From: Paramacrobiotus metropolitanus
Taxonomy: Eukaryota > Tardigrada > Eutardigrada > Parachela > Macrobiotidae
Assembly (NCBI RefSeq): GCF_019649055.1
Contig: NW_026570274.1
Coordinates: 806,001 to 870,000, forward strand
Length of the DNA stretch: 64,000 bases
Reading direction: 5' to 3'
The position numbers and the translations under genes were made by a program. Within the stretch, counting starts at the first letter, position 1, and each line of letters begins with the position of its first letter. Below, piece after piece: positions 1 to 64,000 of this stretch. The notes under the pieces were generated by a model, which was not told where the DNA came from, did no database searches, and was given only the letters and a program-made list of their open reading frames with translations.

Positions 1-314
1 TGACCAATGCCATTGCCGACGCCATTGGGCAGGTAAAACAGCGCTTCCCTGACAAAGATTTGACCCTGGACATCGAGATCAACGGCTACCACCCCAATTC
101 GCCCAGCCGACGCTACGCCGAGATCGTGGCGGTCATTGACGTGTCCAGCAAGATGACGGCGACGCTGGGTGAGAAGGACGTCGTGCAGTTGAAGGTCCAG
201 CATGCCGGTGTACGTGCGGATCCCGATAATAAGGCGGATAATCGGCTGAAGGTCTTTGCCGTCAGTAATGTTGTCCTCTTGAACTGGGATTACCAGGCGA
301 TAGTCCCAGTTTGA
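1..314 (+). CDS. 3' terminal exon of an unrecognised protein (partial)
   Basis: The frame beginning at base 3 is open from the window edge to a TGA at 312-314, about 103 codons. Base and codon use look coding (GC-rich, few rare codons). The visible peptide is soluble and charged, with no membrane segment; it contains DIEINGYHPNSPSRRYAEIV and ends in WDYQAIVPV. I do not recognise the family. The 5' part lies outside the window, so this may be one exon or the end of a longer one. An AATAAA at 512-517 is a possible poly(A) signal. It is the only plausible plus-strand host gene and appears unrelated to the minus-strand cluster that starts 1 kb away. Confidence 0.55.
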   Translation, partial: TNAIADAIGQVKQRFPDKDLTLDIEINGYHPNSPSRRYAEIVAVIDVSSKMTATLGEKDVVQLKVQHAGVRADPDNKADNRLKVFAVSNVVLLNWDYQAIVPV

Positions 315-1295
315 TTCCAATCTAATTAGTTGTGAAAGAAGGTGTTCATGCGTGTTTGTACTGCAATGTTGCATTTTATAGGTAGCAACCGAATGTAAGC
401 GAATGATTTTCCGATGAATTTTTGACGTTACGCAGACGTTCCCATTTCAGTGCTTGTTTGTATTATAAAATCAATTTTTCTTAAGTTGGTTTTAATATAT
501 ACCACGTCGGGAATAAACATATCGCTTACAACAGTTGATCCAAATGAACCACGTACCTGCGACGGTTGTTTTACAATTAATTTTTAAATTACGATGGTTG
601 TTTTCCATCATTGTGCAAAATTAAATTCCTGACCAAAATAAACAGGTCTTATCGATTTTTGACTACCAGGGGTCTACCTAGGCAGATGATAAATTAGTAT
701 TTCGCTTGTGCCGACTGCAAAAAATGCCACGAGAATTAAATAAAATACTACTGCATTGATAGCAATTTCCAATTATTTACTAACAGTATTATTGTTCCTA
801 ATAATTATGTACAACGCAGCATTAGATGCAGGATAAGAACATATTGCCAATGTTTGTTTTTATTAAAAGCCGCTAAAAGACGGATGCGATTAACAGTATT
901 ATTACTATCTGTAGCACATGTACGCTACAACACACTTTTGCATGGCAAACATGGAGATTTGTTCATGTACTAAGGAAAGAATCACATCCTCGAATTTTCG
1001 ACTTTATTACGGCAACTTGGCAAGACAAAATTAATGGTATGTTCCGCCGCTGTAAAAGCAGGGCGCACAGAGCAAAAAATCTTCGGTCAGTGGTAGATAA
1101 AATGCGTCTAAGCGTATTGGCATTAACCATTAAAGTGTAGCATTATCCAGACGCTGCTGGTTGATGTGTCTTGTGTCTAACTGTAACACGTGGAAATTAA
1201 GATGGTACTCAACGGCCAAGAACCATCTGCCAGATGGATAATCAGATCCTCAGGATGATGTAGGTCGGTTTAATACCTAATAGCATACCGCAGCC
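315..1295. other. Intergenic, AT-rich
   Basis: No ORF, repeat or RNA gene could be supported here. It separates the plus-strand 3' exon from the 3' end of receptor G1, so the two genes converge. Confidence 0.5.
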
Positions 1296-2393
1296 TTAGT
1301 ACCCGAAACGCAGTAATTTCTTCGCCGCTTCTCTCCACTCTCTGGACACTAGTAGACACAGCATCGGCGTCAGAGTGCAGTCTACCGCTTCCAACAGACT
1401 GCTGACCGCCAGCAGACGGAAATCAAAGTACTCCATCTCAATCATCATGGCGTAGGTCACGTGCACCGGCGTCCAGAAGACCACGACGCTGATCAGCATG
1501 GCGGTCAGTACCGCAAAATGCCTCTGTCCCGTGGCGGCCGCCACCAACTTCCTCAAACGCTTCTTTCCTTCCGGAAAGTCCCCCGGATGTCCGGATTGAC
1601 TGTTAATATGCCCCCTGGATGCACTGTGAAAGCTTGGTCGGATGTGGGGCACATTGTCCGAGCTCTGCTTAGTGTCTTTGGTAACACCTACCATAGAATT
1701 TCGGTGTAAATGAATCGACTTGGTCATCACTTCCACTTTGCGCCGCATCACAACCCGCACTTTCCAATAAATAAACGGATATAACGAAATAATAAAGATC
1801 TGCGGGAAGAAGTGGGTACAGATGCCGGTTAAAACGAAGAGCACGCTCTTATTAGCGAAACCATACATGCATGAGTTTGGAATAAAATAAGCGCGTGGAT
1901 CGGTTATAATAAAGCCCGGAAGTGTCCACGCGGACAGATACAACACGACTCCAATTTCACAGCAAACGGAGACCTTAATCGAGTGACGCAAGCGGTAGTG
2001 GTTAGGAAAGGTCACGGCCCACAGACGGTTGATACTGATTAACGCTTGCGTGTGGATGATCGATCCGGTGATCACGGTTGTGGCGAATAACGAGAAATAG
2101 CAATAACCGTCGCCAAGGAGCCAGGGAATTTTCAAGAATTGACTAATAAGCACGAAACGATTGGTGCAGGAATTAGCCAAATCCAGCAAGGACAGACTGA
2201 CAATGTACACGGAGAACGGCGTCCATAACTGGGAGGATTTTCCAAAAACTGACAAAATAAAAGTATTGCTGATGAGGCTAATTACCGCGAGGCTTCCATG
2301 AAGGTACCCGAGAAATGCGGTATTCGGCTGTGCTGCAGAGTGGGTTGCATTGGCAGAAGAATTTGCGGTTAAATTCCTTGGGAATTCCATCAT
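1296..2393 (-). CDS. G1: divergent rhodopsin-class 7-TM receptor
   Basis: A single-exon ORF of 365 residues with an extracellular N-terminus carrying three N-glycosylation sequons (NLT, NSS, NAT) and seven hydrophobic segments. Class A landmarks: Asn in TM1 (ISNTF), Asp in TM2 (LSLLDLANS), a Cys at the top of TM3 (GYCYF) paired with an ECL2 Cys (NSCMYGF), and FWTP in TM6. The DRY motif is NRL (INRLWAV) and the TM7 NPxxY is TPMLC, so the usual switch residues are changed. The third intracellular loop is long, basic and Ser-rich. Ligand and G-protein coupling cannot be read from sequence; chemoreceptor or peptide receptor are both possible. It is the most divergent intact member of the cluster. 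The first of two adjacent ATGs was taken as start. Confidence 0.85.
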   Translation of the reverse strand: MMEFPRNLTANSSANATHSAAQPNTAFLGYLHGSLAVISLISNTFILSVFGKSSQLWTPFSVYIVSLSLLDLANSCTNRFVLISQFLKIPWLLGDGYCYFSLFATTVITGSIIHTQALISINRLWAVTFPNHYRLRHSIKVSVCCEIGVVLYLSAWTLPGFIITDPRAYFIPNSCMYGFANKSVLFVLTGICTHFFPQIFIISLYPFIYWKVRVVMRRKVEVMTKSIHLHRNSMVGVTKDTKQSSDNVPHIRPSFHSASRGHINSQSGHPGDFPEGKKRLRKLVAAATGQRHFAVLTAMLISVVVFWTPVHVTYAMMIEMEYFDFRLLAVSSLLEAVDCTLTPMLCLLVSREWREAAKKLLRFGY

Positions 2394-3838
2394 GCTGCTG
2401 GCAGTAACGTCGGTATAGGTGCAGTGCGCCGGGTATGAAAATAATATTTTATGGATCTATACTTCAAAAATACCAGACAGCTTTGATTCAGTTGAATGTC
2501 ATGACAAAACGAATGGCGGTAGAGCAAAAATTTTGCAGGATGATAGCTGATTAAAAAGTACACGTTGCTTTACCAAAATTTGTCCACTGTAGAAGAGAAA
2601 GGATGAGCATCCAAAAACACAATTCATTTGTGCAGGTCACTGATGCGTTAAATTATTTACGCGGCGACATACAGTGTCATATTATCGCTCTAGATATAAT
2701 ACACGAAAGCTGGAAAGCTTAGCACGATTCAAGGGGAAAATCCTTTAGAAGATGACGATGTTCCGGCGTCTAGTGACATATGGGAATTCGCTGTTCCGAA
2801 CACAAGAAGAAAATATTAGTGAACCGGTAGTTTTACACCAAAAACTCGAATCCTGGCGTGACGCGCAATGACGTGACTTACAGGCTAACATGACGTGATT
2901 AGCACAAAAATCGAATTATCAATAGTATTTCCACAATATTATGTCCATTCACGTATTTGATAGACGTCTCAAAAACATACCTGGACAAATAATCGAGAAA
3001 ATCGAAATGAACACCACATGTTTGCGACAACATCATTCGAGCGCACACAGTCGGTATACAGTAGTGCTGAAATGTCAGCACCATTCAGTGGCTTATTAGT
3101 TTCACATTTGTACAAGAAACCATATCCTTCACGGTTCACTTTGTCTGCAAGTAAATAGCCAAATTAAAACCCATGATTAAAATTGCTGCCCCCGGTATAG
3201 ACATGGACATAGTCGATACAATACGCCTCTTTGTCGATCGTCAACCCGGGTCTTTAATAAGACTTTCAATTTGTGCTCTTTTACAATTGTATATTGAAAA
3301 CTGGAGTTTAATGCCCCTGCAGCGTGGCGCTCGACTAGCTGGACACCAGACAGTGTACAAGACGCATTAGACGCTCAGATGAAAATTTCGTCAAAGATTT
3401 CAGGAGTATGAAAATCAGGCTCGTGGTCGGCATTAACGAGTCAACGACCTTCATAATACGTAAATTTTAATGCATTATGATTTTTAATATACGCAAAAGT
3501 AATCACCCTTTACGAACAACGTTTACTTAGTTGGTAACAGTTCTGAACAACAATCGCGAAAGAACATTTATAACCATATGCGTTATAAATAAAACGGGCA
3601 ACTGATCACTCAGTTGACAAACTGACATCTTCTTCCTAAACAACAACAAGCAACTGTGATTAATATTAAATTACATAAAATCAATGCCATAACAAAGTGG
3701 GATTACTTATCATACAGGCGGGTACTTCAAGGTCAACTTAATCCCTCCGACATAATTTCGACTTATGCGAATGACTTAAAAAATTAACCAGTGAACGCAA
3801 CAAATGCAGAAACAAAAAGCGTTCAGTATCTTACTGTT
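2394..3838. other. Intergenic between G1 and Z1
   Basis: AT-rich sequence with no supported gene. Short ORFs here lack any recognisable feature. G1's promoter should lie at the low-coordinate end of this interval; no TATA box or other element could be assigned. Confidence 0.45.
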
Positions 3839-4852
3839 TTACAGGTTCCACAAATAACTGACGGCCCGATCCAACGAGCCATCACGAGGTGGCGGCTGAG
3901 ACGATGCCGAAGTTCCTTCCTGAAGCCGAGTTTCCGTATTCGCGACGTTAAAGTATCTTTGCTGAATGGAATCGTGAGTCAAATGATGCCAGTTATTATC
4001 GCTTCCATTTTTGATTCTGGTCTGCGTTAACATTCTCTCAACCGTGACCTTAGGTGGTGACGTACCAGCCGGCAGTGTAACTTTGACTGTTATACCGTCG
4101 CCGTTGTGCAGCGTAACGAGGAAAGTGTCCCCCGGTGCTACCGGCTTTCCAACCGCCATGGGAGGCTCTCGAAAAGTACCACTCTCCGGTAAAATTTGCG
4201 TGCCGTTCGCTGCACTGTCGGATGCAGACTTTTTTATCATACCCAACCTCTCCGGTGAAGTTCTGGAAGCACGCCGTTTACGGGAAGCCGTTTCGGTACC
4301 GGTGGAAGGTTTTTTTGTAGATACAGGCAGCTCGATAATTTCCGGGGAATCTTCCCGTGCTGGTTTCCGGGGCTGGCGTTGAACTTTCTGTCGCAGTTTC
4401 ATCCCTTCTTGAAAATCATCAGGATGTAGTTGGATGGTGTGTTTTCTATCCACACTTGTCCATTCCGTGTTAACTCGTTCTCCTAGCTTCGTCATCGCGT
4501 TATCCTGGTACTGGCGGTAGTAGGGATATCGCTTCGGTAATCTACCATACAGGTAATCCAGCCGGTCTGCGGGGCTATGAACACCGTTGCGCCAGTTGCA
4601 GCACGGCGCTCGTCCTTCTTCGACTAGACCCAGAAGATGCCGCACGGTATTGTGGCGGGAGTCGTTGAACGATTTATTGCAGTACGGGCAAAACCAAATT
4701 TTAACTTGATGCTTGACAGTTTTGTTGCGAAAGTCAGCCATCGAGGGTTCTGTGGTAGTTTCAGCTGGATCTGATCGTCGAGAGGGCCAAGCGGAAGAGG
4801 TTGGCGTTCGGATGGGGACGTCTCTGTTGTGTTTATTACCTGATGGGGGCAT
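3839..4852 (-). CDS. Z1: CPYC zinc-finger family protein
   Basis: An intact ORF of 337 residues. Layout shared with the other Z genes: a basic N-terminus; a C2HC-like finger (WFCPYCNKSF, then RHLLG, then a PCC cysteine) at about 52-87; the family block DYLYGRLPKRYPYYRQYQDNAMTKLG; LHPDDFQEGMKLR; one basic Ser/Thr/Lys-rich segment with RKRRASRTSPERL (nuclear-localisation-like); a beta-rich segment (DTFLVTLHNGDG..KVTLPAGTSPPKVTVE); and the tail RDGSLDRAVSYLWNL. I do not recognise the family. Finger plus basic tracts suggest a nuclear nucleic-acid- or protein-binding role, but that is inference. Z1 is the most diverged intact copy. No splice acceptor is obvious before its ATG. Confidence 0.75.
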   Translation of the reverse strand: MPPSGNKHNRDVPIRTPTSSAWPSRRSDPAETTTEPSMADFRNKTVKHQVKIWFCPYCNKSFNDSRHNTVRHLLGLVEEGRAPCCNWRNGVHSPADRLDYLYGRLPKRYPYYRQYQDNAMTKLGERVNTEWTSVDRKHTIQLHPDDFQEGMKLRQKVQRQPRKPAREDSPEIIELPVSTKKPSTGTETASRKRRASRTSPERLGMIKKSASDSAANGTQILPESGTFREPPMAVGKPVAPGDTFLVTLHNGDGITVKVTLPAGTSPPKVTVERMLTQTRIKNGSDNNWHHLTHDSIQQRYFNVANTETRLQEGTSASSQPPPRDGSLDRAVSYLWNL

Positions 4853-5522
4853 GGCAGATGCCAGATGGGTTATCTGCGAAGTATATCACGTATTTGTTCG
4901 TACGAGGAACTTTGAATTATACGAGCACTTGAGCAATGTTACGCTGATTCTAACGGTAAGTAAATCCAACAGCCGACTCGGTTAATACTTTGCACACACT
5001 ACAGCCGACAAGTTTTAGGTGAAAGCGCAAGTATGTGCGGTACAGGATAAATACCTTTCGCTAAACTTACAAGGTGATAACTGGACTTTCGGTTACGATT
5101 TTATTAACGTAGAATCAAATAGAGCGCCAGTAGACTCTCAAACATAAGTGTTTAAAATTAACATCGCCATGTTGTTAATGCCTAATCATCTGGGCAGCGT
5201 GGACCCGGTTGCTAAGCAAGATGCGAAATATTAATTGTGTTACGGGGCTACGGTTAGGTGCATAACAGTTTCAGCTCGCTGATCTTCTTCATACTCCGGT
5301 ACAAACCCGCATACTGCAGAACTGTGATGCAGCTACGTAAAGTTGACCTTAGTGTTCGTCATACACAATAATACACACGGCTAAAGAAGGGGCAAATAAA
5401 AAAGGTGTCGTTTACAATCTCCAGTTCTCGAATATGTTACTATAAAAATTAATAATTCCACTAGATTTTCAGTAACAATCGAAAAATCCCAGAGAACCAT
5501 ACACCAGGCAGACGGAATTATT
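4853..5522. other. Intergenic between Z1 and Z2
   Basis: No gene or repeat supported. It holds the putative promoter region of Z1 and the 3' flank of Z2. Confidence 0.45.
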
Positions 5523-6458
5523 TCACACACTCATCAAATAACTCACTGCACGATCCAGCGAGTCATCACGAGACTGCGGCTCTGATGACGTCGTTGCTTT
5601 CTTCCCTGATCCAAAATCGGCAGCGATCGCACTTTGCTCAGTTGAGCGACGAGACTTACGGTGTCCTGCACCTCCAATTTCTGGTTGGGTTATGATCGGT
5701 CTGGACGTTGGCTTCATCTCCACGGTGATCTTGGGTGGGGACGAACTTGATGGTACGGTAATCTGGGCTGCTGTTGTACCGTCGGCGTTGTACACCGTAA
5801 CGAGAAAAGTGCCACCCGGCGTCGCCGTCTCTTTAACCGTATCAGCAGGCGCACTCATTGTTGTCTGCTCGGGTAAACGCTGTGTACTCTTTCCTGCGAC
5901 TGGCGAAGATTTTTTTGTCTTCTTCGCTTTGTCCGCTCGAGAAGGGGAAAAGCGACGTTTTGCAGGGCTTGTGCGTTTCGATGAAGTGGATGACACAGAT
6001 TTCTCGGAATCCTCTGACTCAGATGTGTTGAGCTGGTGGAGTCGGTTCTTCCGCAGTTCCATGCCTTCCTTAAAATCTTCGGGATGTAAGCGGATCTTTT
6101 TCATTTTGTCGCTCTTTCCCCACGTTCCGTCTGTTCGTTCTCCCAGCTTCGTCATGGCCTTATCCTGATACCGCCGATAGTATAAAAATTTTTTGGGCAA
6201 CCGACCATGAAGATAATCCTCTCGGTCCGAGGGATCCAGCAGTCCTTGTCGCCAGATCCTACATGGGTAGTGAGGAATTCGGTGTGACTGCGCGCCCAAA
6301 AGATGTTGCAGAACATTGGCCTTCAGTCCTTTCCCAATCGATTTGTCGCAGTAAGGGCAAAACCAGACCTCATTTCCTCCTCGCGATCGACTTGCAGTTT
6401 GATTGCGAAAAGTATCCTTCCGACGTTCCGTGGAGGGGTCAGCAAGTCTCAACGACAT
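5523..6458 (-). CDS. Z2: CPYC zinc-finger family protein, N-terminus replaced
   Basis: An ORF of 311 residues with the family finger (VWFCPYCDKSIGKG..HLLG..YPC), DYLHGRLPKKFLYYRRYQDKAMTKLGER split over two family blocks, one basic KRRFSPSRADK region, the beta-rich FLVTVYNADGTTAAQITVP segment and the tail SLDRAVSYLMSV. Compared with Z3, Z7 and Z8, the conserved first ~25 residues (MCK.. to RV) are missing: similarity starts near the methionine at 6458, and the upstream sequence is unrelated, with repeated aacttaac-type words like those at the ends of the hAT element in Z6. Either this internal ATG is used or a new 5' exon has been acquired. The rest of the ORF shows no break. Confidence 0.72.
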   Translation of the reverse strand: MSLRLADPSTERRKDTFRNQTASRSRGGNEVWFCPYCDKSIGKGLKANVLQHLLGAQSHRIPHYPCRIWRQGLLDPSDREDYLHGRLPKKFLYYRRYQDKAMTKLGERTDGTWGKSDKMKKIRLHPEDFKEGMELRKNRLHQLNTSESEDSEKSVSSTSSKRTSPAKRRFSPSRADKAKKTKKSSPVAGKSTQRLPEQTTMSAPADTVKETATPGGTFLVTVYNADGTTAAQITVPSSSSPPKITVEMKPTSRPIITQPEIGGAGHRKSRRSTEQSAIAADFGSGKKATTSSEPQSRDDSLDRAVSYLMSV

Positions 6459-6844
6459 AACGAGGCTTAACTTGCGAGCGACCTTTAACTTAACTGCGAG
6501 CGGATCAACGATTTCGTTGCTTTTCTGGATGCCTCTTACTGTTATTAGGCACGGCGTTCACGGTTTCCCTGGAAATTCATAGAAAGTATAAGTCACATAA
6601 CAGCATCCACTACAAACTGCGTATTGTAAAGTTAATATCGTATGCTCAGTAAACCTCGAAAACAAAACCCCGCTCCGGAAAAGGTGCAGCGGCTGCACTG
6701 GTATTGTACTTGTATTGTACATGTGTCAATAAATAATACAGTACTAGTATTGTAAATGAGTACCATCTTTGTACGACCGCAGTTTCCAGAGATTTACAGC
6801 TAATTTGATTACAATTACCAATGATTATGAGAAGAAAAGAGAGC
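6459..6844. other. Intergenic; foreign-looking sequence at the 5' edge of Z2
   Basis: Bases 6465-6515 contain gcgagcg and taacttaac words resembling the subterminal repeats of the hAT element at 33301-34396. No terminal inverted repeat or target duplication is visible. The remainder is AT-rich and featureless. Confidence 0.35.
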
Positions 6845-7420
6845 TAAATGTTGGACTTGGACTTCAAGCGGGATCGATGCCGTTGCTTGAGGCCATTCTT
6901 TTGCAAAGACTAAACAGGGCAACGGGTTTATCGTAGAATCCATAGCATGCAAGAAATCGCTGATTACCAGTATCTTCACATCCACAATCGGGGTGGCCAC
7001 CATGACGCCGCGGGACACGGGTCCGGGCGTCCAGAAGACCACCGCGCTCAGAAACAAAATCGACAGCACGCCAAAATGGATTCACACAACTTCACCCGGT
7101 GTGTGAGTGACCTCGGAGTGATCGGTGCCCTTAGCTGAATGCGTTTACGCTGAGTCGGCGCTGACCCGAGAGATGCCGACTGGATTCCGGATTCTGATGC
7201 ATCTCAATGGTCACCATTCGCATCCTTCGTCATAAAGTGATATTGTCGACGCGCCATGCAAACATGGGGTAAACTTAAATTATCATAACGAGGTACCGGC
7301 TGGTCTCGTATCCGCAAATGATAAAACAGTGTACAGCGACCGCTGCAAACCAAACCGATACAAACAGAAGCCCTTGAAGTGATGCGTATAATCTCCTTTG
7401 CAATAAATATCAGCATCGAT
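6845..7420 (-). pseudogene. G2: truncated receptor pseudogene (TM4-TM7)
   Basis: Minus-strand translation recovers the C-terminal half of a G4/G5-type receptor: LSILFLSAVVFWTP.. (TM6) and DVKILVISDFL..STINPL (TM7) in one frame. ECL2 and TM5 relics (LIFIAKEI, RYDNLS) appear in other frames. Sequence before TM4 is absent: similarity to G4 stops abruptly near 7420, at the position matching G4 base ~15500. Several indels separate the pieces. It is a decayed duplicate lying between Z2 and Z3. Confidence 0.8.
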
Positions 7421-7580
7421 AGGGTGTTTCCTAAAAGTGCTGTACGATAACATTATACGATGAAGTCACGGTAAAATTGTACGATAAAATTATGGAGTTA
7501 CTTAATTCTACTTACCCGATAACTAAAATTACGTGACCTTGTGGATAGCTTCCGGTATATATGGGGGCAAAACCAGGCAT

Positions 7581-7737
7581 CTTCCACCGCTTCCCTGTAC
7601 TGCTGCCGTCAGCCGACTGGGGTATGACGTTGTGGCTGAACATGGCGCTTCTGTACCGCGCCAAATTTAACCATATGTACTGCCGTAACGTCACACTCCC
7701 GGCGGGTGACGGCAGCGGTTCAGGGGAACGGTGGAAG
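7581..7737. repeat. Imperfect inverted repeat, about 160 bp
   Basis: Arms 7581-7617 and 7701-7737 are reverse complements with several mismatches (outer ends cttccaccg and cggtggaag). Symmetry continues inward (tgacgtt / aacgtca) to a GGCGC/GCGCC centre near 7650. The block is GC-rich against AT-rich surroundings. A plus-strand ORF across it (7561-7770) is probably incidental. It may be a small foldback or MITE-like element; no target duplication was identified. Confidence 0.5.
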
Positions 7738-8354
7738 AGGCTTAGCTTTTCCTCTTATATAAATAAATAGATTACGGAAGGAAAACGAGTAAATACGACT
7801 GAACTTAACTGGTATTTTGGTTTGTCAGAAATGGGATTCACGCGATCGAAATGCCCGCTTTTATTCCCAAAGGAACAATTAGCTTCTACTGCCCACGTTA
7901 ATTTGACTTCTTTTTGCGACGATGATAAAATGCTTCTCCAGTTTCACAAACTTACTAGTATACTGTATACTAAGTTTTTATACAACTTGCAAGTGCAGTC
8001 TCATGGCGCCGGACGCACTGCAGCATAGAATACGGTGTCGGTATAGTAATTGTTAAAAGAAATCTGAACGACATCCGCGCCAAAACGTTTTATTCACTCA
8101 GTTAATTTCGCAGATGCAAAATAAAAAACAACAGTTATGCTGGTAGCATTTAATCGGGTGATTCCCATACCAATGAACTATTATAAAAATTAATAAGAAC
8201 AGAAAACACATAAGCCACATAAGAAAACATTAGTTACTGTACTTACGTTAAAGAAATTAATAATAAACAATAAATATTACAATTATGATATTTTCAGTAA
8301 CAATGGAGAAATCATCAAGTGAACGGTACAAGGGGCAGACAGAAATTATTTATT
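7738..8354. other. Intergenic between the inverted repeat and Z3
   Basis: No gene supported. The stretch near 8050-8100 (gacatccgcgccaaaacg) resembles one at 11720-11745, so this 3' flank is at least partly a dispersed copy. AATAAA on the minus strand overlaps the Z3 stop (8346-8355) and may be its poly(A) signal. Confidence 0.4.
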
Positions 8355-9341
8355 TCACAAGTTCATCAAATATCTCACTGCACGATCGAGCGAGCCATCA
8401 CGGGACTGCGATCCTGATGACGTCGTTGCTTTCTTCCGTGGTCCAGAACCGGTAACGGTCGGATTCAGCTCAATAGAACGACGCGGCGTATCATATCCTG
8501 CACATTCCGTTTCCGGTTGGGTGATGATCGGTCGGGACGCTGGTTTCTTCTCGACAGTGATCTTGGGTGGAGACGCACCGGGTACGGAAATTTGGGCTAC
8601 GGTTGTACCGTCGGCGTTGTACACCGTAACCAGAAAAGTGTCGCCCGGTATCGCCGTCTCTTTAACCGTATCGGAACTGTCCAGAGACGGTGCACTCGTT
8701 GTCTGCTCCGGTAAAGGCTGCGTACTCTTTTCTGCGACTGGCGCAGATGTTTTTGCCTTCTTCGATCTGCATTCTCGAGAAACTGGAATGCGACGTTTTG
8801 CCGGTTTTGCGCCTTTCGATGGAGTGGATGGCTGGAAATCTTCAGCTGAATCTTCTGGTACTGGTGGATTCCGTAGATTCATGCCTTCTTCGACATCGCT
8901 AGGATGTAATCGGATGGTGCGCTGTTTGTCGCTCTCCTTCCATTCTTCGTATGTTGGCTTTCCCAGCTTCGTCATGGCGTTATCCTGATACCGGCGATAG
9001 TAGACACATTTCTTCGGCAACCTACCATGAAGATAATCCTGGCGGTCGACGGGATTGCGCAGTCCATTTCGCCAGATCCCGCATGGATAGCTACATTTCG
9101 CCTTCTTTTTGCCCAAAAGATGCACTAGAGCGCTACCCTTCATTCCTTTTGCAAACGATTCGTCGCAGTACGGGCAAAACCAGACTGTATCTCCTTGGCT
9201 TGTACTTGGATTGCGAAGAGTATCCTTCCGGCACTCCGCGGTGAAAACAGATGCGTCAGCCCGTCTCAGAGGCATAACGCGTACGGGGGTTGGCTTGCCT
9301 TTGCCAGCCGTTCGACGGGTTTTCTTGCTCGTCTTACACAT
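8355..9341 (-). CDS. Z3: CPYC zinc-finger family protein
   Basis: An intact ORF of 328 residues starting MCKTSKKTRR, with the full N-terminus seen in Z7 and Z8. It has the finger (VWFCPYCDESFAKG..HLLG..SYPC), the DYLHGRLPKKCVYYRRYQD block, AMTKLGK, LHPSDVEEGMNLR, one basic RRIPVSRECRSKKAK segment, FLVTVYNADGTTVAQISVP and SPPKITVEKK, and ends RDGSLDRAVRYLMNL. Just upstream of the ATG the minus strand reads aataacag/gtatacgcc, a plausible 3' splice site, so the mRNA may have a 5'-UTR intron or be trans-spliced. Function unknown. It lies between receptor pseudogenes G2 and G3. Confidence 0.75.
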   Translation of the reverse strand: MCKTSKKTRRTAGKGKPTPVRVMPLRRADASVFTAECRKDTLRNPSTSQGDTVWFCPYCDESFAKGMKGSALVHLLGKKKAKCSYPCGIWRNGLRNPVDRQDYLHGRLPKKCVYYRRYQDNAMTKLGKPTYEEWKESDKQRTIRLHPSDVEEGMNLRNPPVPEDSAEDFQPSTPSKGAKPAKRRIPVSRECRSKKAKTSAPVAEKSTQPLPEQTTSAPSLDSSDTVKETAIPGDTFLVTVYNADGTTVAQISVPGASPPKITVEKKPASRPIITQPETECAGYDTPRRSIELNPTVTGSGPRKKATTSSGSQSRDGSLDRAVRYLMNL

Positions 9342-9709
9342 GGCGTATACCTGTTATTAACACGTACAGATAAGTGAGAGTGAGATAAAAAACGTACACC
9401 TAAAAATTCGTAATGATTCTCAATAAAGCAAGATTACAATGACGTACTAGTAATTTCTTCGTCTAATATGAACAGAGCATCGCAAAAGCACTAGAAAGGT
9501 AAGTACATCTTCGCAAAATCGTTCCAAACTGCAGGCACTAGCCGCATTACATCCCAACCGATAAAAGTACTTATTGGTGCCGTGACTGGCGTGACAGTAA
9601 TGACTTACGTAATCGAATTCCCCGAGACACAGTAGCGATTACTACTTTGACTTCCGGTTACAGGTCTGAAATTAACTCCTGAAAAAAAGTTTTCCTCTGA
9701 AAATTTCAG

Positions 9710-10200
9710 ACCAGCGATCAGCATCTGAAACGACCAGCATCTGCCTGTATCTGATAACGGCATGTAGTCTGCTCAAGCTTACTTGTCAGTCTGGCTGTCA
9801 TGACTCACAATCAGGAGTTTTGTTCTTTATACAGCGGCTCTACCGCTTTATGGTTGTACGAGCGCAGTTGTACGAGGTTGAATGACAGGTTTTAATACGT
9901 ACTTCGTACTTCAACGGTAAATTTTACAATTCAAATAAGAGCCCAGTTTCGGCACAGTGGTGGTTTTAATCCTCTAACAAAGATGATGTCATCCTCTGGG
10001 TTTTCTGTGGTCTTGAATTATTAGTAATTTTGTATTAATTTATACGTGACATCGTCGTCAGTCAGATAATTAGTCTAAGTATAGAATCTGATAATATAAG
10101 TTGCAGTAACCGTAACCATAAGTACTGAAAAATTCGTTATTAAATCGGCATAGATGATTGTGATCTGGACAATTTTCTTCCGATTCTAATGAATTATCGT
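9710..10200. repeat. Duplicated receptor 3'-flank block, copy 1
   Basis: Words such as gatcagcatctg, ctgataacggc and ggctgtcatgactcac, followed by gatgtcatcctct and tcttgaatt, occur in the same order at 14030-14260 plus 14660-14740 and at 20447-20700. Each copy lies just 3' of a receptor (G3, G4, G5), so the duplicated segment included the receptor's downstream flank. Confidence 0.7.
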
Positions 10201-10319
10201 CAGTTCTCGGTAGACTTGGTACAAAATTACAACTAGACTGGTGAAACTACCCAGTTACTAGAGTAGACACACTGAACATCACAGATTTCGAGAAAATGGA
10301 AAATAAAAATTGTGCAACT

Positions 10320-11250
10320 TTAGCGAAAACATTCAGAAATACCGCCGCCCTTTGACGCCATTCTTTGGGAAATACCAGACAGAACAGTGGATTTATCGTA
10401 GAATCCAAAGCAAACAGAAAATCACTGATTGCCAATATCCTAACATCCAGAATCGGTGTGGCCGCCATCACGCCACGGGCCACGTGTCCGGGCGTCCAGA
10501 AGACAACCGCGCTCAGAAACAGAATCGGCAGCACGCCAAAATGCCTACGGGCTTCGCCACTTCGTTCTGTGTGTGACGCCGGAGCGGTCGTTGCTTTTAA
10601 CAGAATGCGCTTTCCCTGACCCGGAGAGATACCGATCGATTCCGGATTCTGCTGCATCTTAATGGTCACCACTCGCATCCTTCTTGGCGCGCCAGGCGAC
10701 GATAGATGGATTATCGTAACGGGTAACTGTGGTGCCGGGGCGTTATAGTCTGTAAGTATCCGTACATGGTAAAACGCAGTGACGGCTGCAAAACGAAGAT
10801 CTCTCAACCGGGAGCATAATTCGGGGGATATCCTTTGCGATAAATATCGGAATCTATAGTGCACTGACAAGAACCGCGATGAATAAATGGAACCCTCGCT
10901 TAGCTTTCGCGTGGCCCGTAGAGTATGCCATATGGTGCTTGAACACCGAGATGACCGCCCATAATCGTTCTGGTTAATTAACGCGTGCTTGTAAATAGTT
11001 CGGCACGTATTATTATTATGTTGTAGCTTGAAAAGCATACAAGAACAAGTGTCATGAATCGCTTTCAAAAATCCACTGGCGCTCGAGATAGTTGCTGATG
11101 TGCATGAAGCTGACCGTATGTACATTGATTCACTCAGGTTCAGCGGTGACAATATCGCTGCTGAATGGTGTCCAAAGGCACTCACGGTCAGTAGAAGATT
11201 TGCAGAAGATGGCAAGAAGGAAGGTACTGTAACTAAAAAGAAAATAGTAA
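10320..11250 (-). pseudogene. G3: frameshifted receptor pseudogene
   Basis: A long minus-strand ORF (10247-11287) is a chimera of frames. Its C-terminal half reads genuine receptor sequence (ILFLSAVVFWTPGHVARGVM in TM6, DVRILAISDFLFALDSTINPL in TM7). Its N-terminal half is the TM2-TM5 region of a G4-like gene translated out of frame. TM1 and the N-terminus are gone, with similarity fading near 11250. Several indels lie between 10680 and 11100. The length of the open frame is accidental and it should not be annotated as an intact protein. Confidence 0.85.
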
Positions 11251-11832
11251 CAACACTTACAAGGTGTACACTCTCTCTGTCGCGCAAAGCAAAGCAGGCT
11301 TCGCGTGGGCTAATACGATCGGAAGTTAACCTGTACCGGATGTGCTCATTACTCTAACTACGGTTTCTGTAAATATCAATTATTTAGTTAACAGTAACGA
11401 ACGTACAATTGTTACATCATGCTCATAACGTCTGCATTTGAAAATCTCACATTCGGTCAGGATGTGCGATCTTTTTGGTTACTGAACTTTTTGCTGTGTC
11501 GAGGTGAGCCGGAAACAAAAAATTATAAGAAAAACGTGTACGCTTACGTAAATTCATACTGTATTTCCACATGCTGCAGTTTTGAGCATGAGGCTGCTAG
11601 TAAATTTTTGGCAGCGCTTAGAAAGGATTTGGAATCTGGCATACGAGTGCGCCTCTAATCAACCGTATCTCCACACCGCTGAAGGTCTTAATTATAGCCC
11701 AGCTGGTGCAGAACATGAACGACATTCACGCCAAAATATTTTATTCAACCATAAATTCCCCACTTTTCCAGTATCAAGTTAACAATTTCATATATTGACC
11801 GCACATCCGTCAACGTCGGTGCCGCAGCAGAA
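11251..11832. other. Intergenic
   Basis: Two short plus-strand ORFs (11419-11658 and 11582-11782) show no recognisable features. No other element seen. Confidence 0.4.
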
Positions 11833-12105
11833 ATGGCCGAAACAAAGAAACTCGCAAAACATGCGTGGCTGCAGCCAAGGTATAACTTCACCCCAGCAGC
11901 CTTCGAAGTATATGGACCTTTGGGCGGCGGAGCGATGAAGCTGGTCGATAAAATCGGACACCTCTTAGTGGCCGCTACCGGACAACCACGCGCGAAAGAA
12001 TTTTTCCGGCAGCGGATCTCTATACAGATTCAAAGAGGAAATGCCATGTGCGTGATGGGGACAATACCGGATCACGAGAAACTAGAGGAAATATTCTTTT
12101 TATAA
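11833..12105 (+). pseudogene. Transposon-derived ORF relic (retrotransposon C-terminal type)
   Basis: A 90-codon frame with the pattern F.P.AFE.YG.LGGGA, then FFRQRISIQIQRGNA.CVMGT. Tails of this form (F-P-x-x-F....G-G....QR-S....QRGNA) are, from memory, common at the C-terminus of reverse-transcriptase-linked mobile-element proteins in invertebrates. No RT domain lies upstream, so this is a stranded 3' end. A second copy lies on the opposite strand at 13844-14029. Family assignment is tentative. Confidence 0.45.
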
Positions 12106-12577
12106 CCTCTTAAAACTGCATTGTTGTTTTTGTTCTGTTCATATTGTGTTATGCTGGTATAGACAGGCATATGGAAGCTTACCCCCAGATTATTCCACCC
12201 ATAGAAATGTGCTGTATGATTGTATCTATTAATGAATCTCGCTTCAGTTAACAATATTTACGGGTTTTCTTGCTTGCCTGAGTCTTGGTGTTCACCTGAA
12301 ACGGAACGCAGTATACGCTAACTAACCACGTCTACTAAAGACTGCACAATATTAGCATTGGAATTAAATATACTTAAGTAATTATTTAGTTTTAATTTAA
12401 TATGGACAGAGAAACCCAGAAGCGCTGGAAAGGTGTTTTACAAAATCGCTCATTTAACAGGGAACACAATACAATGGAAGCCAAAATTGTCTTACATTCG
12501 GTCCGGGACCGAATGACCAATAAAAATAAATGGCCAGGACCAAATGACCAATAAACAGAAAATGCGCAAGAATACGA
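12106..12577. other. Intergenic with a short tandem repeat
   Basis: Mostly featureless. Near 12510-12555 a short unit (accgaatgaccaataaa) is repeated twice with changes, at the outer edge of the inverted-repeat element that follows. Confidence 0.4.
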
Positions 12578-12932
12578 ACACTTGTTCCTGGCGCATTTCC
12601 CAATGAAAACCATCAAGCGATATCTCAAACGAAAGACAAAAAAATTTCTAGAATTTCGATACCAAACATGTCATCCTTCATGAGATCTAAGGGAAAATCC
12701 AGCCATTTTAGTTTGTCGTAGACAAAGCACACGATTTCTGTGTGAAAACTGAAACCAAACCGCGGATGCAAATTCTATGCTATGTCTACGAGAAACTTTA
12801 GATGCCTGGATTATCTCTTAGATCTTATAAAGAACACCTTGTTTGGTATCAAAATTCTTGAAATTTTTTCCTCATTCGTTTGAGATATTGGTCGATGGTT
12901 TTCGTTGGGAAATGTGCAAGTGTAAATGTCAG
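12578..12932. mobile_element. MITE-like element with long inverted arms
   Basis: The left arm (12594-12671) and right arm (12838-12916) are reverse complements over about 78 bp with few changes; both contain tttcccaa, tttgagatat and tttggtatc in mirrored order. Symmetry continues inward (agatctaag versus cttagatct) towards a centre near 12755, so nearly the whole element can fold on itself. There is no coding capacity. Boundaries and a target duplication could not be fixed, so superfamily is unassigned. Confidence 0.65.
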
Positions 12933-13843
12933 CAGGCCGATGGCCAGTCAAAAATTTGGCTGTTTGAGTAAGTACTGTACTCTCGGCTCAATATGTCTCG
13001 GTTCTGTAAAGTGTAGCCAGTCTTGCACTGTACGCGGTTCAAAAAATTCGCTGAATCAGGTGAACATCAATCCACCAATGAGCGTGATTGGCTGTAATAC
13101 TCGTCAAAGTAACGGCTAACGATCGGTTTTCGAGCGCGTTGAACAGTAACGGTTCAGTTTTTTTCCCTCAGATTTCACAGCTTAAACTTTCAGTTTCTTA
13201 AATCCTTTCCACGACGACAATAATGAATTTTATGTCGAAACGAGCTCAGAAAACTAATTTAAAATTTAAATCAAAACAAAAATCAAATTTGGGACTTTAA
13301 GTAGAAGAATAAGTCTGGCTTTCCAAAGAACCGTCTGATTTTGATTACTGGAGTACCCACAGAAGGGTTCGAGCTGTTCAGACGGTTCATTAGGCCTGAA
13401 AGACCGAACTCATTGAATTACGTGACGTCAGTATAGTGTTGCATGGAAAGACCATACAAAACAGAGACATCGTGAGTCGAGAGTACAGTACAGAAAAGTG
13501 CTTGGTTGCGCGAGTTTTGTGATTACATAAGTGTAAGACAATTTTCAATTTTGGCGTCCATTGTACGTTATGCCTTACGGCAGAAGTATACCCTTTTCTA
13601 AATAAAATCGTACATATAAATCAGATCTCGAAATACGGTATCAAATGTCGATATACATGTCGATATACGGTATCAAAACGGTATCAAATACGGTATCAAA
13701 TGTCGATATATATTTTGGCTTTCGACCACAGGTCTGGAACACTGGAAACTTTGGATTATTTAACGATCATGCAAGAAAACTTGGCGCTACAATACAGTCA
13801 CAAGTTTACATAAAAATGAAAGAATTGTACTGAATACACAGCC
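12933..13843. other. Intergenic with a small tandem repeat (13631-13712)
   Basis: At 13631-13712 the words acggtatcaaa and tgtcgatatac alternate in several imperfect copies. The rest is AT-rich with no supported gene. Confidence 0.5.
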
Positions 13844-14029
13844 TCAGCCGACTACGGAAATGGGCGGCCTAATCACACAGAACATTTCGTCTAAGTTGGC
13901 CGATGCTGGTGCTGTTCCCATGACAGAGGCCGCGTTCCCGCGTTGGACGTCAATGCTAATCCGTTGGCGCAAAAACTCAGTCGCCCGTGCCTCTGCATCT
14001 GGTACATCTGCATCTGGTACAAATCGCAA
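13844..14029 (-). pseudogene. Second transposon-derived ORF relic
   Basis: A 61-codon frame containing EFLRQRISIDVQRGNA..VMGTAP, clearly homologous to the plus-strand relic at 11833-12105 (FFRQRISIQIQRGNA..VMGTIP). Only the C-terminal portion remains. Two opposite-strand copies 1.7 kb apart fit independent insertions of one element family. Confidence 0.5.
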
Positions 14030-14272
14030 TCTGTCAGGACTCAGGATCTGATAACGGCCTGCAGTTCTGCTGCCTGGCTGTCATGACTCACGAGTTTGCA
14101 TGGGCATTGGGCAGCGGTTGTGCCGCTTTAATACGAGTACTGCATTGTACTCTGTACATTAATTGTTACGAAGTACGTAAGAACATATACTTATTCTCGT
14201 GCGAGCCAGATTTACGGTGAATTTGAATAATTTATTAATGGTGTATTTGAGTGCTCAGTTTAAGGGATTTCG
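14030..14272. repeat. Duplicated receptor 3'-flank block, copy 2 (outer part)
   Basis: Matches 9710-9950 and 20447-20575 in order and orientation (ctgataacggc, ggctgtcatgactcac, gtgcgagc..atttacgg). It continues beyond the foldback insertion at 14655-14740. Confidence 0.7.
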
Positions 14273-14654
14273 CCCGGCACATAGCACCAAATTTGTATAC
14301 ATCCACGGCAACTTTCGCTGTCGCGCACTCCCAAACACTTTTCTGCATTGCTTTATGATATTTTGTAGCCAAAGGATTCGTATATAGGCGAAAAACCGTA
14401 TGTGCGCGCAACATCCGGTTCGGGAGTTATTAGTGAAATAAAATTCCAAAAGTTTAAACGCGCGGAGGTGTACCAAAAGTCTCATTATGAACAGATGCTC
14501 TTCAAGTTTTGCACGAAAACGGATTTCACGCCTTCGTATCTATATATAAATCCTTTAGCTACAAAATGTCATAAAGCAATGCAAAAAAGTGTTCAGGAGT
14601 GCGCGACAGCGAAAGTTCCCGTGTATGTACCCGAATTTGGTACTATGTACCGGG
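14273..14654. mobile_element. Foldback element, about 382 bp, with an empty site in a paralogue
   Basis: Arms 14273-14393 and about 14530-14654 are reverse complements over roughly 120 bp with about 90% agreement by eye (both contain aactttcgctgtcgcgcac). The ends are cccgg..ccggg. The paralogous flank at 20565-20600 runs straight through the insertion point (tttaag.. into ..aagcagcc), giving an unoccupied site. A 3-bp duplication (tcg) is possible. There is no transposase. Insertion therefore followed the G4/G5 duplication. Confidence 0.75.
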
Positions 14655-14940
14655 TCGTTAATTTTACGCAGTCGTGCTGCTTTGATAATGACATTATTGT
14701 CATCCTCTAGTTTTCCGTGATCTTGAATGTATTGGTAAATAACTCATCGTACGGCTGTATATTCAACGTACGTACAATCATTATGATGGTGAAAGAAGTT
14801 CTGCACAATTATACATCGTCGATTACGATTGCCTGCTCTCGACAGCAATTGGTATTAAATTTTGTTGCTGAAAAACTTTCCAGTCCTTGTACATAGGACA
14901 TCAATCATTTTCAGAAAAAAAGGAGACTAAATGTGCGTTT

Positions 14941-15987
14941 TTAGCGAAATCGATGCAGAATTACCGCCGTCGCTTGGCGCCATTCTTTTGAAAATATCAG
15001 ACACAAAAGTGGATTCATCGTACAATCCAAAGCAAAAAGGAAATCACTGATTGCCAAAATCCTCACATCCAGAATCGGTGTGGCCACCATGACGCCGCGG
15101 GCCACGTGTCCAGGCGTCCAGAAGACTACCGCGCTCAGGAACAGAATCGACAGAACACCGAAATGTCGGCTGGCTTCGCGCCACTTCGACCGGTGTGTGA
15201 CCTCGGAGTGGTCGGTGCTCTTAACTGAGTACGCTTGCGCTGACCCCGAGAGATGCCGATGGGATTCCGGATTCCGCTGCATCTCAATGGTCACCAATCG
15301 CATCCTTCGTCGTAGAGTGATCTTCACGCGCCAGGCGACAATAGGATAGATTATCATAACGAGTAACTGCGGCGCCGGGTGGGTCAAATATCCGTACATG
15401 ATAAAATACAAGGACGGTTGCAAACCAAATTGATACAGACAAAAGTCCTTTAACCTTGGCGAATAATTTCGGATATCTTTTGCGATAAATATCGGCATCG
15501 ATAGGGCGTTGACAAGAACCACGACAAATAAAATTAACCCAACAGCTAGCTTTCGCGTGTGTAATGTGCGGTACGTAAACGGTGAGATGACCGCCCATAA
15601 TCGGTTCAGGCTAATTAACGCGTGCATATACACAATGTTCGCGCTTATAGTTTGGGAAGCGTACAGTAACAACTGACATAAATCGTTTCCAAAGATCCAT
15701 TTTCGCTCCAGATAGTTGCTGATGTTCATCAAATTGCTAGTACATGATTTACTAAGGTCAAGCAGCGACAAGGTTACAATGTAGCTGCTGAATGGTATCC
15801 AAAGAGCTGAAGATTTGCAGAAGACGGCGAGGAGGAAAGTATTGCTCATGTAACTGATAATAGTGACAAAAAGGTACAGGTAGCCCATGTAAACTATATT
15901 TTGCCGAACTACAGCCGCCAGTGGCAGAGGAGTAAAGGGCAATGTTGAATTATAGGCAGTTGTATTGTTATACAAAGTATTCATCAT
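14941..15987 (-). CDS. G4: divergent rhodopsin-class 7-TM receptor
   Basis: An intact single-exon ORF of 348 residues. The N-terminus has NNTT and NST sequons. TM1 contains YMSNTF, TM2 LSLLDLSKS, TM3 follows the conserved Cys of NDLCQL and ends LISLNRLWAV (NRL for DRY), ECL2 has DFCLYQF, TM6 (about 275-298) has VVFWTPGHV and TM7 (about 306-328) LDCTMNPLLCL (NPxxC for NPxxY). The third loop has a basic RRRMRLVTIEMQR stretch. G5 is its closest paralogue: coding sequence and more than 1 kb of 5' flank align, so the pair is a recent segmental duplicate. No cytoplasmic tail extends beyond the helix-8-like SKEWRQA segment. Ligand unknown. Confidence 0.9.
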   Translation of the reverse strand: MMNTLYNNTTAYNSTLPFTPLPLAAVVRQNIVYMGYLYLFVTIISYMSNTFLLAVFCKSSALWIPFSSYIVTLSLLDLSKSCTSNLMNISNYLERKWIFGNDLCQLLLYASQTISANIVYMHALISLNRLWAVISPFTYRTLHTRKLAVGLILFVVVLVNALSMPIFIAKDIRNYSPRLKDFCLYQFGLQPSLYFIMYGYLTHPAPQLLVMIIYPIVAWRVKITLRRRMRLVTIEMQRNPESHRHLSGSAQAYSVKSTDHSEVTHRSKWREASRHFGVLSILFLSAVVFWTPGHVARGVMVATPILDVRILAISDFLFALDCTMNPLLCLIFSKEWRQATAVILHRFR

Positions 15988-17240
15988 TTCAGGTAATTCA
16001 TAATTATAACCGTAAAAAGAGTATTACCTCTCACACCACAATTTTAAAGAACGCAAGATCCATGTCCTGCTTAAATTAACCGGAATTTAATTGCGGTTTA
16101 ATGGTCAGAACAGCCTAACAGGGTCTCGTTCTAAGGCAGTAAAGGCACAAATCAGTCGGTATTTTGCGAACATAAAGTACTTGTTCCAAATCAAAATCAC
16201 TAGCTAGAAATGATGCAGCTAAAAACGACGCTATTCTTTCTCCTCAAGAGAAAATATCAAATGTCGAGCATGCGTGACAGCCAATGTCCCAAAAATAATG
16301 ATTACGTTACGTACATACAGTATTGTTAAAACACACAACATGACCCTCGCGCACACGAAAAACGTATTGTGTCGCATGGTAAACCGAAACAGAGCTGACT
16401 CCCTCAGGAAAATGTCCTTCTAAATAAAATCCTGTGTTTTGGGCATCGTGGTTGGTCGCAAACAAAGTGTGGACGATCGATAACTTAGGTTTCATTCCCG
16501 GGAGAATATTTACCTGCTGCCGCCTACGTTTTGTATTGTGCTACCTTTATAATTAAATCCTTTGTACTGACTGTACTGTCTGTACATACATCGTAGTTCA
16601 TAAGAACAAACATCTGCGATTCTGCATGTCCAAATATTCGTACAAGCGGATTGCAGATATAGGTTTACCGCACCGGGCGCATTAAAAAGAGCGGCATATG
16701 CATGAAAGACAACCGATCGCTACCAGTGATAGTCTGTCCTCCTTAATGTTTGCACTAGGGGATCATCCACGATATTACTTCCACCAAATTGTTTATCTGG
16801 AGAAGACACACAACTGTGACACAAGTACAAATTAAAATACAGTACTTATTGACAACAAAATCGAAGGTTGAACGTGAACTGGTCAATACTGTCTTTCCGC
16901 TTCGATACAAAATACAGCTTTTAATGTCGCAACTGAAAAAGAATAACAATACAGTAGATCTTCTAATAACAACAAAGAAATGCCTTTAAATCTACGAGAA
17001 GATAGAAAATTTGGTTGTAATTTTTAACGTTGGAATTTGATTAATTATGCAATGTTACCGCTCTTAGACTTTTTGTTAATAATGATGGCAATTGCCTACT
17101 AAAGAAAGTTTTAACAATCAAGCCAGTAGGATTGCATAGGAAAGTCAGGAATGACAGGATGCTTTCCCGTAACGCAGACAGACGAACGCAGTCATGTGAT
17201 TCTTCTCATGGCAGCTAGCAATAGAAACTGGTGATAATAA
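15988..17240. repeat. Duplicated receptor 5'-flank block (matches 22017-23040)
   Basis: Shared words in the same order include gcatgcgtgacag, attgtgtcgcatggta, catggttggtc-type, cttaggtttca, gctgccgcctacgtttt and tcccgtaacgcag. The block sits immediately upstream of G4 and of G5, so both probably kept the same promoter. No TATA box could be assigned with confidence. Confidence 0.75.
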
Positions 17241-19491
17241 AACCTACTAGTAGACCCCGCGCAAACTGCGCGGAATAAATCGGCGATAAATTGTTATTTA
17301 TGGAAAGCTACAAAGTACAAACCCATGACTGCAAATTTAGTTTTATTGAGCGGAGCGTATAAGAATATTAATAATAATATAGTTTGATTAGTTTCATTGG
17401 CAGAGACAAACGGTATTTGCACAATACCTGTTTGGTTATGCTTATCATTACTAATGTCGTAAATTATTCTTTATTTTGGGCCTTTGACCATAGTTGACTG
17501 ACAGATTGGTAGCAGTTAGAATGTATCACAGTTTAATAATTAAATGTTTAAGGCCGTTTTGAGAAAACATTGTCGCGTTCCGCTGACTTGACCCGAAATT
17601 AGACCCGAAAAATTAGAAAATTTCCAGGAATATGTCCTTTTTGTTTGCAATTATAAAACAAAGTTTTTAAGCTTCTCGCAAATCAATCAGCAGCATATGC
17701 CGGTCAGTTGTCAAGAACTACAAATAAAAAAAAGCTCCATAATTACTGAAATTTTTGTAGCCGTATTTCAGTACTTCTACTGGTTCAGATACCATTCGGA
17801 GCTTCGTTAAATTTTAGTTAGTGCGTCCCGACAAAACAATCCAGTGATGCGACCGTACGAACACCGATGTCAACCTTTAGACCACTTAGAATAAAAATAC
17901 TTTCCAGTTTCCTCCAACTGTTTACACACAATTTAAACCTGATGAAGACTTCAAAATTTCGTTGTGTTCTTTGGTGAACTTTTTATTGATTAACGTCGAC
18001 AACTTAAGCACAGTGTCTTGCTTGCGACCCCCGCTGCAGATAGGCGCCGCCTATGATTCCGCTTTCTGTTACGTGCTTATAAAATTTGTTTCAAGTTTGG
18101 CAAAAATCTATGCATTTGTATAGTACATCCCCAACGCATTGTCGCCTCCCCAATCCCAACCCCATCCCATCCCAAACCCAACCCATTTAACGCCAACAAC
18201 ATCCCCAACCCATTAAACGCATTGACGCTTCACGCTTACGTCCTCACAGATGGTTCATTAATGTAGCTTGTCGCACCCAGGCGCACCGGAGAGGGTATTC
18301 CCCTAGTTTTTTTGTTCTGACCTTTGATGGGAGCTGATCTGACGGAATGCTTTATAGCTGGCGGAAAGATAGATTAGAATGCGGATAAGCTTCGCTTTTT
18401 AAATTTTCTGTTTATGTTAAATTGTTGAATGCTAAAAATGCGGTTTTTGTTTTCATAAAACCGTTTTTGTCTACGTTCCTTAGCGGAAAAATATCCCTTC
18501 TGAAAAATATTTTTACCTTCTCTACCTTCCCCTGCTGGAGGCTCGCGCGCTCCTCATTTAGGTCGCCGTGAAAAGATTTGCCTTGGGCCGCTTTCTCCCC
18601 CCGGGCGGCGGTTAGACTCGAATCCTAGTGCGTACGCCCGGTGGGACTGGGACTCGCTGTTTTGCTCGAGTAGTCCACATCATTTCCAGTCGAACACCAA
18701 AATTCTCAAAATCGACTTTCAGTCTCTCACAAAATGATGTTTATTTGAGATTTGAAAAAAAAGGATAAAATATTCCACTTTATTGGCACGGCAGCAAAAG
18801 CCAACCGCCCTTTGGAAGCAGTTTTAAATTTTAATTAATACATCTAATCAACCCGTTGCGAAAGGCAACTACTTTATCTTTGGAATTTGGGTCGCTCCCA
18901 CTTTCCAGGAGATTCTGCATGTTCAGTCTTTAAGAAACATCACTTTCCGAGCCTACATATTTTAAAAACTAACTCTTAATAAAAATCTTATGAACTAAAG
19001 GCAGTCCGATAACTAACGGACACCAAAGTTCCATCAAGTGTAGATGTCTTTTCCTGTGCTGTTCGTGCCAGTGGTGGCTTGGGTGGGTTTGCAGTGGTGG
19101 GTTCTGCACTTTTCCCGTAGACTTTGTATGTTAAGTTCTTTTAAGATTTTCTCTAAAACTTCACATACTTTCAAAAAACTAACTGGTTTCTGCAAATCTG
19201 CAAACTCGCGGCTATTGAATGACATATAGACATCAAAGTTTGGTTCAGTGGATCGCTCAAAAAAGGGTGACAGAAATGGAATTCGCTAAGGCTTATTTTA
19301 TTAATATATAGGATATTCGGACAAATTTAGCAAAAATTATTACAGTTAGCATCATTCAGAACCGTACACAATGTGAAAAACACTATTTGTCCAGCTCGTC
19401 TGTTTAACGAATAAGCTAAACTGCAAGTACAAGTGATAGTTTACAGTTTACACTATTTTATCCCCAAATTGCTGCAAATCTAAATGGCACA
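17241..19491. other. Long gene-free interval with a C-rich tract
   Basis: No coding region supported. Bases 18127-18240 are a run of CCCAA/CCCCAT-type words, making the minus strand G-rich enough for quadruplex folding. A small GC hairpin (ccgcgc..gcgcgg) lies at 17255-17271. An ORF pair near 19034-19229 shows no recognisable features. Confidence 0.45.
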
Positions 19492-19791
19492 ACATTAACA
19501 CTAAATGGTTTTATTCAGAAAGGGACAAGCAAGGAGAAAAATTTTAAATAACACCAAAATCAAAGGATCCTGCGAAATACAAACTCGTCAGCACAGTCTA
19601 CATCGGTTTTGAAACAAAGCTCGGTTATTTAATTTCGCAAATATTACAGTAAATAAATAATATAGTAATTACGCTGATAGAATTAGTTAAGTTGCAGTAC
19701 CAAACGGTGGTTGTAAGATAGATAAGAACGCAAACACTAAACACCATCCAGTGGAGCTTGCAAAAAACAAAGGCAACATTTCACACAGTCA
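19492..19791. repeat. Conserved Z-gene 3'-flank block, copy at Z4
   Basis: A stretch of about 170 bp (gcaaatct..atggcacaac, then ggttttattcagaaaggga, then aaggagaaaaat) recurs at 23690-23880, 32040-32160, 39640-39790 and 61590-61760, always 60-200 bp downstream of a Z gene's stop. In the 23-kb copy one plus-strand frame is open, but stops interrupt the others, so a coding role is not supported. It may be a shared 3' UTR or an older relic carried with the Z unit. Confidence 0.6.
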
Positions 19792-20446
19792 TTAAATACT
19801 GTAATTCACTGCACGATCTAGTGAGCCATCACGAGATTCTGTTGACATCATTGCTTTATTCCGTGGTCGAAAACCTGCAAAGACTACATCTGGAGCTGAC
19901 TCCGCTGAATGGCGTGGCATATGATGCTGTGCACTTGCGATCGAACTTCGATCGGCCTGGCTGCTGACTTCCTATCTACAGTAACTTTTAGAGAAATAAC
20001 ATCTGCAGCGGAGGTACGGTGATTTGGGCTGCTACAGTTTCGTCGGCGTTGTGCACCGTAACAAGAAAAAATTGTCGCCCGGCGTCTTTCGTACTGCATC
20101 GGAATGGCCCTTAGTAGATGCAGTCCTTGTAAGCTCCGGTAAACGCCTCGTGCTCGTCGCTGCGATTGGCGAAGACGCTTTGATTATATCCAGTCTGCCC
20201 GCCAAAGTGCTGGAAAAGCGATCCGTACGTGATGCCGGTATGGGAATGGCCGAACGCTTTGTCATTGGCACAGGAAGCTCGCTACTTTTCGAGGAAATCC
20301 CTGATACTGGGGCATTTTGTCGCTTCCTCGAGTCTATCCGTAACTTCCTGCTTTTTTTAAAGTCTTTGGAGTCCAGTCTGTCCGTCGAAATGCGGGAAAA
20401 GCGAATTTTACGTGACGCTGCCGATTTTGTAATGGTCGAGGCCTAA
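19792..20446 (-). pseudogene. Z4: 5'-truncated Z pseudogene
   Basis: The minus strand reads the family tail SLDRAVNYSI then stop at 19792-19794, followed upstream by relics of the beta-rich segment and the repeat module (TKRSAIPIPASRTDRFSST..LDIIKASSPIA) in more than one frame. The zinc finger and the GRLPKK block are missing; similarity ends near 20446, where the duplicated receptor 3' flank begins. A frameshift lies near 20030, within the beta-rich region. Confidence 0.8.
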
Positions 20447-20915
20447 CGATCGGCATCTGTCAGAATCCGATAAACGGCCCGCGCCTACAATGCGCAGTCT
20501 ACTGTAGATCTCGTACGAGCGAGATTTCATACGGCAAATTTGATTGATTAACGGTGTACATAATTAGTGTCCTGTTTAAGCCATAATTACGGTATTTTTA
20601 AGCAGCCGTGTGAATTTGATGGTGTCATCCTCTACTCAAGCTATCCGTGGCGTTGAATTTATTAGCAAGTAAACCATGGTGTGGCTGCGTATTCAAAGAC
20701 GTACAATAATTATTAATTTTATAATATGATTGTATTTGTGGCCGTTGGAAGAAGAGTTGTGCATACTTCTGTACAGTACATTCGATTCCGAATGCCACCT
20801 CTCGGCATAAACTGGTGTTAAATTTTTGTTGCCGACAATGCATATGAGCAGTCCCAGCCCTGATACACTGAACATTAATCATTTTGAGAAGCAAGGAGAA
20901 AATAAATCTGCGTTT
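20447..20915. repeat. Duplicated receptor 3'-flank block, copy 3
   Basis: Homologous to 9710-10200 and 14030-14272 plus 14655-14900. The region near 20575-20600 preserves the uninterrupted target of the foldback element found in copy 2. Confidence 0.7.
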
Positions 20916-21968
20916 CTAGCGAAATCGATGCAGAAATACCACCGTCGCCTGACGCCATTCTTTTGAAAAAATTAAACATAGCAACGGGTTCAGTGTACAA
21001 TCCAAAGCAAACAAAAAATCGCTGATGGCTAAAATCCTCACATCCAAAAGCGGTGTGACTGCCATGACGCCGCGGGCCACGTGTCCCGGCGTCCAGAAGA
21101 CCACCACGCTCAGAAATAGAATTGATAAGACGCCAAAATGTCGGCTGGCTTCGCGCAATTTCGACCTGTGTGTACCCTCGGAGTGGTCGGTGCTTTTAAC
21201 TGTATGCGTTCGGGCTGACCCCGAGAGATGTCCATGGGATTCCGGATTGTGCTGCATTGGTGCAGCCATCAACCGCATCCTCCGTCGGAGAGTGATCTTA
21301 ACACGCCAGGCGACAATCGGATAGATTATCATAACCAGTAACTGTGGTGCCGGATGGGTGAGGTATCCGTACATAATGAAATATAACGACGGTTGCGAAC
21401 CAAAATTTAACTGATACAGACAAAAGTCATTTAAACTGGGCGCATAATTCCGGATATCTTTGGCGGCAAATATTGGCATCGAGAGGGCGTTGACAAGAAC
21501 CACGACAAATAAAATCAACCCGAAGGATAATTTTCGTGTGTGTAACTCACGGTATGTAAACGGTGAGATGACCGCCCATAATCGGTTCAGGCTAATTAAT
21601 GCGTGCATGTACAGTATGCTGGCGCTGATAGCTTGGGAAGAATACAGAAATAAACGGCATAAATCGTTTCCAAAGATCCATTTTCGCTCCAGATAGTTGC
21701 TGATGTTCATCAAATTGCTCGTGCATGATTTACTAAAGTCTAGAAGCGACAAGGTTACAATGTAGCTGCTGAATGGTGTCCAAAGAGTAGAAGATTTACA
21801 GAAGACGAGGAGGAGGAAGGTATTGCTCATGTAACTGATAATGGTGACAAAAAGGTAAAGGTAGCCCATGTAGACCGTATTTTGCCGGATTATAGCGGAT
21901 GTTGGCGGTGCAATGACAGGCAGTGACGAGTCATAAGCAGTTGTGTTGTTATACAGATTATGCACCAT
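20916..21968 (-). CDS. G5: divergent rhodopsin-class 7-TM receptor
   Basis: The open frame extends to 22016, but the start at 21968 (MVHNLYNNTTAYDS) matches G4's MMNTLYNNTTAYNS, giving 350 residues. It has the same landmarks as G4: YMSNTF, LSLLDFSKS, NDLCRL, SLNRLWAV, DFCLYQL, FWTPGHV and LDCTLNPLLCL. A two-residue insertion in ECL2 (QLNFGSQ) and scattered substitutions separate it from G4. Sequons lie at NNTT. The 5' and 3' flanks are duplicated with G4's, so this is a segmental copy. The C-terminus ends right after the helix-8-like SKEWRQATVVFLHRFR. Confidence 0.9.
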   Translation of the reverse strand: MVHNLYNNTTAYDSSLPVIAPPTSAIIRQNTVYMGYLYLFVTIISYMSNTFLLLVFCKSSTLWTPFSSYIVTLSLLDFSKSCTSNLMNISNYLERKWIFGNDLCRLFLYSSQAISASILYMHALISLNRLWAVISPFTYRELHTRKLSFGLILFVVVLVNALSMPIFAAKDIRNYAPSLNDFCLYQLNFGSQPSLYFIMYGYLTHPAPQLLVMIIYPIVAWRVKITLRRRMRLMAAPMQHNPESHGHLSGSARTHTVKSTDHSEGTHRSKLREASRHFGVLSILFLSVVVFWTPGHVARGVMAVTPLLDVRILAISDFLFALDCTLNPLLCLIFSKEWRQATVVFLHRFR

Positions 21969-22016
21969 TTTGGGCCATTCAAAATTATAACCAATAAAAA
22001 AGCGTTGTAACCACAA

Positions 22017-23040
22017 TCACCACAACTTCATAAAATGTATGATCTGCTTCAGTTGGCCTGAATATTAATACGATTTAACGACCCCAACACGGCAAAACAT
22101 CTGCCGGTACTTAACCAACATCAAATTTCGTTAAAGTAAATCAAATCCCTAACTCGTAGCTAGCTAGTGCAGCTACGGGTAGAAACGCGCTATAATTTTC
22201 CTCGAGAAAAATTTCGAGATTTTGTCGGGCATGCGTGACAGTCGGTGTCCCGAATTAATATTACGTATTGATAAAACACACAGCATGACAGAAACCTTAT
22301 TGTGTCGCATGGTAGACCAACGCGGAGTTTACGCCCTCAAGAAACTGCTCTTCTAATTAATAAAATGCAGGTTTCTCGGCAGCATGGTTGGTCACAAACA
22401 CCGTGGGCACGCTCGATATCTTAGGTTTCACACTTCCACTCCCAGGAAAATACTGTAATCAGCCGCTGCCGCCTACGTTTTATCATATAAAATAATCTGT
22501 GGGTCGCAAATACTCATGCAAAATATGTAGGTTTATGGCGTTAGGCAGATCGCGACATAAAAATAACATGAAAGCAAATGATCTATACCCGTAACTAAAG
22601 TAAGTTTTTTAACAAGGAAAAAATGCTTTTGAAAAAAATACTTAACTTCACCTAACTAGATTTGCTTAATTCTACCAAATTTATCTGGAGATAATAAACG
22701 AGTACATACCACTATTGACTATAAAATCTGAAAGGACCACAGAACATGAGCTTAACTGTAAATACGTATTATAACAATATAATTGTATCTTTCTTCTCTA
22801 AAAAAATAATTTATTAATCCATGGGATGATAGAGATTTTGTTAGCTCTTTAATACTAAAAATTTATTACTGATGTAATGTCATCGCGCTTGCATTTTTTT
22901 ATTAGCCTACAAAAGAAAATTATAACAATTACGACAGTAGAATTGCACAGGATGCTGTCCCGTAACGCAGTCATGCGATTACTCTCATTGACCCTACTCG
23001 TACCAGTAGAAACCGATAAGAAAAACTATCGGAGGACAAA
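22017..23040. repeat. Duplicated receptor 5'-flank block (matches 15988-17240)
   Basis: Partner of the block upstream of G4, with the same ordered words including gcatgcgtgacag, attgtgtcgcatggta, ggtttcac and tcccgtaacgcagtcatg. Numerous small indels make it about 200 bp shorter. Confidence 0.75.
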
Positions 23041-23149
23041 TTCAGTTAGAACGTAAAAATTATTACCATTCAGTGAACCTTGCACAGTGCGAAAACCATA
23101 TTTGTCGAGTTATCAAAGTACCGTAATTCTCATTACGGGTCATAATTGC

Positions 23150-23530
23150 ACCTCTGAAGACATCACTGCTTTTTAGGTGAGTCTGAAAGGATCATATCAT
23201 TCTGTCTATGTTAAATTGTGCAGCAGAATTACGATGTTCTGCACCTTGAGTTTCTAGATCGGCTTCGATCGGTCAGTACACCGGTATTCCCTCATTTGTG
23301 GCCGTAGGAAATGCTTCTGCGTGGGGCTGAGCTGCTGTGGTGCCGTCGGTGTAAAACACCCTGGCAAGAAAAAGAACACAGCGCCGACATTGCCGGCTTC
23401 CCATTTCCCAACGGTGTGGAATGTTCCACAGTCAGTTCCGTCTGCAGCTGACTGAGGTGCAGTCAGCTCCGGTATAGATCGAATGCTCTCTACTTTCGTG
23501 TCTGGCCAATTAGGTGGTTTAATCATGAGG
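23150..23530 (-). pseudogene. Z-family fragment downstream of Z5
   Basis: Minus-strand translation gives IPELTAP.., a GKWEAGNVG segment and FLARVFYTDGTTAAQ-like sequence in mixed frames. These match the end of the repeat region and the beta-rich segment of Z5. The neighbouring duplicate near 19400-19460 lacks this piece (tttgtcc.. runs directly to taacgaataa..), so it was inserted into the flank. It has no finger and no tail. Confidence 0.6.
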
Positions 23531-23689
23531 GCTCACCAAAATCCACAAATCTCTTCCGATGCTACTTAATCTGGCATTTGCATTTCATACTGAATTACTG
23601 ATCAACTATTGAGTACGTCGAAGATTTTGCCTCCTTAACGAATAAACTAACTTCCGGGTGATTGTTTACAGGATGTGATGCTAGAATTG

Positions 23690-23880
23690 CTGCAAATCTG
23701 GATGGCACAACATTAACGCCAAAGGGTTTTATTCAGAAAGGGACAAACAAGGAGAAAAATGATAAAAAGTTACCAAAATCAGAGGATTTTGTGAAATACG
23801 AACTGGTCAACAGCCACATCGGTTCTGAAACAAAACTCATTTTGCAATTGTTACAAACATTACAGACTTCCTGGTGAAAG
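23690..23880. repeat. Conserved Z-gene 3'-flank block, copy at Z5
   Basis: Best preserved copy of the block described at 19492. Here the plus strand is open from 23662 to 23877, with GTTLTPKGFIQKGTNKEK in frame. The other copies do not keep this frame. Confidence 0.6.
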
Positions 23881-23965
23881 AATTACAGACAGTTAGGATA
23901 CAATCCAAAAAGCCACGCGCATGATTAATAACAAGGCAAACCCATACAATGACGAAGGCAGCCTT

Positions 23966-25714
23966 TCACACAGTCATCAAATAACTCACTGCACGATCTA
24001 GTGAGCCATCACGAAGCTGCGGTTCTGACGACATCACTACTTTTTTCCCTGGTCTACAATCTGCAGAAATCAAATCTGGCTCCGTGTGTGCCGGTTCAGT
24101 TTCCGACGGGACGTTGATCGGTCTGGCTGCTGATCTCCTCTCTACAGTAACCTTTGGAGAAGTAACACCTGCGGCTGCGAGTACGGTAACCTGGGCTGCT
24201 GTTGTCCCGTCGGCGTTGTACACCGTAACGATAAATGTATCCTCCGGCGTCTTCTGTACTGTATCGGAATGGCCCTTAGTAGATTCACTCACTGTCAGCT
24301 CCGGTAAACGCCCCGTCCTCTTTACTGCGACTGGCGGAGACATTTTGATTTGATCCAGTTTGTCCGTCGAAGTGCTGGAAAAGCGCGCTTTACGCGATAC
24401 CGGTCTGATAATGCCCGAACGCTTTGTTAGTGGCACAGGAAGCTCACAATCCGATGAAATTCCTGATACTGGAGCGTTGGGTCGGTCCTGTGCGTCACTC
24501 CGTAACTTTTTGCCTTCCTTAAAATCTTCGGAGTCCAGCCTGTCCACCAAAGGGTGGGAAAAGCGAACTTTGCGTGAGGCAGCCGATTTTGAAATGGTCG
24601 AGCGTTTTGCTGATGTCAGTGGCACAGGCAACTCGCAATTATCCGAAGAATCCTCTGACACGCGTCCGTTGGTTCGACATTGACCGTTGTTGCGTAGTTT
24701 CGTGGCTAATTTACCCTTTTTGTCGCTCTCCCCCCGCTTTTCGTTTGTTCCTTCTCCGAGTTTCGTCATGGCGTTAACAAGAAAAGTTTCACCCGGCATC
24801 GCCGACTTTCTTACCGTATCGGACTGGTCCTCTGAAGGCGCGCTCATTGACAGCTCCCGTGAACGCCGCGTACTGTTGTCTGTGATTTGTGAAGGCTTTT
24901 TGATTAGGTCTAGGCAGTCCGTCCGAGTACTGGAAAAGCTTAGTTTACGCGATGACGGTTTGGTAATGGCCGAACGCTTTGGTAGTGGCACAGGAAGATT
25001 AGAACTTTCCGATGCGATATCTGATACTGTAGCCTTGTGCCGGTCCTGTGTGTCATTCCGTAATTTCATGCCTTCTTTAAATTCTGCGGGACCCAGTCTG
25101 TCCGCCGAAATACTGGACAAGCGACGCTTACGTGATGCTGCCGATTGTTTAATGGTAGAGCGTTTCGCTGACGTCAGTGGCACAGGCCGCTGAGGAATTT
25201 CCGATGGAACCTCTGGTACTGGTGCGTTCAGCCGGCTTTGTGCGTCATTCCGTAGTTTCATGCCTTCTTTTAAATCTTCGGGGTATAATGGGATGAAACG
25301 CTTTTTGTCCTTCTCATTCCACTCATCGTGTCTTCTTCGTCCCAGCTTTGCCATGGTACTATCCTCATACGGGCGATAGTAGAGACATTTCTTCGGCAGC
25401 CGACCATGAAGATAATCCTCTCGGTCTGAGGGATCGTGAAGTCCATTACGCCAGATCGTACACGGAAAGTTCTTGGTTTCTTCTCTACCCAGAAGATGCC
25501 GCAGGACATCGATGCGCTTATTTCTTTTTCCGATAGACTGATCACAGTATGGGCAGAACCAAACTTTCCTTCCAAGGCTGACAATCTGATGGCGAGTGCT
25601 ATCCGCTTTGCGTTCCAAGGTGGAATCCGGTGAGCCGAAACGTCTAACCGGCGTATCGGGAACTGACTTGCGACTAGAAGTGTGTGGACGGATTTTTTTC
25701 CCTGTCTTTCTCAT
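23966..25714 (-). CDS. Z5: long CPYC zinc-finger protein with repeated modules
   Basis: The open frame reaches 25765, but the methionine at 25714 (MRKTGKK) matches the MCK start of paralogues and follows a good 3' splice site (ctttcag at 25724, then gtagaagcc), giving 582 residues. It has the finger KVWFCPYCDQSIGK..RHLLG..FPC and the GRLPKKCLYYRPYED block. Four copies follow of a ~75-residue module (EFKEGMKLRND..LPVPL..KRSAITK..SRK.RFSS...DRLD), then TFIVTVYNADGTTAAQVTV, SPKVTVERR and RDGSLDRAVSYLMTV. The third module restarts with AMTKLGEGTNE directly after FLV, so a second copy of the post-finger region has been joined to a truncated beta segment. It is the longest intact member; length varies by module number. 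Confidence 0.75.
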   Translation of the reverse strand: MRKTGKKIRPHTSSRKSVPDTPVRRFGSPDSTLERKADSTRHQIVSLGRKVWFCPYCDQSIGKRNKRIDVLRHLLGREETKNFPCTIWRNGLHDPSDREDYLHGRLPKKCLYYRPYEDSTMAKLGRRRHDEWNEKDKKRFIPLYPEDLKEGMKLRNDAQSRLNAPVPEVPSEIPQRPVPLTSAKRSTIKQSAASRKRRLSSISADRLGPAEFKEGMKLRNDTQDRHKATVSDIASESSNLPVPLPKRSAITKPSSRKLSFSSTRTDCLDLIKKPSQITDNSTRRSRELSMSAPSEDQSDTVRKSAMPGETFLVNAMTKLGEGTNEKRGESDKKGKLATKLRNNGQCRTNGRVSEDSSDNCELPVPLTSAKRSTISKSAASRKVRFSHPLVDRLDSEDFKEGKKLRSDAQDRPNAPVSGISSDCELPVPLTKRSGIIRPVSRKARFSSTSTDKLDQIKMSPPVAVKRTGRLPELTVSESTKGHSDTVQKTPEDTFIVTVYNADGTTAAQVTVLAAAGVTSPKVTVERRSAARPINVPSETEPAHTEPDLISADCRPGKKVVMSSEPQLRDGSLDRAVSYLMTV

Positions 25715-27680
25715 GGCTTCTACCTGAAAGTTGAGAATCAAATTTAATTTTAAAATAGTTAACATTTACTTAAAACTGCACAAATGCGTCGGAGCTAATG
25801 ATTAATTAATCGATACAATTATTGAATAATTAATCTAATCCACACAGATTGTGCAGAGAGATTTAAAAGGCACGGAACCACAAGAGTCTTACAGTGCACA
25901 GATTCCAGTGAGGTATCGGTTTAACGATGATTACTTTTGGTTAGGTTTCTGGAACAGAATCACGTGAGAAGTTCTTTGCAGCTGGAAAATAAGGCTTGGA
26001 TTTAAGAAACTTGAAGGGTACAGCAAATTATGATGACTTGCACTTGGTAAATCTGGTTGCTAAAAGTTGGCAGGCAGGCGAGCATGTTGGAGACAACACG
26101 CTGCAGTCGAATTTCTCTATTAGCTCCGGCTAGTAGCTGGCGCTCTTGAATTCGGAACCGGATTCGGATAACAGTTACGTAATGTTACAGGTATGATGAT
26201 GCGACTACTGATGGTTGTTAGGAAATTTATTCTGAAAGCGAGCGTTTTTCCTAAAGGTTAGTGTTACCTTTGAATAGAGTACCAGATATCGTTATTTTAA
26301 TTAAGCCTGCTGTAGCACCTGTGTTACCAGTACCGAAGTAGGATACCTTGCAGAGCCGCTATATATCTGTAGAGATCCGTTCCTCTCCTTGTGTAAATCT
26401 TGTTTTACCGGCATATTATGATTACATTATGATCTTGTCGGTCAAACTACAAAAGATTTTCTTGCTGTGTAATTTTCCACGCTAAAATCCTTTGTACGTA
26501 TTCGGTGATTGAATCCTTTGCGTTTGGTGATCGCTCGGATTTATCTATTCCCTATACGTTGGCCTAAATGCTCGTAATATTATAATCCATGAAATAGGTG
26601 ACGTGAGATTGTTTCAAACACACCTTTTTCCTAGGCAGTCCTAGTGTCATCCTTTATTCACGAATATTCTTGCTGAACACGCCTGTAATTATTCTGTGTA
26701 CGATTTTTTCGAAAGTATAGAATGATATTTTTCACGAGCGAAAGGTCACATTTTTTAATTTGGTGGTGGCGATTAATAATCGCCGCAAATTCGTAAAATT
26801 TGTTACTCGTTTTACCGCTTTCAGAGTTTTGGTGCTTGTATGCGATGTTGGGAGTGTTCCAGAAGCCTGGAATCAGCAGAATGACTATTTACTAGTCGTT
26901 GCATTTTATCTTCGTGGACGTACATGTAATACACGACAGAAAAGATTCCGTGTTTCGTATTAAATGTTTGATTAAAATATTTGGCCTCATCAGACATAAC
27001 AGAATATCGCACATAGTGCAAAACAGAACGCTATCATGCAATCCACTAAGAAATTGCCCATATATTATATGCCAGCAACACGTACGTATTTCGAGTTACA
27101 TTGTACGTATTCATCGTAGCTGCTTCATGGAATATAACTGCTGTACTAAAATATATAATATAAAATATTGTACATCCTGCAGAACAGAGTAATACTTAAC
27201 TGTTCAGACAGCAAAATAATAATTTAGATGTATTTTTGAGTGCCAAGAATTCAGAAGGTGTACAATACTGTACAATACAGGATCACAATACATGTACAAT
27301 TATTATTTTATTATTACAATTTACAACTTTGGACGAATATTTATTTAAGTGAGCGATACAAAGCTAGAAATCTTCCTTTGAGAGATTTTAGGTCAAGAAA
27401 CACAGAATAAAGTGACAATCCACAATTTAATTTCTCGTATAAGTCTTTTGGTTCTTCCGTATATGTTTGGAAACCAAGTATTTTGTTCGCCCATTGTCTG
27501 CGCTCTTCGGTTTCACCGAACGACCGAAATGGCTCCTCTTCCGTGACAATGGGTTGGTTGTATGAATTGCTTCCGAGACTCTGCTTTGATCGACTCCGTC
27601 AAATGGCACAATTGCTTGTTGTTTCCATGTTACGGTTAGTAGGACAAACTGAGTAACACAAGGAACATCTACATATAGCC
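25715..27680. other. Intergenic between Z5 and G6
   Basis: AT-rich. Short ORFs at 26760-27192 and 27427-27609 show no recognisable features. It should contain the Z5 upstream exon, if the splice acceptor at 25724 is real, but no donor could be chosen. Confidence 0.4.
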
Positions 27681-28793
27681 TTATTTGCTTTCTCTAGAAT
27701 TGCGGTACCAGTAGAACTGGCGCGTTGAGGTTACGGCTGCATAACGCCATTGTTTTGAAGTCAACATACACAGCAACGGGTTCACTGTGCAGTCCAGAGA
27801 AAACAACAAGTTGACAACAGCCAGTGTTCTCGCATCCAAAAAATGTGCAGTCATCATGTAGGCGTAAACAACATGATTTGGAGTCCAGAAAAGAAGCGAG
27901 TTGACAAACAAAATGGTCAGAACAGTGAAATGGCGATTTCTCTTTTGCCACCGGCTTCCTTCGGGAATCTGCGACTGTCGTCTAAGCTGATCTGCCAAAA
28001 TCATTGAATCAACGGCACGTGTAACGCATTGTGAGTTATATTGTGAGACTTCCGCTTTGCGGGCTGGTTGCATTACGATATCATCCCGTGTCTTCCGTAA
28101 AATCTTCACTTTCCAGAAGACCATGGGATAGATGATAGTAACAATCGCTTGAGGAACGAGATGGGTTAAGTAGCTATACAAGGCACGATATAAAGTATCG
28201 TAGCCAAAGCTGTACATGCAAAGATGTGCAAGGCCGGAAGTACGAGCTCGGCAGTCGTGATCGAGAAACACTGGCAGGGACAGCGTATTAATGACAACGA
28301 CCATCGCAATGATTAAACCAGCGGCCAGTTTACGCGTGTGCCGCGTTCGGTAGGAAAACGGAAAGGTCACGGCCCACAGACGGTTTAGGCTGATTAGCAC
28401 GTGCATGGTAACAATGCAGGCGCTTGTGATCTGAGCACAATATAGATCAAACAAGCACAGAAACTCGCCGAAAATCCAGCGGAATTTCAGGTAGTTACTG
28501 ATGTTAGTTACGCCGCTAGTGCTCGATTTGATAAGGTCCAATAAAGACAGGCTCAAGATGTAGCTGTTGAACGGAGTTCGGAGTTGCGGGGATCGGGTAT
28601 AAACTAGCACGATGAAACTGTTACTCGTGTAATTAAATATGGCTAAGGCTATATATAAGTAGCCCACAAAAATAGTATTTGGCTGCTCCCTTGATGAAAC
28701 AGCCAGGGATGCATTAGTCGTAGTACTGTCGTTGAAGCCAGACATATTGGTTGAATATCCACTGCCAGAATAGTTGTTCGTCACGTGTGCCAT
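27681..28793 (-). CDS. G6: divergent rhodopsin-class 7-TM receptor
   Basis: An intact single-exon ORF of 370 residues with several N-terminal sequons (NYS, NMS, NDS, NAS). Landmarks: YTSNSF in TM1, LSLLDLIKS in TM2, EFLCLF before TM3, SLNRLWAV, ECL2 HLCMYSF, FWTPNHV in TM6 and LDCTVNPLLCM in TM7. Compared with G4/G5 it has a longer intracellular loop 3 (KILRKTRDDIVMQPARK onward) and a longer C-tail (YWYRNSRESK). G7, and probably G8, derive from this subtype rather than from G4/G5. Ligand unknown. Confidence 0.9.
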   Translation of the reverse strand: MAHVTNNYSGSGYSTNMSGFNDSTTTNASLAVSSREQPNTIFVGYLYIALAIFNYTSNSFIVLVYTRSPQLRTPFNSYILSLSLLDLIKSSTSGVTNISNYLKFRWIFGEFLCLFDLYCAQITSACIVTMHVLISLNRLWAVTFPFSYRTRHTRKLAAGLIIAMVVVINTLSLPVFLDHDCRARTSGLAHLCMYSFGYDTLYRALYSYLTHLVPQAIVTIIYPMVFWKVKILRKTRDDIVMQPARKAEVSQYNSQCVTRAVDSMILADQLRRQSQIPEGSRWQKRNRHFTVLTILFVNSLLFWTPNHVVYAYMMTAHFLDARTLAVVNLLFSLDCTVNPLLCMLTSKQWRYAAVTSTRQFYWYRNSRESK

Positions 28794-30059
28794 GTTCCCG
28801 GGAAATGCTTAATCTTTTATGAAAATACTGTACAAATGCCGAAATTCTGCAACACTTGTCACGCGATGCATATACAGCGCAAGCAAAGATGCTGATAAAC
28901 AAATGTGCAGAATAGTTATCAAGTATACGTTAATTCGTGAAAAGAAACGGCACCTGAACACTTTGCTGAAAAAATTCTGTCGATAAAGACACGTCGACAA
29001 AACGCTATAATTATTTATGTAACGTTTGTGGCTGTGACGCGCGATATTTTATAAAAGGTAAATTGTTCCAATGTTTGCACACTACCACGATTTAAGAGGT
29101 CGAACCATTTCGAAAATAAACAACCACGTCTTGATCGACATAAAAATGCGACAATCTTTGGAGAAAGATATCCTTTCCTCAGAAGATTGCACTACTTCTG
29201 GCTTCACCCAAAGGAATAAGTGGGATCGGTTTTCAAAGGTATTGAGTCTTTGTCCGCACAGCGGTTACCCAGATTGACCGGAGAATCCTGAAGAATTATC
29301 GGCATCATCGTACCAAGAATCTAGCAGGAAGTATCTTTTGCTGGAGCAAACAACTGCAAAGACTACCCGCCCCAGCTGGAGGCCCCAAAGGGAGTTCGTC
29401 CTCTTAGCTTCTGCTGACATTCTTTACAAATACTACATATATGCTTCTGCGCCCAAATACACGTGATCATAATGACCATGCATTTTGTGGTGATGCATAT
29501 TGCCTTCTTGACCTTTAAACTGTACAACAATTCTTTGAATTTTAATGTTGCAATGATACTCTAGCTGCGTCACGATAAATCTCTCTGGATACCATTAAGA
29601 CGTTATACTGGCTTTGACTACAAAAATGCACGGTGGATTTACGTGAATCTGGATTGCATTTTGCAAATGCTGAATCGCGTAAGCGTCATGCAGTGGCTGA
29701 ATAACGTTTCTCCACTGCTACAGTTCACAGATTCTTTGTCGAACACGCCGGTTACGTTATCAAGAATTTGATATCCTCCTAATCGACGTGGTTATATAGC
29801 CTCGGCCTCGGCTTCGCCTCCGCGTTTCTTGTGGTCCATGGCCATTTTATTTGAATTTGAATGAATATTTATTAGATTAACATCAGTCTATTCGTCGTAA
29901 CATGATCGGTACATGCAATAGGGTAAACACGAATTTTCTATGAAAATCAGTTCATGCTTCTCTCAACCTTGAAAGCATTCCCTTTCGCTGTACATACAGA
30001 TAATTTTACGATATCCCCTACCCGAAAAGAAAGCCGAAATATCACTCTATAAGGTGTGA
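28794..30059. other. Intergenic upstream of G6
   Basis: No gene supported. Bases 29805-29875 (ctcggcttcgcc..cgcgtttcttg) are repeated with changes at 30425-30490 inside the adjacent minisatellite. Confidence 0.4.
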
Positions 30060-30960
30060 AATTCGAAACAGTGATAGTGCACTGGATCACTAGTTCGGTA
30101 ACTCATCACTTCACTGGCTCTTTTCACTGGAAGTTGGTGTGTGCCCACTGGTGTATGTCCGGTGAGTAGTGGTGGCTCGATTACCTGCTTAGCTAACCGG
30201 TTCCGTTCTCCGGACAGTAGTGGTAGCTCGGTCACTCATGTACACTGTACAATAATGACAGCTCGGTCACCCGCTCACCTCCCGGGCTTTGTGCGCCGTA
30301 CAGCAGTGTTAGCTCGATCACCCGCTCAACTAACGGACTTTGTACACTGACAGTAGTGACAGCTCGGTCACTCGTATCACCTCCCGGGCTCTGTGCACGG
30401 ACAGTAGTGGTAGCTCGGTCACTCGTTTCATCTCGGCTTCGCTACCGCGTTTCTTGAGGTCTACGACTGGTCTGTTCGAATTTGTATTTTAATCGTTTTT
30501 ATTCGTATATTTTGGCTCTGTGAACTGGACTGTAGTGGTGGACTACAGCTTTTTGCGCTGGACTGTAGCTTTTTGCGCTGGACAGCATTAGTAGCCCGGT
30601 CACCCGCTCCGCTAACGGACTTTCTGCGCCGGACATTAGTGACAGCGCGGTCACCCGCTCTCCTACCGGGCTCTGTGCACCGGACAGTAGTGGTGACTCG
30701 GTCACTCGTTCCCTAACGGGCTTTTTACACTGACAAGTAGTGACAGCTCGGTCACTCGCTCACTCGGTCACTCGGCATCGGACAGTAATGACAGCTCGGT
30801 TAACCGCTTACATAGCTATCCATAGTGGCAGTTCGGCCACTCACTGGCTTAGCGGGCTATTTTAACTAGAATGTAGTTGTAATTTGGTTAACTAACGGGC
30901 TTGTGCACTGAACAGTGGCGGTAGTTCTGTCTATCACTGCTTGGCCGGCACTTGTTTAGA
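30060..30960. repeat. Degenerate minisatellite, unit about 50-60 bp
   Basis: About fifteen imperfect copies of a unit built from gacagtagtgacagctcgg, tcacccgctcacct and gggctctgtgcacc. Copies vary in length and are interrupted once (30425-30540) by sequence repeated from 29805. Short ORFs here are products of the repeat and are not genes. Confidence 0.8.
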
Positions 30961-31859
30961 AATTGTCCTCGATGACAGCGTTGGATGTGTAGTCGTTCTT
31001 GTCGCAATATTAAACGCCAACGGTCTGCTAATTAAATTGATTCTGATATTTTAATTAGTGTAATATACATACTTTCATTTTTTAACTATATTTTATTTGG
31101 TTTACGTGGCAACATTGCCTGGTTAAAAATACCACGATGATAATTATTATTATAATAATTTAGTTACATTTGGTGAAGGTAGTTAAAACTCTTCCGCTGT
31201 GGCGCTCGAAGCGGGAGAGGTTTTAAACGAAATGAATACTATCTGGCCGGGTTTTCGATTACGGGCTTTCAGAATATAATATTGGTTTTGGTCAGTCTTT
31301 TCTGGTTTGCCCGCTCTGGTGTATCCCATTCGTGGCAATATAGATCTGAATCTTGATATTCAACTAAATGATTGTTAAGACAACACAACACCCTGGATGA
31401 TGATTTTGCGAACTCGTGACATGGACAACTACTGTATATAAAGCTATGCAATACTTGTTTTCTGATATGTGCGTATTGTGTGCCCTTTTGGGCAACAGTT
31501 TCTCTGTTTAAACCTTCTCACTTATAATCGTGGATCAGATTAAATATCAACTAATAAGCCTGGCATTTATTTGTATAAAAATACTGTGGTGCCAAGTCGA
31601 AACCGCACTTTTTCGTAGTTATATGCTAATCGGATGCGACTTTCAATTTTCACTGGCTAAATTTAAGTTAATAATAAAACAAAACTTAAGACTTAATTGA
31701 CAAAAATGTTTGTTGGAAATACGAAATTCGAACTTACTTCCTCATTTGAGTATCAATCTTTTTCTCAGTATTTCAGCGGAAACGAAAGTAACGATTAACA
31801 AGGTGCATGATACTTTTCCAAATACGCAAACGTACAACACCAAACCAACAGTACTCGTA
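30961..31859. other. Intergenic
   Basis: AT-rich with no supported feature. A small ORF at 31269-31451 has no recognisable content. Confidence 0.4.
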
Positions 31860-32160
31860 TGGTTCTGAAGACATCAACATTTTTAACGTGGCCAAAGGTC
31901 CGAAAGGATCATAACTTATTCGGTTAAATATTAGGCATTATTGTGATGTTGCGCACCTCCTCTGGCTAACGAAAAAACGAAACCACCGTACAACGGATTG
32001 TTACAATATACATGACAATCATAATCTTCGGATTTTTGTAAATCTAGATGACACAACATGAACGTTAAAGGGTTTTTTCAGAAAGGCACAAAAAGAAGAT
32101 CAAAAGTTATAGAAAATGATACCAAAATCAGTTGCACCAAACAGTGAAGTTGAAACATCA
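31860..32160. repeat. Z-derived fragment plus conserved 3'-flank block at Z6
   Basis: Bases 31860-31970 resemble 23150-23245 (ctgaagacatca.., gaaaggatcata.., gatgtt..gcacct), a relic of Z C-terminal coding sequence. Bases 32040-32160 are the conserved 3' block (acaacatgaacgttaaaggg, cagaaaggcac). Confidence 0.55.
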
Positions 32161-32215
32161 ACAGCATCGTAAACACCATCCAGTGAATCGTGCAAAAACT
32201 AAGACAACCGACATT

Positions 32216-34764
32216 TCACACACTCATTAAATAACTCACTGCACGATCTAGCGAGGCATCACGAGGCTGCGGTTCTGATGACATCATAACTTTTTTCCTT
32301 GGTCGAAAACCTGCGAAGATCACATCTGGCTCCGCGGGAGGGTGAGGCATATGGTGGTGCGCATCTCCACTTTCCGATTGGACTTTACTCGGTCTGGCTG
32401 CTGATTTCCTCTCTACGGTAACCTTTGGAGAAATTACACCTGTGGCTGCGGGTACGATAACCTGGGCTGCAGCTGTTCCGTCGGCGTTGTACACCGTAAT
32501 CAGAAATGTGTCGCCCGGCGTCTGCCGCACTGTGTCGGAATGGCCCTTAGAAGGCGCACTCATGATCAGCTCCGGGAAACGCTCCGTTCCCTTTTCTGCG
32601 ACTGGCGAAGACCTTTTAAGTCTATCCACCGAAGTACCCGAAAAGCGACCTTTACGTGATGCCGATTTCGAAATAGCCAAATGTTTCGCTGAAGTCAGTG
32701 GCGCAGGCTGCTCGAAACCATCCGAAGAATCATCTGACACTTGTACTTCGAGCCGGTGTTGGGGGTTGTGCCCTAACCTCGTGGCATCGTTGTATTCTGA
32801 GGGATGTAACCAGGTGGTATGCTGTTTGTCACTCTCTTCGCACATTCCGTCCGTCCGTTTTCCGAGTTTCGTCTTGGCGTTAACAAGAAAAGTGTCATCC
32901 GGCATCACCGGCTTCGGTACTGTTTCGGAATGATTTTTAGAAGGAGCACTCATTGTCAGATCTGGTAAACGCCGCGTAGTCTTTACTGCGACTGGCGAAG
33001 CTCTTTCGATAACTAATTTGTCCGCCGATATTCTGGTCTTATTCTGCTGATACTTACGTGATGCCAATTTGGTACTGGTTGAGCGTTTTGTTGACATTAC
33101 TGACACAGGCAACTCGGAACTTTCCGATGCAATCTCTGCGCTGAGCTGGTTTTGTGTGCCATTCCGTAGTTTCGTACCTGCCATTAAATCGTAGGGATGT
33201 AACTGGATCTTACGCATTTTGTCCTTCTCGTTCCACTCAGCATGTGTTCGTTTTCCCAGCTTAGTCATGGCGTTATCCTGATACCGGCAATAGTACAGAC
33301 CAGACCTGGGTAGTTAATTTTAACTATTTAACTTAACGCGAGTTTTTCTCGAGTTAACGAGTAATAACTTAACTTTGAAACTTAACTCTAGCGCAACTCA
33401 AAAATAATATAGCGCAACTCAAGATTAGCGTAACTCTGCGGATTCCAGTTGCTTTCAAAAATGAAATTAAAATATAGAAAATGTTATAAAAAATTCGCTC
33501 TGAACTTGGCCATGGATCGCTAAATTTCCATACTATTTTATTGCAAGCGCCTTTCGGCACAAAATTGCTTTACCTATGTACATTACGACCGCCTAAGCCT
33601 CTGGGCTCTGGCTATATGAATATGCATCGGGGAATGAATGCTAGCTGTGTTCGTTTAATCTGAGGTCAACATAAAAGTACTGGTAATCATGCGTTAAGTA
33701 AGGACTGCTAGTTTTCGGCGTATATTTTGGCGGAGCCTCTTGTTCTTCGTGGAAAAAATCACCCCATCTTTGTCCTGCTGTAAAAATTGTGAAATTCTGA
33801 ATAGCGGTGAATATTGGTGCGTCGCATAATGACGCAGACAATTCGACGGCGACTAACACGGGTCGGCGTCGGATTATAAAGCTCTAGCAGCGCTCAGAAA
33901 ACGGCGCGGAGCACTTTAGGGAGTTTTTTACGGAGCAAGCTTGTGCCAACGGGAGGTTCATGTGGTTCACAGCGAAATCACACGAAAATCTGTTTTCTTT
34001 GCATCTCCGCTACCTGTCCATTGGGGAAGCGAATTAATGCAGTCAACCGCTACACCAACTTTGGCACTCATGTATAGCAAAACGGCAGTACAAAAATGCG
34101 GCGTTACGTTGCCGGCGCTCTCCTGTATTCCAGAAGGGCTAATTGTTTTGGTTTAAAAAACGTAAAAAATGATCTGTTTTCAATAATTTGATAGTAGCGA
34201 TACCGCTGCGCGTAAGAGATTAATTGATTGAAAATGATTAATATAAAGTGCCGAAATTTTTTTTATTGCGACTTAACTCGCGGTAAACTCGTAATTCCAG
34301 TTATTGCCGTTAACTTAACTCGTTAACTTAACTCGCGACCTGCGATTAACTCTTAACTCTAACTAAGGGCCGAAATTCCATAACTGCCCAGGTCTGGTAC
34401 AGACATTTCTTCGGCAACCGACCATGAAGATAATCCTCTCGGTCCGAGGGATCTTGAAGTCCAAATCGCCAGATCTTACACGCGAAGTTCTTGGTTCCTT
34501 CTCTACCCAAAAGATGACGCAGGGCGTCTTGGCTTCTTTGTGAGACGGCTTTTTGCAGTACGGGCAGAACCAAACTTCTTTATCTCTTTTTTCGAGACTG
34601 GCAGTTTCACGGTGAATAGCGTTCATTTTACGATCCGGGGTGGAATCCAGTGACTCGAAACGTCTATCGGGCGTATCGAGAGTTGGTGCGCGACTAGGCG
34701 ATAGTCGACGGTTACTGTCTTATCTTCCACCTTTACTGTCTTGCCTTCATGCCTTTCACCTAAA
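32216..34764 (-). pseudogene. Z6: Z-family pseudogene split by a hAT-like insertion
   Basis: The downstream piece (32216-33292) is open for 350 codons from AMTKLGKRTHAEW through three repeat modules to FLITVYNADGTAAAQVIVP and RDASLDRAVSYLMSV. The upstream piece (34405-34764) carries VWFCPYCKK, RHLLGREGTKNFACKIWR and DYLHGRLPKKCLY, with a frameshift near 34540 and an early stop after the presumed ATG. The two halves are separated by the 1,096-bp transposon. Like Z5 it contains the unusual FLVNA.TKLG join, so Z5 and Z6 share an ancestor that already had it. The gene looks inactive independently of the insertion. Confidence 0.85.
33301..34396. mobile_element. Non-autonomous hAT-like DNA transposon, 1,096 bp
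   Basis: Terminal inverted repeats are cagacctgggtagtt at the left and its near-perfect reverse complement (cagacctgggcagtt) at the right. An exact 8-bp duplication gtacagac flanks it (33293-33300 and 34397-34404). An 8-bp duplication with CAG-starting inverted repeats is diagnostic of the hAT superfamily. Both subterminal zones (33310-33440 and 34260-34370) are filled with aacttaact-type repeats, as expected for transposase binding sites. No transposase ORF is visible; the longest frames are about 70 codons. It interrupts pseudogene Z6. Confidence 0.9.
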
Positions 34765-35507
34765 AGTTAATAAAGTCACATCACTTTGCTAGTTTACTTC
34801 ATAGAAAGCAAATAACGCAATGTAGAAAGGGAGATGCTTGATTAATCACTGATTAATACCCGCGCGCAAGCGGGAACAACTTCAGAACCCCCAAGAACAG
34901 AACAACACCAGTGGGATGTATGGGTTGTTGAGAATCTGGAGACGAAACTCATACTCCGATGGCGAATGGTCAGTTGGGAAACCCGTATCTTGGTATTTTG
35001 CGCGGGGTGACGGACAGGAAACCCAAAAGACATTAACGGTTTAACACACAGTAAAAGCCGTGTTAATAAAAATTACATGCGCCGATAATGGAAAGGTCAC
35101 CATTTAAGTTTAATTATGACGCAAAAGTTTGCGTCCACTACAAATGCAAATATAGGTTTTCTAAAGCGTTATTAAAACACACTTGCAAGGAGCAAAATAT
35201 ATTTCGGAAAAATTATGGTTACGTCATGTCTTTCTGTTGCAGTCTATTGCGATTTTCTCAGTGTGCGCTAACTACCTACTGAGTAGTACCGTACTTTCTA
35301 CACATAGTATCTACAGAGACTGTAAATACAGAAGTGCTGTATATTTTATGCAAAATTTAATAACTTTACAAATTTATTTGTCAAGATTTTCATGTAATGC
35401 AGCGGAAACAAAAGTACCAGTGTGCGAGGTACGTTATCCATTTCCAGTTTATATACAGGTACTGTACAGCAAATCACCAAACCACGAAAAATCAAATTAC
35501 ACTGAAT
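34765..35507. other. Intergenic between Z6 and the cathepsin-like gene
   Basis: No gene supported; two overlapping plus-strand ORFs near 35183-35753 are partly antisense to the protease gene. A poly(A) site for the protease gene should lie just below 35508, but no canonical hexamer stands out. Confidence 0.4.
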
Positions 35508-38500
35508 TCAAAATGGTGTTACAGCATGTGGACCCATGTCCATAGGGGGTATGGGTGTAACATCTGTATGAAGTCCACTGTTGCAGTATGGTACAGCAGC
35601 TATATTTTGACAGCTGCTCATCTCCGACCGGAAGTCGAATACTGTCCCTGCTGCGCAGGTTTGCAACCATGCCTTAATCCCCGACGAACCCGTGGTGCAG
35701 TAGCACCAGTATGGACTGCACTGTCCCAGGGAGAACCACCAGTTATTCGGTAAATCTCGTAGTTGGCAGTTCGCTGGATTGCACATGCCGGACGTGGCCG
35801 CTGGCGCAGATCCCCATGCCGTGGTGTTGACAGGCATTCCTGCCGCTTTCTGGCAGTTTGTAGTGCTGGTGGCCACGCACGTCCGACTGATCCCGTCGAA
35901 GACTTTCTCTGGACCGCACCCGTACCACGCCCCCGATCCACCAGTGCATTTACAATAATTCACACTGCACGGCGCGGTGGCGTAGTTGCCGATGGGCTTA
36001 TTGACGCAGAATGTCGGATCACACCAATCAAAACCACCGGATGGACGACCGGCCACGGGGGCAGGCGTGGTGGCCTGTGTTGGCGGAGTTGTTGTTGCTC
36101 TTGTTGTTGTTCCTGTTGTTGTGGCTCTAGTTGTTGTTGTTGATGTCCTTGATGTTGTTGTTGTGGGCGTTGTTGTTGTTGTCCTTGACGTCGTTGTTGT
36201 GGGCGTTGTTGTTGTTATTGTTGTTGTCCTTGACGTTGTTGTTGTGGGCGTTGTTGTTGTTGTCCTTGACGTCGTTGTTGTGGGCGTTGTTGTTGTTGTT
36301 GGCGCCTGTGTAACTACGGCTGTTGTCATTTGTGTCGCTGCTGTGGAAGACATGGTTCCGCCGCAGACGGGAATGGTACTCGAGCTGGCGCAGCCCATGA
36401 TACTGGCCGATGCATCATACGACTGACCGGTGGGGCAGGTGATGACTTTTGGCGCGTTGATGTTCACCAAGTCCCAACCATTAATCGTGGCGTTCCACAC
36501 ACGGTCCTGGTAACTACAGACGCAGTACTGGTTGGCGCAGACGTTGGCTGGTGTCATCGCGTACTGCAGACGACCCTGACAACCAACTGCATCACAAGGA
36601 ATATTGTGAGTGATTGTCGTCGCGGTGGGGTTGACCAATCCCGCCACAATATAGTCCTCAATGCCCAGATGATTTATGCCGCGGATGAACTTTAAGATCC
36701 CGTTGCTGCCCCAGCCATAGCCCCAGGAATTGGCAATCAGCCAGTAGTCAGTGCCGTTTTCCGTGCCCCAACCGATCAGCTTCATTGCGTGACCGCCGGA
36801 GTAGTTGCCGGTTATATGTTGGTAAACTCCTAGAAACCGAAAGGTCACCATAACTGGTTTTATAATTTGGAAAATAAAGACCTAGAGGTCACACGCGGTT
36901 TGTCAGAACATGGGACATTACTAACCGGAACTGTATGAAAAAAAGTCAGCGTATACTTCGATGGTGACGGTCATTGGGCCGTTGGTCATCAGTTCATACT
37001 GAATCTGGCGAATCACCGTGTCGGTGGTGGCGATGGATGCGGCTGCTCCACCGGAATTGTTGGCGAACCTGTTCCCCAGTGTATACCAGCTGGAACCTGT
37101 AATGTGCAAGGCCGAAAGCTGATAAACGTTCGCTTAATTGAAATAACCTGATGCAAGTGAGTTTTATGCGGCACTGTCTTTCGCGACCTACCGTATGTTT
37201 TGTTTTGGCTGTAATTTATCGCGCTAGTAGAGCAGGTTTGAGTGCACTGGTTGGTTGACGTAGCTTTCGCTTCAGTCTCAGTGTATGAAGCATACGGCAT
37301 GCATCCCTGGTTTGTCGTGCTCTGGTAGTCGCCACCGGTTACAATTCCGCTGCTGACGGCCATCGCGTAGGGTACCCGAGGATCATTTCCGTCGCTACAA
37401 CATAATATGATCTTTAACAATAATGAAACAGTACCGCATGCATAAAGGATACGTAAGATTTAACAAAGATTAAGAATTGTTTACAAACAATCCTAATCGC
37501 AATCGTGATCTATGTAACTCTGCGTTTTTGTAATGATAGCTTTCTGGTTTAAAATTTTTGGGATTATTCCACTAAGGAATTTTGTCGGCATTACATTCAC
37601 GTACCACCAATTCTTATTGTTTCCTCCACTGCAAACAACCACATCTTGCGCCGATAGTTTCCGGTAAGCGTTGGCACTACCGCTGGCAATGCAGTACCGG
37701 TCCGAAAGCGCTGAAGTGCCAGCTTGCGCCTAATAACAAGCAACATATTTAGCCCTTACACCATTAAAGTAAGTACTGGCTCGACCGACGTAATTTTATT
37801 ACAGCCCACGTCAATCACTAGGCTCATAAAATTGTGTTTTGCTGATACACTTCATTATACAAATTCTGAACGTGTAATTCGTTGAGTCGCAAAAAGTTTC
37901 AATAAGTTACGTGGAGTTTCTTTTACGAAACTTACTGAAACTTCATTCAACTCAACGAATTACACCTTGATCTAAGCACCGGCTGATCTAAGGGTGATTT
38001 TTGTTGCTTTGCTCGGTATTGGCGGGTCTTCACGTAATCCTGCATTCTACTAACCGGTAGGTAGCATTTGACTAACTACATATATACAAATTGTCGGTGC
38101 TTACCCAACAAGAACCGCAAGCGCCTTGATCGCGGATCTCGTTCATGCTGATGCAGTTCGGCCACTGGCTGCGCACATCAAAACTAGCCGGCAGCGCCAC
38201 GCGGAGACTGAAACGAGCCGGTTCGACGTGGGGATCATTCTTGGTAGATTCTTTTGTGGGAATTATGGTGCCACACAGGGATTTTAGTTCGTGATGTTCC
38301 ATGCCGGTGAACTCGTTCTCCGCCGGCTCCCATTTGGCGCCGCGTTGCTGCTTCAGGAAATGCTCTTTGACTTTCCTAATTGAAGAAAACGACAATCTAA
38401 ACGGTCAGCAAAGAAGGGTAAAAAATTGGCCTTACTGGATGTTGTCGCGATGCAGTTTATTCAGCTTCGCACCCCGTCTGGCTGCTACAACCGTAGCGCC

Positions 38501-38539
38501 CACTAATATTACGGAAACCATACAGGTTGTGATGTGCAT
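35508..38539 (-). CDS. Cathepsin B-like cysteine protease with chitin-binding-type C-terminal domains
   Basis: Six exons with GT-AG introns: 38539-38436, 38375-38105, 37729-37605, 37394-37192, 37096-36926, 36829-35508. Phases agree and give 731 residues. A signal peptide ([20 protein letters not shown]) precedes a short propeptide. The papain-fold domain has Gln118, catalytic Cys124 (DQGACGSCW), His305 ([11 protein letters not shown]) and Asn325 (IANSWG), the full triad. The His-His occluding loop of cathepsin B is absent between GCMPYAS and the later exons, so endopeptidase activity is more likely than dipeptidyl-carboxypeptidase activity. The C-terminal half has three Cys-rich CBM14/peritrophin-like modules (about 368-445, 565-618, 635-708; pattern YC.C..G...VFD...C), the first two separated by a [11 protein letters not shown] mucin-like linker (about 458-548). 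A secreted enzyme tethered to chitin, in cuticle or gut lining, is the best inference. Confidence 0.85.
36062..36312. repeat. GTTGTT-rich microsatellite encoding the Thr linker
   Basis: A run of gttgttgtt units interrupted by ccttgacgt and gtgggcg, encoding [10 protein letters not shown] repeats in the minus-strand protease. Long ORFs on the plus strand here (Val/Leu-rich) are by-products of the repeat. Confidence 0.8.
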
Positions 38540-39856
38540 GTTGCTAAAGCGGTAATATTATGTGAATTCGAAATGCTGAGTATCAGTACAAACTGTTTAT
38601 GTCCATTAACATCTTCTCTATGGTTTAAATATGGAAGTTTTGACAAGCGTCTGTTGTTTTGTTTTTCGTACTGGCGCGGTAATTTCTACGTATTTCGTTT
38701 GCGGAATCAGTAGTTGTCACGAAGTTGTGCGGAAGCCTGGAAAGATTAACTGAACATGAGCCCTGGGTTTCCAGCGATAGTGTAGCTGCGAAATACTATT
38801 TTATGCCATAAACGGAAACCACATCACAAGTGGTAGCCTGAACTGTTATAATTTGTTGCGTGGCAGCACTACTTGCTTATTATAGCAAATTCTGTATGGT
38901 GCTGTTTCTCCGTCGGTAATTCCGCGTACTTGTAATGGACCGCCAACCGGTGTCGGAAAAGTCCTTATAAAATGTCAGAGAAGGCATTTTTAGCCAAAAG
39001 TTTTATCCCTTTCGTTTCGCCACAGTTGATAATACACTGATTGTGCATGCCGGTAAAGATTTTATGTCAGGCATCAATCATATACAGATTGATGCCTAAT
39101 CTGTATATGATTGATGCCTAACATAACAGATTAGGCATCAATCTGTGCGGTGGCCTTTTGCTCAACTTTTGATCATCATGTAACACTTTTCGTTAATCCA
39201 CAACCTTGTTCTGATCAGTTTGGCAGCAGAACGGAATTCAGCCTAAAAGGACCGATGATTACTTACTTAAAAGAGCGAGATAAAAGTATGACAAAGATGC
39301 CGCCGGCAGTAAACGTGTGTTAGGTGTGTCGGAATTAGGTTGTATGCTGCGTTGGCTCACTGGGTAACGCGTACATGTATAGCGTATACCGTAAATTCAT
39401 TAAATTGTAATCTTTTTTTTTGGTATTAGATTTATGGTATCAGAATATACAGCCACTGCATCACCCAATCTTCGTTTCTTTATAAACTTACTAGGCATTT
39501 TTAAAGCTTTTTAACTCGCTAAACCTATTTATCCCGTATGAGCAAAGAAAATTGTTTGATGGTTTCGAAATCAAGGCTCTTCCTCTCGTCCCACTTCTTG
39601 AAATACTGTAAAATTAGTAGACTGTAAACAAGTGACAACACTAACTCTAAATGCTGTACCCAGAAAGAAACCGAACGGATAGAAAATTTAATGACACCCA
39701 AAATTGGGGATCACGTTGTATACGAGCTGGTCAATGCATCCTACTAGTTTCAAAACAAAACATAATTATTTAATTTTGCAATTCGAACTAACGGTTGATA
39801 AGCTAACTGGTAGCAGTAGTAAATCAAGTGAAGCGTCATTAAAAACATCATTTTTT
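38540..39856. other. Intergenic with composite palindrome and Z7 3'-flank block
   Basis: It holds the presumed promoter of the protease gene, a palindrome cluster at 39069-39145 and, at 39640-39790, a diverged copy of the conserved Z 3' block (cccagaaagaaaccgaacgg, acgagctggtcaatgc). No other gene seen. Confidence 0.5.
39069..39145. repeat. Composite palindrome
   Basis: A perfect 22-bp inverted repeat (39069-39090 with 39098-39119; ends aggcatcaat and attgatgcct) has a 7-base loop. A third segment, 39127-39145 (cagattaggcatcaatctg), is the exact reverse complement of 39085-39103, which spans that loop. The segment can therefore fold in two alternative hairpins. Confidence 0.8.
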
Positions 39857-41262
39857 TCACAAGCTCATCAAATAACTCACTGCACGATCTAGCGAGCGAT
39901 CCCGAGGCGGCGCTTCTGATGATATATCTGTTTGTATTCGTGATCGAAAACCTGCAAAGGTCACCTCTTGCTCCGGTGAACGGCGAGTCGTATGGTGTCC
40001 AGCACCTTCAGTTTCCCATTCGATTTGGATTTGTATGGCCGCAGATTTCTTCTCTACTGTGATCTTGGGTGGAGAAGTGCCGCGTACGGTAACTTGGGCT
40101 GCTATAGTACCGTCAGCGTTGTACACCGTAACCAAAAAGTTGTCACCCAGCGTCGCCAATTTTTTCACGGAATCGGAAGGATCCTTAGGAGATGCACTCT
40201 TGTTCGTCTCCGGTAAATGCCGCGCGCTCTTTACTGCCACTGGCGAAGATTTTTTAATTAGATCCAGTCTGTCCGGCGAAGTACTCGGAAAGCGAAGTTT
40301 TCGTGATGCCGATTTGGTAATGGCCGAACGGTTTGTTAGTGGCACAGGAAGCTCGCAACTTTCCAATGAAATCTCGGAAACTGGGCCGTCGCGTCGCTCC
40401 TGTTCGTCATTCCGTAGTTTGATGCCATCTACTGTATAAAATTTTCGGGATCCAGTCTGTCCGCCGAAGTGCTGGAAAAGCGACGTTTACGTGATGTTGC
40501 AGATTGTGCAATGGTTGAGGGTTTCGCTGACGTTAGTGGCACAGGCAGCTTGGAACTTCCCGATGAATCTTCCGACACTTGCACGTTGCGCCGGGGTTGA
40601 GGCTTGTTCTGTAGTTTCGTGCATTCTGTAAAATCTTCGAGATCCAGTCTGTCCGCCGAAGTGCTGGAAAAGCGACGCTTACGTGCTGCTACCAATTTTG
40701 CAATGGTCGAGCGTTTCGTTGATGTCAGTGGCACAGGCAGTTGAGAAGTGTTCGATGAATCCTCTGACGCTTGTACGTTGCGCCGGTGTTGAGCCTTGAC
40801 CCGTAGTTTCAGGCCTTCTTCAAAATCTTCGGGATACAATGGAATGGTTCGCTGTTTGTCGTTTTCTCTCCACACTCCATCTGTTCGCTTTCCGAGCTTC
40901 GTCTTGGCTTTATCCTGATAGCGGCGATAATATATACATTTCTTGGGCAACCGACCATGAAGATAATCCAATCGGTCTGAGGGATCATGAAGCCCGCTTC
41001 GCCAGGTCCTGCACGGATAACTGGAACGTCCATCTACACCCAGCAGATGTCCTATGGCATTGAAGCGCTCGCCTTTCCCGATCGACTTGTCGCAGTATGG
41101 ACAGAACCAAACTTTACGATTTCGTCTGACAGCTCCTGGGTTTAAAGAATCCACCAGACGCTCCGCGGTGGATTCGTGTGAGTCCGATTGGCGTGCGGAC
41201 ATCCCGCGGGTTGGCTCGAGACCGGCAGCGGGTCGACGGTTTGGCTTGTCTTTCTTACACAT
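39857..41262 (-). pseudogene. Z7: nearly intact Z gene with one frame break
   Basis: It starts MCKKDKPNRR at 41262, with the finger KVWFCPYCDKSIGKGERF..HLLG..SYPC, GRLPKKCIYYRRYQDKAKTKLGKR as two blocks, and two full repeat modules, then runs into a stop at 40429-40431 (ENFIQ stop). Reading resumes in another frame at the third module (GIKLRND..) and continues through FLVTVYNADGTIAAQVTVRG to RDRSLDRAVSYLMSL at 39857. A small indel near 40430 explains the break. The rest is well preserved, so it is a recent pseudogene or a sequencing error. Its 5' end has a possible splice acceptor (aag/gtaaacgcc). Confidence 0.8.
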
Positions 41263-41651
41263 GGCGTTTACCTTAAAACACACAATATTGTGCTTCACAA
41301 AAACTAGAGTTTACTAAGGCGCAAAACGGGTTCTCCGCATTTTAATAAATTTATCTAATGGGAACAGCGAGCCGCAGTGCGCTTAATTAAAAAAGCTTAT
41401 TAATAGTTACATACCGATAAAAACTAAATCTGACATATTCTAATAACACATTCTAACAGTACCTAAATCCAATTCCCGAGACACGGTATCGGATATAGCC
41501 TTCTTGATTTTTGAACTGGTTCAGGAAAAAAGTGGCAAGTCGTTGTGTTATTTGAAAACACGTCGAAATTTTATGCATAATCTGGTTGTAATGGGCTTTC
41601 GTTTTAGACAACATTTGCAGCCCAGTTTCCAGCATCTGCCTACAACCTCCA
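41263..41651. other. Interval between Z7 and the LTR element
   Basis: No gene. The retroelement inserted at its right edge. The bases ctcc at 41647-41650 recur at 59201-59204 on the far side and are the candidate target duplication. Confidence 0.5.
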
Positions 41652-42010
41652 CTAATGCTAGATCCAGCAGTGATCCAGATACGGAGACCTAAACGGAATA
41701 GATCCCGTGGAGTGAGCTATGCGATAAGTATAGCGAACTACGCGGAATCGCGAAACGTCGCACCGCTAATAGCTGACTTTTAATAATATTGAAAATTCCG
41801 ACAACAGAAAATCAACAATGATCGGCGCAGCTCGATCGTAAAGCGTGGAGCCCATTCAACAGTGTGTAACACTGTGCAGCACGTGCTATGCCGCGCCCAC
41901 TAACACAACTCAAGCCAATCAGAAGAGACACAACACAGACACGTAATCCTAAGGCGTAGCGCCACAGGCGTAGCGCCACTGACGTGAACGCTAGTGATCC
42001 CGGTCTCACA
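41652..42010 (-). repeat. 3' LTR (element sense)
   Basis: Element-sense 5' end TGTGAGACC. The shared sequence ends CATTAG rather than the usual CA; both copies include TTAG, so it belongs to the LTR. A 13-bp direct repeat (ggcgtagcgccac) lies at 41953-41979. A CCAAT box (gccaatc) is at about 41914. No purine-rich tract is obvious just inside this LTR. Confidence 0.93.
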
Positions 42011-44722
42011 TGCCTCTGGGGGGATGCCGAGCTCCTGTGAGGCTGGACACACTCCCGAATCCACGAGAAGACGACGGTCGCCGGTGTCTGTGTGTGCTCA
42101 AAAACATCAAATTCTCTTAATCCATTTTATCACATCAATTACATAAAGGCACAATTTCATTTTAATACGATGTGAATAAAGAGATCCAATTATAAAAATA
42201 CTATCAAATCATTAGGAACAGATCAACAATAACAGATCAACAAAAGTATTAATCAAATTGTAGACTAGGATCCTCCATTTCTGACTCGCAAAGGTCACAG
42301 GTCCTGTCCACCGTTTGCCGCACATTGGCCCATTCCGCTCTGTTGAGCAATCCTGCGCATCCATAATGCGACTTTCCATCACAATCCGCTTGAGAATCAG
42401 GTGCGTATCAAGTACGACTTAGGAATACTGCTTCAATCTTTAGAATCTGGTGCGTATCATTCGTACGACTTCAAAATGAGATCCAATAAAGGTCATGGAG
42501 GGACGTCAATGAAGACAAGCGTAGTTCGCTTCCTCCCTAGTAAAGGTCATCCTTTGTTGAGATGATCCGTTGAGATGTGCGACTCGTTTTGGGTTAATGG
42601 TCCCAAAGGTCATGCGACTTGAATTCCGATACGGTGACTCTATTGGGCAATTGATGATCCCAAAGGTCATCCCACTCGTCAAAACTTCTGTTAAAGGTCA
42701 TGGAGGAACTTAGCCGATTTTCTGCGGCTTCAAGCACTTCTTTGCTTGCCTCCCTGGTAAAATTTGCAGTTTGACCTTTCCGTCGCACATCCAACTTCAA
42801 TATGCCTCGAGCGGCCAGAGTGCCGGCAAGTTTACCGTAGCATCTCTGATGGGGCCGGCTAGTTACCGCATTAAGTTTTACCCCATGAAAATTCCATCTT
42901 AAATCTTTTACTCTTGTTCGCCGCTTGTGGCTTACGTTAGTACGAGAAATCCGGCTTGATTACCGTAGTTTTTCTCGTTTTAATTATAACACTGAATCGC
43001 TTGAAAAGAGTGCCGGCATAGTTTACCGTAACAACTCTAATGAGGCCGGCTAATTGCCGCATTAAGTTAACCTCATCAATATTCCATCTGTTGTCTTTCT
43101 CTTTTTCGCCGCTTGTGGCCCCGTTTCGTGTTCAAGAGATCCGGCTTGATTACCGTCGTCTCTCTTGTGCATTTATAACACTGAGTTGCTTTTAGAGGAG
43201 GGCCGGCTAACTGCCGTAGCAACTCCCTTGGGGCCGGCTTTATAGACCGAATCAATTTCAACCCCAATAGATATTCCCCATGATTTCTTTATCCTTTCGA
43301 TTCTGTGCTATAAACGCTGAAAACAACAAGTACACGAACGCGGTTTCAGTAATATGTTACGTGACCTTTATACTTTACCATTGCGCCTAGTTAGGCTATA
43401 CCGTACTGAACTGAGACTTTCGCATTCAATTCTGATTCTGATGACCTTTCGTTACTTTAACGTGATGACCTTTCCCGTGCTATTTTTCAGTCCAATCGTC
43501 TCATTCTAACACGGCGACCTTTCACGTTTTTGACGTTTCCACCAGTTCTCCAGCGATAACTAATTAACATTCAACTGTTTCTGATCTGTTCGCCATTATT
43601 CGAGTACAAAGTTCTTCCAGTTCTAAGTTGACAGCCTTGTAACTCAAAAGGTCATGTCGTTCCATTTAATCGACATATATTATCCATTGTCGCATTGGTT
43701 ATGACCATTCTCCACGCATTTTGTTGTGCTCTGGCAGCATTTTTCATTTCGCTGGTGTACCGGACGTATCCCGTTTCTGGGGGAATGCCGAGTCCGTTGG
43801 TTCGGTTTCCTGACTCTGTTTCTCATCGGTTGTCTATCTCGTCGATGATCCGGACGAAGACTGAGTCGATTTCGGTTCGTCAGTCTTCTCTTTTACGGCT
43901 AAGTTTCGTGACCTTTCGGTTTCTCCGTCGCTGAAGCCTCTTTCAACAGTGTAAACCACGATTTTTTTTTAAACCACCTGTCGCGCGGAGACCGCTTCTG
44001 CATCTATTGCCGCTTTTTCTATGGGGAGCATGACCTTTTCTTTCCCACCTTCTTTCAAAGTCTCGTGACCTTTCGGTTGTTCCGTAGACACGGAACACTC
44101 TTGACCTTTAGGTTGCGCTTCCTTCTCCACGGTTCCAGACGTTTCTTGACTTTTAAACTGTTCGTCTTTTTAGTCGTCAGTTATTTGACCTTTCGGCTTC
44201 TTCAAATGTCTGACCTTTGCCATAACAGCCTCGTCTGGAGTCTGATGACCTTTCGGTTGTTCCCGCATTTTTCCAAATCCTCTTGACCTTTTACTTTTTC
44301 CGTTTGAATTCCAGTTGGAGTCTAGTGACCTTTCGAATGGTCGCTCACTTCTTCCGTTTGTTCTTCCGTCTGTGTTTCGATTTCACAACCTTTCGACTGG
44401 GCGACAATTTCTGATGACCTTTCGTCCCGGATGACCTTTGTGAAGACCGTCCTGACGAATTTGAGGACCTTTCGACCTTTCTGATGATTCCGGACTTTTG
44501 TGACCTTTTCGTTGTTCATTTGAATTTCGGTTGAAGTATCTTGACCTTTCGATTGACCTTTCATTTCTCCCGTATGATTCAGTCTGATGACCTTTCAAAT
44601 TGACGACCTTTCTGGCTAGCAACGAAAACAATAACGATTGGCCGCTTTGCGTCGTATGGCCTTTATGCCTTCCCAACTCCTATTTTTAATGAAGTGAACC
44701 CCATTATTCATATTTATCAGGG
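42011..44722 (-). other. Long 3' UTR of the LTR element
   Basis: About 2.7 kb between the integrase tail and the 3' LTR with no long ORF. It has three zones on the plus strand: 42290-42780 with aaaggtcat words; 42817-43270 with a tandem hairpin array; 43370-44620 with tgacctttcg words every 40-70 bp. Short ORFs at 43695-44676 are by-products of the repeated word. Confidence 0.7.
42817..43267. repeat. Tandem array of CCGGC-core hairpins with covarying stems
   Basis: Two full ~190-bp units and one partial unit carry eight hairpins sharing an inner core (CCGGC..(T)ACCG or TGCCG) but with different, self-complementary outer stems: CAGAG/CTCTG 42817-42849, ATGGGG/CCCCAT 42849-42886, ACGAGAAA/TTTCTCGT 42942-42978, AGAGT/ACTCT 43007-43038, ATGAGG/CCTCAT 43040-43076, CAAGAGA/TCTCTTG 43133-43167, GGAG/CTCC 43197-43226, TTGGGG/CCCCAA 43228-43267. 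Each unit also has cgccgcttgtggc or a trace of it. A ninth hairpin (TACTGT/ACAGTA) is in the 5' leader at 58410-58441. Compensatory changes support real folding. Confidence 0.82.
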
Positions 44723-46609
44723 TTATTTGTTTTCGCGTCCTTTAGTTATCCGATCAAGGAGTTCTTTCTCGGCTGCATCCTCAGGTTCGCCTTTCTGTGT
44801 TAGCAGTTCCGTAGGAGTTTGTTTCTTCTTCTTCTGCTTGACCTTTCGCTCATTGATTGCTTTCGCTATATCACGGCCCAATTGTTCAGCTTTTGATTTG
44901 ACCGCCTCTATTTCCTCTTCTCTCTTTCTTATGAGGTCATCCTCATTGCCGGTAGCAGTGCGTGGTTCGAAAAAATTCGAATCGCGCTCTGATATCTCAG
45001 CGCCAGTTCGCCGTTTCGAAAGGTCATCCTTATCTCCGGTAGCAGTGCGTGGTTCGAAAAAGGATTGTTGCAAGTCCTTTTCGGAAGTACGCTCTGGTAC
45101 TTTGGAACCTAATTCGGTCTCTTTTTCCAGTGACCTTTCTGCCAAATTTCCAGCTTCTGCGTTCAGCTTAATTGTAACTGCCGTCTCGAAGTCCTTATCT
45201 TCTTTCCTTTTTCTTCCTCTCTTCTTATTTGGTTTATCTCCGTCTTGGTGACCTTTGGTCTCTTCATTAACTTCATGTAGCAGAGGTGGTTCGAAAAAGG
45301 ACTCTTTTTGGAGGGTATGCTCTGCTACCTGCTCTTTCTCGTCTGGTAAGGGCGGGTGCCATGGTTTCAGCCGATCGATCGAAACGACCTTTAAGTCTGC
45401 TTCTTTCTTCGGGTTCTGCTCGATGACCTCTGCTTCGTTTGCTCGCGGGAAGCTAAGGATCTTCCACACTTTATCGTATTTCGACTTAAAGTCCGACTGG
45501 TTCTCTTTCTTCCCTTGTTTCGTGTCCTTTGGTAATCGTATCAGTACGAGGTCGCCCACTTTGAAGTTCGGCTCCGATTTTTTCTTATTGTAAATTTCCG
45601 CATTCTTCTCGTATGCGTCTTTGATATTGCATTTCGCCACTTCTTCTGCAAAGGTCAAGTTCCTTTTCATGGTCTCCACCCATTCGTCTGGAGTTCCGTA
45701 ATCATCGGGTATATTCGTTTTTGTAACCACATCTTCCGGCATTGTCATTTCTCTGCCGTGTAGCATATAGTATGCTGAATATCCCGTTGTGGCGTGCACG
45801 ACTCTGTTCATCGCCGAAATAACATATGGGAGATACTTGTTAAACTTTCGCTCATTTCCCGCTTTTAGGTATTGCGCCAAGCCATCAGCAATCGTCTGCA
45901 TCTGTCTCTCCACTTGGCCTTGACCTTCTGGGTGATACGCCGTTCCAAATCTGTGTTTAATTTTAAACACATTGGTGACCTTGCCAATACTTCAGCTGTA
46001 AAGTGTCGTCCGCGATCCGTATGCAGGATGTGCGGTGCTCCGTGTACCAATATCACGTGCTTCACGAACACTTTAGCGAATTCTTTAGCCGTTGCTGTTT
46101 TCATCGGTACCGCGATCACGTATTTCGTCAGTTGGTCGATAAATACCGCTATGTACTTGTATCCACGTTTCTTCGTCGGTAACAAAGGTCCTTTCAAGTC
46201 AGCATATACTCGGAAGAACGGATGTCCCACTTTAATCTCTTGCAATTTTCCGGGTGGACATTTCCTCGGTGTTTTACGGAACTGACATCCTTGACAGGCG
46301 AGTATGTAATTCTTCACGTCTGTACTCATCCTGTCCCAGTAATATCGGAGTCTTATTGCTGACAATGTTTTCTCAAATCCCAGATGTTGCTTTCTCGTCG
46401 TGCAATGCGTGGATTATTGCTCTTCGCATTGACAACGGTACAACATATGACCTTTCAAGTTTTCCATTTTTATCCTTTACTCGGTATAATATACCATTCC
46501 ATAACTGGTAATGCACTTCAAATTTCGATCTTGTTTCCGCGTCTGGTAGGTGTTCGTCTATGATCATTGCCAGATGGGGATCTTTCAACTGTTTATTCCG
46601 CAATTGCAA
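44723..46609 (-). pseudogene. pol: Integrase, interrupted by two frame changes, with long C-terminal tail
   Basis: Three frame segments. 46609-46373 has the start of the HHCC domain (IIHALHDEK) and then stops. From 46372 to about 45975 a different frame gives RYYWDRM, CQGCQF, VYADLKGPL (first Asp) and LHTDRGRHFTAE (second Asp). From about 45970 the first frame returns with FGTAYHPEGQGQVERQ (catalytic Glu), completing the DDE set, then the C-terminal beta domain (VGDLVLIRLPK, SIDRLKPWHP). A tail of about 200 residues carries three FFEP-type repeats and ends at 44723. Each break is explained by a small indel; whether biological or a sequencing error cannot be judged here. Confidence 0.88.
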
Positions 46610-48285
46610 GTTTGAGTCATCAATCCTTTCTCCGCTGCTTTATCAAGTCCAGTGACCTTTCCATTATGAACTTCGGCCTCTGCTTCAAGTCCGGTGACCT
46701 TTAAGTCACTAACGGTGGGCAACCAACTTTTTACACGATTCACATTAGCTTCTATTTCAGCCGACTCATTCGCCGTAGCTGAAGTGACCTTTAACCGTTT
46801 TTCTCGTTGTTCCACCATCTGTAGGAACAGCTGACCGATTTCGATTGCTGGTTCTTTCGTGTCAAATTCCTTTTTATAATCCTCGAAGTTTGGAATCTCA
46901 TCGAATTCCTCTTCTTGACACGTCGGGCCTTCAATTGGTGCTCTTGATAACGCGTCCGCATTATCGCAGTACTTTCCCGGTTTGTATTCAATTTTGAACT
47001 GGTGACCTTGCAAGGCCATTGCCCATCTTGTCAAGCGCGGGTTCATTCCGACTTTGTTCGTTTCTGACCTTAAAAGGTTGGTCAGTGCCTGATGATCCGT
47101 CCTTACGGTGAATTCTGCGTAATCGATATACGGCTTAAATTTCCTGACAGCGAACACAACTGCCAGACACTCCCATTCCGTCACACCGTAATTTTTCTCC
47201 GCTCCATGTAGGACACGACTGGCGTACGCGATCGGATGTCCATCTTGTGACAGTACGGCTCCGATTCCTTCTTTACTCGCGTCGCATTCAATGACGGTCG
47301 GTTTCGCGGGGTCAAACTTTGCTAGTACTGGACCTTCACACAACAACTTCTTCAAACTATCGAACTCTTCTTCATGTACTGCCGTCCAGTCCTTTTTCAC
47401 GTGCTTATCTTGTCTCAGCAGTTCATATAAGTGGGAAGTCTTCTGTGCGTATCCCATTATGAATTTGCGATAATAGTTCGCCAGTCCAAGGAATGACCTT
47501 AATTGTCTTTCAGTCTGAGGCCGTTTGAATTCGGAGACCGCGGTGACCTTTTCCGGGTCCATTCGAATTCCGTCCTCGCTGAGTATATGACCCAGAAATC
47601 CCATTTGTCTCATTCCAAATTCGCACTTGGTTGGTTTAATCGTGAATCCCGCTTCAACCAGACTCATTAAGACATTTCGCAGGTTCTGCATGAAGATCGC
47701 CCAAGTCTTTCCGGCGAAGATTACGTCGTCAATGTACCCGAAAACGCAACCCTTTCTTTTCGCTTTCGAAAGTACTTTATCCATACACAATTGAAATGTT
47801 GCTGGTCCGTTGCAGACTCCAAATGGCATTCTTTTAAATCGGTACATTCCATCTTGTGTTACAAAAGTCGTCTTGTTGATTGACGCTGGATCCATTGGGA
47901 TCTGCCAGAATCCACTTTGTAAGTCCATTTTTCCGTAATATTTGTTGCCTGCACACGCGTCAAGCAATTCATCTGGGTTCGGTAGCGGATAATTGTTCTT
48001 TCTTGTTAACTTATTAAGCATGATATAGTTGACGCAAAATCGCGTTCCCATTGTTCCGTCGCCATTTTTCTTTACTGCCAGCACGACTGGGAAACTCCAC
48101 TCGGCGTCTGACGGCTCGATTACATCTTGTGCCAACATCTCTTCGATATGCTTCGTTATAAACTCACGGCCTGTCCAACTCGTTCTGGCCGGGTTACATT
48201 TTACTGGTTTCGCATCTCCCGTATCGATTACGTGGGTGACCCCTTTCACATCTCCATACGGTTTCTTTGATGTGGGTAAGACCTT
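46585..48285 (-). CDS. pol: Reverse transcriptase and RNase H
   Basis: In the same frame as the pre-RT ORF after one TAG. RT motifs in order: FPVVLAVKKNGDGTMGTRFCVNY, PLPNPDELLD, DLQSGFWQIPMD (first catalytic Asp), MPFGVCNGPATFQ, and FGYIDDVIF with YIDD near 47728 (the other two Asp). Connection: FLGHILSEDGI..., LRSFLGLANYYRKFI. RNase H has VIECDASKEG, EWECLAV, VRTDHQAL and DNADALSRAP, the D-E-D-D set. All visible catalytic residues are kept. The end (CNCGINS stop) leaves the frame just before integrase begins in the -1 frame near 46600. It copies genomic RNA to DNA in the particle. Confidence 0.9.
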   Translation of the reverse strand, partial: KVLPTSKKPYGDVKGVTHVIDTGDAKPVKCNPARTSWTGREFITKHIEEMLAQDVIEPSDAEWSFPVVLAVKKNGDGTMGTRFCVNYIMLNKLTRKNNYPLPNPDELLDACAGNKYYGKMDLQSGFWQIPMDPASINKTTFVTQDGMYRFKRMPFGVCNGPATFQLCMDKVLSKAKRKGCVFGYIDDVIFAGKTWAIFMQNLRNVLMSLVEAGFTIKPTKCEFGMRQMGFLGHILSEDGIRMDPEKVTAVSEFKRPQTERQLRSFLGLANYYRKFIMGYAQKTSHLYELLRQDKHVKKDWTAVHEEEFDSLKKLLCEGPVLAKFDPAKPTVIECDASKEGIGAVLSQDGHPIAYASRVLHGAEKNYGVTEWECLAVVFAVRKFKPYIDYAEFTVRTDHQALTNLLRSETNKVGMNPRLTRWAMALQGHQFKIEYKPGKYCDNADALSRAPIEGPTCQEEEFDEIPNFEDYKKEFDTKEPAIEIGQLFLQMVEQREKRLKVTSATANESAEIEANVNRVKSWLPTVSDLKVTGLEAEAEVHNGKVTGLDKAAEKGLMTQTCNCGINS

Positions 48286-51090
48286 CTAGAATTCCCAGAA
48301 TGCGTTGTACACGTCGTTTTTCTGCTCTTGGGTAAGGTCAGGTCCCAATTTCAAGTTTTCGATTATCTTTGTAAGTTCAGCTTTCGTTGTATCGTCCACC
48401 TCAGGGTCTTCGAGTACGTTCTTTACTGTCCCTGCGTTGACCTTTACGTTCTCCATATGTTCATACGGCTCGACATAGCCGAGAAGCTGATTTTTCTTCA
48501 CGATCCGGTATTTGCTACTATGGTTCGCAATGACGATTTCAAAGTACTTTCCTCTGTGGTCCGTTACTCCTGCTAATGGTTGCACTTCCGTTTCCACTTG
48601 TGGGACCGGTGTGAACATCAGCTTGTTTTGAGCCGGGGCATATTTTCCCATCTTGACCTTTACGCGTGTGCAATTTGACGGTTTCAGTTTAATTCGTTGG
48701 TCACTGTAGACTTTGATCACGTCTTTGGACATTCTTGCTTTTTCCACTTTCAATCTTCTGACTTTAATATCCTTTTCTTTTTCTTCATCCACTTCGTCAT
48801 CCTCATCCAAGTCCATTAAATCCTCTTGCTCCGAAAGGTCACTTACACCTGAATCTTCCGAAGTTGTTGAATTGTCGCTTGAACTCGTCCACTCTGAATC
48901 CGAATTACTGCTCTCATATTCCTGTACAGTAGCTTGACCTTTGTCAGCTTTTTCAATTGGGCGCTCATCAACTCCTTCGTCTTCTGATGAAAGGTCACTT
49001 TCGTTTTCCCGCGAATCGCTAAGTTTTTTCGCTTCCGAATTTTTGAGCAGAGGTTTGTCCCCTTCTTTTGCCTTTCGTCCATTTCGCGCGGCGACTCTTG
49101 GGTGACTCCTTGTTACCCGAATTCTCGTCGGTGACCTTTCTGATTGATCGGAGTTTGACCTTTCTTCGTCCGATTTTGACTTTTCCAGTTCATTTATTTC
49201 TTCAAGGCTCGTTAATGGCTTTTCGGTCCACTCGACCGGCGGACATTCCTCACCGTTATCGAGTGACCTTTCCCCGTTTTTTGCCTCAGTTACTGGGTTT
49301 TGCTGTTCATTCGATATTCGTTCAACTTCTTCTTTAAACTTCTTCCACATTTCGCCTCTGTCCGTTAACATCTGCGCAATGTCGAAAGCCGACTTTGAAC
49401 TTTCTTCTGTTTCGTTCGATTGTCCTTCGGCTATCTCTTGAGCTGGTTCCTCTTTCTCTGCTTCTTTGACAGTCCCTTTATTGGTTTCATCCTGTTGAAC
49501 TGTTTCGTAACCTTTAGGTCGGTTAGGACCAACAAAGATGCAGTTTGCCATCAGCTCTTCGGTGACCCATTCATCATTTGGAATCGTTTCATACATGCAC
49601 CATGTATCACCGCCTCGTTCGGGGTAGTCCACTCCATCTGGATCTGGTGCAAAGGTCACCTTTTTCTTTTGCACTAATCCCGGTAACCTTCTTTTCCGGG
49701 TAACCTGTAGTTCTCGCATCTCTTTTACGTCAAATTTGGGGATTTCTTCCTCGAATTTCTTCCAGTATTTCTCGAATGCTTTTTCGTTTCCCTCTTTTAA
49801 CGCGTTGTAGTACACTTCAAGTGATTCGTAGACGGGTGTGCCAAGTCCTGCCGGGAAAATAATCGTTCTCCCTTCTCCTTTATACATGTGGTTCACACGG
49901 AAGTCCCAGAAAAGGTCAACTCTCGCTTCTTCCCACATTTCTCCTTCCTCGGTCATTTCTTCTATCTCTCGTTCAAATCTCCTTTCTGTTGCTACCGGAT
50001 CGAGAGGATCTTGGATTCGTTTCTCGACACGTTGCAACCAGTGGTTTAGCCATCTGCCTCTTCCAATTATAAAACTTTCTACACATGACAACCACGTTCG
50101 ATATCTATTCCAATGATACCGTTCGATGTGTGGTTTCCACATTTCGTTTGTCCGCATGATGCTTTTCGCTTTCTTTTGGGCATGACCTTTAAGGTCTGCT
50201 AATGCGGCATTACATCTTGGCCATTCTGAAGGGTCATCTTGAGAGGCATTTTCACAACACTCCGCGCATTCCCATTGTGGTTGCACTCTGCACGGATCCT
50301 CAAAGTAACCGTGGTGACAACTCCCGGCTCGTTCTTCTGGAGTTAATGTCCTTTGACTCGCTTCAGGTTTAACCTGTTCCTGTACTGTGGTATCTTCCTC
50401 ACATTCGATTGGAGTCACGCTTTTATCCTCAGAGGATATTTCAATAACCTCTGGTTCTTTTTCTGTTCGGTGACCTTTCAATTGTTCGAGTGCCTTATCG
50501 CGGATTTCGCTTGTAAACATCTGTTCCTCTTCAACTATTCGTTTCAAAACTCGTAACCTTTCACTCTTTTTATCCTTCCCCACTTTAGCCGTCTTTATTT
50601 CCAGTGCCTCTGGTACTGGGATAGGCTTTGCCCACTCCATGTCTGGCACAAGAGATTGTTTCGCTGCAACTGCCGCTTCTTTCTGTGTGGCAATTATCTC
50701 TTCAATCGTTGGTGACCTTTCGGTAGCAGGTCGTGGTTCGAAAAAGGGTTCCTTTTGAGATTCACTTTCTGTTACTTCCTCTTTGGTTTTATCTGAAAGC
50801 CTTTCATTTTGGGTAGCAGATCGTGGTTCGAAAAGGTTCGAATTACGCTCTCGTTCCAAGTTCTCAGTTGCTGGTGACCTTTCGTCTTCCTTTCCCAGTG
50901 CCTCTGGTACTGGGATAACTTTTCCGACTTTTCCATTTTCATTTTTCGTTTCCAGTGCCTCTGGTACTGGGATAATTTCTTCCTGCTGCACTTTTGTCAT
51001 TCCCGGTGCCTCTGGTACCGGGAATAGTATCTTTTTTTTCTTTTCGTTTCCCGGTGCCTCTGGTACTGGGATTAGCGTTTTATTAACCAT
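48286..51090 (-). CDS. pol: Long pre-RT region of pol, unknown domain
   Basis: 934 codons between protease and RT, a place where Ty3/Gypsy elements normally have a short linker. It begins with five copies of IPVPEA-type repeats (PVPEAPG, PVPEALE) plus LFEPRSATQ and FFEPRPATE repeats. A folded-looking core follows (about 260-520: Cys/Trp-rich QWECAECCENASQDDPSEW, then SFIIGRGRWLNHWLQRVEKR and ESLEVYYNALKEGNEKAFEK). An acidic Ser-rich tract comes next, then the usual pre-RT beta strands (EVQPLAGVTDHRGKYFEIVI). It ends in an in-frame TAG directly before RT. I do not recognise the core. It could be acquired host sequence. Confidence 0.7.
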   Translation of the reverse strand: MVNKTLIPVPEAPGNEKKKKILFPVPEAPGMTKVQQEEIIPVPEALETKNENGKVGKVIPVPEALGKEDERSPATENLERERNSNLFEPRSATQNERLSDKTKEEVTESESQKEPFFEPRPATERSPTIEEIIATQKEAAVAAKQSLVPDMEWAKPIPVPEALEIKTAKVGKDKKSERLRVLKRIVEEEQMFTSEIRDKALEQLKGHRTEKEPEVIEISSEDKSVTPIECEEDTTVQEQVKPEASQRTLTPEERAGSCHHGYFEDPCRVQPQWECAECCENASQDDPSEWPRCNAALADLKGHAQKKAKSIMRTNEMWKPHIERYHWNRYRTWLSCVESFIIGRGRWLNHWLQRVEKRIQDPLDPVATERRFEREIEEMTEEGEMWEEARVDLFWDFRVNHMYKGEGRTIIFPAGLGTPVYESLEVYYNALKEGNEKAFEKYWKKFEEEIPKFDVKEMRELQVTRKRRLPGLVQKKKVTFAPDPDGVDYPERGGDTWCMYETIPNDEWVTEELMANCIFVGPNRPKGYETVQQDETNKGTVKEAEKEEPAQEIAEGQSNETEESSKSAFDIAQMLTDRGEMWKKFKEEVERISNEQQNPVTEAKNGERSLDNGEECPPVEWTEKPLTSLEEINELEKSKSDEERSNSDQSERSPTRIRVTRSHPRVAARNGRKAKEGDKPLLKNSEAKKLSDSRENESDLSSEDEGVDERPIEKADKGQATVQEYESSNSDSEWTSSSDNSTTSEDSGVSDLSEQEDLMDLDEDDEVDEEKEKDIKVRRLKVEKARMSKDVIKVYSDQRIKLKPSNCTRVKVKMGKYAPAQNKLMFTPVPQVETEVQPLAGVTDHRGKYFEIVIANHSSKYRIVKKNQLLGYVEPYEHMENVKVNAGTVKNVLEDPEVDDTTKAELTKIIENLKLGPDLTQEQKNDVYNAFWEF

Positions 51091-51110
51091 TTGAGCATTT
51101 CCCGTCTGTT

Positions 51111-53588
51111 TTACAAGTTCGGTGACCTTTCCGACTTGAACTTTGGCGACTGGTTTTGGGTCGTCTTCTTTCTCTTCTCACCTTCGTTATCCATTAGTAC
51201 GAATTTCTTTTCCAAGAAGTCAAATCCCAATAACACTTGTACGTCGTCACACTTCGGTCGGACGTAGAATGAATGTTCGCTAGTCTTTTTCCTTAAGGTC
51301 ACTGGCGCTACACAGTAGTGCGTCACCAGGAATCCTGACGTTCCGCTAATTCCATTTATTTTCACCAATCTGTCAGGTGGCAATGGGAGCATGTGGAGTC
51401 CATTCTTCTCGCAAAACGGTTTGCTGATCAGCGACGTCTCAGCGCCGGTGTCCAACATTGCGTTGACCTTTATGTCTCCCACTTTCACTTCGTGTGTGTA
51501 CGCTTCAATTCTCTTGGGCAGTTTTCCATTTTGAATCTTCAGTGTATGAATCTTACATTTCACAGGGATGAGCGATACTGGTCCTGGATCCATATCGGGA
51601 AGCACTTGTCCTTTTGCTGGAGTGCTATGACCTTTCAATATCTCGCTCAACTTATCAATCCTATGTGGAACGTTAGTCCGAACATCGTAATATTTTCGCG
51701 GCTTTTCTTTATTTGTTCGCTTCTCTGTAGCCATTTTAACACCGGTGACCTTTTCCACATTCTGCACTTGCTCATTTGCTTTTGTGCTATCCATGTGACC
51801 TTTAGTCACTTCATTTATCGTCTGATGGATCAATTCCTCTTTACGATTTTCATTTCGTTTATCTCTCAGCTTCTCAATGACTTCACTTGTTATTTGGTCA
51901 GCTCGCTTCAATTCGTCTTCTTCATCATCTCTCATCTCCTCTGGTGACCTTTCATATGTGACCATATTATATCCCTTTTCGGTCATCCATTCGATCACTT
52001 TCGCGGACACTTCATTGTTCGTTTTCGTCGGATCGATTTGTGAAGACATTCCGTCTGTTCGGGCTGGTGACTTGTCATTGGCATCCTTTTGCAGTGCCTC
52101 CGATAAGTCCCGTGACCTTTCAACTGCGCCACCCTGTTGCATTTGCGCCATCTCGTTTGACCGTCCTTTTTGTGCATTTTGCGCTAAGTCCTGTGACCTT
52201 TCGTTGCGCTTCATGACAAATCCGCCGTTTGTCAGCTTTTGTAAGGGGACTTTTTCTCCGTAATTCGGCGGTTTATCCTGTGGCGGAGCATTACGTGAAT
52301 AATTCCAGTCAGCAAGTGTCTTCTTATATTCCTCTGGATTGAATGCTGGGACTGGGTTCGGTGACCCTTGCGCTGGTTTCCCGGTAACCAACTCTTCTAG
52401 TCGCTTTCTTTCACATTGCGTTCGCAACTGTTGCATGTCCCAGTAGTCCTCTTGTGACATTTTCGCTTTCTGCTTTGCCTTCGGCGTTACGGGTATCCAC
52501 ATCCCGTGATTCCCATTCGGTCTGTAGGCCACTTTTTGCCAGATTTCCTTCCGTTGCAGCGTTATTGCATCTACAAGTGAGTCATCGGAGTTCTGTTGTG
52601 CCAATTCGCCATTCTTTTGCTGCGCTGTTCGCAGTGTCAAGTCTGTTTCTTGACCTTTTAACACGACGCTGTCGCCGTGACCTTTCGCATTCGCACTCGC
52701 TCCTTGACCTTTAACTTGGACTTTTCCAACAGAAGGTGACCTTTCATCTTTACTAATGGCGGTGATGTTTTGCTTAATCCATTCTTGCCTTATTCGCTTC
52801 TCTTCTTCGGATTCTGAACAATTCCAAAACTTTGGCTTTGGCTCTCCGTAACAGTCGCAACTTGGCTCATTCGCTTTATCATTTCCTGCCAAGTATTTCC
52901 GGAATTTCGCGTGTTGCTCATTTCCCTCTTGCGCAGTATCGTTCTGCGGTGGTGAATTTTGGTCTTTCGATTTGCCATTTATCTGTTTTCGGAACCATTC
53001 GTGGTGCATTTCCACTTCTTCTGCGGTATCAGTTTGTGGTTTCTTCTGGTTTAACAGCGCTTGTTGAATCTTGGCATTACGTAATGCACGACGTTCAGCT
53101 AGCACTTTCTCGCTGCAATACGGTGACCTTTCATTTTGCTGCACTTTTTGCAGTGTCGCGCTACCGTCACGACAATTTCCACTCGCAGTACCATTTTGCG
53201 GTGACCTTTGGTCCCGTTGCGCGCTTCCACTCGCAGTACCATTCTGCGGTGACCTTTTATCCACTTGAACATTTCCACTCGCAGTACCATTCTGCGGTGA
53301 CCTTTCACCTTGTGACGGTATCCCTATAACCGTTCCATTTCCTTTTTGCGATGACGGCATCCATATAGCCGTTTCTCTTTGCTGTGGCGGCATCCATCTA
53401 GCCGTTTCTTGTGGTTGCGGCATCCATATAGCCGGTCCACTTTGCTTTTTCGCTGACGGCATCCATATAGCCGTCGCAGTGGTCACATTCACTGCAGTAC
53501 CATTCTGCAGTGGTGACCTTTCCCTTTTATCCGGTGGTTTAGGGTCGGGTCGATCAGTAGGCTCACCGGTGCCTACTGATCTTGCCCG
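51111..53588 (-). CDS. pro: Pro region: repetitive linker and retropepsin-type protease
   Basis: Entered by -1 frameshift at 53588; 825 codons to TAA. The N-terminal ~600 residues are low-complexity, with repeated blocks: AIWMPS-type (53330-53470), RSPQNGTASG (53170-53300), and many ERSP, KGH and KVT tripeptides that derive from the AAAGGTCA word read in three frames. The C-terminal part is an aspartic protease of the retropepsin type: MLDTGAETSLIS (catalytic DTGA near 51450), flap-region residues, then VLLGFDFLEKK. It cleaves the polyprotein. The next ORF lies in the -1 frame and overlaps the end by about 65 bases, but no canonical slippery heptamer was found there. Confidence 0.82.
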   Translation of the reverse strand, partial: RARSVGTGEPTDRPDPKPPDKRERSPLQNGTAVNVTTATAIWMPSAKKQSGPAIWMPQPQETARWMPPQQRETAIWMPSSQKGNGTVIGIPSQGERSPQNGTASGNVQVDKRSPQNGTASGSAQRDQRSPQNGTASGNCRDGSATLQKVQQNERSPYCSEKVLAERRALRNAKIQQALLNQKKPQTDTAEEVEMHHEWFRKQINGKSKDQNSPPQNDTAQEGNEQHAKFRKYLAGNDKANEPSCDCYGEPKPKFWNCSESEEEKRIRQEWIKQNITAISKDERSPSVGKVQVKGQGASANAKGHGDSVVLKGQETDLTLRTAQQKNGELAQQNSDDSLVDAITLQRKEIWQKVAYRPNGNHGMWIPVTPKAKQKAKMSQEDYWDMQQLRTQCERKRLEELVTGKPAQGSPNPVPAFNPEEYKKTLADWNYSRNAPPQDKPPNYGEKVPLQKLTNGGFVMKRNERSQDLAQNAQKGRSNEMAQMQQGGAVERSRDLSEALQKDANDKSPARTDGMSSQIDPTKTNNEVSAKVIEWMTEKGYNMVTYERSPEEMRDDEEDELKRADQITSEVIEKLRDKRNENRKEELIHQTINEVTKGHMDSTKANEQVQNVEKVTGVKMATEKRTNKEKPRKYYDVRTNVPHRIDKLSEILKGHSTPAKGQVLPDMDPGPVSLIPVKCKIHTLKIQNGKLPKRIEAYTHEVKVGDIKVNAMLDTGAETSLISKPFCEKNGLHMLPLPPDRLVKINGISGTSGFLVTHYCVAPVTLRKKTSEHSFYVRPKCDDVQVLLGFDFLEKKFVLMDNEGEKRKKTTQNQSPKFKSERSPNL

Positions 53589-53594
53589 TTTCCC
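53552..53594 (-). promoter_or_regulatory. Programmed -1 ribosomal frameshift signal, Gag to Pro-Pol
   Basis: In element sense the Gag frame reads G_GGA_AAC (53594-53588), a canonical X_XXY_YYZ slippery heptamer. After a 6-base spacer comes a perfect 11-bp stem (gatcagtaggc with gcctactgatc; 53571-53581 and 53552-53562) with an 8-base loop. The Gag stop TAG (53575-53573) lies inside the stem. The downstream protease ORF is in exactly the -1 frame and is open through this site. Confidence 0.88.
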
Positions 53595-56203
53595 TGAACC
53601 GGCGCCCCACCTTGTTGTACGCCTTGCACATTTGCTTGTTGTTGTCCGATATTATTTGCCGGGTTAGGATTCTGTCCGCCACCGTTATTATATTGGCCGC
53701 CACCCTGTTGGTAGTTTCCTTGGCCGCCGCCATTGTTCTGGCCTCCTCTGAAGTTTCCGCGGCCGAAGCCTCTGTTTCTTCCTCTGAAGCCGCCGCGGCC
53801 GAAGCCTCCACGGCCGAAGCCGCCATTCTGGCCACCGCCATTTCCATTTCCGTAGTTCCCGTTTCCATTCCCTTGTTGGTTTTGGAAGTTTGCCTTATGT
53901 TGGTACCATTGGGTGATGAGGTCATATCCGTTTGCGACCGCTGGGCGCCAGCCACCTATAGCTCGGAGGCGTTGCCACTCGTTAAAGGCAAACAGATTCG
54001 GGTTCTGTTCTGGTGGTGTATTGGCGAACTTGCACCCCTGTGTCTGATGGTTGCCGTACATACAGTACTGGCACATCTGCACATTGTTCGCCACCCATCC
54101 GTCAATCATCTGGAACTTAAACTCAGTTCGTGACCCTTGGTTTTGCTGTTGATTCCCTCTGAAGTTCCCTTGACCTTGACCTTGTCTCTGATTCTGGAAG
54201 TTCCCCTGACCTCCATTCCAATTTCCATTTCCGTATCCATTTCCGCCAAAGTTTCCATTACCCCCACCTTGTTGTGGTAACCCGACATTCATAGGGACCA
54301 TGTTCTGTGGTGCAGGTGGGGCCACATTCTGGGGAGCCACATTCTGGGCTACCGGTCTCACTTGAGCTGCTGCCTGTATCGCCGCCACCATCGCATATGT
54401 TATCGGTTGTCCCGTCTGACTGTCGATAAAAGTCACCTTTTCCGTGACCTCTCTGACCGGAGTCTCCACACGGTATTCGACTGGTTGCTGGGGTGGTGCA
54501 GCTGCCATTCTCTGTGGCGGCACATTTTCGACTTGCCCTTGGCGGATGGTCACGTATTCCTGATTACGTTGACCTTTAGGCGCCTTATATTTCTCTTCGC
54601 CGGTGGCCCAATGTCGGAAGAAATCCTTCACGTCCGTTGGCGTCTTGCACTTTTGTATGCGCAGGGCTTTGTAGAGTTCGTTATCCCCTCTACATCCTTC
54701 AATTAGGAAACCCACTGCTTGTTTCTCTGTGATGATCCGTTTTGCTTTGAATCGCATCATCGCCTGGTAATACTGGTCAAGTGATTCTTTTCCGAGTTCG
54801 AATTTTCTTGCATAGGCCTCACGTAGGCCTAAGACTTCTTCATCCCGATCTCCGTATTCGTCTTTGAATTTGTCCATCCACTCTGTGATTGAGTATTCAA
54901 TCCCATCTTCTGCTGCAATGTCCTTTTCTCCTTCGAACCAAGTTTTGGCAGGACCTTTCACCGCACTTGCTATCTCAATCATGATTTGGTCGTCCGTCAG
55001 CTGGTAAGTCCTTTGGGTTTCTTTCACCAATCGTGTCCACCCACTCACTGTGTCACGACTGCCGTCAAAGGTCATGAGTGGTGTTTTCCTGGCCATCGAG
55101 TTGAGTGCTTTTGTTAATTGCACCGCTGTATTTTCAGCTCTCTGGTCATCGTCTTCTTCGCTACTTCCATCATCACTTTGATTTCGTTTTGACTTTCCAT
55201 ACCGGGATTTCCTAGGACGCTCCTGCCGGCTGGGGGGTCTATCCCGTCGCCCTTCATCGATGAACACATTTGTTTCCATGTGCGGGGGAAATTGTGAAGG
55301 GTCACCTCGACTCATATGCGGGTAACTTTCCGATGGTGGTTCTTTGTCATCTTTAGCCTTTTCCCCGTCCTTTTCGTTTTTGACACTTCCTCTGCCAGTA
55401 CCAGTTCGTAGCGGCATATCGAAGTGGAAGCTTTTACCCGTGCCCGTTTCATGCGCCTTGCTGTAACTGGGCGGGGGCGATTCCACCGTTGATGTTCTAA
55501 CTCCGTGTTGTAGGAGCTGTTCATCTTTGTGTTTGTTGGACATTTGAAGAGCTTTATTCTCATCTTCAAGGCGCTTAATCCTTAAATCGAATTGTTCTTT
55601 CTCATTCTTCAGGTTCTGATTCTCTTGGTTAACCTTCGACATCTGCTGATGCAGTTGAAGCGTTTTGTCTTGAATGACCTTTTCAGTATCATTTTCCACT
55701 TTCCTGATGTGTCCCGCCAACTGGGTCACATCCCTTTCCAACGTCATGTATTCTTCGGCTGCTGCTTTCAGCTGATTTTTCGTCACGGTGACCTCATCTT
55801 CTCTTGTCATCGCCGTGTGTGTCATATCAATCAGCTCCGTATTCAGTCTGATAATCTCCTGTGTCTTCTGATGGACCGTTTGTTGCCACTCTTTATCCTT
55901 CAACTCGAGCACTGTGACCTTTTCGTCCAAAAGGTGTGCCTCATGTTCCCACCTCATGCCTTGCTCGGCAATTGTCTTAGCAGTCTTTTTCAACTCGGTA
56001 TTCTCTTCGGTGACCTTTCGAACATCTTCTTTCAACGACTTGTTCTCTTCCATCACCTGCTTAATTTCATTCTTCAGCCTCACACCTTCAGTGGCTGTGA
56101 GCTCCCTCAGGTCCTTAGCCACTTTGATAGCGTCATCGGCTCTCTTCTGATGATCTTGTGATTCTTTCTGAAGGGTTCCAATGTTCTCGTCCCGTAACTT
56201 CAA
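53573..56203 (-). CDS. gag: Gag main part: coiled coil, capsid, CCHC zinc knuckle
   Basis: 876 codons. Residues 1-240 continue the coiled coil. A charged Arg/Ser/Glu linker follows. A Retrotrans_gag-type capsid lies at about 375-530 (TPLMTFDGSRDTVSGWTRL.., KTWFEGEKD, EYGDRDEEVLGLREAY). The CCHC knuckle CQYCMYGNHQTQGC (CX2CX4HX4C) is near 707-720. Flanking tails are Gly/Asn/Gln/Arg-rich with RGG-like repeats (GRGGFGRGGFRGRNR), typical of nucleic-acid-binding nucleocapsid regions. The ORF ends in TAG inside the stem of the frameshift hairpin. It packages genomic RNA and forms the particle. Confidence 0.88.
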   Translation of the reverse strand: MKLRDENIGTLQKESQDHQKRADDAIKVAKDLRELTATEGVRLKNEIKQVMEENKSLKEDVRKVTEENTELKKTAKTIAEQGMRWEHEAHLLDEKVTVLELKDKEWQQTVHQKTQEIIRLNTELIDMTHTAMTREDEVTVTKNQLKAAAEEYMTLERDVTQLAGHIRKVENDTEKVIQDKTLQLHQQMSKVNQENQNLKNEKEQFDLRIKRLEDENKALQMSNKHKDEQLLQHGVRTSTVESPPPSYSKAHETGTGKSFHFDMPLRTGTGRGSVKNEKDGEKAKDDKEPPSESYPHMSRGDPSQFPPHMETNVFIDEGRRDRPPSRQERPRKSRYGKSKRNQSDDGSSEEDDDQRAENTAVQLTKALNSMARKTPLMTFDGSRDTVSGWTRLVKETQRTYQLTDDQIMIEIASAVKGPAKTWFEGEKDIAAEDGIEYSITEWMDKFKDEYGDRDEEVLGLREAYARKFELGKESLDQYYQAMMRFKAKRIITEKQAVGFLIEGCRGDNELYKALRIQKCKTPTDVKDFFRHWATGEEKYKAPKGQRNQEYVTIRQGQVENVPPQRMAAAPPQQPVEYRVETPVREVTEKVTFIDSQTGQPITYAMVAAIQAAAQVRPVAQNVAPQNVAPPAPQNMVPMNVGLPQQGGGNGNFGGNGYGNGNWNGGQGNFQNQRQGQGQGNFRGNQQQNQGSRTEFKFQMIDGWVANNVQMCQYCMYGNHQTQGCKFANTPPEQNPNLFAFNEWQRLRAIGGWRPAVANGYDLITQWYQHKANFQNQQGNGNGNYGNGNGGGQNGGFGRGGFGRGGFRGRNRGFGRGNFRGGQNNGGGQGNYQQGGGQYNNGGGQNPNPANNIGQQQANVQGVQQGGAPVQGNGQDQ

Positions 56204-56204
56204 T

Positions 56205-57368
56205 TCATTTCTTAAACACTTCGTTGGTGTTTGTCAGCAATCGTTGGGTCACGTCGACGAGTTTGGCCGCGTATTCGTCTCGCTTGGCTTCCGCTTCGGT
56301 GACCTTAAGTTTAAGTGAGTCGCATTCGTCCTTCAATTCCGCTAAGTGCCGTGACCTTTCGGCTGATTCCTCTGACATGCTCTCGTTGAGGTCACTGACT
56401 GCAAGATGACCTTCCATTTCTCTGTCATCCACCATTTTCAAGTACTCTTCAGCGAGTTCTTTTTGACGCTCGTATTTGATCTTCCATTCGTCCGCTGCAC
56501 TTTCCAAATCCACCTGTTGTTGTTCCAGCTCATAAATACGAGCATCCAGAGATCCTATCCGATTTTGATATTCCTGTTTCTTCTTCGTCACTAGGCCTTC
56601 CTTGGCTTCGAGTTCTTCTTCCAACTCCTTCACGCGTCTCTTGAGAGTTGACGTGGGGCTGTTCGGTGGTGGCGGTCTAACATTGATGACCTTTCCAGTT
56701 TGTGTCCTTTCAATAAGGTGCTCGGGTATGTCCTTAAACGGTGTCATCCCTTCAGCACGGTCAGCTTCTTTCATCGCGGTCTGGAAGGACATATTCATTG
56801 TCGCTTCATCATCCGTGAAGTATGACTCGTTCGATTCGTCTGAGACCATCGGAGTTGCCCAAAGGTCATCACCGACAGTCTTATCGTGCAGTGAAAGGTC
56901 ATCCAATCCCAGTTCAGCCAATTCCATTTCTGTGACCTTTGTCCTGTCAGCTTCCGACTGAACCAGGTTTACATTTTTATCCTGTTCAGTAGTTCCGATA
57001 GTGGTAGCATCCGACTGTGATGCTCCGACTAGTTCCACTCCTTTCCCTGTGGGTATTTCCTCCCCGGTGACCTTTTTCTGGTTCATCGGATCGCTTCCCG
57101 CCGTAGACGCGGGAGTGTGCTTCTGGTCGTCGCTTGAACTTTCCTGATTGGCGACCGCCTCGAGCGCCTTCTGATAAGTGCTATCAGAGCCTCGTGAATC
57201 CTTCTTCTCGAATGCCTTGGGCGCTCGAGTGTTCCGCTCATGTCCAACTGGACGTGAGTACGGGTACAGATCCTTTTTGTATGGATTTGGTGCGCTTTGC
57301 TGTGAGCTGCGGGAGCTTTTGCTTCCCTGACTGCTGTTAGATGTCGGTTCCTCTTGTTCTCTGTCCAT
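56205..57368 (-). CDS. gag: Gag N-terminal part (coiled coil)
   Basis: 387 codons starting MDREQEEPTSNSSQG. The first ~230 residues are acidic and Ser/Thr-rich; from about 235 to the end there is a heptad-rich coiled coil (LKRRVKELEEELEAKE, IYELEQQQVDLE, LAELKDECDSLKLKV). It stops at AAG AAA TGA, and the next ORF continues the coiled coil in the +1 frame without a nearby ATG. The two are therefore one protein split by a +1 recoding site or a one-base indel. No matrix-like fold is recognisable. It likely drives Gag self-assembly. Confidence 0.75.
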   Translation of the reverse strand: MDREQEEPTSNSSQGSKSSRSSQQSAPNPYKKDLYPYSRPVGHERNTRAPKAFEKKDSRGSDSTYQKALEAVANQESSSDDQKHTPASTAGSDPMNQKKVTGEEIPTGKGVELVGASQSDATTIGTTEQDKNVNLVQSEADRTKVTEMELAELGLDDLSLHDKTVGDDLWATPMVSDESNESYFTDDEATMNMSFQTAMKEADRAEGMTPFKDIPEHLIERTQTGKVINVRPPPPNSPTSTLKRRVKELEEELEAKEGLVTKKKQEYQNRIGSLDARIYELEQQQVDLESAADEWKIKYERQKELAEEYLKMVDDREMEGHLAVSDLNESMSEESAERSRHLAELKDECDSLKLKVTEAEAKRDEYAAKLVDVTQRLLTNTNEVFKK

Positions 57369-58829
57369 ATTGATCGGATAACTTGGACGCTCCTGTCAAT
57401 TGTTCTCACACACACGTTATTGTATGGTTTATTCAATAATCCTAAAGGTCACTCTGAACCTCCGAAATTTTTCTAAGTCCTTATTAAAGGTCACTTTTCG
57501 ACTGAAAAATTTCGACTAAGTCCTTTTGTAAAGGTCACTTTTTCGGTAAAAAGTTCGAGAGATTTGCCCTAAAAGGTCACTTTCGGACAAAACTTCGAAA
57601 CCGCTTTTACAACTCAGAATACGTTAGCGAATGAAATCCTACAGCTACTGATATCGCTGTACTATTAATCAACTCAATTCCAACTCCGTTAAAGGTCACC
57701 GTTGATCACTTTCAGATCATAAAGGTCACTAAAATTAGGTCAATTTGATCAATTCCAACTTTTTGATAAAGGTCACTTTTCAAAGTCAAAAGTCAACTTC
57801 TGGTCTCAAAGGTCACTTTCCGACTCAACTCAACTCAAAGGGTCACTTTCCAGTTCAATTTCTGTTAAAAAGTCACTTTCCGCTCAATTCCAGTTAAAGG
57901 TCACTTTTAAGCTCAATTCGATCAAAGGTCACTTTTCCTTTGTCTCAACTCAAAAGGTCACTTTTCGTCTCAATTATCTTATCTCAAATCAAATTTCCCA
58001 TTACAGCTAGAGTTCAGCGGAAAATCCCCATTCGGGTTTGTTTACTTCTTTCTGATTGGTCCGCTAGCTCAAAATATTCAGTTCAAATTTCGGCCAATCA
58101 CAGCTCAGATAATTGACCAATCACGTTATTCCGTTAAAAATTTTTATCTGCCTGACGTCACGGTCAACGGCCAGACATGCGCGCCGCGTGCAAAACTCCG
58201 CCTACTTCTACGCTCAGCTCAGTACGGACCAATGAAAAATGAGAATTTTACCATCTAACCAATCCCGCAATTAATAACGGGTTTTCTACCTGTTTCCTCG
58301 TCCGTTCCACGAGAATCGATCCAAATGATCCAGATTCTTCTTCCACTGTCCGTTCCCGCGCTGCCGCCGGTTTTACCGTAACGGTTGTGCCGCACGCTTT
58401 TTGGTCGGTTACTGTGCCGGCTGACTGCCGTAGCAACAGTAGTGGCGCTCTACTCCAGTTTGGAGGAGTCTGATCTGTCTTTTCCCGTGCGCCCCTTTTG
58501 GCGCTTCGCCGCTTGTGGCCCACGGCTTAGGCTTCGCTGAAGCCTTGCCGAGTAACGGTGACACCAGTGCAGGTCTTCGCTGAAGACACCGCACCGAGGA
58601 ACACCGCCGACTGAACTCTTGAACTCTTTCACAGCAGTGGAACAGCACAGGTCTTCGCTGAAGACACTGTACCGAAACCAAGGCTGGTAATCCCGTCCGA
58701 TGAGGAACTTGCACCGCTTGTGGTGTTGCGCTTTGCTGTCGGATAGACCTGTGCCTTACTGGTCGGGTTTCACGTCAAATAACAGGCCAACTTTGCCTGA
58801 CACAATTCAAATCAGAGAACCGCTGTCGG
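57369..58829 (-). other. Structured 5' leader of the LTR element
   Basis: About 1.46 kb precede the first ORF. From 57440 to 57970 the plus strand repeats aaaggtcact every 30-60 bp. From 58400 to 58740 there are strong stem-loops: 58529-58546 (ggcttc/gaagcc), 58569-58592 and 58647-58670 (both gtcttc/gaagac around gct), and the CCGGC-type hairpin at 58410-58441. A structured leader beside the primer site is where packaging or dimerisation signals usually lie; that role is inferred. Confidence 0.65.
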
Positions 58830-58840
58830 CTCTGCTACCA
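58830..58840 (-). promoter_or_regulatory. Primer binding site, initiator-Met-tRNA-like
   Basis: In element sense the bases are TGGTAGCAGAG, one base after the LTR end. This is complementary to the last 11 bases (CTCTGCTACCA) of metazoan initiator methionine tRNA; the match stops after 11. Confidence 0.8.
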
Positions 58841-58841
58841 T

Positions 58842-59200
58842 CTAATGCTAGATCCAGCAGTGATCCAGATACGGAGACCTAAACGGAATAGATCCCGTGG
58901 AGTGAGCTATGCGATAAGTATAGCGAACTACGCGGAATCGCGAAACGTCGCACCGCTAATAGCTGACTTTTAATAATATTGAAAATTCCGACAACAGAAA
59001 ATCAACAATGATCGGCGCAGCTCGATCGTAAAGCGTGGAGCCCATTCAACAGTGTGTAACACTGTGCAGCACGTGCTATGCCGCGCCCACTAACACAACT
59101 CAAGCCAATCAGAAGAGACACAACACAGACACGTAATCCTAAGGCGTAGCGCCACAGGCGTAGCGCCACTGACGTGAACGCTAGTGGTCCCGGTCTCACA
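58842..59200 (-). repeat. 5' LTR (element sense)
   Basis: Identical to the other LTR except at 59187. It should hold the promoter and start site; a gattggc (inverted CCAAT) and an AT-rich stretch (ttcaatattattaaa in element sense) are visible, but no start site can be fixed. Confidence 0.93.
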
Positions 59201-60317
59201 CTCCGAATGAGCGCTGCAGAAGACAGAACCGGATTCTTGTTACATCGTTACGCAATGTTGTGCTGGCATGAAATCGGTAGGCAGCACGTTACAAAAGACA
59301 AACTTTTCTGCCTGAAAGCTTTGGATATTACAAAACCGTTAAGATGGACTGCTGTTTCTGTCTGGCAACAATAAAACAATATTACCTATGTCGACAGGTT
59401 TTGTGGTCGACTTGCCGTAACCCAGCTTCTTTGTCGACACTAAATTCTGTAGGTGAAACGTTTCCTGAGACCTGACGTGTCTCACACTGGTATCGCACAC
59501 TGGTATCGTACTTTGTATTAATTTTGTGGTTTTTATAGGTTTTGTTTTGCGATTCGTTTCGCCGACATAATTACGCATCACTAGGTCCGATAGCTGCTTG
59601 GTTCGTCTTGTGGTGGGGATATTTTACTTATCAAAAAACGATTCTAGATCTATTTATCGAAAAGAAGTTTTATAATTATTTTGACCTTCGACGCGTTAGA
59701 CGACAGCTCGACTCCCTCCAACAGACAGTGCTGTAACTGCCTCTAAACGGTGCATTTTCAACGACGTAATACTCTCTGAAAATGCTGTTTATTGCTATTA
59801 ATACCCAGAGCAAACACGACAGTAGGAGTGACCTTTAAACCCGAGAGAATGCCGTGTACTCTCGAGAAAATGGGTAGTGCCTAAAGTGTACAACGGGAAT
59901 ATTCATGAACATACTGTATACGACTGTACTATTCATGAGGAAGAAAAAGAGTGTTTGAAAAGTCCCACGGCAACATATTTCAAAATGTCACACATTTCAT
60001 AAGATCATAATCGCCATAACAGGGTATTTTGTGAGCAATGCTCGTCTCTGCATATATATTCTGAAAAAAAAGATTATAATTTAGGTCAATAACAGGTACA
60101 AATGGCCTGATATGGGCAATCATCAAACGCCCATCAGGAAAGATATTTGCGCTGTAAACTTACACCATGGCAAAAATGGGCCAGTTTATCCGATGATAGC
60201 CACACGTGCTAATCAGCCTGAACCGTCGAGGGCCATGACCTTTCCGTTTCCTACCGAACGAGACACACGCGTAAACTAGCCGCTGGTTTAATCATTGCGG
60301 ACCTGCGGTGGTCGTTC
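59201..60317. other. Intergenic right of the LTR element
   Basis: No gene supported; ORFs at 59174-59374 and 59542-59736 show no recognisable features. Two AAAGGTCA words (about 59829 and 60236) occur here, outside the element. Confidence 0.45.
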
Positions 60318-60824
60318 ACTGGGCCAGGTCAATTGCATCTGGGTAACCATTGCGCGTCGGGTAACGGAGAAACGCGTAAAAATCTGTCCATGACTCAGCG
60401 AAAAATTTATCGTCCAATCGTAAGTCGAGTACGCTTCCGTGGCAAGAAAGAAATTGAACAACTGAATAACTGAAGTGGAACCGAAAATTTTATTTTTGAT
60501 GCTTTAATGTGGTAGTACGTCAAAAAAGTTAATTCTGAGTTTACGAGTGTGATCTGGGTCGCTGGATGCACTTTTGGTTCAAACAAACAAAATTTTGTTC
60601 ATCTGTGCAGGAGAGTACGAGTTACTCGCAGTTTGGGTAACGGTTGCGCTTCGATTTCGAAGCGCAACGGTTACACGCACGGGTAAGCTGAAAACCCATC
60701 CCAGAATTCTGGTTTACCAATCAAATCGTTTACCTGCTTACGCGCCGTGACGTCATGATTTTTTACCCGACTGCCGCTTGCGCGTCGCGTAAGACTTACA
60801 CAGAGCAATTGACCTGGCCCACTG
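60318..60824. mobile_element. Inverted-repeat element, about 507 bp (MITE-like)
   Basis: The ends are inverted repeats of about 29 bp, cactgggccaggtcaattgc at the left and the complement of cagtgggccaggtcaattgc at the right. Gcgcgtcg motifs lie inside both ends. An internal hairpin at 60637-60674 (gttgcgcttcga with tcgaagcgcaac) is perfect over 12 bp. There is no ORF of note and no clear target duplication, so superfamily is open. Confidence 0.7.
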
Positions 60825-61040
60825 ATATGGAACGGCTTTGGACGATTTTAGTGTCGAGAAGTACGTTTATTCAGCGCCCTGAACGTGTAATATCCAAAAG
60901 ATTTACTGATATGGAATAATCATTGCATGCTTCTACTTTTTACGTTATTCTGTGCTGTTTGTCTACCCATCGGTTCAAAAAATACCCATATCCATCTGAA
61001 CGTTGTTTATCCTGCCTCGGTGACAATACAAGCGCTTGTA

Positions 61041-61440
61041 CTAGTAAACAGGCACATAAACTCGCCGAAAACCCAGAGGAATCTTAGGTAGTTGCTAATA
61101 TTGTCGACGACTTGACGCTTCTAATGATCCACTTGATGAGGTCCAATAAAGACAATGTCAAAAGATATCGGAGTTGCGGGGATCGGGCATAAACCAGCAC
61201 GATAAAACTGTTACTCACGTAACTAAATGGCTAAGGCCATAGTACTCGTATATAGCTAAGGCCATATACGAGTACTAGTACAAGTAGCCTACAAAAAGCG
61301 TACTGGCTGAACTCTTGGTGAAGCCTCCAAGGATGCGTTGGAAAAAGTGCTCTCGCTGGTGCCAGATATATTGTCAGATGTGCTCTCGCTGGTATCCGCT
61401 AAGCTGGGAATTGTTGTACATCAGATGCGCTATGATGTGG
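61041..61440 (-). pseudogene. G7: N-terminal receptor fragment
   Basis: Matches the first ~110 codons of G6 in order: the Ser-rich N-terminus, the TM1 region (ttactc..taact), the loop corresponding to RSPQLR, TM2 (gaggtccaataaagacaat) and the start of the TM3 loop. Sequence after the conserved Cys region is missing. A hairpin (tagtactcgtatat with its complement, 61240-61277) disrupts TM1. Multiple indels prevent a continuous frame. Confidence 0.75.
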
Positions 61441-61589
61441 GTCACAAACAAATTCTTATTACAAGCAACAGTAACGTCCTGATATTATGCTAGTTTTTCC
61501 GAATTTTAGTTTCGCCGGTCGACAGATTGCTACAGCTCATAAGTGGCTTTTCATACGTCATTCTTGAATTACTATGTATAAATTAGTGT

Positions 61590-61834
61590 GCACAAGTGGC
61601 AACATTCACGGCAAAACTGATTATTCCATACAAAAAGGATCAAACGGAAAAAAATTTAGCGACAGCAAAATCAGAAGATCAGAAGATTGCATATGTACGT
61701 GTCGTCATAGGTTATCGGTTCCGAAACAAAGCTCAGTTATTCAATTTTATAAGTAATTACTACTACATAGAACAGTTACCAATCTCAAATGACATTTTCT
61801 CAAGTAAAGCATTCACACGGCGAAACCATCATTT
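61590..61834. repeat. Conserved Z-gene 3'-flank block, copy at Z8
   Basis: Diverged copy of the block at 19492 and 23690 (gtggcaacattcacggcaaa, aaaaaggatcaaacgg, ggttccgaaacaaagctca). One plus-strand frame (61596-61853) is open but does not align in frame with the 23-kb copy throughout. Confidence 0.5.
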
Positions 61835-63003
61835 TCACAAGCTCATCAAATAACTCACTGCACGATCTAGCGAGCGATCCCGAGGTGGCGATGCTGATCG
61901 ACAATCTATGCCGGCCACTTCAGGCTCCGTTAAACAGCGATGTGGATGTCCTGCACCTTCAGTTTCCAGGTCGGTTATGTTTGACGTGACCACTGATTTC
62001 CTCTCTACGGTGATCTTGGGTGGAGACGTACCGCGTATGGTAACTTGAACTGCTGTTGTACCGTCAGCGTTGTATACCGTAACAAGAAACCTGTCGCCGG
62101 GTATCACCGACTTTCTCATCGAATCGGAAAGGTCCTGTGAAAAAGGTACACTCATGCTTCTCTCCCGTAAACGCGGCGTACTGTTCACCGCTGCTGACGA
62201 AGACCTTTCGGTACCGTCCAATTTATCCGAGGAAGAATTGGTAAAGCGACGTTTACGTAATGCCGGTTTTGTAATGGCCGAACGCTGTGTTAGTGGCACA
62301 GGAAGCTCAGAACTTTCCAACGAGATCTCCGATACAGGGGCGCTGTTCCGGTCCTGTCTGTCATTTCGTAATTTCATCCCTTCTTTAGGATCTTCGGAAT
62401 CCACTCTGTCCGCCGAAGGACTGGAAAAGCGACGCTTACGAGATGCGGCCGATTTTGTACCGGTTGAGCGCTTCGCTGACGTCAGTGGCACAGGCAGCTC
62501 GGAACTCCGCGATGAATCCTCTGATGCATGTTTGTTCTGCCTGTGCTGAGCGTTATTCCGCAGTTTCGTGCTTTCTTTTAGGTCTTTGGGATGCAGTCCG
62601 ATGGCACGCTTTTTATCGCTCTCTTCCCACACGCCGTCTATTCGTTCTCCCAGCTTCGTCATGGCATTGCCCTGATACGGGCGATAGTAGAGATATTTCT
62701 TCGGCAACCGACCATGAAGATAATCCTGTCGGTCTGACGATCGTGCATTCCATTTCGCCATATCATGCAGGGATATTTATTGTTTTTATTTCCACCCAAC
62801 AGATGTCGCAGAGCATCGTTGCGCTTCCCTTTTCCGATCGATTTGTCGCAGTATGGGCAAAACCAAGCTCTACTTTGTCGCCTGCCCGTTCCTTGGTGTG
62901 AGGTATTCTTCGAACGTTCGGAGTCCGACTGTCGTACGGAATCACCATGGGTTGGCGTGCGACTGGAAGCGGATCGACGGTTTTTCTTGTCTTTCTTACA
63001 CAT
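61835..63003 (-). pseudogene. Z8: Z gene with a single-base frameshift
   Basis: It starts MCKKDKKNRRSASSRT at 63003, with the finger AWFCPYCDKSIGKG..RHLLG..KYPC. Just after MIWRNGMHD the frame is lost near 62739, where the DNA is one base shorter than in Z5. The second frame then reads DYLHGRLPKKYLYYRPYQG, AMTKLGER, two repeat modules (DLKESTKLRNNAQHR.., DPKEGMKLRNDRQDR..), FLVTVYNADGTTAVQVTIRG and RDRSLDRAVSYLMSL, ending at 61835. Everything else is intact, so this is a very recent pseudogene or an assembly error. A 3' splice site (ttttcag/gcaaacgcc) precedes the ATG. Confidence 0.82.
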
Positions 63004-63950
63004 GGCGTTTGCCTGAAAACTGATACATATTATGCTTCACGAAAAACAGCATCCATCAAAAACTGCGTAAAGCAGGTTTTCTCTAAATTCGCACTTTATT
63101 AAGCTCAAAAAGCCTGGAAGAACCTACAGTTAGGTATACACAACCGAGCAAAAATTGAAGGTCGTAGCATATTTCTTGCAGACTTACAGTCCACAAATCC
63201 ACTTCTCGAGACACGATATTGGATTGGAATGGCCTCTCGCTTTTGGAGTTGGATCCGGAATGAAATCGAAAGTCATCTGAAAAACAAGGTTAAATTTAGA
63301 CAGCTAAATCGTAAGAGCGTTTGAGGATGGCCTATAGCCTAGTTTAATCTCGCCGTCATGAGCTTTCGTTCCAGGGTCACGGTGTACACTGTATCCGCCT
63401 AGTACGGCGATCAGGCATAGCAATGCCCCAGTATCATGATTTTCTGCTGGAGTATCAGTTGTTTTGTCTACTTTTATTATATGTTTTCTCCCATTTATTC
63501 CCTTTTATGAAAAAAAACTATTTTTTAGGGACACCCCTGTTCCCCCATATTGTAGATGTATAGGGTAATCCTATACAAAGTAGTGACAAGTACATAAGTA
63601 GCACTAACTATAATACCAGGCAGCAGCAGCAGCTTTTTCCAACCGCAGCTTGTCATTGCAAGCTCCGGATGGCATCAAAAAGTGACCAGATGGCGCCGCA
63701 CAGTGGAAAACCGGGCACGTAATCGTATTTACGAAAGGTATCGCTTCGCCCACATAAAAATTCATCACAAGATTCGATGGCTGCTGTTTTCGTTTAATGG
63801 TGGCCGGTGGAAATGCATATTACAAAAATCGAACGTAACTGCTAAAACGAAAGTTTACTATGTCCTCTGACCTGGTCCTATACCGACAGTTCTATGCCTG
63901 TTCGAACAATTCCACGACAAATACTTTTCATTTTAATCAATAGTTTCATA
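63004..63950. other. Intergenic upstream of Z8
   Basis: No gene supported. An ORF at 63682-63870 is short and featureless. If the acceptor before Z8 is used, a 5' exon should lie here; no donor could be chosen. Confidence 0.4.
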
Positions 63951-64000
63951 AATCACCGAAGACCAAGCGGAATCTTAGATAGCTGCTAATGTTGTTGACA
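63951..64000 (-). pseudogene. G8: receptor fragment at the window edge
   Basis: The minus strand reads VNNISSYLRFRLVFGDL then stop, matching VTNISNYLKFRWIFGEFLC of G6 (loop between TM2 and TM3). Similarity ends at about 63951, where a stop and unrelated sequence follow. The 5' part continues beyond the window. Confidence 0.6.

Follow-up and report, generated by a model that had tools for sequence, protein, structure and literature searches.

A Ty3-type LTR retrotransposon of the tardigrade Paramacrobiotus metropolitanus carries one 8-base word at very high density across its internal body and through its genes, and copies of the element preserve this word far better than the surrounding sequence. 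The word is identical over its eight bases to the NBRE, AAAGGTCA, given in excerpts of three papers as the monomer site of NR4A receptors (NGFI-B/Nur77, Nurr1, DHR38) (PMC7901948, PMC10419244, PMC6381605). Comparison of copies indicates that the word is almost certainly under purifying selection as DNA. Taking all the evidence together, we lean towards reading the words as selected sites at which a host receptor, most likely NR4A, would dock and so keep the element accessible or expressed.

The element spans 17.5 kb on the minus strand (41652–59200) of the window, the 64,000-nt stretch of DNA analysed here, with 16,831 bp between its LTRs (Table 1). The Ty3/gypsy assignment rests on the order of its Pfam domains (protease, RT, RNase H, integrase), on its near-identical LTRs with an adjoining primer binding site, and on its named relatives, which among the 120 matches listed include transposon 297/17.6/412 Pol. 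The LTR starts with TG on the element strand and ends in TTAG rather than the usual CA; its flanks, CTCCA and CTCCG, may be a 5-bp target duplication that differs at one base. The gag-like ORF, which gave no significant Pfam match, is so named from its position and its knuckle. Structure prediction for 227 aa of the protease-RT intervening ORF (window:49672-50352:-) was unusable (pLDDT 40). A 184-bp segment near 46616–46621, in the integrase region, is present in other copies and missing from this one.

Table 1. Features of the element in the window copy; sense and antisense refer to the element, and words are copies of the 8-base word.
Feature	Positions	Strand	Description
5' LTR	58842..59200	-	359 bp, 0 words; one mismatch to 3' LTR
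Primer binding site (likely)	58828..58840	-	TGGTAGCAGAGCC, presumably initiator-Met (iMet) type; starts one base past 5' LTR
5' leader array	57444..57960	+	11 words, each antisense and each followed by C
ORF1	56205..57368	-	387 aa, no Pfam domain; 6 words (4 sense, 2 antisense)
Gag-like ORF	53573..56203	-	876 aa, CX2CX4HX4C knuckle; 5 words
Protease ORF	51111..53492	-	Long low-complexity region and retroviral-type aspartyl protease (PF13975, 3.5e-8); 16 words, all sense
Protease-RT intervening ORF	48286..51090	-	934 aa, no Pfam domain; 14 words (10 sense, 4 antisense)
Reverse transcriptase and RNase H	46585..48249	-	PF00078 1.3e-25, PF17917 3.5e-34; 4 words
Integrase, H2C2 and core parts (INT1)	45865..46365	-	PF00665 1.5e-9, PF17921 1.2e-8; 0 words
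Downstream integrase-side ORF	44723..45970	-	415 aa; 5 words, the sole group without conservation
3' region	42290..44595	.	26 words (19 sense, 7 antisense)
3' LTR	41652..42010	-	359 bp, 0 words

The window holds 99 copies of the word, 89 of them within 42290–57960 (27 on the plus strand, 62 on the minus) and 10 elsewhere. Dinucleotide shuffles of the whole window gave a mean of 2.73 and a maximum of 8 (100 shuffles), and those of the inter-LTR region averaged 0.87 and never exceeded 7 (300 shuffles). The 10 words outside the element also exceed the shuffle mean. Sense words in ORFs occupy all three codon frames (10, 16 and 15), and none of the 9 antisense ORF words falls in the frame that reads TGA. 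These counts bear out an original prediction, made from the letters of the window, of some 85–90 copies in 16 kb against about ten elsewhere, lying in both UTRs and in every codon frame. Its claim that RT and capsid coding is nearly free of the word also held, with a single word (at 47544) in the RT/RNase H catalytic core (47007–48072), five in the gag-like ORF and none in INT1, as did the predicted flip of orientation: 11/11 leader words are antisense and 41/50 ORF words are sense, with the 3' region mixed. The predicted extent of the element, 42290..57968, matches the word zone, but the LTRs make the element itself larger.

Enrichment extends to every other member of the family that we fetched, nine insertions (eight near whole and one 10-kb part) drawn from 40 scored LTR matches and 275 first-look candidates. 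All nine are enriched, with dozens to about a hundred words per copy; together with the window copy they contain 811 words in 190,342 bp, against 9.5 expected. LTR pairs were inspected in nine insertions and were free of the word; an enhancer would be expected there, a counterpoint to the receptor reading. Four stretches beside RTs of other families in the same genome contained 1 word in 10 kb; two of them (L060 and L062) look like one family, so three other RT families were sampled. Since these lack the word, the site does not appear to be generally needed by retroelements. Sampled DNA of the same genome was likewise not enriched, and neither of the outcomes that would have counted against the prediction, family members lacking the enrichment or unrelated DNA sharing it, came about.

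The word is therefore concentrated in one TE lineage and largely confined to it, with a few other repeats carrying it. Polinton-like elements do so; one Polinton-like copy was run against Pfam, and word conservation in these copies was inconclusive. A repeat with a small secreted-looking ORF has the word upstream of the ATG in two genomic copies and kept 5/5 words, against 29% of control 8-mers. These non-retroelement repeats were located by word-pair patterns, so their word counts are inflated by at least two words each.

Copies diverge less at the word than around it, as predicted. Summed over the nine copies, alignable words were intact in 501 of 565 word-copy cells, compared with 17,845 of 33,761 (53%) nearby control 8-mers; alignments under 150 bp or 75% identity were dropped, 61–77 of the 89 words were comparable per near-whole copy and 9 in the part copy, and non-aligning parts went uncounted. 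With the same cut-offs, the word was kept in 4,934 of 5,658 comparisons over all copy pairs and its sixty anagrams in 3,005 of 4,988, or 1,424 of 2,999 once two anagrams overlapping the word were left out, an exclusion made post hoc, after the result was seen. Third codon positions differed at 56/1094 sites (5%) inside words versus 6262/31182 (20%) outside, and the zone of low change spans the eight bases, extending in UTRs to the two that follow (3.8% and 2.5%). In three diverged relatives (72%, 78% and 68% identity), 4/5, 4/4 and 2/5 words were kept against 9%, 17% and 6% of control 8-mers. Where alignable, 3' region words were kept in 45/49 antisense and 14/21 sense cases. The integrase-side ORF words were not conserved, 27/113 of their third positions differing (0.239) as against 0.227 outside. 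Conservation of both third codon positions and UTR words supports selection on DNA rather than protein, in line with the original claim for nucleic acid; use of three frames together with low third-position change leads us to reject selection on a peptide.

The form of the site points to the kind of protein that would read it. The full site is AAAGGTCAH, with G as the next base in only 3 of 808 cases and little constraint on the base before (G 318, T 186, A 156, C 148). At the first position of the word, C occurs in only 40 cases against 811 for A; therefore the NBRE fits and TCAAGGTCA, which we take to be the ERR/FTZ-F1 type of site, does not. One-mismatch forms as a group are about twofold enriched (451 against about 204 expected), an excess that would fit decayed or weaker sites. 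Across the genome, AAAGGTCA occurs 42,562 times against 15,522 for the reversed control, and TCAAGGTCA shows no enrichment (1,777 against 1,953 reversed), which argues against ERR or FTZ-F1 as reader. ERR, FTZ-F1 and HNF4 require other 5' bases; our literature search found nothing on the 5'-base requirement of the ERR-type site. Sites of dimeric receptors are rejected, with no favoured short spacing among neighbours: in the whole family set, the gap is 12 or less for 15 pairs of adjacent words and equals 12 in ten of these. The site thus has the form of an exact NBRE used as a monomer.

The host genome encodes an NR4A ortholog, with DBD and A-box, in three exons within G000:C45:296815-298439. 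Its best PDB match is NGFI-B (1cit, 1e-51), and the top four matches are all NR4A. Seven host receptors were read, and the post-DBD part was visible in three, two ERR-like and one NR4A; among these three, only NR4A has the A-box of an NBRE binder. Other host receptors could share the site specificity. Of the three readers originally put forward, a nuclear receptor is favoured because the word is an exact NBRE and the host has an NR4A ortholog. From these sequence matches, the reader is probably a nuclear receptor, and quite plausibly, with somewhat less assurance, NR4A in particular.

We propose that a young Ty3-type lineage would have gathered AAAGGTCAH by point mutation and local duplication, and that selection would have kept it across the internal body, coding DNA included. 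The word would be read as double-stranded DNA by a host nuclear receptor monomer; an NR4A ortholog of the NGFI-B/Nurr1/DHR38 type may be recruited along the element wherever the receptor is active, keeping it open and transcribed despite silencing. We infer the NR4A binding, the cell type and the effect on chromatin or transcription, and assign the word an expression or anti-silencing role only tentatively. Among AAAGGTCAC, AAAGGTCAG, CAAGGTCA and TCAAGGTCA, NR4A is predicted to favour AAAGGTCAH and to disfavour G at the ninth base. Because the word is the known NR4A site and the receptor is host-encoded, the element may be making use of a gene switch of its host.

The main rival is a VANC-like reader encoded by the element, in an accessory ORF or a retained ORF domain, that recognises the word and relieves silencing both in cis and in trans; we consider it rather improbable, and keep it first among the alternatives because longer copies carry uncharacterised accessory ORFs. 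These copies encode some or all of four extra ORFs 3' of the integrase: 926 aa (starting with CX2CX12CX2C), 405 and 242 aa (L012) and 705 aa (L029). The 926-aa product has matches at 35–37% in two diverged word-rich relatives (L051, L032), and the 405- and 242-aa ORFs match linker histone weakly, below the cut-off (E 0.12 and 0.10). Saturation also tracks one lineage among the sampled RT families, like the VANDAL21 motif arrays described in excerpts of PMC5735166. Against such a reader, the word is an exact known host receptor site, and Pfam and PDB sequence searches found no confident DNA-binding domain in the element ORFs (for the two linker-histone-like ORFs, the PDB gave a best E of 0.14 for one and nothing for the other). 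Moreover, the window copy and two others (C17, C331) keep their words without most accessory ORFs, with LTR pairs 97.8–100% identical; such short copies would depend on a reader in trans. The Polinton-like elements and the small secreted-ORF repeat carry the word as well.

By analogy with Su(Hw), the word might instead be an insulator or silencing-boundary site read by some other host DNA-binding protein, whether a nuclear receptor specific to tardigrades or a different factor; this appears distinctly unlikely. The genome has 63 zf-C4 matches, counted exon by exon, and a C4 zinc-finger group almost wholly of tardigrade proteins is described in excerpts of PMC12941274; yet, among the three receptors with a visible post-DBD part, the A-box singles out NR4A, and the sites, instead of forming one block, are scattered through 16 kb that is partly coding and partly non-coding.

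A reading at the RNA level, with GAAAGGUCA in genomic RNA recognised by Gag, a different RNA-binding protein or a small RNA, is very unlikely. The strong sense bias in the ORFs would suit it but is expected anyway, since the antisense word contains a stop in one frame and encodes TF or DL peptides in the others; what speaks against an RNA reader is that antisense words survive equally well (71/72 in ORFs, 78/88 in the leader) and that a few DNA-type repeats have the word too. An 8-mer miRNA site would have the same form, a reading disfavoured by the retention of both orientations. Neutral spread of a functionless word by biased mutation or tandem duplication is scarcely credible: some words do sit in diverged local repeats, but change is about fourfold lower in words than at the remaining third codon positions and UTR bases, each one-mismatch form has 0–47 copies against 811 for the word, and flanks look unrelated, by eye, at most sites.

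If the receptor reading is true, an animal retroelement holds a distributed host-receptor code inside its genes, kept at synonymous sites, and coding sequence has been shaped by DNA binding. It would offer an animal, host-factor counterpart of plant VANC arrays and a testable route of transposon escape from silencing, and would place about 27,000 extra receptor sites (the excess over the reversed control) in the genome of a stress-tolerant animal, perhaps altering receptor behaviour. A bolder joint reading, which we regard as doubtful, makes the lineage a genome-wide parasite of the NR4A pathway that supplies most of this excess in a 170-Mb genome, its sites selected through its own coding sequence, its opening and transcription coupled to NR4A, possibly to stress or DNA damage, and its copies forming a large receptor sink.

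The element shares LTRs, an iMet-type primer binding site, protease, RT-RNase H and integrase with Ty3/gypsy elements (Metaviridae), and differs in its LTR-to-LTR spacing of 17–24 kb, the 934-aa ORF separating protease from RT, the accessory ORFs 3' of the integrase in longer copies, and its word saturation. With the NR4A/NBRE system it shares the identical 8-base monomer site and a host ortholog; NR4A host targets, however, are promoters with few sites, whereas here about 90 conserved sites lie in one mobile element, and our literature search found no other such element.

VANDALs are DNA transposons. The Arabidopsis anti-silencing systems VANDAL21/VANC21 and VANDAL6/VANC6 resemble the present case, in excerpts of PMC5735166, in that one TE family is marked by a short fixed word, which reaches very high density and gathers by tandem repeats; single-base motif changes matter there, and the unrelated TE AT9TSD1 shares a word. 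In the same excerpts, the motifs are mainly non-coding, DNA methylation is the context, and the protein that recognises the word is VANC, encoded by VANDAL itself. Here, by contrast, ORFs contain 50 of the 89 words, and the element, an LTR retrotransposon of an animal, carries a host receptor site, with a putative reader, into coding DNA in three frames.

In the Su(Hw) insulator of Drosophila gypsy, also a Ty3-type element, clustered sites for a host zinc-finger protein occupy the 5' leader. That insulator comprises about a dozen sites in one block; in the tardigrade element, by contrast, the sites run over the body and through the ORFs.

Counting both strands, the window contains 99 copies of the word AAAGGTCA, 89 within 42290–57960 and 10 elsewhere, against a mean of 2.73 in dinucleotide shuffles of the whole window. 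When the 16,831 bp flanked by the LTRs were shuffled 300 times, the word averaged 0.87 copies and never exceeded 7. The original observation of a 16-kb retroelement saturated with this word stands. The element encodes an aspartyl protease, a Ty3-type RT with RNase H, and an integrase, and its primer site is presumably iMet-type. Its LTRs (359 bp each, starting with TG) contain no words. The leader carries 11 words, all antisense to the element and each followed by C; the ORF intervals carry 50 (41 sense, 9 antisense), the 3' region 26, and 2 of the 89 fall outside these intervals. Sense ORF words are spread over the three codon frames (10/16/15), none of the nine antisense ORF words lies in the frame giving TGA, and the RT/RNase H core holds a single word. 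Relative to the other copies, the one in the window is missing 184 bp of the integrase region (at window 46616–46621), despite LTRs that differ by one base, as well as nearly all accessory ORFs of the longer copies. Elsewhere in the window are many minus-strand ORFs of ~310–370 aa, the one profiled being a rhodopsin-type GPCR (PF00001); a window GPCR shares 80% identity with a P. metropolitanus protein. A 192-bp tandem repeat lies next to the element, and similar sequence recurs at several further places in the window.

Locations of the features discussed (window positions, or positions within fetched genomic loci, L0xx)
Feature	Location	Strand	Content
LTR retrotransposon, window copy	41652–59200	minus	LTRs, protease, RT, RNase H, integrase
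ORF cluster, GPCR in the one profiled	1296–33268	minus	
192-bp tandem repeat	40260–40820		within or adjoining minus-strand ORFs
Accessory ORF 3' of integrase	L012:1850–4627		926 aa
Accessory ORF 3' of integrase	L012:4930–5655		242 aa
Accessory ORF 3' of integrase	L012:5672–6886		405 aa
Accessory ORF 3' of integrase	L029:7283–9397		705 aa
Small secreted-looking ORF copy	L047:501–816		5 words
Small secreted-looking ORF copy	L048:275–581		5 words

An LTR search of the 169.8-Mb assembly yielded 40 scored matches of 91–100% identity from 275 first-look candidates. All fetched pieces of nine other insertions were enriched in the word and, together with the window copy, hold 811 words in 190,342 bp, compared to 9.5 expected under an order-1 model. 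The LTR pairs of eight of the nine contain no words; because these pairs are 97.8–100% identical (one across 145 bp only), the fetched insertions look young. Aligned parts of the other copies diverge from the window copy by 7–12%, and a second subfamily, ~65–73% similar where alignable, reaches saturation too, its two 3-kb pieces containing 29 and 16 words. Ten other 3-kb stretches hold 10 words in total, 9 of them inside one stretch containing a relative of the element (L032) and 1 in the remaining 27 kb. Four 2.5-kb stretches adjoining RTs of other families hold 0, 0, 0 and 1 word (L059, and L060 with L062, Ty3-like from protease or gag read by eye; L061, LINE-like). Genome-wide, AAAGGTCA occurs 42,562 times as compared to 15,522 for its reversed form, and close pairs number 2,652 as compared to 56.

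Conservation was counted in alignments of at least 150 bp and 75% identity, in which 61–77 of the 89 words could be compared per near-whole copy. Summed over nine copies, 501 of 565 word-by-copy comparisons were intact, versus 17,845 of 33,761 for nearby non-word 8-mers; in the part copy C366, 7/9 words were intact versus 70% of control 8-mers. Across all ordered copy pairs, 4,934/5,658 words were kept, compared to 3,005/4,988 for sixty anagrams, or 1,424/2,999 without the two anagrams that overlap the word itself. With gaps scored as differences, third codon positions differ in 56 of 1,094 cells within words and 6,262 of 31,182 outside, leader bases in 2.8% versus 10.4%, and 3'-region bases in 2.0% versus 7.7%; the exception is the INT-side ORF, whose third positions differ in 27/113 cells within words (0.239) and at a rate of 0.227 outside. 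The low-change footprint is the eight word bases, extended in the UTRs by the following two. Among relatives at 72–78% identity, L052 keeps 4/5 words of the window (control 8-mers, 9%) and L032 keeps 4/4 (17%); L051, at 68%, keeps 2/5 (6%). Antisense words are kept in the ORFs (71/72), leader (78/88) and 3' region (45/49), as are sense words in the ORFs (293/335) and 3' region (14/21). Since both orientations are kept and an RNA reader would meet two different sequences, the word is most probably recognised in double-stranded DNA. The other copies contribute 586 aligned words: 501 are identical in the window, 32 are one base off, 30 differ by two to four bases and 23 overlap an indel; words thus originate via point mutation plus other changes.

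What might read the word? Two papers (PMC7901948, PMC10419244) identify AAAGGTCA as the NBRE, to which NR4A receptors bind as monomers. The family's close word pairs show no dimer spacing. The base after the word is C, T or A, with G in only 3 of 808 cases; the base before it shows little constraint. Within the word, position 1 tolerates the most change (C 40, G 43, T 41, versus A 811); taken together, the 24 forms with one mismatch occur 451 times, against ~204 expected. The host genome, with 63 zf-C4 matches, has an NR4A ortholog whose three exons lie on contig C45. Its best PDB match, through the DNA-binding domain and A-box, is NGFI-B (1cit, 1e-51); the next three PDB matches are all NR4A. 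The other receptors that were read, named from their sequences, are two ERR-like and FTZ-F1-, COUP-TF-, tailless/PNR- and E75-like; ERR is additionally backed by a protein match (an exon 100% identical to a P. metropolitanus ERR1-like protein across 98% of its length), and an ERR-type domain lies at L042 on contig C22. TCAAGGTCA, which we take to be the ERR/FTZ-F1 type site, is not enriched genome-wide (1,777 versus 1,953 for the control). We interpret the words, distributed along the element, as putative sites at which a host nuclear receptor docks, NR4A being the likeliest; receptor bound along its length may keep the element accessible. The word-free LTRs count against a plain enhancer reading, and the other sampled RT families, being without the words, count against a general need for the site.

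The word also has carriers other than retroelements. Four copies of a Polinton-like repeat, picked via the word-pair pattern, hold 6–7 words per 3 kb (L001, L003, L006, L007; DNA polymerase B match at 1.2e-38 in L007, the sole copy profiled). A repeat with a short, signal-peptide-like ORF occurs in two copies, with 5/5 words kept at 83% identity (control 8-mers, 29%); three of the five words in L047 lie ≤120 bp upstream of the ATG, and both copies are possible host targets of the word's reader. L045, an element of 4.5 kb, has two words in each of its 480-bp inverted ends, and L046 is a 2.9-kb inverted repeat with ten words; in both, words sit at mirrored positions of the inverted ends. These carriers point to a host factor as the reader, though they are few and were selected by the word. 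Alternatively, the element could encode its own reader: longer copies have some or all of four accessory ORFs, for a 926-aa product that starts with CX2CX12CX2C and is matched at 35–37% in diverged relatives, and for 705-, 405- and 242-aa products, two of which have weak linker-histone matches below the cut-off. The 926-aa product has an SR-rich stretch as well. The window, C17 and C331 copies lack most accessory ORFs and still keep their words, so such a protein would have to act in trans.

No comparable report appears among the literature matches listed for retrotransposons with AAAGGTCA, for LTR retrotransposons with nuclear-receptor half-sites, for tardigrade transposable elements with nuclear receptors, or for tardigrade LTR retrotransposons; the text of a P. 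metropolitanus transcriptome paper (PMC11191345) does not contain NR4A, nuclear receptor, hormone receptor, transposable or retrotransposon. The nearest known kind is the motif array on which VANC acts (PMC5735166). Unlike those arrays, the array described here belongs to an animal LTR element, extends into coding DNA and is built of a host receptor's word, and it is this combination that appears new.
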